DNA of 39,181 nucleotides from Chloroflexota bacterium (lineage in GTDB: Bacteria > Chloroflexota > Anaerolineae > Anaerolineales > Villigracilaceae). Below, piece after piece: positions 1-39,181 of the stretch. Every line of letters begins with the position of its first letter. Positions within the stretch are counted from its first letter, which is position 1. The notes under the pieces were generated by a model. The model saw only the letters and a list, made by a program, of their open reading frames with translations, had not been told where the DNA came from and searched no databases. The stretch lies in assembly GCA_016235425.1 (NCBI GenBank), contig JACRLC010000080.1, positions 1-39,181 of the forward strand, written 5' to 3'. Both the position numbers and the translations under genes were made by a program.

Positions 1-49
1 ACATTTTTCGCAGACGCGCAATCTTGACTTGTTTTTCTGTTTTGCTCAT
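1..49 (-). CDS. Start of a gene running off the left edge
   Basis: Only the first 16 codons are visible, reading MSKTEKQVKIARLRK and onward out of the window. An ATG at 49-47 is preceded on the minus strand by GAGG with about 7 bases of spacing, a reasonable ribosome binding site. The gene lies 84 bases downstream of the recQ stop on the same strand and may be cotranscribed. The lysine/arginine-rich start is not enough to name a family. Confidence 0.5.
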   Translation of the reverse strand, partial: MSKTEKQVKIARLRKM

Positions 50-133
50 TGGGTTGCCTCATATTATCTGAAGTTTTTTACCCAGAGTGTATCGCAAGAC
101 CTTTCAGTTTTTGGAAAAAACTTTTCTGGACAG

Positions 134-1953
<1,820 letters not shown>

Positions 1954-1957
<4 letters not shown>

Positions 1958-3093
1958 GGCAGGTTGGTTTTCTTTTCTCCGCGTTTGGCCCGATATGTTT
2001 CAATGATAATGAAAGCCGTGAGCGCCAGCAGGATGACAAACACCCCCAGGGAGGGCGCCAATAGCACCGAATAATATTGCATGAAAAAATATCCCCACAT
2101 TGGGCCGAGCAACGCGACGATGAAGAAGAGCCAGCCGTCGGCGAGGCTGAGACGTTTGTATGCCAGCCAAAGGTTATGGGGAATGACGCGCGCCGCCATG
2201 TTGCCCATGATCAATGGGGTTGCCGCGGTAATGAGTTCAAGCCAGAAGGGAAAATGGAGGTGGAGATAATATCCAGCCAGGCTTATTCCAAAAACGAAGA
2301 AGTATCCAAGATTGAACCCGATGCCCGCGCCCTGATAGACATACAGGCGGGTGGTTATTGATCTTGCCAGGTTCAGATTTTTCCAGAAAGGGTCATCTTT
2401 TGTGTTGACCAGCAGGCCGATCAACAGGGGAACAGCCAGGCTTGCGGTGACGTATAAGCCAATTCCGGTTAGTGCCTGCGCGCGGGTGGAAAAGGGCCAG
2501 CGCAGGGATGGTGTGATCGTTAGCCATGTAAACAGCCAAATCCAGACCCAAACGATGGCGCGCAAAGCAAATGAAACGGACACGCGGTCGGTTATTCGGC
2601 GTAACCAAGCCGCCAGAACGCGCGGCCAGACCGGCGGCGGGCCGTCTTCGGCTTTGGAAAGCATGATCCGTAATTCCGCATCGGAGCCGATGAATAGTCT
2701 TTCCAGAAATAAAAGGGGTCCCCACTTGTCGCTGCCTGGAATGGGCGGCGTTGACTCGTTTTCCATTTCATCTGGATTTTCCGGGAAGATGCGCGATTTT
2801 TCCGCGTCATTCAAAGTGCGGTAATTCCCGGCTTCGAGCAGTTGGTTCGCTTCTGTCAGGATTTTGATCCCGCCATGGGTGTGGAGGATTTTGATGATGC
2901 CGATCAATATCTCGCGATTGTCCGCGTGGATTTTGCTTACCCCGCGTTCCCAATCGCTGACGGCCGCGGCGCTATAGCCGCGTGTGCCCAGTTCCACGCC
3001 CAGCAGTTCGCCAAGTTGTCCCTGAGTCAGAGGCGCACCCGGATTTTTGGTTTGCAGACGAAATGTGCGAAGCAGTTTCCCGAATTCATTCAC
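1954..3093 (-). CDS. XRE-type HTH regulator fused to a multi-pass membrane domain
   Basis: The 379-residue protein begins with a helix-turn-helix domain of the Cro/C1 (XRE) type over about residues 1-75 (LTQGQLGELLGV, then AAAVSDWERGVSKI). A polar linker follows. The second half has about six hydrophobic segments, for example VWVWIWLFTWLTI, LYVTASLAVPLLIGLLV, GWLFFIVALLGPMWGYFF and LGVFVILLALTAFIIIE, and the tail is basic (YRAKRGEKK). This suggests a DNA-binding head tethered to the cytoplasmic membrane. The gene overlaps recQ by four bases, so it is the leading gene of a two-gene operon. The ligand or signal sensed by the membrane part cannot be read from sequence. An inverted repeat lies just upstream of its start. 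Confidence 0.75.
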
Positions 3094-3108
3094 AGTCGGA
3101 TGCCTTCA

Positions 3109-3136
3109 TTCAAGCAGCGCTTGAATCAATTCAAGC
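3109..3136. promoter_or_regulatory. Putative autoregulatory operator of the XRE regulator
   Basis: Three half-sites of the heptamer TTCAAGC or its complement GCTTGAA lie at 3109-3115, 3119-3125 and 3130-3136. They sit 16 bases upstream of the regulator start at 3093. A TTATAA that could be the -10 element on the minus strand lies at 3157-3162, which would place the half-sites in the early leader. The regular 10-11 base spacing resembles an operator with the protein on one helix face. Binding by the HTH protein itself is inference. Confidence 0.4.
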
Positions 3137-3253
3137 GATTCACGATAGACCGGCGCTTATAACGGATGTAAAACCCTGTGCGGAAAGGCAAAACAAACGC
3201 CGCTCCCCGGAACGACTTGAACTTTAACAACTTAGAACTCATCTTACGTAGAA

Positions 3254-3307
3254 CGTCCCGAAGGTTTCCTCGAAAGGCCTTGTTGAGTTATTCAAACCTT
3301 CGGGACG
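3254..3307. repeat. 14-bp palindromic repeat in the comP/regulator intergenic gap
   Basis: The arms CGTCCCGAAGGTTT (3254-3267) and its exact reverse complement (3294-3307) enclose a 26-base loop. It has no T-run, so it is more like a dispersed palindromic repeat than an intrinsic terminator. It lies in the 445-base gap between the XRE gene and the kinase gene. Confidence 0.7.
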
Positions 3308-3360
3308 GTGCGTAACCCAGGTATGAATTTGGTTTGCGATTCTCTATCGTCATCTTTTTT

Positions 3361-3505
3361 ACCGCAAAGAGCGCAAAGTTTTAAAAGTAGGACTTTCGCT
3401 TTCACGGAGTCTGAAGTCTCCCGACTTCGGCGCAAAATCAGGAGATTTTGCACTCCAGGCGAAAGCCCCGAAAAGTTTCCTTTGCGGCCTTTGCGGGCTT
3501 CGCGG
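3361..3505. repeat. Nested dispersed repeat (CGCAAAG family with an inner CTCCCGACTTCGG unit)
   Basis: The outer part begins accgcaaagagcgcaaag and ends with the roughly complementary ctttgcggcctttgcgg. Inside it, at about 3406-3456, sits a second unit bounded by GGAGT and ACTCC and containing GAAGTCTCCCGACTTCGG. The same inner unit recurs inside the aconitase gene at 23218-23292. No open reading frame of credible quality occupies this stretch. Confidence 0.7.
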
Positions 3506-3538
3506 TTCAAATTTGTCATTTGTACGATATGGCAAAGT

Positions 3539-5794
3539 CTACGAAGATTGATGCCATTTGACGTGAACCCGCATTCCCGCATTGGGGATGGATTGGAAAG
3601 CGATCTCAGCGCCGATTAAGTTGGCGCGCTCGACCATGCCGATCAGACCGTAGTGTTTGTTGGCGAGCATATCATCCAGCCTCAGCCCTTTTTCCGTGTC
3701 GAAGCCGGTGCCGTCGTCTTCGATGGTGAGGTCGATATTTTGCGAGTTGAGCTTTCCATGAATCAGGATCTTATTTGCCTGGGCATGCTTATAGGCATTC
3801 TCGCAGGCTTCCTGCGCAATGCGGTAAAGATTCTGTTCGATGTTGAGGCCGTATCTTTTGTCGTCTGATTCAACATCCACAACCACGCTGATTGCATCCC
3901 TGCTTCTTTCCATCAGATTATCGGCCAACTCTTCGAAGGCGGGTTTCAGGCCATAATGAAGCATAGGCGGGCGCAGGTCGCTGACGATCTCACGCAGGCG
4001 CTGCGCCAGTGTGTTATAGGCCTCCTGGAAACCCGGTGAAAGGGGTGTATTGTCCAATTCCATGAGCATGGCCGCCATCTGGTTGAGGACGCTGTCGTGC
4101 AGGTCACGGGCGATGCTCCGCCGTTCCTGCTCGTAACGGTCAATGTTCGCCTCGTATACGGCCTTCAGCCGCTCGGTTTGAAGGATATTGCTCAAGGCGA
4201 TGGCGGTCTGGTTGGCGAGCGATTGCAGGATGGGTATCTCTCCCTGGGAATATATATCGTCGGGATCGCGGCGGCCAAGCAGCCAGAGGCCGGTCAGTTC
4301 ATCGCCCAGGTGCAAGGGCAATATCAATCTGGCCCAGGGATAATTCCGGTTTTCACCTTGTTGATCTGCGGGGAGGTATTTTCCGGCGAGAGACTCGAGG
4401 CCGGGAATCGCTTCTTTTGGCGGGACCAGTTGATCGGTCACGCCTGAGGCGAGGAGCATTTTGGAAGTCCCCTTGTCCACTTGCAGGAACACAAACTGGC
4501 GGATGAGCAGGCTGGGGAAGACGTCGTCATTCAACAGCTGTAACAAGCTGTGAAGGGAGGTGCTGGTTGTGATGCGTGACGAGTAGGTTTCCTGCAAATT
4601 TCGCGACGGCAGGGAAATGCCAAGCCAGCGGCGTTCCACAAAATTTTGAAAGGCCGGGAAGCCCCAAATCGAGAGGACTGTTGTCGTCAGGGCCACAAGC
4701 GACCCCATGACAAGGGTATCGTCAGGTGCGGTAAACAAGCGATTTGAAAATGCCAGCAGAGGCAACCCGACTGCGCCAAGCAGGATCACGAAGAAATAAG
4801 CAGACATGAGCCGGTTGACGCGCACTTCCAATCCTCCCAACTGACGGCGATAAGCGGCATACAGATAGGCAGCAGGAAGAAGTGGAAAGCTCAGGAGCGC
4901 CAGACTGCCAATCCTGGTTGATGTGCCGGAATACGTTTGGATCACGGCCAGGATGATTATAGGGATCAGGATAAAGAATACCGCAAGCAGGAGCAGGCGA
5001 AGTTCCCGGCGCGTGTCGGGTTGACGGAATGCGTGAGCCACCAACAAAATGAAACTTCCGAAAATGGCAATCAGGAAACCCAGAAAGTAGAGATCCTGCG
5101 AGAAGAGTTGGAACCATTGGGCGATCATAAGACCCAGTGCAATTACGTATCCAAAAACCACCAGGAGCGGCGGCAGTTTCCCCAACGGGCGCGGGAACAC
5201 CCAATGCAGGTGCAGGTAAACGGGGACGCTCAGCCAGATTGCCATACGCAGGATGAGGGCGCTATTCCAGATGTGAAAGCCTGACGCGCCTCCCCCAACA
5301 GCCAGCCAGGCGGCTGTCAGAAAATTGAAGGCCGAGAGCAGGAACCAGCGGTCATCTTTGGGGCGGAGAAACAGGAGGGTGAGGGTGCCTGCCAGCCAGA
5401 AGACGTAAGCGAGGGGCCATTCGCTGAATAACTGGTCATTCAGTTCGCCCTGGTTGAAGCCGGGCAGCTGCCAGGGAATGGTCAGGCGCCCGCCGTTTCG
5501 ATCTACGGTAATGGGTACGGTCTCTCCGGGACGCACGTTCTCGAAGAACGTCCTGCGCAGATCGGCATGGAAAGTTTCCCAATCAAGCGGGCCGACTTGC
5601 ACCAAATGATCCCCCACCATAAGGGCAGGTTCTTGATTGACAAAGACGCGGTCAACGTCCCCGTTGGGATCCCACGCAAAGCCGTAAGGATGCTGGAAGA
5701 ACTTGGCATAGGTGTAGGCCAGCAGGAGCGCCAGGAAAAGCCAGGGGAGTGAATATTCCAGAGTCTTTTTGAATTGCTCTTTGCGATGGTTCAT
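3539..5794 (-). CDS. comP: ComP-like membrane sensor histidine kinase
   Basis: The product is about 751 residues (756 from a GTG at 5809); Bacillus ComP is about 769. It has a first transmembrane helix (about 15-32) and an extracytoplasmic PDZ-like segment (about 40-110, including PALMVGDHLVQVGPLDW). A block of about eight hydrophobic helices follows to about residue 385. Next come a GAF-like cytoplasmic region, a HisKA_3 dimerisation motif with the phosphoacceptor His near 566 (RRSIARDLHDSVLNQM) and a HATPase domain (N box EACENAYKHAQ, G1 EDDGTGFD, G2 HYGLIGM). One TM, a PDZ-like domain, more TMs and a HisKA_3 kinase is the ComP layout. It is divergent from the comX/comQ pair, which supports the role of pheromone receptor. 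No clear Shine-Dalgarno is seen, so the start is uncertain. Confidence 0.85.
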   Translation of the reverse strand: MNHRKEQFKKTLEYSLPWLFLALLLAYTYAKFFQHPYGFAWDPNGDVDRVFVNQEPALMVGDHLVQVGPLDWETFHADLRRTFFENVRPGETVPITVDRNGGRLTIPWQLPGFNQGELNDQLFSEWPLAYVFWLAGTLTLLFLRPKDDRWFLLSAFNFLTAAWLAVGGGASGFHIWNSALILRMAIWLSVPVYLHLHWVFPRPLGKLPPLLVVFGYVIALGLMIAQWFQLFSQDLYFLGFLIAIFGSFILLVAHAFRQPDTRRELRLLLLAVFFILIPIIILAVIQTYSGTSTRIGSLALLSFPLLPAAYLYAAYRRQLGGLEVRVNRLMSAYFFVILLGAVGLPLLAFSNRLFTAPDDTLVMGSLVALTTTVLSIWGFPAFQNFVERRWLGISLPSRNLQETYSSRITTSTSLHSLLQLLNDDVFPSLLIRQFVFLQVDKGTSKMLLASGVTDQLVPPKEAIPGLESLAGKYLPADQQGENRNYPWARLILPLHLGDELTGLWLLGRRDPDDIYSQGEIPILQSLANQTAIALSNILQTERLKAVYEANIDRYEQERRSIARDLHDSVLNQMAAMLMELDNTPLSPGFQEAYNTLAQRLREIVSDLRPPMLHYGLKPAFEELADNLMERSRDAISVVVDVESDDKRYGLNIEQNLYRIAQEACENAYKHAQANKILIHGKLNSQNIDLTIEDDGTGFDTEKGLRLDDMLANKHYGLIGMVERANLIGAEIAFQSIPNAGMRVHVKWHQSS

Positions 5795-5825
5795 GACGTT
5801 ATATCTCACAGGAGGAAAGGAGGTG

Positions 5826-5891
5826 ATGGTTATAGCAACAGGCTTATTGTGGAAGGTGCTTGTAAGATACTTCGTTCCGAAACACTTATGA
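5826..5891 (+). CDS. Possible 21-codon leader peptide upstream of comX
   Basis: An ATG at 5826 opens a 21-codon frame (MVIATGLLWKVLVRY and on) that ends 16 bases before the comX start. It is preceded by GAAAGGAGGTGAT (5815-5827), an unusually complete match to the 16S anti-Shine-Dalgarno that runs into the start codon. A second AGGAGG lies at 5810-5815. Either the frame is translated and coupled to comX, or the element is a ribosome landing site or the 5' part of a regulated leader. Coding is unproven because the frame is very short. Confidence 0.25.
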   Translation: MVIATGLLWKVLVRYFVPKHL

Positions 5892-5907
5892 AAAAGGAGA
5901 ACCTGAA

Positions 5908-6054
5908 ATGTTAAACATGAAAGCTTTCCGAAAGTTGCTTGCCGCTTCTTCCGAAGCGCAAGACCCTCGCACGAAGGCGCTGATCGCGCTCACAAAAGTC
6001 AGCCCGGCCCAGCTTGTTGCCATGACCGATGGTCTGGACTGGCAAGCCTGGTAA
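5908..6054 (+). CDS. comX: ComX-like pheromone prepeptide
   Basis: This 48-codon gene starts at ATG 5908 with AAGGAGA seven bases upstream. The peptide has a hydrophobic/basic N-terminal part (MKAFRKLLAAS), a DPRTKALIAL segment and the C-terminal end MTDGLDWQAW. Bacillus ComX prepeptides are about 55 residues. They are cleaved to a 5-10 residue C-terminal peptide whose tryptophan is prenylated, and known pheromones include MLDWKY and MMDWHY. The LDW triplet followed by two or three residues matches these closely, so Trp45 is the predicted modified residue; Trp48 is the last residue and an alternative. The identification rests on this end plus the ComQ-like gene 73 bases downstream and the ComP-like kinase next door. 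The frame has no other recognisable domain. Confidence 0.8.
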   Translation: MLNMKAFRKLLAASSEAQDPRTKALIALTKVSPAQLVAMTDGLDWQAW

Positions 6055-6084
6055 AGCCTGAAAAAGCAAAGCGAGTATAGCATG

Positions 6085-6114
6085 GAACTGTCCGGGAGCA
6101 TTCCCGGACAGTTC
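6085..6114 (+). promoter_or_regulatory. Perfect 13-bp hairpin between comX and comQ
   Basis: GAACTGTCCGGGA (6085-6097) and its exact complement (6102-6114) enclose a four-base loop. Only three T residues follow, and the comQ ribosome binding site GGAG begins at 6118. This could be a leaky terminator or an mRNA-stabilising or processing structure that lowers comQ expression relative to comX. A more precise role cannot be read from sequence. Confidence 0.75.
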
Positions 6115-6127
6115 TTTGGAGATCACC

Positions 6128-7051
6128 ATGAACATTTATCCATCCATTGTTGATTATCTTTTGAATATGCCTGTGCTGGGGGAATGGAATGATGCCAAAA
6201 CCATCCTCAATCGGATTGCATCCGTACAGCCGCGCGACTGGCGATTGCCGCTTACAGCGTGTGAGGCGGTGGGTGGATCGCTGGAACAGGGTATCCCTGC
6301 CTCGGCGTCACTGGCCTGCGCGCAGATCGGCATTATCCTTGTGGATGATATGCTGGACGATGATCCGCGCGGGGAGTATCGCCGCATCGGCGCGGGACAG
6401 GCGGCGAATCTTGCATCCGCGTTTCTATCTGCCGGGTCGCAAGCCATCCTTTACAGCCAGGCAGGGCCGATGATCAGACTCGACGCGCTGAGCAGTTTGA
6501 ATGAGATGATCCTGGCTGTTGCTCTTGGCCAGTGCCTGGATGTTCAAAATCCACAGGATGAAGATGCCTACTGGCGTGTGGTGGAGAATAAAAGCGCGCC
6601 CTTTTTCGGAACCGCCATTCACCTGGGGGCATTGTTTGGGGGCGCGTCGAAAATTGCCGGTGAGAAAATGGAGCAGGTGGGACGCGTCTACGGAGAGATG
6701 ATCCAGATCCATGATGATCTGCGCGATACGATGGAGACTCCCGCCAACCCGGATTGGACACAGGGACGCTCGCCCCTGCCCATCCTTTTTGCCCGGTTGG
6801 TGGATCATCCTGATCGAACGCGTTTTATGGAATTGTATGGAAATATTGCTGATGAGGGGACTTTGCAGGAAGCGCAGGAGATTTTGATCCGCTGTGGGGC
6901 GGTCAGTTATTGCGTGGATCAGTTGATGCGGCGGTCCCAGTCGGCGGAGAAGATTTTGCGAAGCATCCCCCTGGTCCGCGCTGACCTGATGGAATCCCTG
7001 CTCGAAGCGGTCATTGCGCCGGTGCGGAAACTTTTCGATGCGGTGAGGTAA
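6128..7051 (+). CDS. comQ: ComQ-like isoprenyl transferase
   Basis: The 307-residue protein (Bacillus ComQ is about 299) is of the trans-isoprenyl diphosphate synthase fold. The first aspartate-rich motif is DDMLD (residues 73-77, within ILVDDMLDDD) and the second is DDLRD (196-200, within MIQIHDDLRD). These bind Mg-diphosphate of an allylic substrate such as geranyl or farnesyl diphosphate. In ComQ the acceptor is the ComX tryptophan rather than isopentenyl diphosphate. The ATG at 6128 is preferred because GGAG lies six bases upstream; a TTG at 6116 in the same frame is less likely. A short-chain prenyl synthase for terpenoid synthesis would look similar, so the ComQ call depends on the adjacent comX-like frame, kinase and regulator. 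Confidence 0.85.
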   Translation: MNIYPSIVDYLLNMPVLGEWNDAKTILNRIASVQPRDWRLPLTACEAVGGSLEQGIPASASLACAQIGIILVDDMLDDDPRGEYRRIGAGQAANLASAFLSAGSQAILYSQAGPMIRLDALSSLNEMILAVALGQCLDVQNPQDEDAYWRVVENKSAPFFGTAIHLGALFGGASKIAGEKMEQVGRVYGEMIQIHDDLRDTMETPANPDWTQGRSPLPILFARLVDHPDRTRFMELYGNIADEGTLQEAQEILIRCGAVSYCVDQLMRRSQSAEKILRSIPLVRADLMESLLEAVIAPVRKLFDAVR

Positions 7052-7066
7052 TGCCGCCTGTCTTGC

Positions 7067-7768
7067 TTATCTTGGGTTGGTGTTGAAACGGATCGTCTGT
7101 GTATCCGGTGCGAGCAGTCCCAATTCGCGCGCTTTTGCAATCGCGGCGGCGCGGGTGTGTACGTCCAGTTTTATGTAGGCCCCCGAAAGCAGGTTGCGGA
7201 CGGTGGAATTGGAGACGGACATTTTCAGTGCCAGTTCCGCCGTTGTGGAGTTTGGGAACGCCGCGCACAGGGAAAGCGCTTCCAACTGCCGCCTTGCGAG
7301 TGATTTTGAGTTTGCGATGGGACGTCCCTTTTGGAGAAGCCGGTGGGCATTCTGGCTGAAATGGATGCCGCCGCCGGCGACGGATATCACCACGCTCCCC
7401 AGGCTGCGGATGATTTCCTGGTCGTCTTTGAGGATGTAGCCGCTGGCCCCGGCTTCCATTACGGCGCGGATCAGGCCGCGTTCGGCGTACATCGAGATGA
7501 CCAGAACGGCCAGGTTGGGATATTTCTGGAGCAGGCTGGGGATGACGTGCAGGATCGGATACGGGTTGGAGTTTTTTGGTTCGGAGGGAACGTTCACGTC
7601 GAGCAGTAAAACGTCCGTGGGATGCTCGGCTAGTGTGGGTTCGATCTGGTTTCCGTAGGAAATCGTGGCAACCACCTCGATTTCCGGGATGCTGTTTAAA
7701 CGATAGACATAACCATCCACAATGCTTTGATGGTCGTCCAATATGGTTACTCGAATGGTTTTAGTCAT
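7067..7768 (-). CDS. comA: ComA-like LuxR-type response regulator
   Basis: The product is a 233-residue NarL/FixJ-type regulator. The receiver domain has the acidic pair Asp11-Asp12 (VTILDDHQ), the phosphoacceptor Asp57 (VLLLDVNVP), Ser92 (VLVISM) and Lys114 (GYILKDD). A C-terminal LuxR-type HTH covers about residues 165-225 (TTAELALKMSVSNSTVRNLL). Size and order match Bacillus ComA (214 residues, Asp55). The ATG at 7768 is chosen because GGGAG lies eight bases upstream, although the frame extends to 7816. The gene converges on comQ with only 15 bases between stops. It is the obvious partner of the HisKA_3 kinase at 3539-5794, since that kinase class pairs with NarL-type regulators. Target promoters are unknown, and no TTGCGG-N4-CCGCAA box was seen near comX. 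Confidence 0.85.
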   Translation of the reverse strand: MTKTIRVTILDDHQSIVDGYVYRLNSIPEIEVVATISYGNQIEPTLAEHPTDVLLLDVNVPSEPKNSNPYPILHVIPSLLQKYPNLAVLVISMYAERGLIRAVMEAGASGYILKDDQEIIRSLGSVVISVAGGGIHFSQNAHRLLQKGRPIANSKSLARRQLEALSLCAAFPNSTTAELALKMSVSNSTVRNLLSGAYIKLDVHTRAAAIAKARELGLLAPDTQTIRFNTNPR

Positions 7769-8011
7769 GGCAACTGCTCCCTCTGGATGCCTCAAGATTA
7801 TCAGAAAGCGGGGCAAAGTTCAAGGCTTTCTGGAAAATCAGTACAAATGCCTATGCGGGGGAGGCATGTGCCTATTGAAGGAAAAGATTGAAACAGATAA
7901 TATAAAAGTGCCATGCACTATGTTATATGGGCATGGTCAAGGGGAATACCACAGAGGGGGAGCAAGGGGGTAGGAATTATTTTTGCAGAGTTGAGGGGGA
8001 TGGTATAAGGT

Positions 8012-8081
8012 ACGCTTCAGTCTCCTGGGCGGCTCCGGGCATTAGGAGGCTCACTATTACAAGTGGATGAGGCTGAAGCGT
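8012..8081. other. Structured inverted repeat in the 420-base gap upstream of the HU-like gene
   Basis: ACGCTTCAGTCTC (8012-8024) and GAGGCTGAAGCGT (8069-8081) pair at 12 of 13 positions, and an inner CTCCT/AGGAG pair (8022-8026 with 8044-8048) could stack inside. The rest of 7769-8189 shows no credible gene. It contains two short inverted repeats (AGGCA/TGCCT near 7861 and AGTGC/GCACT near 7908). A structured RNA leader or regulatory region is possible but not identified. Confidence 0.4.
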
Positions 8082-8189
8082 GCTCAGTATAGGTGAGATG
8101 TAACAAAGAATAGTGCCCATATTTTAGCGGGAATTGTCTGGCGCGGCCAGTTCAACCATATTTCATCACAATACATAGGAGATTTCACA

Positions 8190-8495
8190 ATGGCAAAGAA
8201 AATTCAAGCATGGACTGAGTTCGGACCTCGTCTTGAACCGGCCACACCGCTGACCGACAAGGAGTTGGTTGAGCAGATCACGGTAGGCTCGAACGAGAGC
8301 ATGAGTTCCACCCTGGCGGTGCTGACCTTCATGGACACGGTGCTGGAGCAGGCGCTTAAGACGGGCCGCATCGTCCAATTGCCCAACGGGACACATTTCA
8401 GGCCGATTGGCAAGAAGGACGGCTCGATCGAGATCTCTGTGCGGGTCAACCCTGAGTTGGTGCGGCGGGTAAATGCCGATTTTCGCGGTAAGTAG
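8190..8495 (+). CDS. HU-like DNA-binding domain protein ending at an in-frame amber codon
   Basis: The 101-residue frame starts at ATG 8190 after AGGAGA with seven bases of spacing. Its sequence (LTDKELVEQI, then SSTLAVLTFMDTVLEQALKT, then GRIVQLPNGTHFRPI) resembles the HU-like DNA-binding domain (HU-DNA_bdg type) found in small histone-like or IHF-related proteins. After the TAG at 8493-8495 the same frame stays open for 28 codons to a second TAG at 8580-8582. That extension (QNAQSIGKNEEEIIALWNAA and on) looks like a natural C-terminus of this family, with a typical NIGK...ALWN...HP pattern. The most economical reading is a recent nonsense mutation, perhaps TGG to TAG, that removes the last part. 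Readthrough is an alternative. A perfect terminator hairpin follows at 8602. Confidence 0.7.
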   Translation: MAKKIQAWTEFGPRLEPATPLTDKELVEQITVGSNESMSSTLAVLTFMDTVLEQALKTGRIVQLPNGTHFRPIGKKDGSIEISVRVNPELVRRVNADFRGK

Positions 8496-8601
8496 CAGAA
8501 TGCCCAGAGCATCGGCAAGAATGAGGAGGAGATCATTGCCCTGTGGAATGCCGCCCATCCCGACGACTTGATTGATGCTTAGCGCAGGCTTCACAGAAAT
8601 T

Positions 8602-8633
8602 AAGCTGGCTTAATCGCGCGATTAAGCCAGCTT
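8602..8633 (+). terminator. Intrinsic terminator after the HU-like gene
   Basis: AAGCTGGCTTAATCG (8602-8616) and its exact complement (8619-8633) form a long stem followed by TTTG. It lies 20 bases after the second TAG of the preceding frame, which supports that position as the ancestral gene end. Confidence 0.75.
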
Positions 8634-8711
8634 TTTGTTTGGATTAAGCCAGCGATTCGCCTGAAAGTCGCTGGCGATTCCAGAATAAATTGCTGGCGAG
8701 ATTCAGGGAAG

Positions 8712-8741
8712 AAGCCGCTTGATAAACGAATCAAGCGGCTT
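8712..8741. terminator. Second terminator-like hairpin
   Basis: AAGCCGCTTGAT (8712-8723) and its exact complement (8730-8741) enclose six bases and are followed by AATCTTTTAATCTTTT on the plus strand. It lies between the HU-like gene and the convergent gene fragment ending at 8782. The segment 8640-8710 also repeats the word CGCTGGC/GCCAGCG several times. Confidence 0.55.
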
Positions 8742-8781
8742 AATCTTTTAATCTTTTGCATCCCAGTAGACGAAGCGGAAT

Positions 8782-9080
8782 TCAGGCATTCCTCATTCTC
8801 CTGAGGGTGACTTCGGGCTTTTCATCCCCCTGTTTCCACGGCAAGACACCGCGAGCGTGTTTGTAACTGCCTTGCTCAGGTTTATCTATGATTTCAATGG
8901 ACTTGACTTCACGGATGACGACAGGCCGCCCCGATTCCGCCTGCCGCCCAACTTTTCCCGAAACCACGGCGCGCTTTCCCCACGCTTCGCGCATTAATTC
9001 CTCCTGCCCTTCCTTCAAATAGCAACTGACAGGCTTGTCGAAAAGGGAATCCCAAACCGTAAAACTTAACTTCTTCCCAG
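8782..9080 (-). pseudogene. C-terminal part of a hypothetical gene split by an insertion sequence
   Basis: The reading frame is open from the left end of the insertion sequence and reads KKLSFTVWDSLFDKPVSCYL, then KEGQEELMREAWGKRAVVSG, then on to TLRRMRNA and a stop. A TTG at 9018 would permit an internal restart giving 78 residues. The N-terminal part of the same protein lies beyond the element at 10797-11269. Together they would encode roughly 255 residues. I do not recognise the family. When the element and one TA are removed the two halves are out of frame by one base, so an extra indel, or a different duplication, must be involved. Confidence 0.65.
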
Positions 9081-9112
9081 TAGGTGCAAAACTAACCTAC
9101 AAGCGAACCAAA

Positions 9113-9751
9113 CTACTTGTGTGATGAAGTCGCCTTCTCCCAGCGTTTTTCCAAATCGCGGAAGTATAGATCGGGATGATGGCGAAAGCGATACAACTTT
9201 TTCAGGCGCAATTGAACTTTCTGCAAGGTCTGACGCGCTTGTTTGAAATCTTTAGATTTCACCTGACGCAAACGAGCCAGTAGATCATCAAATGACTCGC
9301 TATAGTCAATGAAAGCGGCAAAGGGGCCATAACGTAAAATGAACTCCTGTACTGCTTTGCGTCCAGTGATCCGCCGTTGATGATGTTTCATATCTTTGAA
9401 AAATATTTCCAGGTCATTGTTCGAGGCAGGCACATTCGCAACTTGATAGCAGGTGAACAAGCCCCACCAGCGATGGCGAACAGCTTTGACGATGCAAGCA
9501 GCCACTTTGGCTTCGTTTGGGCGTTCTGTGGCAAGCTGTTCCAATCTTTTCAGGAACTGATTGACCTCTTGCTTGACTTGACGCGCCGTGCGTACGCGTC
9601 CTTGTTTGTCGCATGGTTCAAATAAGCGAGCCAACTCAATGATCCAGGCGCTTTGCCGTTTCAATTGAGTATAAGGCTCAATGTATTGGTTGCGGATGAG
9701 CGTGATGTCCAACAAGGCAGACAAGAGACGGTGTTCCTTTTTTTCTGACAA
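9113..9751 (-). CDS. Transposase, downstream frame (orfB)
   Basis: This frame supplies the C-terminal 200 or so residues of the transposase. It contains VPASNNDLEIFFKDMKHHQR followed by RITGRKAVQEF, which holds the probable catalytic Glu of a DDE enzyme, then a basic C-terminus. It overlaps orfA by 91 bases and lies in the -1 frame relative to it. The junction sequence CAGAAAAAAAGG fits a programmed -1 frameshift site (A AAA AAG type). Independent translation from the TTG at 9751 seems unlikely. The element may still be active because both frames are otherwise intact. Confidence 0.7.
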   Translation of the reverse strand: MSEKKEHRLLSALLDITLIRNQYIEPYTQLKRQSAWIIELARLFEPCDKQGRVRTARQVKQEVNQFLKRLEQLATERPNEAKVAACIVKAVRHRWWGLFTCYQVANVPASNNDLEIFFKDMKHHQRRITGRKAVQEFILRYGPFAAFIDYSESFDDLLARLRQVKSKDFKQARQTLQKVQLRLKKLYRFRHHPDLYFRDLEKRWEKATSSHK

Positions 9752-10719
9752 CGACGCAACGACATTTCGAGACGGTGCAATTCATCATAAAGTTTGAGTC
9801 CAGCCAGTTTGAACGGCGAAATTCCATCAGCCCGCAAGGCGTCTCGTAGGGCTTCGCAATAATCCATCAGCACCGCAGATTGGGGATCGTCTTGTGGCGC
9901 TTGGCTCAATGCGCGGCTGCTGGGGCGCAATTTTGCCCGTAAATCGCGGCGCAGATCGGTTTTCATTGCCCGATCCGCCTCAAAAATGGGCGCTCCGGCT
10001 TCGCACAGGCAATGCACTTGGCAAGCCTGATGCGGGCAGTCAGGTAAACTGGTCTCTACCGCGCGGCGGATGTTTTTGTCGGCATCACTGATCACAGCGC
10101 GGATGCGAAAGCCTAAGGCCTTGATCGGTTCCAACAAGTGGCGGCTGATCAAATCGGCGCGACTGCTGTACAACGTCTCGGCGACCAGCGTCAAATCCAA
10201 GTTGGCTTCACGCACGACAAAGAGCATTTCATTGCCTTGCTCGGGTTCCATGCCGTCCAAGCTGATGACTACCCCATGCCGTTTGAAATACGCGCGATGC
10301 GCTTCGATCTTGGCCGGTTGGGTCGCCCGCAGCAGAGCGAGAAAATCGCCGATCAGGTTGAGAATGTGTCGTCGCGAAACTGGCAAACATTTAGCATTCA
10401 ATAGGGCTGCGATTTCATCGAGCGTACGATGATCCCAGAAACGCCACCAGCCAATCTGCGCAATCACGTCGAAGCCAAAACTGGAACCTTTGGGACTCAA
10501 GTGCTCCGCTTCATCTGAGCGGTAGATCACTCGTGAACAACGCCGCCGATTACAACTATAACCCAGACTAAAAATGTGAATTCGTCCATCCAGAGTGATT
10601 AGATACTTGTCCCAGAGAGTCCAATGTCGGTGGAGCAGTGTGTTACAACGTGGACAAGTTGTAATCGTTGGACGGTAGTAACGTTTGAGAATATTTTTAT
10701 TGTCTTTAGCTTTTCGCAT
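9661..10719 (-). CDS. Transposase, upstream frame (orfA)
   Basis: This 352-codon frame starts at ATG 10719 with AGGGA six bases upstream. It opens with a zinc-ribbon-like pair (CPRC near residue 22 and CNRRRC near 56). Candidate DDE acidic residues follow in VISLDGMEPE and AVISDADKNIR, the first and second Asp. The last 25 codons after the run of seven A are out of register with the rest and look non-functional. The full transposase probably arises by a -1 shift at the A7 run (9738-9744 on the plus strand as T7) into the frame ending at 9113, giving about 535 residues. Confidence 0.75.
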   Translation of the reverse strand: MRKAKDNKNILKRYYRPTITTCPRCNTLLHRHWTLWDKYLITLDGRIHIFSLGYSCNRRRCSRVIYRSDEAEHLSPKGSSFGFDVIAQIGWWRFWDHRTLDEIAALLNAKCLPVSRRHILNLIGDFLALLRATQPAKIEAHRAYFKRHGVVISLDGMEPEQGNEMLFVVREANLDLTLVAETLYSSRADLISRHLLEPIKALGFRIRAVISDADKNIRRAVETSLPDCPHQACQVHCLCEAGAPIFEADRAMKTDLRRDLRAKLRPSSRALSQAPQDDPQSAVLMDYCEALRDALRADGISPFKLAGLKLYDELHRLEMSLRRCQKKRNTVSCLPCWTSRSSATNTLSLILN

Positions 10720-10796
10720 GGCATTTCCCTGAACGAGGATAAAAGCATTCTACCCCGTCAGGTAGCCGATGCGGGTTTGTAGGTTAGTTTTGCGCC

Positions 10797-11269
10797 TATT
10801 GATTATTCCGCATGGACAGGGTTTGAATCGTGCCCTTGACCGTGCCGAGGCTGTATTTCATCGGTGCGGCTTTTTCGCCAATTTGGGATTTTCCGCTGAT
10901 GATGAAATCCCGTTCGGGCGTCTCGAAACGAATGGCAGTGACTTTGCCGTTCAAAACGCCAGTGATATTTCGGCAGTTTTTGCGGACGGCCTCCGAAAAC
11001 GGGATGTCGCGCCCGCTGGACAATGCCTCGCCCACTTCTTCGTAGGCTTCGACGATCGTTTCCACGATTTTGACGTCATCATAAATGCCGTGGAAAGTGG
11101 CAGTCGCGCTCCCTGCAAATAATTCCTCCACCACCCATTCCACCGGCGAATTATTGCCCACTTCCTTGGACAGGTTGCCCAGGAGCGCGTTGAACTCGCC
11201 CAGCGCGCTTGCAAAACTGGCAAGCGTGATATCGCCTTCGAGTGCAAAGGTAAGCGTTTCTTTCGCCAT
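10797..11269 (-). pseudogene. N-terminal part of the hypothetical gene split by the insertion sequence
   Basis: From ATG 11269 (MAKETLTFALEGDI) the frame runs about 157 codons to the insertion sequence, where a stop (TAG) is created at the junction. The visible sequence (LASFASALGEFNALLGNLSK, then VEWVVEELFAGSATATFHGI) suggests a soluble alpha/beta protein of unknown family. No good Shine-Dalgarno is visible; an upstream ATG at 11287 would add six residues. It is divergent from the type III methyltransferase gene. The missing C-terminal part is at 8782-9080. Confidence 0.65.
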
Positions 11270-11364
11270 GAGATGATTATTAATCAAAACACTTTTGGCC
11301 CACCGGTGGTTTTCAGGCTATCCTGTTTTTTGGCGGAAAATGCCATTTATCCCCCCGTGTCTTG

Positions 11365-11370
11365 TATAAT
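11365..11370 (+). promoter_or_regulatory. Likely -10 element of the restriction-modification operon
   Basis: A perfect TATAAT lies 28 bases upstream of the chosen mod start (ATG 11399). No convincing -35 hexamer is present at the expected distance. A start about seven bases downstream would leave a short leader containing AGGGAG before the ATG. Confidence 0.45.
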
Positions 11371-11398
11371 TGCTGGACACCAGTCCCAGGGAGCCTGT

Positions 11399-13336
11399 AT
11401 GTCTTTCAATGTCAAGCTAATTGACCTGCTCAAAACGGATCACAACCTCGTGGACGACGAGGGCGAATTGCTGCTCGCGGCCGTGCAGGACCGCGCCTGG
11501 AAGATTGACCATGATCTTGTAAAACTTTTGCTCTCCGACGAGGAAATTAAGGCCAAGTTCTTCGATGAGATCGAGAAGCACTGGATTTTCAACGTCAACA
11601 CCTTCCTTGACTACATCTCGCAAAAGAACTTTCTGGATAACTCCTATACCCGCTTCAAAAACCGCATCGGCTTGACCATTGACGGCAAGTATTTGCGCGA
11701 GCGCGGCGACGTGTCTTTGGTGTGGCCCTACAAAGACACCATACTGGAAGGCGGACAAACGAAGGAAGAGGAGAAGCGCAAGGAAATCTTCTTCAATGAA
11801 GTGCTGGCGCAGGACGAGATCAGCCGCCTGCTCGACCCCAAGGTATTGACGAACTTCACGCGCTACACGGCCAGGGGCAAGGAGAAGGTGAAAGACTTCA
11901 AGCGCGATGAAAACGGCGTGATCCGTGAAAACCTGATTCTCAAAGGCAACAACCTGCTCGCCCTGCACACGCTCAAAACCCAGTTTCGCGGACAGGTAAA
12001 GTTGATTTACATTGACCCGCCGTATAACACGGGAGGCGATACCTTTGGATACAATGACAACTTCAATCATTCTTCTTGGTTAACTTTCATGAAGAATCGG
12101 CTTGAAATTGCGAGAGAAATCCTTTCATCAGACGGTTCAATATGGATTAATATTGGAGATGATGAAAGTCACTATCTAAAAGTAGTTTGTGATGATGTGT
12201 TTGGTAGGGAGAGTTATGTTACCAACGTCGTTTGGAGGTCTACCGACAACAGCAACAATGATGTTAAGCAATTTTCTGTTGACCATAATTCAATATTGGT
12301 TTATTCAAAGAATCCAGATTGGACTACTAACAGATTAGTTCCCACAGACGCACAGACTTCTCATTTCAAAAACCCTGATAACGACCCGCGAGGTCCCCAT
12401 TTCGACGGAAATCCTATTTCATCTCCACACTACCGTGCCAATTTAGTCTATGATGTCAAATCCCCCCAAGGGAAAATCATTAAACCCCCTAAAAACGGAT
12501 GGCGGTGGAGCAAAGCCAAAATGAAAGAGAAAATCGAAAGCGGGGAAATACGATTCTCAAAGGATGGTAGCAGGCTCTTTCGAAGAACCTACTTACGAGA
12601 ACTTAAAGGGCTTCCGCCTTCCAGTTTATGGGCTGATTTAGATGTTACAGGTCATAACAGGCAAGCAAAATATGAACAGAAAAATTTATTCCCCGAAGCC
12701 GAGAAAGAAGATTGGTTTCAGACACCCAAGCCAGAAAAATTAATCAAATACATTTTTGATATTGCAACAAAAGAAGGGGATTTAGTGCTTGATTTCTTTA
12801 TGGGATCTGGGACTACCGCCGCTGTTGCTCATAAAATGCAGCGTCAATATATCGCTGTAGAACAAATGGACTATATCGAAGTTATTACAATTCCTCGGCT
12901 CTTAAGGGTGGTTGGGAGTACGGCAACTAAGAAAGGCAAAATGTTTGAGGAGATTGATTTTGATCAAGGCGGTATTTCAGAATCAGTTGGATGGAAGAGT
13001 GGAGGCGATTTCATCTACTGTGAGATGATGAAATACAACGAAGCCTTCATGGAACGTATCCAAGCTGCGGAGAACAGCAAGGTACTGCTGAAAATCTGGC
13101 AGGAGATGGCGGAAGGCTCTTTCCTGAACTGGTACGTCAACCCTGAAGTGCCCGAAGAAGCCGCCAAGGATTTTGAAGCCTTGGGTAAAGAGGACGGCGG
13201 CTTTGAAAAGCAAAAACACCTGCTGGCGAGCCTGCTCGATAAGAACCAGTTGTATGTAAATTACTCGGAGATGGACGACGCGCTGTTCAAGGTCAGCAAG
13301 GAAGATAAGGAATTGAACAGGAAGTTTTATGGCTAA
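11399..13336 (+). CDS. mod: Type III restriction-modification system, DNA adenine methyltransferase (Mod)
   Basis: The 645-residue protein methylates adenine at the recognition site and supplies target specificity for the type III complex. Motif IV (IYIDPPYNTGGD, about residues 203-214) precedes motif I (LDFFMGSGTT, about 464-473), the beta-class order typical of Mod. The variable target-recognition region lies between and after these motifs. ATG 11399 is chosen over the 11273 frame start because AGGGAG lies five bases upstream and the upstream codons look non-coding. The section from about 12040 to 13010 is visibly AT-rich compared with the GC-rich ends, suggesting that the recognition core was acquired by recombination. 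The gene overlaps the DUF3800 gene by eight bases, and res follows. Confidence 0.92.
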   Translation: MSFNVKLIDLLKTDHNLVDDEGELLLAAVQDRAWKIDHDLVKLLLSDEEIKAKFFDEIEKHWIFNVNTFLDYISQKNFLDNSYTRFKNRIGLTIDGKYLRERGDVSLVWPYKDTILEGGQTKEEEKRKEIFFNEVLAQDEISRLLDPKVLTNFTRYTARGKEKVKDFKRDENGVIRENLILKGNNLLALHTLKTQFRGQVKLIYIDPPYNTGGDTFGYNDNFNHSSWLTFMKNRLEIAREILSSDGSIWINIGDDESHYLKVVCDDVFGRESYVTNVVWRSTDNSNNDVKQFSVDHNSILVYSKNPDWTTNRLVPTDAQTSHFKNPDNDPRGPHFDGNPISSPHYRANLVYDVKSPQGKIIKPPKNGWRWSKAKMKEKIESGEIRFSKDGSRLFRRTYLRELKGLPPSSLWADLDVTGHNRQAKYEQKNLFPEAEKEDWFQTPKPEKLIKYIFDIATKEGDLVLDFFMGSGTTAAVAHKMQRQYIAVEQMDYIEVITIPRLLRVVGSTATKKGKMFEEIDFDQGGISESVGWKSGGDFIYCEMMKYNEAFMERIQAAENSKVLLKIWQEMAEGSFLNWYVNPEVPEEAAKDFEALGKEDGGFEKQKHLLASLLDKNQLYVNYSEMDDALFKVSKEDKELNRKFYG

Positions 13337-14180
13337 GAACGCGCGAGCGCAAAGATCCAGCGGCCAAATACGCCATTATTTCGTGGACGAAGCAGGCGAC
13401 GGCAACCTGTTCAACAGGAAAGGACGCCTGCGATTCGGCGAGGAAGGCTGTTCACGTTATTTCATCCTGGGCATCCTGGATGTACCTGAGCCGGAACGAA
13501 TCACCCGGGAACTGGACGCCATTCGAGCGCAGCTTCTCGCCGACCCCTATTTCAAAAAGGTGCCATCCGTGCGGCCCGAAGCACGCAAAACCGCGTTGGT
13601 CTTTCACGCCAAAGACGACGTTCCCGAAGTGCGACGCGAGGTTTTCACGTACCTGGGCAGGCAGAAATTCCGCTTCTTCGCTGCCGTCCGAGACAAAGAG
13701 GCTGTTGCCGATTATGCCATTCAACGGCGTGAACGAGATGGAACGTACCGCTATCAGCCAAACGAACTGTACGACTACATGGTGCGTTCGCTCTTCAAAG
13801 GTCTTCTCCACAAAGACGACGGCTATATTGTCCACTTCTCCAAACGCGGCGCGCAAAATCGAACAGCCGCGTTGCAAACGGCGCTGGAAATCGCCCGCGA
13901 GCGATTTACCCGCCGATGGGGAATTCAAGCCAGTTCCGGTTTAAGCGTCGTTGCGCAAACGCCGCCGGAAAACAGCGGCCTGCAGGCTGTGGATTACTTT
14001 CTCTGGTCGTTGCAGCGGTTTTACGAACGCCGCGAGGATCGTTATCTCGAATTTCTATGGCCGCAATTCAGTCTGGTTCAGGACCTGGATGATAAACGTG
14101 AACACCCCTATGGCTGCTATTACACACAAAAAAGGCCGCTTGCATTAGCGGCCCTCGATAATAACTTGCCAGGGATATAG
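13329..14180 (+). CDS. DUF3800-family protein inside the type III operon
   Basis: The 283-residue protein begins with the DUF3800 signature (HYFVDEAGDGN, with Asp20-Glu21). It continues with RYFILGILDV, a FHAKDDVPEVRREVF segment and a C-terminal AVDYFLWSLQRFYERREDRY. DUF3800 proteins have an RNase H-like fold with conserved acidic residues and are often found near mobile or defence genes. Their biochemical role is not firmly established. Here the gene overlaps mod by eight bases and ends 15 bases before res, so it is translated as part of the operon. A role in restriction, such as an additional nuclease or a control factor, is inference from context. A GGCCGC/GCGGCC hairpin lies in its last codons (about 14137-14156). 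Confidence 0.8.
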   Translation: MAKNARAQRSSGQIRHYFVDEAGDGNLFNRKGRLRFGEEGCSRYFILGILDVPEPERITRELDAIRAQLLADPYFKKVPSVRPEARKTALVFHAKDDVPEVRREVFTYLGRQKFRFFAAVRDKEAVADYAIQRRERDGTYRYQPNELYDYMVRSLFKGLLHKDDGYIVHFSKRGAQNRTAALQTALEIARERFTRRWGIQASSGLSVVAQTPPENSGLQAVDYFLWSLQRFYERREDRYLEFLWPQFSLVQDLDDKREHPYGCYYTQKRPLALAALDNNLPGI

Positions 14181-14195
14181 GGCTACTTCACCGCA

Positions 14196-16985
14196 GTGGA
14201 GTCTCCTCACGGCATGAAGCCGAATTTTGTCCGCTGGCAAACTTATTATAACCCAACGATAGGATTTTTCAAGATGGAGTCTGGCGCGAAATTTCTTTAC
14301 GAAGACCTCGATACCCTCTCAAACTGGGGCAATCTGCCCAAAACCATCCCCGATTCAGTGCGCAAAAACCTGAACCCCAAATATGAACTGCGTCCGTATC
14401 AGGTCGAAGCCTTTGCACGCTTCTTCCATTGCCACAAGAACGGCTTCCCTAACAAATCCCTGCCCTTGCATTTCCTCTTCAACATGGCAACGGGCAGCGG
14501 CAAAACGCTCATCATGGCGGGGGCAATCCTGTATCTTTACGAGCAGGGCTATCGCAACTTCCTGTTCTTCGTCAACTCCACCAACATCATCGAAAAGACC
14601 AAGGATAACTTCCTCAACCCCGCTTCCATCAAGTACCTGTTCAACTCCGAACTCAACATCGGCAATCGCCGCGTGCGCGTGTCCTCAGTGGAGAATTTTG
14701 AAGCGGTCAACGCAAATGACATCAACATCTGCTTCACCACGATCCAAAAGCTCCACTCCGACCTGGCCAGCCAAAAGGAAAACTCCCTCACCTTTGAAGA
14801 TTTCCGCAAGCACAAGGTTGTATTGATTTCTGACGAATCGCATCACATGAACGTAAAAACGAAAAATGTCACACCTGCACTTGCGCCAGGTGCAAGTGTT
14901 GCGAGGAGCCGCGGAGCGGCGGCGAAGCAATCTCCCACTAACCATGAGATTGCTTCGCCTGCGGCTCGCAATGACATTCAATCTGAAATGTTCGATAGTT
15001 GGGAAAACACTGTTGAACGCATCTTTATGCAAAACGAAAATAACCTCCTGCTGGAATTCACTGCCACGCACGATTACGGAACGCCCGCGATGGTCGAAAA
15101 ATACCGCAGTAAAGTCATTTTCCGCTACGACCTGCCCGAATTCCGCAACGACAAATTCTCGAAGGATGTCACGCTGGTCTACTCGGACTTCGACCTGAAC
15201 GAGCGCATCCTGCAAGCCTTGATATTGAGCCAGTACAAGCAGGAAGTCGCGGCGAAACACCGTATCAATCTCAAGCCTGCGATTTTGCTCAAGGCTCAAA
15301 AGACCGTCGCCCAATCACAGGAAAATAAAGCCAACTTCCACAAATTGATTGAGGGCTTGAACGCAAAGGACATCGAAAACATCCGCCTCAAATCGGACAT
15401 TGAGTTGGTTCGCCGCGCCTTCAACTTTTTCCACGCCCAGGGTATTTCCTCAGCGCAACTGGCGGAACGCCTCAAACGCGAGTTCCACGAAGATTTTTGT
15501 CTGTCGGTCAACGACGAAAAGGAAAAAGAGAATTACCAAATCCTTGTCAACACACTGGAGGATAAGACCAACCGCATCCGCGCCATCTTTGCCGTGCAAA
15601 AGCTCAACGAAGGCTGGGACGTGCTGAACCTGTTCGACATTGTCCGCTGTTATGAGCCGCGTGATACAGGGCGGGCCAAGATCGGCGCGACCACCACCTC
15701 CGAAGCGCAATTGATCGGGCGCGGGGCGAGGTATTTTCCGTTCCGTGTTACAGACCTCCGAGGTCTTCAAGACCTCGGAGGTCTCTCAGCCGACCAACGC
15801 AAATTTGACGGCGACCTGGAACACGAACTGCGTGTGATCGAAGAACTCCACTATCACAGCATCAACGACTCGCGCTACATTGCCGAGATCCGCCAGGCGC
15901 TTGTTGCGCAAGGCATCATGGACGAGAACATCGTCGAGCGAAAACTCACCCTGAAAGACAAGTTCAAGAAAACCGATTTTTACAAGTACGGACTGGTCTA
16001 CGTTAACGGCAAGCTGGAGAATGATTACCAGCACGTAAAATCTTTTGCAGATCTGGGCGTAAAACGGAGAAATTACGTTCACACGATTGCCACGGGTCAT
16101 GGCGGTTCAAGTGTGCTTCTGGCAGAAGGACGCCAAAAAACGGTTGTTTCCGAGGAAACACGGCGCGATGTAAAACTGACGAAGATCGAGAAAAATGTGA
16201 TTCAATCCGCACTGGCAAGGAATCCGTTTTACACATTCGAGAACGTCAACCATTACTTCCCGCACGTCAAAACCATGAGTCAGTTCATCGAATCAGATGA
16301 ATATCTCGGCGGCCTGGAGATCACCTTTGAAGGCAATCTCTACCAGCTTGAAGAAAACAGGGCTGAAAAACTCCGCGCGGTCATGGGCCTGCTTGGCGAA
16401 GTGGAAGCCGAAGTCCTCCAGCAGATTACCGATTTTCGCGGTTCAAAGGAATTTACCAGGGAATGGGTACGCGGCATCTTCAAGGACAAAGTCCTGAAAT
16501 TCGACAAGAACAACGAACGCGGCAAAGAGGATGACCAGTTTGAGCATTTCGTATCCGCTAAAGATTGGCTCGCCTTCAACACCATATATGGCACAAGCGA
16601 GGAAAAAGCCTTCGTGCGTATGCTGGACAGACAAATGGAACGATTACAGAAGGATTACGAAGACATTTACCTTGTCCGCAACGAAGGACATTTTGCCATA
16701 TATGATTTTGAAAAAGGCCGCCCCTTCCAACCCGATTTTGTCCTGTTTTTGAAGAAGAAAAACGGCAAAATCCTCACTTATCAATTGTTCGTAGAACCAA
16801 AAGGAAAGTTCCTGAAAGATCAGGATAAATGGAAAGAAACGTTCCTGAAAGAAATCACCGCTGAATTCGGAAACAAAGTTTTGACATTTGAGGGTGAATC
16901 AAAGTATCGTCTGATTGGCGTGCCTTTCTATAACAACGAAGATGAGAATGTATTTAGAGAAAGCCTGGATGCGGTCCTTTCATAA
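14196..16985 (+). CDS. res: Type III restriction enzyme, helicase/nuclease subunit (Res)
   Basis: The 929-codon frame encodes the ATP-dependent translocase and endonuclease of the type III system. Motifs are Walker A (NMATGSGKTLIM, about 97), the DEAD-like box (VLISDESHHMN, about 211), a TAT-like motif (LEFTATHDYG), the helicase domain 2 ending in motif VI (QLIGRGARYFPF, about 504) and a C-terminal PD-(D/E)xK nuclease core (FQPDFVLFL, then LFVEPKGKF, about 844-871). Two segments are not expected in the family and coincide with palindromic DNA repeats: residues encoded at 14867-14976 and 15752-15784. Both keep the frame open. The start is uncertain: GTG 14196, ATG 14214 or ATG 14274 are all possible. 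The enzyme should act with Mod. Confidence 0.9.
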   Translation: MESPHGMKPNFVRWQTYYNPTIGFFKMESGAKFLYEDLDTLSNWGNLPKTIPDSVRKNLNPKYELRPYQVEAFARFFHCHKNGFPNKSLPLHFLFNMATGSGKTLIMAGAILYLYEQGYRNFLFFVNSTNIIEKTKDNFLNPASIKYLFNSELNIGNRRVRVSSVENFEAVNANDINICFTTIQKLHSDLASQKENSLTFEDFRKHKVVLISDESHHMNVKTKNVTPALAPGASVARSRGAAAKQSPTNHEIASPAARNDIQSEMFDSWENTVERIFMQNENNLLLEFTATHDYGTPAMVEKYRSKVIFRYDLPEFRNDKFSKDVTLVYSDFDLNERILQALILSQYKQEVAAKHRINLKPAILLKAQKTVAQSQENKANFHKLIEGLNAKDIENIRLKSDIELVRRAFNFFHAQGISSAQLAERLKREFHEDFCLSVNDEKEKENYQILVNTLEDKTNRIRAIFAVQKLNEGWDVLNLFDIVRCYEPRDTGRAKIGATTTSEAQLIGRGARYFPFRVTDLRGLQDLGGLSADQRKFDGDLEHELRVIEELHYHSINDSRYIAEIRQALVAQGIMDENIVERKLTLKDKFKKTDFYKYGLVYVNGKLENDYQHVKSFADLGVKRRNYVHTIATGHGGSSVLLAEGRQKTVVSEETRRDVKLTKIEKNVIQSALARNPFYTFENVNHYFPHVKTMSQFIESDEYLGGLEITFEGNLYQLEENRAEKLRAVMGLLGEVEAEVLQQITDFRGSKEFTREWVRGIFKDKVLKFDKNNERGKEDDQFEHFVSAKDWLAFNTIYGTSEEKAFVRMLDRQMERLQKDYEDIYLVRNEGHFAIYDFEKGRPFQPDFVLFLKKKNGKILTYQLFVEPKGKFLKDQDKWKETFLKEITAEFGNKVLTFEGESKYRLIGVPFYNNEDENVFRESLDAVLS
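14867..14976. repeat. Palindromic repeat (family A) inserted in frame in res
   Basis: The unit starts TGTCA and ends CAATGACA, with an inner stem GAAGCAATCTC/GAGATTGCTTC and another short palindrome, CACTTGCGCCAGGTGCAAGTG. The same family occurs at 37021-37140 and 38929-39033. Inside res it is translated as an alanine/arginine-rich loop (VARSRGAAAKQSPTNHEIAS and neighbours) directly after the DEAD-like box. Confidence 0.85.
15752..15784. repeat. 16-bp palindromic repeat in frame in res
   Basis: AGACCTCCGAGGTCTT (15752-15767) and its exact complement (15769-15784) are separated by one base. The translation (VTDLRGLQDLGGLS) interrupts the expected join between motif VI and RKFDGDLEHELRVIEEL, which is typical Res sequence. 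Confidence 0.8.
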
Positions 16986-16992
16986 CACAAAA

Positions 16993-17024
16993 GAAACGCT
17001 CACCAGCCCAAAGGCGGGCGTTTC
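16993..17024 (+). terminator. Weak terminator-like hairpin after res
   Basis: GAAACGC (16993-16999) pairs with GCGTTTC (17018-17024), with possible inner pairing of GCCC and GGGC. There is no long T-run. It lies eight bases after the res stop and is the only candidate terminator before secA. Confidence 0.4.
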
Positions 17025-17074
17025 GCCTGAATAAAACCTGTATTCCCTTTTCTTATATTCCTCCAACCCCCTCA

Positions 17075-17083
17075 TGCTATAAT
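17075..17083 (+). promoter_or_regulatory. Extended -10 promoter upstream of secA
   Basis: TGCTATAAT at 17075-17083 is a perfect extended -10 motif. The -35 region is weak, which is normal for extended -10 promoters. It would give a leader of about 100 bases before the secA start at 17189. Confidence 0.5.
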
Positions 17084-17188
17084 TCCCGCCCGAAAGGTAA
17101 GTACCGCAGCCAGGTTTGCCGGACTACCTTGAACAATACCTATAATATTTATGAAGTAATTTCAGAGTAAGGAAGTTGCGGCACTCAA

Positions 17189-20100
17189 ATGCTCAAGAAT
17201 TTTGTCAAACTTTTCGGGGGCGACCCCACTAAAAAAACCGTCGAGAAACTCGGCGAATTGGCGGTACAGATCAATGGACTCGAGCCGCAGTTCGAGGCGT
17301 TGACCGATGAGGCGTTGCGCGCGAAAACGGACGAGTTCAAGGCGCGGTTGGCGGAGTCTGTTGGGAATATAGAGGGGCTCGAGGAGAAGGAGCAATTCCA
17401 GGCGCGGCAGGCTGCGCTCGAAGAAATTCTCCCGGAGGCGTTCGCGGCGGTGCGCGAGGCGTCGAAGCGGACAATCGGCCTGCGTCATTATGACGTCCAA
17501 TTAATTGGCGGCGCGGTTCTGCACGGCGGGTCCATCGCTGAAATGAAGACAGGCGAAGGCAAGACGCTGGTCGCGACGCTCCCGCTTTATTTGAATGCGC
17601 TGACGGGGAGAGGCACGCATCTCATTACCGTGAACGATTATCTCGCCCGCCGCGATGCGCGCTGGATGGCGCCGATCTTTAATTTCCTGGGGCTTTCGGT
17701 GGGCGTGCTTCAAATGGCCGCGGTGACCGAGAACGGCAAGAAGGCATTTATCGTGGATTTCGAGCGCGAGTCGCCGCACGAAGACCAGCGTCACTTGCGA
17801 ATGGTTGACCGCGTTGAGGCTTACGCGGCGGATATCACCTACGGCACGAATTCCGAATTCGGTTTCGATTACCTGCGCGATAACATGGCGATAAGATTGG
17901 ATGCGCGCGTCCAACGCGGGCATCATTTCGCGATTGTGGACGAAGTGGACAACGTGTTGATTGATGAAGCGCGCACGCCGCTCATCATCTCCGGGCCTGC
18001 TTCGGGTGACCTGGAATGGTACGGCAAGATGGCGCAGGTGGTGAAGCAGTTGAAGCCCGAAGATTACGAAGTGAATGAAAAAGACCGCAACGTGAGTTTG
18101 ACGGAAATAGGCGTCTCTCACGTGGAAGCGATCCTGGGGACGCAGCTCCTCGATCCCGACCGCCCCGAAGATTTGACTCCCGAACAGGCGCGCCTGACGG
18201 GTTATCTCGAACAGGCTTTGCGCGCGCAGTTCCTTTTTGCCCGAAACAAGGAATATCTCGTGCAGGGGGGCAAGGTCGTTATCGTGGACGAGTTCACGGG
18301 GCGGCTCATGCCTGGCCGCCGCTGGTCGGATGGTCTGCACCAGGCTGTGGAGGCCAAGGAGGGCGTGAAGGTCGAGCCTGAAAACGTGACCTACGCGACG
18401 ATCACGTTGCAGAATTACTTCCGCATGTACCAGAAACTCGCAGGCATGACAGGCACTGCGCTCACCGAAGCGGAAGAGTTCAGCAAGATTTACAGCATCG
18501 AAGTCCGCCCGATCCCGACGAACCTTGAATACCAGTCCCTGCGCGCCGATGCAACATTGGTGGAACAAAAGGCCAAGGACGACGAGGGCTATCAGTACTC
18601 GTATTACACAGTAAAAGAACCTCCCTCCAGTTCCCCCCAAAAGCGGGGGGAGAGTTCGGCTTCCCCCTCTCCCACTGGGAGAGGGGTTAGGGGTGAGGGA
18701 AAAATCTTTTATCGAAGAAAAGATTATCCCGACGTAATATATCGAACCGTCGAGGCCAAACTGCGCGCCATCGCGGCGGAAATTGTCCGCTATCACGTGA
18801 TGGGGCGGCCAATGCTCGTCGGCACAACCTCGGTGGAATCATCGGACAGGTTATCGGGCCGGCTCAAAGCCGAGCCTGTGCGCCGGCTTATGCAGGTGGC
18901 GTTGGTGCGCCAAACGTGGATGCAGGCGAACAATCTCGAAGAGGACGGGCGTCTCATCCCCGAACTTGCGCCATTCAACGAGCCGCTCGATAAGATCACG
19001 CCCGATGCGCTTCGTAAGTTCATCCAGCCGTTTGGGTTGACGAACATCAATCCCGAAGACTCATCCAATTTGCCAGTCATTCTTGAATTGCTGAGATTGG
19101 ATGAGCAATATACGAACCGACTAAAGTCGGTACTACAAGGGGGCGTGCCTCATCAAGTGTTGAACGCGCGCAAGCACACGGAAGAATCGCAGATCATCGC
19201 CAGCGCGGGCGCGTTCGGTTCCGTCACCATCGCAACCAATATGGCAGGCCGCGGTGTGGACATCAAGCTCGGCGGCGAACTCGCGGAGGAAGTCATCGCG
19301 GCGGTTAATCGCGTGCTTCGGAAAGCGGGATATCAGGACCCGTTCGACATGACTCTCGAAGAGCGGCGCCAGGCTTTGCTCAAGGTTGATCCGTCGAATT
19401 ACGGCATTTACGATGCGGAGGTCAAACTCTTCCTGCAATATTTCGAAGACATGGAACGCGTGAAGGAACTTGGCGGCCTGCACGTCATCGGCTCCGAGCG
19501 GCACGAAGCGCGCCGCATTGACAACCAGCTTCGCGGCCGCGCCGCACGCCAGGGCGACCCCGGCTCTTCGCGTTTTTATCTTTCGCTCGAAGACGACCTC
19601 ATGCGTCTCTTCGGCGGCGCGCAGGTGAGCGGCATGATGGAACGTCTCAAGGTGGATGACTCTCTTCCGCTTGAAGTGCGCCTCGTCAGCAGCATCATCG
19701 AAGGCTCGCAGACCCGCGTCGAGGGCGCGAACTTCGACGTCCGCAAGCACCTGCTCGAATACGACGACGTGCTGAATAAACAGCGCGCCCAAATCTATTC
19801 GCAGCGTGACCGCATCTTCGTCAAAGAGGATTTGCACGAAGATGTGGTGGACATGGTGCGCGCCGAAGTGAACAAACGCGTGGATCTCGGACTCGCCGAC
19901 GAGGAAGGCCCGTGGAAATTGATCGCCTGGCTGGACCAGGTCCAACCGCCTTTCATGATAGAAGACCGCCTCTTTCCGACCTTCGGCCTGTCTCTGTTGC
20001 TCGAGCAGATCTCCCTCACCCCAACCCCCTCACCCCTTCACCCCTCTCCCAGCGGGAGAGGGGACGGGGGTGAGGGAGAGGGGCAAGGGGTGAGGGATTT

Positions 20101-21385
20101 GCGCGGCTCAACCATCCAGGTTGTGGCGAATGCCATCGAAGTGGAAAGCGTGCATACCTTACGCGCGATTGAGTCATTGATCGAGAAGACCGCCGAAAGC
20201 CTCGAAACACAAACCGCCGACCGCGATGACGCACTCGATGCCTACTTCCAGGGATTGCGCGGCATGGAAGAAAAGCCGCGCGCCCAGAAGATTCTCGAAG
20301 AAGTCAACAGCCTGGTGCGCTTGCAGTTGAAGTTGAACAACGAGCAGATGAAAATGCTCGCCGATGATCCCGAAGATGTGAAAGAAGACATTCAGGATAT
20401 GGTCTCCGCGCAAATGACCGCGATTGCCGCGGCGCGTTTGATCGGCGCAATCCAGAATCGTTTGGGCGAACAGTTGCCGTTGCAGAGTCCGCTTCCATCA
20501 GATTGGGACGAACTCGAAGGTATCATCCTTGAAGCCGCGCGCCAGTCACTGGCGAACAAGAAGGAACGCCTCGTCGGTGAAAACGGACAGATTGCGCGCG
20601 ACATTGACGCGTTGATGCCTGCCGAAGTCAACGATACTTCCATACTTCGCCTGCTCCTGTCGCTTTCACAGGGCGCGCGCACGGTGTTCGACCAGAAGAC
20701 TCATCGCCAGGTCAAGCAGGTGTACAACCGATTTAGTTACGTCTTCTACGAAGCGCAGCTGCTCGATGGCCGCAAAGCGGACGACCTGGTTGAAGATGTC
20801 ATCGAGCATCTTGAAGAGGCGGAAGAGGCCCTGCAGAAGGCATGGGGGTTGGGTGAGTACACCCGCTTGAATCAAAATGCCGCGCGTCTCGCGGACTTTG
20901 GCCCCGCGGCGAAGGCCGCTTTCGGGGAGGAAAGGCTCAATGAAACGGCGGCAGGTTTGGGTGAGTCCGACCGAGGGCTGTTGGTCGAGTCAATTGGGCG
21001 CTACGTCCTCAATGAAGTCCACCGTCAGCTATTGTTGGGTGCGTTCACCGAGTTGTGGGTTGATTACCTGACGAAGGTCGAAGCCTTGCGCGTCTCGATT
21101 GGCCTCGAGGCTTACGCCCAGCGTGACCCGCTGGTACAATACAAGGCGAAGGCCTCTGAAATGTTCCAGCAATTGCTGGAAGATGTGCGCGGACTTGTGA
21201 TCGGCAGGGCGTTTGCATACCAGCCGCGCCGTGCACCTGCGCCTGGCGTACGTCCAGGTGTTGAAATTACAGCCATCGAGACCACCGAAACTCCCACCCC
21301 CGCGCCGCAACAGAAAACCCTTCCCCAAAGAACGGGGACAGGGCAAATGGGCGACGGCAAGAAAAAGAAGCGAAAACGCCATTAG
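17189..21385 (+). CDS. secA: Preprotein translocase ATPase SecA, strongly expanded
   Basis: SecA drives export of preproteins through SecYEG using ATP. The N-terminal motor is classical: [12 protein letters not shown] start, Walker A ([10 protein letters not shown], about 119-128), [12 protein letters not shown], the [10 protein letters not shown] motif and [19 protein letters not shown] (about 250-268). The second motor domain has [25 protein letters not shown] and [20 protein letters not shown]. The length of 1398 residues greatly exceeds the usual 800-1000. About 85 extra residues precede [12 protein letters not shown]. About 270 extra residues lie in the helical wing between IYSQRDRIF (about 869) and [20 protein letters not shown] (about 1290). 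Part of the excess is three repeat insertions. The C-terminus lacks the Cys-rich SEC-C domain and ends in KKKKRKRH. Confidence 0.93.
18620..18700. repeat. Two GC-rich palindromic repeat units inside secA
   Basis: The first unit (CTCCCTCC...TTCCCCCC, then GGGGGGAG) spans about 18620-18652. The second is CCCCTCTCCCACTGGGAGAGGG plus TTAGGGGTGAGGG at about 18663-18699. They are translated as a Ser/Pro/Gly-rich loop ([10 protein letters not shown], then [14 protein letters not shown]) between YTVKE and [10 protein letters not shown]. The second unit is related to repeats at 20011-20097 and 22434-22622. Confidence 0.85.
19116..19131. repeat. Short palindromic repeat inside secA
   Basis: ACCGACTAAAGTCGGT (seven-base arms with an AA loop), followed by ACTACAAG, is translated as NRLKSVLQG just before [12 protein letters not shown]. 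The element looks like a minimal palindromic repeat inserted in a variable loop of the second motor domain. No second copy was seen in the window. Confidence 0.5.
20011..20097. repeat. GC-rich palindromic repeat inside secA wing domain
   Basis: CTCCCTCACCCCAACCCCCT begins the unit and GGGCAAGGGGTGAGGG ends it, around a core CCCCTCTCCCAGCGGGAGAGGGG. It is translated as a Pro/Ser then Gly/Glu-rich stretch ([20 protein letters not shown] and on). It is the same family as the second unit at 18663-18699 and the copies at 22434-22505 and 22583-22622. Confidence 0.85.
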
Positions 21386-21392
21386 AGGTTTT

Positions 21393-22427
21393 GTGCATCG
21401 CGACGAAACCGCCCCGCTGAACAAATATTTTTCCCTGCCCAAGGTTGAATTGCACCGCCATCTCGAGGGGTCGCTGCGATTGTCAACGATGCTCGATGTG
21501 GCGCGTCAGCATGGCGTGACGGTTCCCATCAGCATGCTCAACTTAAGCGGCCTGGTGCAAGTGCAGGAACAGGACCCGCTGACCTTCACCAATTTCCTCG
21601 AAAAATTCAAGACTCTGCGGCTGTTCTATCGCTCGCCCAAAGTGATAGACCGCATCACGCGGGAAGCGGTGGAGGACGCCGCCAAAGATAATATCCGCTA
21701 TCTCGAACTGCGCTTCACGCCTGTTGCCTTGAGCCGCGCCGAGGGGTTTCCCCTGAACGACGTGATGGATTGGGTGATGGTGAGCGCGGCAGAAGCGGCG
21801 AAACAGCACAAAATTAAAGTGGGGCTGATTGCCTCTGTGAACAGGCATGAGTCGGTTGAACTGGCCGAGCAGGTGGCGTGGCTTGCGGCGGAACACATCA
21901 AGGACGGCATGGTCGGCATGGATTTGGCGGGGAACGAGGCCGAATTTTCCGGCAGGCCGTTCGCGGGACTGCTCAAGGAAGCGCGGCAATCGGGACTGCA
22001 CATTACCATCCATGCGGGAGAATGGGGGCCTGCGGAGAACGTGCGCGAAGCAATCGAAGAGTTGAATGCGGAACGCATCGGTCACGGTGTGCGCGTGATG
22101 GAAGACGAGGAAGTCGTTGCGCTGGCGCGTGAACGCTGTACCGTTTTTGAAGTCTGCGTGACGAGCAATTATCAATCTGGCGTCGTCCCCGCGTTGACCG
22201 ACCATCCCCTGCCGCGCATGTTGAATGCGGGATTGATGGTAACAGTCAACACGGACGACCCGTCTGTATCACGAATCACGCTCTCACATGAATACCAGCA
22301 CGCCGGCGAGGATTTGAATGTGCCGCTGGATGTGCTGAAGCAGTGCGTGTTGAATGCCGCACAGTCCGCGTTTTTGGCGGATGCGGAAAAAGAGAAGTTG
22401 ATTGAAAGTTTGAAGAAAGAGATGTAG
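21393..22427 (+). CDS. add: Adenosine deaminase-family amidohydrolase
   Basis: The 344-residue protein (E. coli Add is 333) is a zinc amidohydrolase that converts adenosine to inosine. The HxH motif is in PKVELHRHLEGSLR, the zinc His and catalytic region in ITIHAGEWGPAENVREAIEE, the catalytic His in ERIGHGVRV, and the metal Asp pair in VTVNTDDPSVSRITLSHEY. The likely start is GTG 21393, with GAGG four bases upstream and only seven bases after the secA stop; an upstream frame overlapping secA looks non-coding. Some bacterial members deaminate other purines such as aminodeoxyfutalosine, which cannot be excluded. It is likely cotranscribed with secA. Confidence 0.88.
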   Translation: MHRDETAPLNKYFSLPKVELHRHLEGSLRLSTMLDVARQHGVTVPISMLNLSGLVQVQEQDPLTFTNFLEKFKTLRLFYRSPKVIDRITREAVEDAAKDNIRYLELRFTPVALSRAEGFPLNDVMDWVMVSAAEAAKQHKIKVGLIASVNRHESVELAEQVAWLAAEHIKDGMVGMDLAGNEAEFSGRPFAGLLKEARQSGLHITIHAGEWGPAENVREAIEELNAERIGHGVRVMEDEEVVALARERCTVFEVCVTSNYQSGVVPALTDHPLPRMLNAGLMVTVNTDDPSVSRITLSHEYQHAGEDLNVPLDVLKQCVLNAAQSAFLADAEKEKLIESLKKEM

Positions 22428-22433
22428 AACGCC

Positions 22434-22505
22434 CTCATCCCCGGCCCTTCCCCCGAAGGGGGAAGGGAGTCCCCTCTCCCCACGGGAGAGGGTTAGGGTG
22501 AGGGC
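22434..22505. repeat. GC-rich palindromic repeat downstream of add
   Basis: It contains CCCTTCCCCCGAAGGGGGAAGGG followed by CCCCTCTCCCCACGGGAGAGGG and TTAGGGTGAGGGC. It starts a few bases after the add stop and belongs to the family found inside secA. It could act as a transcription attenuator by folding. Confidence 0.8.
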
Positions 22506-22520
22506 ATATCACGTAAATCC

Positions 22521-22581
22521 CACCACAGAAGCCCCAAGGATATCAAAGGCGCTCCTTTGTATTCTTCGTGATTTTGTGGTG
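22521..22581. repeat. CACCACA...TGTGGTG inverted repeat
   Basis: The outer arms CACCACA (22521-22527) and TGTGGTG (22575-22581) are joined by partly paired inner segments (AAGGA, AAAGG, CCTTT, TCTT). It sits between two copies of the GC-rich repeat family and appears to be a different, nested repeat type. Confidence 0.6.
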
Positions 22582-22582
22582 A

Positions 22583-22622
22583 GACCTCACCCCCAGCCCC
22601 TCTCCTAAAAGGAGAGGGGGTA
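22583..22622. repeat. GC-rich palindromic repeat upstream of aconitase
   Basis: ACCTCACCCCCAGCCCCTCT and the following CCTAAAAGGAGAGGGGG form a stem of about nine bases. It belongs to the secA-embedded repeat family. The aconitase Shine-Dalgarno (GGAG) follows about 15 bases later. Confidence 0.75.
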
Positions 22623-22647
22623 AGGTACATCACCAAAGGAGTTTCCT

Positions 22648-25428
<2,781 letters not shown>

Positions 25429-25449
25429 ATCTAACAGACAGAAACAAGC

Positions 25450-25478
25450 AAAGAGACTGGCTCAGCACCGGTCTCTTT
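25450..25478. terminator. Bidirectional terminator between acnA and the hydrolase gene
   Basis: AAAGAGACTGG (25450-25460) and CCGGTCTCTTT (25468-25478) pair with one G-T wobble around a seven-base loop. The plus strand continues with TTTC and the minus strand has the matching A/T end, so it can stop both convergent genes. Confidence 0.75.
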
Positions 25479-25504
25479 TCATATTGCCATGGTTGCCCAC
25501 GACC

Positions 25505-26986
25505 TCAACGGCCCCATTGGATAATGAGCCAAACCAGCACACTGATAACCAGCAAGATTGTTCCCAGCATGATCTTGGCCATCGCCGGAAACCCCAGCGG
25601 CACATTGAAATCCATTGGCAGGTAAGTGTAAAGGGAGTCATCCGCCACCCCGCTGTCATAGAAGCTGGTTAGGAGGCGTTCATAGGCTTGGGGTTGCAGG
25701 CTCATCAGGTCGGGGGCGTGCCCCATTTCCGAAAGGATGACGTGTTTGCCGTGCGATAGCGCAGGCAGCAAGTCTTGTGTCACTGCTTCCGCTGGCGCCG
25801 CAGCGTCGAAACTCCCGCTGACCAGCAGCGTTTCCACAGCGGATGGCTGTACCTGGCGCAGTTCGGCGGGCAGGAGTTGGATGGGCCAGTCCCGCGATTC
25901 CGAGAATGCCCCAAGCAGCGCTAGTTCCACCGGCGATCCCAGGATCGAATCCGGGGGATCTAATTCGGCAGGGTAGTTGCGCGCTGCATCGTAATCGGTG
26001 CTAATCTTGGCGTAGAAGTCACCCCAGGCGCACAAGTTGGGCAGGACAAAATCGCTCGCCAGGGACATCAGCGCCAGGCCGCTGGGATCTCCGTGATCTG
26101 CGGCGGTATAGGCATCGAATATCATGGCAGCCGTTTTGCGTTCGTAGAGCATGACAAAAGAGACGCAACGCACCTTGCCCGGGTCAATCGTAAAGAACAA
26201 CCAGCGGCGCGGCATGTGATGCGTCACGCGGCGCATGGTCTCGGCCAGATCGGCCGTGCGGGCGCGGCGCGAGGCATTCTGCGCCCACAGTTGAGCGAGC
26301 TTCTCCAGTTGTGCGTCAACGCTTGCCGGCTCCCAAACGAAGCCGCCGGACGGGGCGACGCCTACCATGGCAGAACGATAGATCCGATCGGGATGCAGAT
26401 AGGCGTAGATTTGTGCGACGCGTGTGCCGTAGCTCGCGCTGTACAGGTTCACACGCTCATAGTACAACCCGGCACGGGCGGCTTCCATGTCTTCTACCAC
26501 CTCTTGTGCAGTGTACCCCGACAAATCAATGCTTTCGGCCTGCAAGCGGCGGGCGGACTCATTCAGGGCGCGGCCCAGGTTGGCGCGCGATTCGGCGCTC
26601 AACGTATCGTTGTTCACACCTTTGAGCGCCCGGTTCACTTCCGGGCAGTCCAATTTCACCGAGCCGTCTACACCCCGGTAGCCCACCAGCACGAAATCGT
26701 GCCTGGACAGCAGCCCCTTGGGCGGTTCGTATGTAAGGTTACTCTGCCCCGGCCCGCCTGTGAGCCAGAAGATCGGCTCGGCGGGGTTGGCATCGGCGGC
26801 GCGAAGACGCACAACGGGCACGGCAATCAGACGCGAATCGGCCTTGCTCCGGTTTTCTGGCACTACCAGCGTGCCGCATTCGGCGCTGATCTCGCCAGCC
26901 CTGGTTTGAATGGTGCAGGGTTTCATTGTCAAATCACCGGCCTTGGCATCGGAAGGCACAACCACCGAAGCTATTAAAACTTTCAT
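25505..26986 (-). CDS. Alpha/beta hydrolase, tripeptidyl aminopeptidase-like
   Basis: The 493-residue protein has the alpha/beta hydrolase pattern of the proline iminopeptidase / TAP-like group. An oxyanion-loop motif (IFWLTGGPGQSN) is followed by a nucleophile elbow (NLYSASYGTRVAQIYAYLHP, Ser in ASYG). A C-terminal TAP-like region follows with the acid in LLVSGSFDAAAPAEAV and the catalytic His in ILSEMGHAPDL. It ends in a transmembrane helix (MLGTILLVISVLVWLIIQW), suggesting a membrane-anchored hydrolase. No convincing signal peptide is seen at the chosen start, which has AGGG about nine bases upstream; the N-terminus may be slightly short. It follows a CPBP protease gene on the same strand after 97 bases. 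Substrate unknown. Confidence 0.75.
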   Translation of the reverse strand: MKVLIASVVVPSDAKAGDLTMKPCTIQTRAGEISAECGTLVVPENRSKADSRLIAVPVVRLRAADANPAEPIFWLTGGPGQSNLTYEPPKGLLSRHDFVLVGYRGVDGSVKLDCPEVNRALKGVNNDTLSAESRANLGRALNESARRLQAESIDLSGYTAQEVVEDMEAARAGLYYERVNLYSASYGTRVAQIYAYLHPDRIYRSAMVGVAPSGGFVWEPASVDAQLEKLAQLWAQNASRRARTADLAETMRRVTHHMPRRWLFFTIDPGKVRCVSFVMLYERKTAAMIFDAYTAADHGDPSGLALMSLASDFVLPNLCAWGDFYAKISTDYDAARNYPAELDPPDSILGSPVELALLGAFSESRDWPIQLLPAELRQVQPSAVETLLVSGSFDAAAPAEAVTQDLLPALSHGKHVILSEMGHAPDLMSLQPQAYERLLTSFYDSGVADDSLYTYLPMDFNVPLGFPAMAKIMLGTILLVISVLVWLIIQWGR

Positions 26987-27083
26987 GGCTTAATCCCTTT
27001 CTCTTCCATTCCGATAACCTCTTTGATTGCTTGCGTCTATGGACTTGCAGGCAGGCTAACTCTTTTGAAAAAACTTATGGCCA

Positions 27084-28010
27084 TTACCCTCCCCCAGGCA
27101 CAATCGAGCCAACGACCGCAAACGCGAAGATCCACAGATCCTGCATAAAGTGGATAAACCACGCCCACCACAGCCCGCGCGTTTCCAGCATGGATTTGCC
27201 CAGCCACCAGCCGAGAAACCCCGCCATCAACACGCCGACCACGCCATAAGGGATGCCATAAAAGTGACCGATTCCAAAGGCAGACGCCATCAGCCAAAGC
27301 GCTTGATGCTTCCCCACTACATCTTCCAGTACCGATAAGAACGATGCTTTGGCAAACATCTCTTCACTGAAGGCATTCACCGCCGAGGCGAGCAAAATAA
27401 CAGGCAGGAATGGCAAGGCGCGAACGACAATATCCAGTGACGGGCGGCCCGCCAGAATAAGAAACGTCAAGGTTCCAAGGCTGAGGACTATGGCAGATGT
27501 GCGGCCAGCTTTATTCCACGTCGCGCCTGCTTTGATGCCCAACCATCTGACGGGTTCAAGAGGCGCGCTTGTGTCACCTTTGACGAGGAAGAACGCATCT
27601 CGTCTCTTTTTCAAGATGAACATCGTCGCAATAATGGCAAGCGCCACCACCAGAGGCCGCGACACCCATGCCAGTATAACGACATTGGGCGATGGGTCTG
27701 CAAGCCATCCCTCATAGATCGGCAATGCAGAGATCCGCGCATATACCAGCCACCCAGCTCCCATAAGTACAAGGAGCAGGATGAACAATGGGCGCAACGA
27801 ACGGACTGCGTTCCAGGCGAACGTCAATCCCAGACCCGCAACAACAATCACCGCCGCGATCCCAATTTCCAGATTGCTTGAGACTTGATAATCAAAGATC
27901 TCCTGCAAAATAATTTTGGGCAGGCTGCCACCGGGCAGGCCGCCGACAAGCAACGTAAATACCCACGCTGTAATTATCGGTGTCATTGGATTGGAAATTT
28001 CAGTTTTCAT
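27084..28010 (-). CDS. CPBP-family intramembrane metalloprotease
   Basis: The 308-residue, multi-pass membrane protein carries the CPBP (CAAX protease and bacteriocin-processing) signatures. These are the Glu pair in AVNAFSEEMFAKASFL, a His in ASAFGIGHFYG and a second His in AWFIHFMQDLWIFAF, which together coordinate zinc within the membrane. About eight hydrophobic segments are visible. GGAAG lies seven bases upstream of ATG 28010. CPBP proteins cleave or protect against membrane-associated peptides, and some act on prenylated CAAX proteins. This gene is 20 kb from the comQX locus, so no link is proposed. The downstream hydrolase may be cotranscribed. Confidence 0.8.
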   Translation of the reverse strand: MKTEISNPMTPIITAWVFTLLVGGLPGGSLPKIILQEIFDYQVSSNLEIGIAAVIVVAGLGLTFAWNAVRSLRPLFILLLVLMGAGWLVYARISALPIYEGWLADPSPNVVILAWVSRPLVVALAIIATMFILKKRRDAFFLVKGDTSAPLEPVRWLGIKAGATWNKAGRTSAIVLSLGTLTFLILAGRPSLDIVVRALPFLPVILLASAVNAFSEEMFAKASFLSVLEDVVGKHQALWLMASAFGIGHFYGIPYGVVGVLMAGFLGWWLGKSMLETRGLWWAWFIHFMQDLWIFAFAVVGSIVPGGG

Positions 28011-28155
28011 CGTTCACTTCCTTTCATGTGACCCCCAACAAATAGGACAAAAAGCATCTATATATTAGCAAAACAAAAGCCCAATTTCAATAGCCAGTTT
28101 CTGGTGATTACCCACATCTTTTACGCTTGCCAATTCCAGGCGAAAAAACAAAACA

Positions 28156-28253
28156 TCAGCCGCGAATCCTTTGACAGGCTCAGGACAAGTTTCGCTGATA
28201 CACGCGGATTTTTCCTGACCAATCCGCGAAAATTAGCGTAATTCGCGGCAAAA
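28156..28253. repeat. CAGCCGCGAAT...TTCGCGGCAAA repeat with a nested 22-bp element
   Basis: This copy and the one at 30911-30985 share CAGCCGCGAAT at one end and AATTCGCGGCAAA at the other. The first copy contains an additional CCTTTGACAGGCTCAGGACA (28168-28189) inserted after GCGAAT. The region 28011-28339 otherwise shows nothing recognisable. Confidence 0.8.
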
Positions 28254-28377
28254 TGCTCTGGCTTTGAACGGATATGGACTTGTGGGTAATCACCAAAACA
28301 AGATATGAATAGCAATTCGGGTTAAATACTTGAAATGTTGGCTCATATGTAAAGGATGTGCAGCGAGATGGTAAACT

Positions 28378-28821
28378 TTGGGCATGGAATTTCCAATAAC
28401 CGAATTACTTGACTATGAAAATAGCGTTGAGTGGATCCTCAAGCATTTTCACCCAAAAGGCACACAATGCCCGAACTGCAAAACAAGCAATGAAGGGGCA
28501 CGTGAGTTCAGGCATACCCAAACGAGCGGATTGATGGTCTATCGGTGTCGTGATTGCGGTGCAGCCTACAATTTATACACGGGCACAGTGTTTCAAGGAA
28601 CCCATTGGACGCCCATGCAAGTCGTGTTACTTATGCGCGGCATTTGCAAAGGCGAGACCACTCGAGAACTGGCCGCTGAACTGAAATTGAATTACAAAAC
28701 TGTGTTGACCATGCGCCATAGAGTGCAAGCCAACGCAGAAATGGAGCAACCCAACACGCCACTCCCCGACAGCCATTCTGAAACAGACGAAATGTTTCAA
28801 AATGCGGGGGAAAAAAGGTGA
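28378..28821 (+). CDS. IS1595-type transposase, N-terminal frame
   Basis: The first 147 codons contain a zinc ribbon (CPNCKTSN, then YRCRDCGAAYN) typical of IS1595 transposases. They continue with YTGTVFQGTHWTPMQVVLLM, an HTH-like GETTRELAAELKLNYKTVL, and the first catalytic Asp in SETDEMFQNAG. The frame ends at a TGA just after a short run of six A, where the second frame takes over. The start is taken at 28378, or at the ATG six bases later. Confidence 0.8.
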   Translation: MGMEFPITELLDYENSVEWILKHFHPKGTQCPNCKTSNEGAREFRHTQTSGLMVYRCRDCGAAYNLYTGTVFQGTHWTPMQVVLLMRGICKGETTRELAAELKLNYKTVLTMRHRVQANAEMEQPNTPLPDSHSETDEMFQNAGEKR

Positions 28822-29314
28822 ACTTCACCCTGATCCCGAGGATCCGCCCCGAAAACGAGCGAATAAACAACGCGGACACGGGACTTATGACAATGATCGA
28901 CCTCCCATTGTTGGAACAGTGGGGCGCGAAAGCGAGCAAGTGCGTTTACGCGTGGTTCATCACACAGATCGAAAAACACTCGAGGCACATGTTCATCGGT
29001 TTACGCTAAAAGATACTACTTGCTATACCGATGAGTGGCAAGCCTACAATCACATCATTCGAGATCACGCTACCGTTTGTCACGCAGACCATGAATGGGC
29101 TCGTGATGACGATGGCGATGGAATTCGAGAAGTTCATACAAACACGGCCGAAGGGATGTGGACGGATGTCCGAAATTTCTTGCGTCCTTTCAAAGGTGTC
29201 CACAAAGATTACCTGAGTGGTTATGTGGCAATCGCTGAATTTCGCAGAAATCTAAAACGTATTTCACCTGACTGCATCGCCACACTCGTGGCGATGCACA
29301 CAGTTTACACATGA
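28802..29314 (+). pseudogene. IS1595-type transposase, C-terminal frame
   Basis: This frame continues the transposase (GKKGELHPDPEDPPRKRANK and on). It supplies the second catalytic Asp in CYTDEWQAYNHI and the late motif VHTNTAEGMWTDVRNFLRPF. It lies +1 relative to the N-terminal frame, with the junction at GGGGGAAAAAAGG. Members of the family are normally a single reading frame. A one-base deletion is therefore the simplest reading, making this copy probably defective unless slippage on the G/A tract restores the frame. Confidence 0.7.
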
Positions 29315-29318
29315 GCCG

Positions 29319-29355
29319 AAATGTTTTGGCGGCAGTTACCGCCGTCAAAACATTT
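29319..29355. repeat. Palindromic hairpin at the insertion point of the IS1595 element
   Basis: AAATGTTTTGGCGG pairs with CCGCC-GT-CAAAACATTT around CAGTTA. The 8-bp duplication GAAATGTT overlaps its first arm, so the element inserted at its edge. The hairpin overlaps the stop of the DUF3052-like gene and may be its terminator on the minus strand. Confidence 0.65.
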
Positions 29356-29767
29356 ATCGAAACGACCGCCGTGCCTCCCCCTCTTTATACGGCCTCAATG
29401 CAAACGCGGACCACGTCTCGTTGACCGAGACCTGGTTGATCCATTTGAGATCGAGCGCCTGGAGCGAGTCCCAGCCCTTGTCGCGGGTCAGGTCGGTCTG
29501 GATTTTGGATGTGCCTTTCGGGAAGGTGAGCCACAATAGGCTCACGGGTTTCAAGGCTTTGACGAGAAGAGGGGCGAGGGAGTCTAATTCAGCTTTGGAT
29601 TTGACGAAAACCTGCAACCAGTCGAATGGTCCGAACTCGAAGCGGGTGGATATGTCCGCATCGCGCGGGGCCGTGAGTTGATCCGGGCAGCCGGACGGGG
29701 CGTTCACTACTGCGGCATTCATCCCGCTTTTGAGTTTCATCTTTTCGGCGAGGGATTTTTCGGTCAT
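29354..29767 (-). CDS. DUF3052-like protein
   Basis: The 137-residue protein starts at ATG 29767, preceded by AAAGG six bases upstream; the frame extends to 29800 but the extra residues look non-coding. The pattern MTEKSLAEKMKLKSGMNAAV, then GPFDWLQVFVKSKAELD, LLWLTFPKGTSKIQTDL, TRDKGWDSLQ and NETWSAFALRPY is that of DUF3052-like proteins. These are small Rossmann-like proteins of unknown function with a conserved lysine/threonine-aspartate-leucine-threonine patch. The gene is divergent from plsC. Confidence 0.7.
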   Translation of the reverse strand: MTEKSLAEKMKLKSGMNAAVVNAPSGCPDQLTAPRDADISTRFEFGPFDWLQVFVKSKAELDSLAPLLVKALKPVSLLWLTFPKGTSKIQTDLTRDKGWDSLQALDLKWINQVSVNETWSAFALRPYKEGEARRSFR

Positions 29768-29884
29768 TGGAAACCTTTCCAGTAAATTTTTTCCAGGCAT
29801 GTCACATCCTGTTCTTGTTATTTTTGTAAGCCAGACACCGCGCGCGTCCTTTTTGTGTTATTCTCTGCGGACTGAAATGGAGAA

Positions 29885-30571
29885 ATGATGTCATTCAATG
29901 TGCTTTATTCGCTTGGAAAGATGTTTGTGCAAGCCTACTCACGGCTGTTGTTACGCATGGACGTTCACTGGCACGAGCGTCCGCCGGAGGGGCCAAAATT
30001 GTACATTGCCAATCATCCCAGTGCAACCGACCCGTTTTTGCTTCACCTGCTTTCCTGCCAGCCAATGAGCGTGATGATCACAGCCAACGCGTTTACTTTT
30101 CCATTGTTTGGTTTTTATATTCGTAAAGCCGGGCAAATTCCTGTCATTCCCGGCCAGGGCGAGCAGGCGTTGGAAAAGGCGCGCTGTCTTTTGGAGGCCG
30201 GTTATTCTGTGGGAATATTTCCCGAAGGCACGTTCAGCCCGCAGGCGGGCGGCTTTCACGAACCTCGCACAGGCGCGGCGCGGCTGGCTCTGAGCACGGG
30301 GGTACCTGTCATTCCGGTGGGCATTTCCCTGCCTCGGGAGAAGAGCCTGAAAATTTCATCCAGATTAAGCGGCAAACCGACAGTCGGTTACTGGTATTTG
30401 CGCGGCCCATATAGCATCACCGTGGGCAAGCCTATACGCTTCGAGGGCGATCCCCAGGATAAAAATCATGTTCACAAGACATCCCAGAGCATGATGGAGT
30501 GGGTGCGGACCCTGGCGCATGAAAGCGAACAACGTTTACGCCGTTTTATGTTTGTTGCCGCATCGGCTTAA
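29885..30571 (+). CDS. plsC: 1-acylglycerol-3-phosphate acyltransferase (PlsC-like)
   Basis: The 228-residue protein has the acyltransferase motifs NHPSATDPF (NHx4D, about residue 40), PVIPGQGEQALEKA, FPEGTFSP and PVIPVGISLP. These are the lysophosphatidic acid acyltransferase blocks I-IV in order. It would acylate lysophosphatidate at the membrane in phospholipid synthesis. The N-terminal hydrophobic segment is short. Two ATG codons (29885 and 29888) are adjacent, with TGGAG about six bases upstream. It is divergent from the DUF3052-like gene and stands alone. Confidence 0.85.
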   Translation: MMSFNVLYSLGKMFVQAYSRLLLRMDVHWHERPPEGPKLYIANHPSATDPFLLHLLSCQPMSVMITANAFTFPLFGFYIRKAGQIPVIPGQGEQALEKARCLLEAGYSVGIFPEGTFSPQAGGFHEPRTGAARLALSTGVPVIPVGISLPREKSLKISSRLSGKPTVGYWYLRGPYSITVGKPIRFEGDPQDKNHVHKTSQSMMEWVRTLAHESEQRLRRFMFVAASA

Positions 30572-30674
30572 AGCCGTTTTTTGCCTTGCAAAATTGGTGG
30601 TTGATTTGAAAAACTAACCGTGTTACCCTGTTTATATGCCATCGGTAATCTTGGTATGAAAGGAGGTGAAACTT

Positions 30675-30824
30675 TTGACAAGATTGAAGAAAGGACAAGG
30701 CTTGGTTGAGTACGCATTTATTCTTGTTTTGGTCGCTATTATTGTTATCGTGGCATTGTTTATGCTGGGAAACACCCTGGGAAACACCTTTAGCGATATC
30801 AACAACAGCCTTTCGTCCGTCTAA
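30675..30824 (+). CDS. Small Flp-type pilin
   Basis: The 49-residue protein (TTG start) has a near-perfect AAAGGAGGTGA Shine-Dalgarno eight bases upstream. It begins with basic residues, then G-QGLVEYAFILVLVAII, the class III (type IVb) prepilin cleavage site and hydrophobic helix of Flp pilins, with Glu five after the cleavage Gly. The C-terminal part is short (GNTFSDINNSLSSV). No tad assembly or prepilin peptidase genes are in the window, so assembly would depend on genes elsewhere. An intrinsic terminator follows immediately. Confidence 0.85.
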   Translation: MTRLKKGQGLVEYAFILVLVAIIVIVALFMLGNTLGNTFSDINNSLSSV

Positions 30825-30826
30825 AC

Positions 30827-30857
30827 AAAAAATCTCCCGTCAAACGGGAGATTTTTT
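30827..30857 (+). terminator. Intrinsic terminator of the Flp pilin gene
   Basis: AAAAAATCTCCCGT (30827-30840) and ACGGGAGATTTTTT (30844-30857) are exact complements with a three-base loop, giving a T6 run on the plus strand. It starts three bases after the stop codon. Confidence 0.93.
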
Positions 30858-30878
30858 GTTTGATGCTTTATTAATTTC

Positions 30879-31029
30879 GGCTCTCCCGTTTTTAACGGGA
30901 AAACCCAAAACCTCAGCCGCGAATTTCGCGAATTACACGAATTTTTGAAACCAATCCGCGCTCATCCGCGCAATTCGCGGCAAAGGAACTTGTCGTTCGG
31001 CGCTCTGTCCCGTCAGAAACGGGAGAGCC
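30879..31029. repeat. Inverted-repeat-bounded cassette containing a dispersed repeat
   Basis: GGCTCTCCCGTTTTTAACGG (from 30879) and the imperfect complement ending GGGAGAGCC (31009-31029) flank about 110 bases. That interval includes the CAGCCGCGAAT repeat at 30911-30985, a second copy of the one at 28156. The inverted ends share CTCCCGT with the preceding terminator. No gene is seen here. Confidence 0.55.
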
Positions 31030-31035
31030 TTAATT

Positions 31036-33954
31036 TCAAGCGATTGCGGACTTTTTATCATTCAACCGCAGGAAGAATTTTGTGATCTCTTCCGCAAATG
31101 CCGGTACGAGTGCAAGCCCAACCACAATACTCCATTCACGCAGGCTGAGGAAGTGTGTATTGAAGATGGGCTGCAGGAAGGGGACCGAACATACGATCAA
31201 AAGCAAAGCGATGGAAAGCCCAACCGCATATTGCATCCACTTGTTGGAGAAGATGCCGATCTTGAAGAGCGAGGCGCGTTCCGAGCGCACGGTATAAGCG
31301 CGGAACAACTCGCATAAGGAGAGCGTGACGAAGGCCATGGTTTCGGCAGTCTGCACGTCCACGCCGCGCCAATCGTGTTCCAGGACAAAGGACAAAGCGT
31401 TCATGCCCGACGGGATGACTGCTCCCGCTTCGAGATGCCAAATCAAGCCGAGGACAAATGCGCCCAACACCGCCCCTGTTTGCGCGATGGTTTGTACGAA
31501 AATTCCAATGCCCATGCTTCGGTTCACAATCGGTTCCGATTTGGCACGCGGCCTCTGGTCCATGATATCGGGGTCGCCTTTTTCCATGGCGAGGGCGAGC
31601 GCGGGTGCGCCGTCTGTAATGAGGTTAAGCCACAATAATTGAATAGCCGTGAGCGGCGCGGGCAGTCCTGCCAGGGTGGCGAGGAAGATGATCATGATCT
31701 CGGCCACGTTGGATGAAAGCAGGAAGAACACGAACTTGCGGATGTTACTGTAGATGATCCGCCCCTGTTCCACCGCCGCAACGATGCTGGCGTAGTTATC
31801 GTCGGTCAGCACCATGTCTGCGGTTTCCTTCGCCACGTCCGTGCCGGTGATGCCCATCGCCACGCCGATGTCGGCGCGTTTGATGGCGGGCGCGTCGTTG
31901 ACGCCGTCGCCCGTCATTGCCACGATCTCATCGTTGGCCTGCAACGCGTCCACGATGCGCATTTTGTGTTCGGGGGAGACGCGTGCGAACACGTCGGTGA
32001 CTTCGATCTCGTTCTTCAACTCCTCGTCCGACATGTGATCGAGTTCCGCTCCCGTCCGAACCTTGTGGCCGGGACGCAAAAGCCCGATGGTTTCCGCGAT
32101 CGCTTTGGCGGTGTTCGGGTAATCGCCCGTGATCATCACGGTGCGGATGCCTGCGTGACGCGCTTTTTCGAGGGCGGGTTTTACTTCCGTGCGCGCCGGG
32201 TCGATCATTCCCATCAAACCGACGAAGACCAGTTCCTGTTCGAGTTCTTCAGCTTTGATGTTGTCCGGGTTATCTGGCACATCTTTCACCACACGATAAG
32301 CCACGCCAAGCACGCGCAGCGCATCTTTGGTCATGGCATCGTTTGCGGCAATGATGCGGTCGCGGCTGGCTTTGTCAAGCGGTTTTGTCTCGTCGTTCAT
32401 ATCCTGATATTTGGTGCAGAGTTCCAGCACCACATCAGGAGCGCCTTTCATGGTGACCACGTCCCAGTTTTTGTGCTTCTCGTCTGTGAACGGTGAGGGG
32501 TCTTCACTGCGCGGCGCTTTAACGTCGTGGATCGTGATCATGCGTTTGCGCTCGGAGTCGAACGGCACTTCGCTCTCGCGTGGATAGGCTTCGTCAATTT
32601 CGACGTGAATTGCCCCAGCCTTGGCCGCCGCGACAACCAGTGCACCTTCGGTCGGGTCGCCGACGATGCGATAGGTCTGATTCTCTTCGCTCTCGCCCGT
32701 GATCTCGATTTCCGCATCGTTGTTCAATAAACCGAGCCATAAAGTGGTGAGCGCGGCGGGATATTTGTTGATGTCCACCGGCTTTTCGTCTATGAGAAAA
32801 TCGCCCTTCGGCACATACCCTGTGCCGGTGACACAGATGAATTGACTGTCCACCCACATGCGTGTGACCGTCATTTCGTTTTGGGTCAACGTGCCGGTTT
32901 TATCGGAACAAATCGTGGTGGCCGATCCAAGCGTCTCCACCGAGGACAGCTTTCGGATCAGCGCGTGGCGGCGGATCATCTCGCGCATCCCGAGCGCGAG
33001 GCTGATGGTCACAACTGCGGGGAGTCCCTCAGGCACGGCGGCAATTGCCAGGCTGATGGCAATGATGAAGACTTCCGTGATCTCTGCCGCGTATTCCTTC
33101 ATATAAGCGAGGGGCCCCGTGAAAAGCTGGTTGATTTCAGTGTAGTTTATCAGCGCCACGATGAAGACCACCGCGACAAGGATCAGCGACCCGATGGACA
33201 GCGACTTGCCGAGTTGGTCGAGCCGCTTTTGAAGCGGGGTTTCTTCCGCCTCCACATTCTGCAGCATCGTGGCGATCAGGCCGAGTTGGGTAAACATGCC
33301 GGTGCTGGTCACCACGCCGCGCCCGCGCCCATAAGACACGACCGTGCCCATAAAGGCCGTGTTTTTGCGGTCGCCCAATGGCACGTTTTTATCCAATACA
33401 GTGGCGGCATTCTTTTGCACCGGCAGTGACTCGCCCGTGAGCGAAGCCTCCTCCACGCGCAAGTTGACGGCTTCGAGCAGGCGAATGTCCGCCGGGATGA
33501 AGTTTCCCGCTTCCAGAAAAACAATGTCGCCCGGCACCAGGTTGTACGAGGGCACAGACTGTCTGTGCCCGTCGCGTAACACATGGGCGTCGGGCGCGGC
33601 CAGCTTCTTGAGTGCGGCCAGCGCCTCCTCTGCGCGTTGCTCCTGGACAATGCCAAGCACCGCATTCAAAACAACGATTGCCATGATGGCCGCGGCTTCC
33701 ACGTAGTCACCCAGCAAAGCCGAGACGACCGAAGCCGCGATCAACAGGATGACAACGAAATTATTGAGTTGCTCCCATAGCATTTGCAGGAAACCAGGAC
33801 GCGTTGCTTCAAGTAACTGGTTCTGCCCGTAATGCGCCAGCCTGCGTTCCGCCTCTTCGGTGGTCAAGCCTTGTTCTTTAACTTCGAGGTGCTTGAGCAC
33901 CTCTTCGGCCTTCAGCGCATGCCATTCCTGCTGTTTGTTTTCTTCATGCAACAT
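31036..33954 (-). CDS. P2A-type cation-transporting ATPase, probable Mn2+/Ca2+ exporter
   Basis: The 972-residue P-type ATPase has an N-terminal cation-ATPase segment and the actuator motif SLTGESLPV. The TM4 ion site is AAVPEGLPAVVTI, the phosphorylation motif DKTGTLTQNEM, the hinge GDGVNDAPAIKRADIG and TM6 LLWLNLITDGAPALALAMEK. The PEGLP and NLITD residues place it with SERCA/PMR1-like (P2A) pumps for Ca2+ or Mn2+. AGGAG lies eight bases upstream of ATG 33954. The leader carries a yybP-ykoY riboswitch and terminator, so manganese probably induces expression, and Mn2+ efflux is the preferred role. A 21-bp palindrome lies in the actuator region (33550-33570) without changing protein length. 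Confidence 0.92.
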   Translation of the reverse strand: MLHEENKQQEWHALKAEEVLKHLEVKEQGLTTEEAERRLAHYGQNQLLEATRPGFLQMLWEQLNNFVVILLIAASVVSALLGDYVEAAAIMAIVVLNAVLGIVQEQRAEEALAALKKLAAPDAHVLRDGHRQSVPSYNLVPGDIVFLEAGNFIPADIRLLEAVNLRVEEASLTGESLPVQKNAATVLDKNVPLGDRKNTAFMGTVVSYGRGRGVVTSTGMFTQLGLIATMLQNVEAEETPLQKRLDQLGKSLSIGSLILVAVVFIVALINYTEINQLFTGPLAYMKEYAAEITEVFIIAISLAIAAVPEGLPAVVTISLALGMREMIRRHALIRKLSSVETLGSATTICSDKTGTLTQNEMTVTRMWVDSQFICVTGTGYVPKGDFLIDEKPVDINKYPAALTTLWLGLLNNDAEIEITGESEENQTYRIVGDPTEGALVVAAAKAGAIHVEIDEAYPRESEVPFDSERKRMITIHDVKAPRSEDPSPFTDEKHKNWDVVTMKGAPDVVLELCTKYQDMNDETKPLDKASRDRIIAANDAMTKDALRVLGVAYRVVKDVPDNPDNIKAEELEQELVFVGLMGMIDPARTEVKPALEKARHAGIRTVMITGDYPNTAKAIAETIGLLRPGHKVRTGAELDHMSDEELKNEIEVTDVFARVSPEHKMRIVDALQANDEIVAMTGDGVNDAPAIKRADIGVAMGITGTDVAKETADMVLTDDNYASIVAAVEQGRIIYSNIRKFVFFLLSSNVAEIMIIFLATLAGLPAPLTAIQLLWLNLITDGAPALALAMEKGDPDIMDQRPRAKSEPIVNRSMGIGIFVQTIAQTGAVLGAFVLGLIWHLEAGAVIPSGMNALSFVLEHDWRGVDVQTAETMAFVTLSLCELFRAYTVRSERASLFKIGIFSNKWMQYAVGLSIALLLIVCSVPFLQPIFNTHFLSLREWSIVVGLALVPAFAEEITKFFLRLNDKKSAIA
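33550..33570. repeat. 21-bp perfect palindrome in the P-type ATPase gene
   Basis: GGGCACAGAC and its exact complement flank a single T. It encodes GHRQSVP in the loop before NLVPGDIV. It may be a short dispersed repeat that has replaced ordinary codons, because the protein length here is normal. Confidence 0.5.
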
Positions 33955-34002
33955 ACAAAAAACTCCTGAATTGAGATAAGAGCGCTGTCCCGCAAATTAA
34001 AA

Positions 34003-34032
34003 CGAGACCACCACGCCTCCGTGATGGTCTCG
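34003..34032 (-). terminator. Riboswitch-controlled terminator upstream of the P-type ATPase
   Basis: On the minus strand CGAGACCATCAC and GTGGTGGTCTCG pair around GGAGGC, followed by TTTTAATTT. The 5' arm includes the conserved GGCGAGACC end of the riboswitch, so ligand binding can decide whether the terminator forms. Confidence 0.8.
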
Positions 34033-34140
34033 CCTAACGCTAAAGTGAGAGCGTCCGGGTTGCCGAGAGCAAGATTGCCCTGTCTTGACGACAACTCGTC
34101 CTGAAAATCTCAGGCGGCTACTCCCCAATCGGCCTGAGTG
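34024..34140 (-). promoter_or_regulatory. yybP-ykoY (manganese) riboswitch
   Basis: Read on the minus strand, the leader contains the family's conserved pieces in order: GGGGAGTAGCCGC (at 34125-34113), CTGAGATTTTCAGGACGAG, TTGTCGTCAAGACA, CGGCAACCCGG and GGCGAGACC. These match the Mn2+-sensing yybP-ykoY aptamer, which commonly precedes Mn exporters and some P-type ATPases. Coordinates are approximate. The ATPase start is about 70 bases beyond the 3' end. Confidence 0.85.
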
Positions 34141-34218
34141 TATCCAGTTGCAAAAGGATTGTCAAGCAGGCGGGGTCAACAAAAGTGTTGGGTTATTCGT
34201 TGTCTAATTTCACGGAAG

Positions 34219-35472
34219 TTATGGCTCGATCTTCGTGCCTGCCGGAATCTCCGCGTCTTTAGGGATGACCACAATTCCGTCGCGGACATACCAATTGCCG
34301 TGATCCAGGTCCGTGTCCCGCGGGAACGGGCGGATGGTCACACCTTCGCCGATGCGCGCGTTCTTATCCAAAATCGCGCCCTCGATGTGCGAGTTCGCCC
34401 CGATCCCTATCTGAATGCTGTGCGGGGTAAGTTCCGTGTCGTAATAATCCGCGCCCATCACGATGCTGTCTTTTATCGTCGTGCCGGCTGAAATCTGGCT
34501 TCGTATGCCGATGATCGAATGAGTAATGTCCGCTTTCAAAATGCGGCAGCCTTCGGCGAGCATTACGTCTTTCAATTTGCTGTCCTCCACAATCGAGCCG
34601 GGAAGGAAGCGCGTATCCGTATAGATCGGCAGTTTTGGATCGTAGAATGTGAAAGGCGAGCGCGGCGTGGTCAGCGCCAGGTTGGTCTCGTAGAACGAAC
34701 GGATCGTTCCAATATCCTGCCAGTAGCCGTCGAAGTCAAACCCGTAGACCGCAAGCGAATTGATCGCCTCCGGGATGATGTCCTTGCCGAAATCATCGTG
34801 TTTTGGGTGCTGGGTGAGCAGTTCCATCAACACTTTGGCGTTGAAGAGATAAATTCCCATCGAGCCGAGAAATGGGCGTTTTTCATCGTCGCGGCTCACA
34901 AATTTTTTCTGGACTTCCGGATCCTTGGGCTTTTCAACAAACGACGAGATGCGGCAATCCTTTTCGCGTTTCAGCAGGCCAAAACGCGGCGCATCTTCCC
35001 GCGAGACGGGTTGAACTGCCACCGTTATATCGGCCTTGTTCTCCCAATGGAAATTCGCCATGGCGGCGTAGTCCATGCGGTAAAGGTGGTCGCCCGCCAG
35101 AATCAAAACGTACTTCGCGTCTGTCGCGTGGATTTCAAACAACTGCTTCCGCACCGCGTCGGCTGTGCCCTGATACCAGTCCGCGCTTTCCATGGTTTGC
35201 TCGGCGGCCCAAATCTGCACCCAGCCGGTATGGAATGCGTCGAAGTTATACGTGCGGGTGATGTGCCGGTGAAGTGAGACCGAGTTGAACTGCGTCAAAA
35301 TCGCGATGCGGAAAATCTCCGAGTTGATGCAGTTGCTGATGGGAATGTCGATCAGGCGGTATTTGCCTGCAATGGGAACGGCGGGCTTCGAGCGCATCTG
35401 TGTGAGCGGATACAACCGCGCGCCGCGTCCTCCCCCTAAAATAACTGCCAGGATATCGTTCAATGACGGCAT
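34219..35472 (-). CDS. glgC: Glucose-1-phosphate adenylyltransferase
   Basis: The 417-residue enzyme makes ADP-glucose for glycogen synthesis. The nucleotide-binding N-terminus is VILGGGRGARLYPLTQMRSK, followed by KYRLIDIPISNCINS, the active site region LILAGDHLYRMDYAAM, FVEKPKDP and GSMGIYLF. The C-terminal part shows hexapeptide-repeat beta-helix pattern (IGIRSQISAGTTIKDSIVMG, then GIGANSHIEGAILDKNARIG). Length and motif order are normal for GlgC. AGGAGG lies seven bases upstream of ATG 35472. The small membrane gene at 35503 is directly upstream on the same strand. No other glg gene is in the window. Confidence 0.95.
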   Translation of the reverse strand: MPSLNDILAVILGGGRGARLYPLTQMRSKPAVPIAGKYRLIDIPISNCINSEIFRIAILTQFNSVSLHRHITRTYNFDAFHTGWVQIWAAEQTMESADWYQGTADAVRKQLFEIHATDAKYVLILAGDHLYRMDYAAMANFHWENKADITVAVQPVSREDAPRFGLLKREKDCRISSFVEKPKDPEVQKKFVSRDDEKRPFLGSMGIYLFNAKVLMELLTQHPKHDDFGKDIIPEAINSLAVYGFDFDGYWQDIGTIRSFYETNLALTTPRSPFTFYDPKLPIYTDTRFLPGSIVEDSKLKDVMLAEGCRILKADITHSIIGIRSQISAGTTIKDSIVMGADYYDTELTPHSIQIGIGANSHIEGAILDKNARIGEGVTIRPFPRDTDLDHGNWYVRDGIVVIPKDAEIPAGTKIEP

Positions 35473-35502
35473 GTTGGCCTCCTGGAAATGGAATGAAAAA
35501 AC

Positions 35503-35610
35503 TTATTGTTTGGAATTAATGAGCTTGCGAACACGATGCGCGATATACACTATCGGATAGGCCAGCAGGATGAGCAGGTCTATCACAGCAAATATAAAGT
35601 AAAGCTTCAT
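35503..35610 (-). CDS. 35-residue single-pass membrane protein upstream of glgC
   Basis: ATG 35610 is preceded by GGAGGTG with six bases of spacing, a strong ribosome binding site. The product (MKLYFIFAVIDLLILLAYPI, then a basic HRVRKLINSKQ end) has one hydrophobic segment with a positively charged cytoplasmic tail. It ends 30 bases before the glgC start and is probably cotranscribed with it. The family is not recognised; the strong signal and typical topology favour a real microprotein. Confidence 0.6.
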   Translation of the reverse strand: MKLYFIFAVIDLLILLAYPIVYIAHRVRKLINSKQ

Positions 35611-35660
35611 CTTGCACCTCCGGTCACCGTGACCTCAAATTTTGCTGTCACGACGTAAGC

Positions 35661-35691
35661 AAAAAGCGAGACGGCCGCATGGCAATCTCGC
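35661..35691 (-). terminator. Terminator between tRNA-Leu and the small membrane gene
   Basis: On the minus strand GCGAGATTGCC and GGCCGTCTCGC form a stem with a two-by-two internal mismatch around ATGC, followed by TTTTTG. It could end the tRNA transcript or attenuate transcription into the small gene and glgC. Confidence 0.6.
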
Positions 35692-35836
35692 CTCAATCCT
35701 GCCAGCGGCAGGGAATTTCGTGAAAAATCGCTATGTTACAGAGTACCGCATAAATAATAGCTGAAACGAAATCTGTTTTATGCTCCTGGCTTGTTCCAGC
35801 AAGTTCAGCATTTGTGCAACAGCGGTATAATCTCAG

Positions 35837-35919
<83 letters not shown>

Positions 35920-35929
35920 TGGTGCACGT

Positions 35930-35959
35930 AGTATAACAAACCCCCACTGATAAGGTCAA
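35930..35959 (-). promoter_or_regulatory. Promoter of tRNA-Leu
   Basis: On the minus strand TTGACC (-35, at 35959-35954) and TATACT (-10, at 35935-35930) are 18 bases apart, or 17 bases if TTATAC is taken. The tRNA begins 10 bases downstream. It abuts the divergent ychF start at 35961. Confidence 0.75.
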
Positions 35960-35960
35960 G

Positions 35961-37019
35961 ATGAAACTAGGAATCATTGGATTACCCCAAAGCGGAAAAA
36001 CAACCATCTTCAACGCGTTGACGCGCGGTAATGCCCCCACCACCGCATCCGCAGGGCGCATCGAAGTCCACCAGGCAGTTGTGGATGTCCCCGACCCGCG
36101 CGTGGACAAACTCTCGAGCATGTTCAACCCAAAGAAGACAATCTACGCCAAAGTGACTTATGCGGATATCGCGGGACTTGAAACTGGTTCCGCCAAAAGC
36201 GGCATTTCCGGCCAACTGTTGAATCAGCTCAACCAAATGGACGGCCTGCTCCTCGTTATTCGCGGCTTCGAGGATGACAACGTAATGCACCCCAACGGGA
36301 CAGTTGATCCTAAACGCGACGTGGACACGATGTTGAGCGAATTGCTTCTCAACGACTTGATTGCCGTGGAGCGCAAGCTGGAGCGTCTGACCGAAGAACG
36401 CAAGAAGGGCGGCACAGACAAGGTTTTGAACGAACGCCAGACTGTGCTTTTCAAACGCCTGCACGAGGCCCTGAACGAAGGCATGCCGCTCCGCAAGTTG
36501 GAGTACAACCCCGAAGAGGCCAGGGAACTCGCCTCGTTTGGCCTGCTCACACGCAAACCGATCCTCACCGTGTTCAACATGGGTGAAGGACAGTCCGCGC
36601 CGCAGGTGGAACTGGATCACCCCAGCGTTTCACTGTTTGGCAAGCTGGAAATGGAGATCGCCCAACTCAGCCCGGACGATGCCGCGGTTTTTATGCAGGA
36701 ATATGGAATCGAAGAACTCAGCCTGAGCAAAATGATCCGTCTCTCGTATGATTTGCTTCAGCTGCAATCCTTCTTCACCGTCGGCGAAGATGAAGTCCGT
36801 GCGTGGACGACCCATCGCGGCGCGCACGCGCAGGAGGCAGCTGGCGAAATTCACACCGATCTTCAACGGGGATTTGTACGGGCGGAGGTCGTTGCCTATG
36901 AGGACCTCATCAGCCTCGGGTCCATGAATGAAGCGAAGTCAAAGGGGAAACTGAGGCTGGAGGGCAAGGAATATCCCGTCAAGGATGGGGATATCATGCA
37001 CATCCGATTTAATGTATAA
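35961..37019 (+). CDS. ychF: YchF-type ribosome-associated nucleotide hydrolase
   Basis: The 352-residue Obg-family P-loop protein has the Walker A GLPQSGKTTIFNAL at residues 7-20. Motif G3 is DIAGLETGSAKSGISGQ, with a coiled coil following it. The nucleotide-base motif is VFNMGE, replacing the NKxD of GTPases as in YchF, which prefers ATP. A C-terminal TGS domain follows (SFFTVGEDEVRAWTTHRG, then IHTDLQRGFVRAEVVAYEDL). Its length is close to the 363 of E. coli YchF. AAGG lies five bases upstream of the ATG. YchF associates with ribosomes and affects redox stress responses. It is transcribed divergently from tRNA-Leu. Confidence 0.95.
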   Translation: MKLGIIGLPQSGKTTIFNALTRGNAPTTASAGRIEVHQAVVDVPDPRVDKLSSMFNPKKTIYAKVTYADIAGLETGSAKSGISGQLLNQLNQMDGLLLVIRGFEDDNVMHPNGTVDPKRDVDTMLSELLLNDLIAVERKLERLTEERKKGGTDKVLNERQTVLFKRLHEALNEGMPLRKLEYNPEEARELASFGLLTRKPILTVFNMGEGQSAPQVELDHPSVSLFGKLEMEIAQLSPDDAAVFMQEYGIEELSLSKMIRLSYDLLQLQSFFTVGEDEVRAWTTHRGAHAQEAAGEIHTDLQRGFVRAEVVAYEDLISLGSMNEAKSKGKLRLEGKEYPVKDGDIMHIRFNV

Positions 37020-37020
37020 A

Positions 37021-37140
37021 TGTCATTGTAGGGCGGGTCTGTGCCGAAGCAATCTCCCGTTTAATAAAAAACCTCTTCAAACGGATTCCCCGCCTAACTG
37101 GAGATTGCTTCGTCGCTGAAGAACGCTCCTCGCAATGACA
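37021..37140. repeat. Palindromic repeat (family A) between ychF and the peptidase gene
   Basis: It begins TGTCATTGTAG directly after the ychF stop and ends CGCAATGACA, with inner GAAGCAATCTCC and GGAGATTGCTTC stems and a divergent centre. It is related to 14867-14976 in res and 38929-39033. Confidence 0.85.
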
Positions 37141-37158
37141 TTACATAAGGAGAACATT

Positions 37159-38928
37159 ATGGCATATGCACAGACCAAATGGAGCCTCGCTCCGCTTTGC
37201 CCCGGTTACGACAGCCCGGAATTGCAGACCGCATTCGACCTGATCGAGGAGCAGGTCACATCGTTTGAAGGTGTGCGCGGCAAACTCAAGCCGGATATTT
37301 CCGCCGAGCAATTCCTGGAAATTGTGCGCGCCTCCGAAGAGACGACGCGCGTGGCGAACAGGTTGTCTTCCTTTGCCGGTCTTTCTTTTACCGCCGACAC
37401 ACAAGACCAGACCGCGCAGTCATTGCAAACGCGTGTCCAGCAGTTTTTAGCGGAGATCGAAAACCGCACCTTGTTTTTTAATCTGTGGTGGAAGGAACTT
37501 GACGATGCCAACGCCCAACGTCTGATGGAAGTCTCGGGCGATTATCGTTATTATCTCGAAGCGATGCGTTTGTTCAAGCCGCACACACTCAGCGAACCGG
37601 AAGAGAAGGTTGTCAATCTCAAGAATGTCACCGGCCAGAACGCGTTGATCACTTTGTACGACGCAATCACCAACCGCTATGTCTTCAAAATGGAAGTGGA
37701 CGGCGAGACGAAAGAATTGACCGAAGCTGAATTGTTCTCTTATCGTTACAGGCCGGAACCTGAACTGCGCGCCAAAAGTTACCAGGAGCAATTCCGTGTC
37801 TTTGGCAGTGACGGGCCGATCCTGGGACAGATGTACCAAACCCGCGTGCGTGACTGGCATAATGAAAACATCATCATGCGAAAATTTGACGCTCCCATCG
37901 CGGCACGCAACTTGAGCAACGATATTCCCAACGAAGCCGTGGATGCCTTGTTGAATGTGGCGCGCAGGAATACGAGGATTTTCCAGCGCTACTTCAAACT
38001 CAAAGCAAAATACATGGGCATGGAAAGACTGCGCCGCTATGACATTTACGCCCCTGTGGCGAGTTCAAAAAAGACCTACGCATTTGAACGAGCCGCGGAC
38101 ATGGTGCTTGGCTCCTTCGGCGCATTTGACCCGAAAGTGGCGAATCTGGCGCGCCGCGTCTTCGATGAAAACCGGCTGGACAGTGAGATCCGCAAAGGCA
38201 AGCGCGGCGGCGCATTCTGCTGGTCGGTGAATGAAGACATGACGCCGTGGGTGCTCATTAATTATCAGGGAACCGCGCGTGAAGTGGCGACCCTCGCCCA
38301 CGAACTCGGCCACGCGATCCATACCATGCTGGCGTCGCATCACAGCACATTTACCTTCCACTCGTCCCTGCCGCTGGCCGAGACCGCCTCCACGTTCGGT
38401 GAGATGATGCTGACTGATAAACTGCTCGCGGAGGAGACCGACGAGTCGGTGCGCCGCGACATTCTCTTCAAGCAGGTGGATGACGCGTACGCGACCATCA
38501 TGCGCCAGTCCTATTTTGCGCTGTTCGAGAAACAGGCGCACGAGATGGTGCAGAAGAATGCTTCAGTTGATGAGTTGTGCGCCGCGTATTTTGAAAATCT
38601 CAAGGAGCAGTTCGGTGATTCCTTGGAACTGAGTGATGAATTCAAATGGGAATGGGTATCCATCCCGCACATTTATCACACCCCGTTTTACGTGTACGCG
38701 TACGCGTTCGGCCAGTTGCTGGTCTTCTCGTTATATCAGCAATTCAAAGCCGAAGGTGAATCCTTCAAGCCGCGCTATCTCAAGATTTTGTCCGCGGGCG
38801 GCTCGGAAGCCCCGGCCAAGATCCTCGGCGACGCGGGCATCGATATCCGCGATCCCAAATTCTGGCAGGGCGGATTTGACGTGCTGGATGGGTTGGTGAA
38901 GCAACTGGAGAAATTGCCGGTATCATAA
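37159..38928 (+). CDS. pepF: M3-family oligoendopeptidase (PepF-like)
   Basis: The 589-residue cytoplasmic zinc metallopeptidase cleaves oligopeptides. The zinc site is HELGHAIHTM (HExxH-type, about residue 385). The third ligand lies in the following ETASTFGEMML segment. The C-terminal signature includes HIYHTPFYVYAYAFGQLLVF. An N-terminal helical domain (about 1-180) is typical of PepF. The ATG at 37159 is chosen because AAGGAG lies six bases upstream; an in-frame ATG at 37135 falls within the upstream repeat. It sits between two copies of the same repeat family and is otherwise normal. Confidence 0.93.
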   Translation: MAYAQTKWSLAPLCPGYDSPELQTAFDLIEEQVTSFEGVRGKLKPDISAEQFLEIVRASEETTRVANRLSSFAGLSFTADTQDQTAQSLQTRVQQFLAEIENRTLFFNLWWKELDDANAQRLMEVSGDYRYYLEAMRLFKPHTLSEPEEKVVNLKNVTGQNALITLYDAITNRYVFKMEVDGETKELTEAELFSYRYRPEPELRAKSYQEQFRVFGSDGPILGQMYQTRVRDWHNENIIMRKFDAPIAARNLSNDIPNEAVDALLNVARRNTRIFQRYFKLKAKYMGMERLRRYDIYAPVASSKKTYAFERAADMVLGSFGAFDPKVANLARRVFDENRLDSEIRKGKRGGAFCWSVNEDMTPWVLINYQGTAREVATLAHELGHAIHTMLASHHSTFTFHSSLPLAETASTFGEMMLTDKLLAEETDESVRRDILFKQVDDAYATIMRQSYFALFEKQAHEMVQKNASVDELCAAYFENLKEQFGDSLELSDEFKWEWVSIPHIYHTPFYVYAYAFGQLLVFSLYQQFKAEGESFKPRYLKILSAGGSEAPAKILGDAGIDIRDPKFWQGGFDVLDGLVKQLEKLPVS

Positions 38929-39033
38929 TGTCATTGCGAGGGCACAGCCCGCCTGCACTGGCACCAGGCCAGGGAAGCAATCCCCACCTTTGCAAGGAGA
39001 TTGCTTCGGACGAACGCCGCCCTCGCAATGACA
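38929..39033. repeat. Palindromic repeat (family A) downstream of pepF
   Basis: TGTCATTGCGAGGGC and GCCCTCGCAATGACA-like ends enclose GAAGCAATCCCC and GGAGATTGCTTC stems. It starts immediately after the pepF stop and is the third copy of family A in the window. Confidence 0.88.
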
Positions 39034-39110
39034 TGAAAGAAATATACTGAAAGCGGGCACAAATTGCGGTTTTAAGAAACGAGAAACAAAAGATTTGGTA
39101 ATATCAGGGC

Positions 39111-39181
39111 ATGACCAAACAATTTGAATTCAACCCGGAAATCGTGAAAGAAGTCAACTATCAACGCTACAATCATCTCGT
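39111..39181 (+). CDS. Start of a gene running off the right edge
   Basis: An ATG at 39111 opens a frame (MTKQFEFNPEIVKEVNYQRY and on) that leaves the window after 23 codons. No Shine-Dalgarno is visible. A TAATAT at 39099-39104 ends seven bases before the ATG, which would fit a leaderless message. The family cannot be named from this fragment. Confidence 0.5.
   Translation, partial: MTKQFEFNPEIVKEVNYQRYNHL

Follow-up and report, generated by a model that had tools for sequence, protein, structure and literature searches.

A putative tryptophan-prenyl peptide signalling cassette of the ComQXPA kind in the Chloroflexota

A Chloroflexota genome assigned to the Villigracilaceae carries a four-gene cassette—a ComP-like sensor histidine kinase, a 48-residue peptide ending in WQAW, a ComQ-like enzyme and a ComA-like response regulator—that is probably a tryptophan-prenyl system for cell-to-cell signalling, in a new version of the ComQXPA type; prenylation, secretion and signalling are inferred, without experiment. 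The cassette occupies positions 3539–7768 of the window, by which we mean the whole 39,181-nucleotide stretch analysed (GenBank assembly GCA_016235425.1, contig JACRLC010000080.1). An initial annotation had described four adjacent genes here in the order comP(−), comX(+), comQ(+), comA(−), and all four open reading frames were confirmed with that order, placement and orientation (Table 1).

Table 1. Coordinates of the cassette genes and associated features within the window
Feature	Position	Strand	Remarks
ComP-like sensor histidine kinase	3539..5809	-	First TM, PDZ-like region, more TMs, GAF-like region, HisKA_3, HATPase_c
PDZ-like extracytoplasmic region of kinase, residues 36-120 (presumed)	5450..5704	-	Sequence profile
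Conserved cis element AAAGGAGGTG-N-TTATAGC	5816..5836	+	Between comP and comX
comX-like prepeptide, 48 aa, C-terminal WQAW	5908..6054	+	Prenylation of one or both Trp inferred
14-bp intercistronic hairpin, comX/comQ gap	6084..6115	+	Dinucleotide-shuffle test
comQ-like trans-prenyl-synthase-fold enzyme	6128..7051	+	Peptide tryptophan prenyltransferase role inferred
First Asp-rich motif DDMLD of enzyme, residues 73-77	6344..6358	+	Motif alignment
Second Asp-rich motif DDLRD of enzyme, residues 196-200, Gln193 upstream	6713..6727	+	Motif alignment
ComA-like NarL-type response regulator	7067..7768	-	Pfam domains

Pfam searches placed HisKA_3 and HATPase_c of the kinase above their cut-offs and GAF_3 below its own, while the regulator scored 40.7 bits for Response_reg, above the cut-off, and 21.2 bits for GerE, just under the cut-off of 23.5. 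On our reading, an ATG at 5794 is a likelier start for the kinase than the listed GTG at 5809, and the peptide gene is preceded by AAGGAG.

The cassette is spread across many Anaerolineae genomes. A related small open reading frame lies beside the enzyme homologue in 28 of 31 distinct places, the three exceptions being one broken copy and two distant homologues, and its product carries a C-terminal W-x-x-W in 27 of the 28 (WxW in the remaining one); the gene order of the window is kept in 20 of these 28. When 29 records were searched with a profile seeded with 15 peptides, the enzyme-adjacent frame was recovered in 11 distinct non-seed loci, the best match away from the enzyme had an E-value of only 0.4, and two records gave no match: L011, with the broken enzyme copy, and L012, with a distant homologue. 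Among 100 genomes of the family, nine have the peptide and the same nine have the full-length enzyme; these are exactly the genomes with peptide-profile matches at E ≤ 2.4e-13. Another five weaker matches (E 0.005–0.034) fall in genomes without a full-length enzyme. Two of the nine, G030 and G073, belong to different genera and share an identical contig, a byte-identical 10,148-base stretch, so eight count as independent. Variability (pi) is greatest in the peptide (0.71) and least in the regulator (0.47), with the kinase (0.58) and enzyme (0.52) between them; the same two extremes are reported for Bacillus (PMC4008528).

Clustering of neighbouring genes at 21 loci gave no general target, and there is no exporter or protease gene inside the cassette. 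The closely related cassettes L028 and L035 adjoin a type I polyketide synthase, which we rejected as a general target: it is confined to these two, and the corresponding cluster member at L034 is an alcohol dehydrogenase. Phage carriage was likewise rejected, as a scan of viral contigs with the enzyme alignment returned 78 pattern matches and zero relatives.

The peptide sequence is under purifying selection, as judged from substitution patterns, pN being lower than pS in all 13 of the pairs that we selected. Between 0 and 16 residues follow the W-x-x-W in every one of 22 aligned peptides (3–16 in 18 of them; the alignment omits L028, L033, L035, L037, L057 and L058). The initial annotation had called this a ComX-like prepeptide; the frame is real and co-conserved, and its likeness to ComX is limited to size, place and C-terminal tryptophan. 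None of the 22 peptides matched the Pfam ComX model PF05952 at E ≤ 5, a model on which Anoxybacillus ComX scores 72 bits, and profile–profile comparison with six Bacillales ComX peptides gave a probability of 0.5; homology to ComX is thus not detectable by either search and was set aside. A six-frame PF05952 search of 21 genomes found only sub-threshold matches, none of them in the window genome, and is weak evidence because control genomes, B. subtilis included, also fell under the cut-off. Neither NHLP nor any other Pfam family recurred among the 22 peptides.

The window enzyme matches Pfam polyprenyl_synt with 67 bits (cut-off 27), and its predicted structure has a pLDDT of 95.3 and a pTM of 0.92. 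The first Asp motif is retained in all aligned rows, cassette enzymes, ComQ and synthases alike. GKxxRP is missing from 26/26 cassette enzymes and 7/7 Bacillales ComQ but present in 28/29 other synthase rows; the first Arg of the RR that follows the first Asp motif shows the same pattern (0/26, 0/7 and 28/29), as does, nearly, the Lys of the GK after the second (0/26, 1/7 and 28/29), while Ser replaces Thr in the KT motif in 25/26, 6/7 and 1/29, respectively. By its motifs, then, the cassette enzyme is, like Bacillales ComQ, without the isopentenyl-diphosphate-binding residues but with the allylic-substrate motif. The two DDxxD motifs had been taken initially as a match to ComQ: both are indeed present, but the second, with its first Asp kept, is intact in 26/26 cassette enzymes and 0/7 Bacillales ComQ, and so marks a difference.

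In a 59-row tree, cassette enzymes and Bacillales ComQ form two separate clades (support 100/100 each), the former apart from short-chain prenyl diphosphate synthases. Their sisterhood is unresolved, and the tree cannot say whether they share a peptide-modifying ancestor, as long branches meet and the IPPS branch has support of 93/42. (L029, identical to L027, and the cut L036 were left out, synthase rows L062 and L063 were excluded as short, and L092, L055 and L056 were dropped.) The initial annotation was to be refuted by an enzyme grouping firmly with the short-chain synthases and by a comX frame that was not maintained where relatives retain the other genes. Because neither was seen, its descriptions ‘ComQXPA-like’, ‘outlying’ and ‘new architecture’ are supported. 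Its alternative of a transferred system fares worse: no Bacillales enzyme falls inside the cassette-enzyme clade, the cassette has its wide Anaerolineae distribution, and these sequences give no support to a recent transfer from Bacillus. Nor is there support for a link to competence.

The AlphaFold2 model of the kinase scores lower (pLDDT 78, pTM 0.55). Residues 36–120, as a profile built from 13 of 20 aligned kinase rows, match PDZ-bearing PDB chains (best E 7e-5), in keeping with the PDZ-like domain of the layout first proposed, namely a transmembrane segment, a PDZ-like domain, further transmembrane segments and HisKA_3. Pfam PDZ_2 appears at E ≤ 1 in five of the 20 kinase relatives and is not seen in the window kinase. 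Foldseek was discarded as a source of evidence on this point, as only kinase domains featured among the 50 matches listed. On our reading of the topology, the PDZ-like region follows the first transmembrane segment and is presumed to lie outside. Sensor-only profiles of cassette kinases and Bacillales ComP matched with a probability of 97 and E 1e-10, without a negative control. The kinase alignment omits L008, L025 (two overlapping frames), L028, L033, L036, L057 and L058.

L033 and L058 have the sensor region of ComP fused instead to a HisKA-HATPase-receiver output, with peptide and enzyme retained, so the partner conserved alongside peptide and enzyme is the sensor. Eight other genomes carry a ComP-like sensor without comX or comQ, six of them as an intact comA-comP pair, and since the sensor is kept there it may persist alone or see something else. 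The orphan ComP of G004 has a sensor 63% identical to that of the window kinase. A tree of seven such orphans, without G075 and its truncated sensor, requires six changes of state.

On the − strand, the conserved element between comP and comX is predicted to provide comP with a TATAAT-like −10 box, after which comes a stretch resembling an anti-Shine-Dalgarno sequence; the element is partly kept before comP in orphan loci. The element could not be sustained as a regulon box, a strict-pattern search of genomes having found no repeats and hence revealed no targets, nor as a leader reading frame with an ATT start, since inspection by eye showed that frame to be short or unrelated at many loci. 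The comX–comQ hairpin, which has a z of −4.38 and was matched in stability by none of 200 dinucleotide shuffles, is possibly a partial terminator or an mRNA stabiliser.

With ComQXPA of Bacillales the cassette shares a small peptide with a C-terminal Trp clustered with enzyme, kinase and regulator, a prenyl-synthase-fold enzyme without an isopentenyl-diphosphate site, and a PDZ/multi-TM HisKA_3 kinase with a NarL-type regulator. Taken sensu stricto, ComQXPA criteria are met for the prepeptide (near-C-terminal Trp, ~50–70 aa), for the enzyme's kept first Asp motif and lost isopentenyl-diphosphate motifs, and for the multi-TM sensor with HisKA_3 and HATPase_c. They fail for the PF05952 peptide, the lost second Asp motif, placement in the ComQ clade and the one-strand four-gene order: Bacillales loci run Q-X-P-A on one strand, whereas the cassette is divergent with X before Q, and it differs further in its W-x-x-W and in a peptide non-homologous by profile. 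The criterion for an ordinary trans-prenyl diphosphate synthase also fails (GKxxRP and the first Arg of RR both 0/26).

Loss of the second Asp motif sets ComQ apart, according to PMC10853753, which also describes PalX-PalQ-PalP of Paenibacillus, a clustered peptide, trans-prenyl-synthase-like Trp prenyltransferase and kinase. PalQ is there said to conserve an Asp in the second motif, as the cassette enzymes do (no PalQ sequence was compared), whereas PalX, with its NHLP leader, has its Trp strictly at the end, unlike the 18 cassette peptides that extend past the motif. Ord1 and ChrPC-type trans-IDS-like prenyltransferases share the fold and a Gln just before the second Asp motif (Gln193 in the window), a residue said in PMC13290415 to aid indole binding; it is not discriminating, because it also occurs in 29/29 other synthase rows. 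Dogsa et al. (2014; PMC4008528) list unusual com-like loci with hypothetical comX genes sharing Trp alone, some on opposite strands, in Bacillus, Lysinibacillus and Paenibacillus, and their census places comQXPA-like loci in Firmicutes only, with none outside. A ComP-ComA pair in Chloroflexi had been listed from KEGG, as PMC8895600 records.

Comparative analysis demonstrates the four genes, their co-conservation, the enzyme's fold and motifs, the similarity of sensor to ComP and the selection on the peptide; prenylation, the Trp concerned, trimming, export, recognition, phosphotransfer and targets are inferred. On the signalling explanation, comX-like genes would encode prepeptides of about 45–70 residues, and the enzyme, whose isopentenyl-diphosphate site is lost, would use its first Asp motif to hold an allylic diphosphate and would move the prenyl group onto a Trp of the C-terminal W-x-x-W. 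After trimming, the C-terminal part would leave the cell by unknown means; the PDZ/multi-TM part of the kinase would sense it, and the kinase would phosphorylate the regulator.

The modified peptide might instead be an antimicrobial or surface-active lipopeptide (a RiPP), with the kinase and regulator sensing peptide or damage and signalling secondary. The annotation of PalX-PalQ-PalP as a kinase-containing RiPP cluster (PMC10853753) and the polyketide synthase beside L028 and L035 speak for this, but neighbour clustering of 21 loci found no recurrent immunity or transport gene by the cassette, and intact comA-comP pairs without a peptide in six genomes fit receivers better than self-immunity; we think it unlikely. 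We would be more surprised still were the enzyme a terpenoid prenyl diphosphate synthase and the small frame a leader peptide or chance neighbour. That reading could claim the polyprenyl_synt match, the two intact Asp motifs and a Foldseek search of the PDB in which ordinary synthases are the top matches and the indole prenyltransferase Ord1 comes only at rank 45; it must contend with the loss of isopentenyl-diphosphate-site motifs in 26/26 cassette enzymes, with two ordinary prenyl diphosphate synthases elsewhere in the window genome, and with a peptide under purifying selection that co-occurs exactly with the enzyme.

Least credible of all is a cell-internal or membrane-lodged peptide co-regulating its own kinase with no signal between cells. 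The lack of an export gene and the strong divergent regulatory DNA of the comP–comX gap would suit such a role, but Bacillus ComX likewise has no known exporter, its exit from the cell being described as not known in PMC4008528, and the PDZ-like sensor region is presumed to face outwards.

Within the favoured signalling explanation, we tentatively suggest, with confidence a little below even, that these Trp-prenyl pheromones form a family which either diverged anciently or evolved independently. The family would have its centre in the Anaerolineae, plus one Acidobacteriota-labelled member. Its prenylated core would be the double-Trp W-x-x-W, its sensor would have been moved from one kinase output to another, and repeated loss of the signal module comX-comQ, at fixed sites, would have left comA-comP loci that only receive (eavesdrop). 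A conserved peptide–prenyltransferase–sensor cassette in the Chloroflexota would widen prenylated-peptide signalling to another phylum and supply new Trp-prenylating enzymes whose second Asp motif is intact, useful for mechanism and tools; signallers and their receiver-only relatives would offer a natural comparison on the loss of signal genes with retention of the receptor.

ORF and domain searches of the window (contig C72, in a genome of 5.0 Mb) bore out the initial annotation in so far as it had claimed four genes of a ComQXPA-like quorum-sensing locus, which exist and are placed as it said. Its assignment of the genome to Chloroflexota also proved sound. A contig scan with the window enzyme gave 25 relatives; 24 of the records bear titles of Chloroflexota lineages, and the remaining one, L033, is titled Thermoanaerobaculum, which belongs to Acidobacteriota. 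Genome searches added loci L008 (genome G014), L057 (G117) and L058 (G102), and also three of lower quality: L011 (G092), which is truncated and has one stop, L012 (G051), at 29% identity, and L059 (G334). L027 and L029, from genomes placed in different genera (G073 and G030), share a byte-identical cassette-bearing stretch of 10,148 bases and were counted once; either the stretch was transferred very recently, or the contig is shared between the assemblies or mis-binned. Including the window, there were 31 distinct enzyme places, with the peptide present in 28 and absent from L011, L012 and L059.

Features of the cassette, its relatives and its surroundings
Feature	Location	Strand	Remark
ComP-like kinase	window 3539-5809	-	
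Conserved element AAAGGAGGTG-N-ATTATAGC	window 5816-5836	comX strand	between comP and comX
comX-like peptide	window 5908-6054	+	48 aa
Predicted strong hairpin	window 6084-6115		between comX and comQ
comQ-like enzyme	window 6128-7051	+	
ComA-like regulator	window 7067-7768	-	
Mobile or type III restriction region (putative)	window 9113-16985		adjoins cassette
SecA-like protein	window 17189-21385		1398 aa
Synthase-like protein	L092 1360-2307		Acaryochloris plasmid
X-Q-P-A clusters	L055 2966-6805; L056 2858-6697		Priestia plasmids
Orphan comA-comP pairs	L134-L139		no comX or comQ; genomes G004, G046, G081, G007, G099, G033

The 15-peptide seed was chosen by a Trp no more than 8 residues from the C-terminal end, so that fair independent confirmation comes from the 11 distinct non-seed loci. 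The two poorest-scoring peptides, L057 (E 0.003) and L058 (E 0.01), were accepted on their position next to the enzyme and their Trp pair. Because every locus had been selected via the enzyme, a comparison of 100 genomes of the window's family is the better test: nine contained a full-length enzyme, and the same nine (eight independent) contained the peptide at E ≤ 2.4e-13, the next-best match having an E-value of 0.005. Across the phylum the enzyme is rare (7/400 genomes at E ≤ 1e-30).

The order kinase (-), peptide (+), enzyme (+), regulator (-) was retained in 20 of the 28 peptide loci (the window, L013-L027, L030-L032 and L008), with the L025 kinase split over two overlapping frames. Records L036 and L037 stop within the enzyme gene, the latter with no kinase across 5.9 kb upstream. 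Six loci deviate: L028 has no kinase within 6 kb, L034 and L035 have kinase and regulator on the same side, and in L033, L057 and L058 the kinase sits on the opposite strand. The closely related L028 and L035 have a type I polyketide synthase (KS-AT-DH-ER-KR) downstream of comQ, which is reminiscent of the control of surfactin by ComA in Bacillus. Beside the window's own cassette, transposase-like ORFs are followed by a large ORF resembling, by its look, a site-specific methyltransferase, and by a ResIII helicase. The SecA-like protein beyond them is above the usual size, and the P-loop and wing/scaffold models each match it in two stretches.

The peptides share the consensus MQxFYxxL...LTxxS...W-x-x-W, with 0-16 residues beyond the W-x-x-W, which is found in 27/28 loci (W-x-W in L058). 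pN was below pS in 13/13 chosen pairs, dS being saturated in five of these. L033 has two peptides, flanking the enzyme gene on either side. No Pfam or NCBIfam family matched the comX-like peptide, and profile comparison detected no similarity between these peptides and Bacillales ComX.

The window enzyme has a confidently predicted trans-prenyl-synthase fold (AlphaFold2 pLDDT 95.3), with PDB matches, and its genome encodes two ordinary synthases elsewhere. Genuine Bacillales comQ-comX clusters were located on plasmids, and the window enzyme matched one directly, in Anoxybacillus (E 3e-4). Two Priestia plasmids carry clusters adjoining gallidermin-type lantibiotic genes, in which a 57-aa peptide, annotated merely as hypothetical and ending EWV, precedes a polyprenyl-synthetase gene, kinase and regulator. 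ComQ and ComX in plasmid record L051, titled Stenotrophomonas rhizophila, are near-identical to Lysinibacillus ones; the record may be mislabelled.

The motifs GKxxRP, RR and GK of prenyl synthases bind isopentenyl diphosphate. A single alignment combined 26 cassette enzymes with 7 Bacillales ComQ and 29 other synthase rows. GKxxRP is missing from cassette enzymes and ComQ alike, as are the first Arg of the RR that follows the first Asp motif and, with one row excepted, the GK that follows the second Asp motif; in place of KT, 25/26 cassette enzymes and 6/7 ComQ have KS. The second Arg of the RR is retained in 26/26 cassette enzymes and 1/7 ComQ. The sole outgroup row without GKxxRP and RR is the L092 protein, possibly a further prenyltransferase. 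Cassette enzymes retain the second Asp motif, unlike Bacillales ComQ. A Gln near this motif is said to assist indole recognition (PMC13290415, section 2.4); as no row in any of the three groups lacks it, it carries no weight as evidence. In the enzyme tree, cassette enzymes form one clade (100/100) and ComQ another (100/100). Descent of both from a common peptide-modifying ancestor is left open, because support for the synthase branch was only 93/42 and the tree program flagged meeting long branches.

The kinase comprises a first transmembrane helix, a PDZ-like region, further transmembrane helices, a GAF-like region and a DesK/NarX-type core; in L033 and L058 a ComP-like sensor leads into HisKA, HATPase_c and a receiver rather than into HisKA_3. 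Profiles of the sensor half alone aligned with the Bacillales ComP sensor (probability 97, E 1e-10), as did the transmembrane part alone with ComP (probability 91.6, E 8e-7), both without a negative control. By mean pairwise difference the peptide was the most divergent component (0.71), followed by kinase (0.58; sensor 0.61, core 0.53), enzyme (0.52) and regulator (0.47). The conservation order reported by Dogsa et al. (PMC4008528) is ComA, ComP, ComQ, ComX; relative to this, P and Q are swapped in the present cassettes and the extremes are the same.

The sensor occurs in 17/100 family genomes, nine with peptide and enzyme and eight with neither. In six of these eight genomes comA and comP form an intact same-strand pair, separated by 95-397 bases; in G075 a truncated comP adjoins comA, and in G056 a 3-kb contig begins inside comP. 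The order of these orphan pairs is exactly what removal of comX-comQ from a full cassette would leave. In a quick 29-kinase tree the orphans lie scattered among full cassettes, and the seven orphans included require six state changes, five forced by well-supported branches; the regulator tree also requires six, four forced. The window's kinase has its nearest relative in the G004 orphan, whose sensor is 63% identical. Although the kinase tree cannot separate gain from loss, we prefer loss of comX-comQ, as it requires no repeated insertion at one site. An ORF that we take to be DnaE adjoins several full cassettes and, as judged by eye, orphan pairs L134 and L139, which fits a fixed site.

The conserved, cassette-specific element upstream of comX was anchored in 17/21 loci tried, and its strict pattern occurs in 14/31 cassette records. 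Searches of nine whole genomes found one copy in seven and none in two, always in the comP-comX gap; reversing the pattern as a control gave 0-2 matches per genome (four in total). The opposite strand reads CGCTATAAT, then an anti-Shine-Dalgarno-like stretch. Judged from sequence, CGCTATAAT is taken as a putative -10 box of comP, because three of the six orphan pairs (L136, L138 and L139) keep it, or a near-match, ahead of comP. That reading leaves the conservation of the AAGGAGGTG half unexplained. The comX-comQ hairpin was predicted at z ≤ -3.8 in 19/23 loci against single-base shuffles (not in L015, L028, L031 or L035) and upheld against dinucleotide shuffles in six refolded loci, with 0/200 shuffles as stable in each. 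Such predicted hairpins could yield more peptide mRNA than enzyme mRNA.

We found no report of comX or comQ in Chloroflexota in the literature searched, which excluded preprints and most subscription papers; passages of PMC8895600 list a ComP-ComA pair for Chloroflexi, and not ComQ or ComX. The cassette should not be classed as a member of ComQXPA, since peptide family, second Asp motif, gene order and enzyme clade were tested and differ. With prenylation and signalling still to be shown, the most likely interpretation, and one we consider quite probable, is that it works like ComQXPA.
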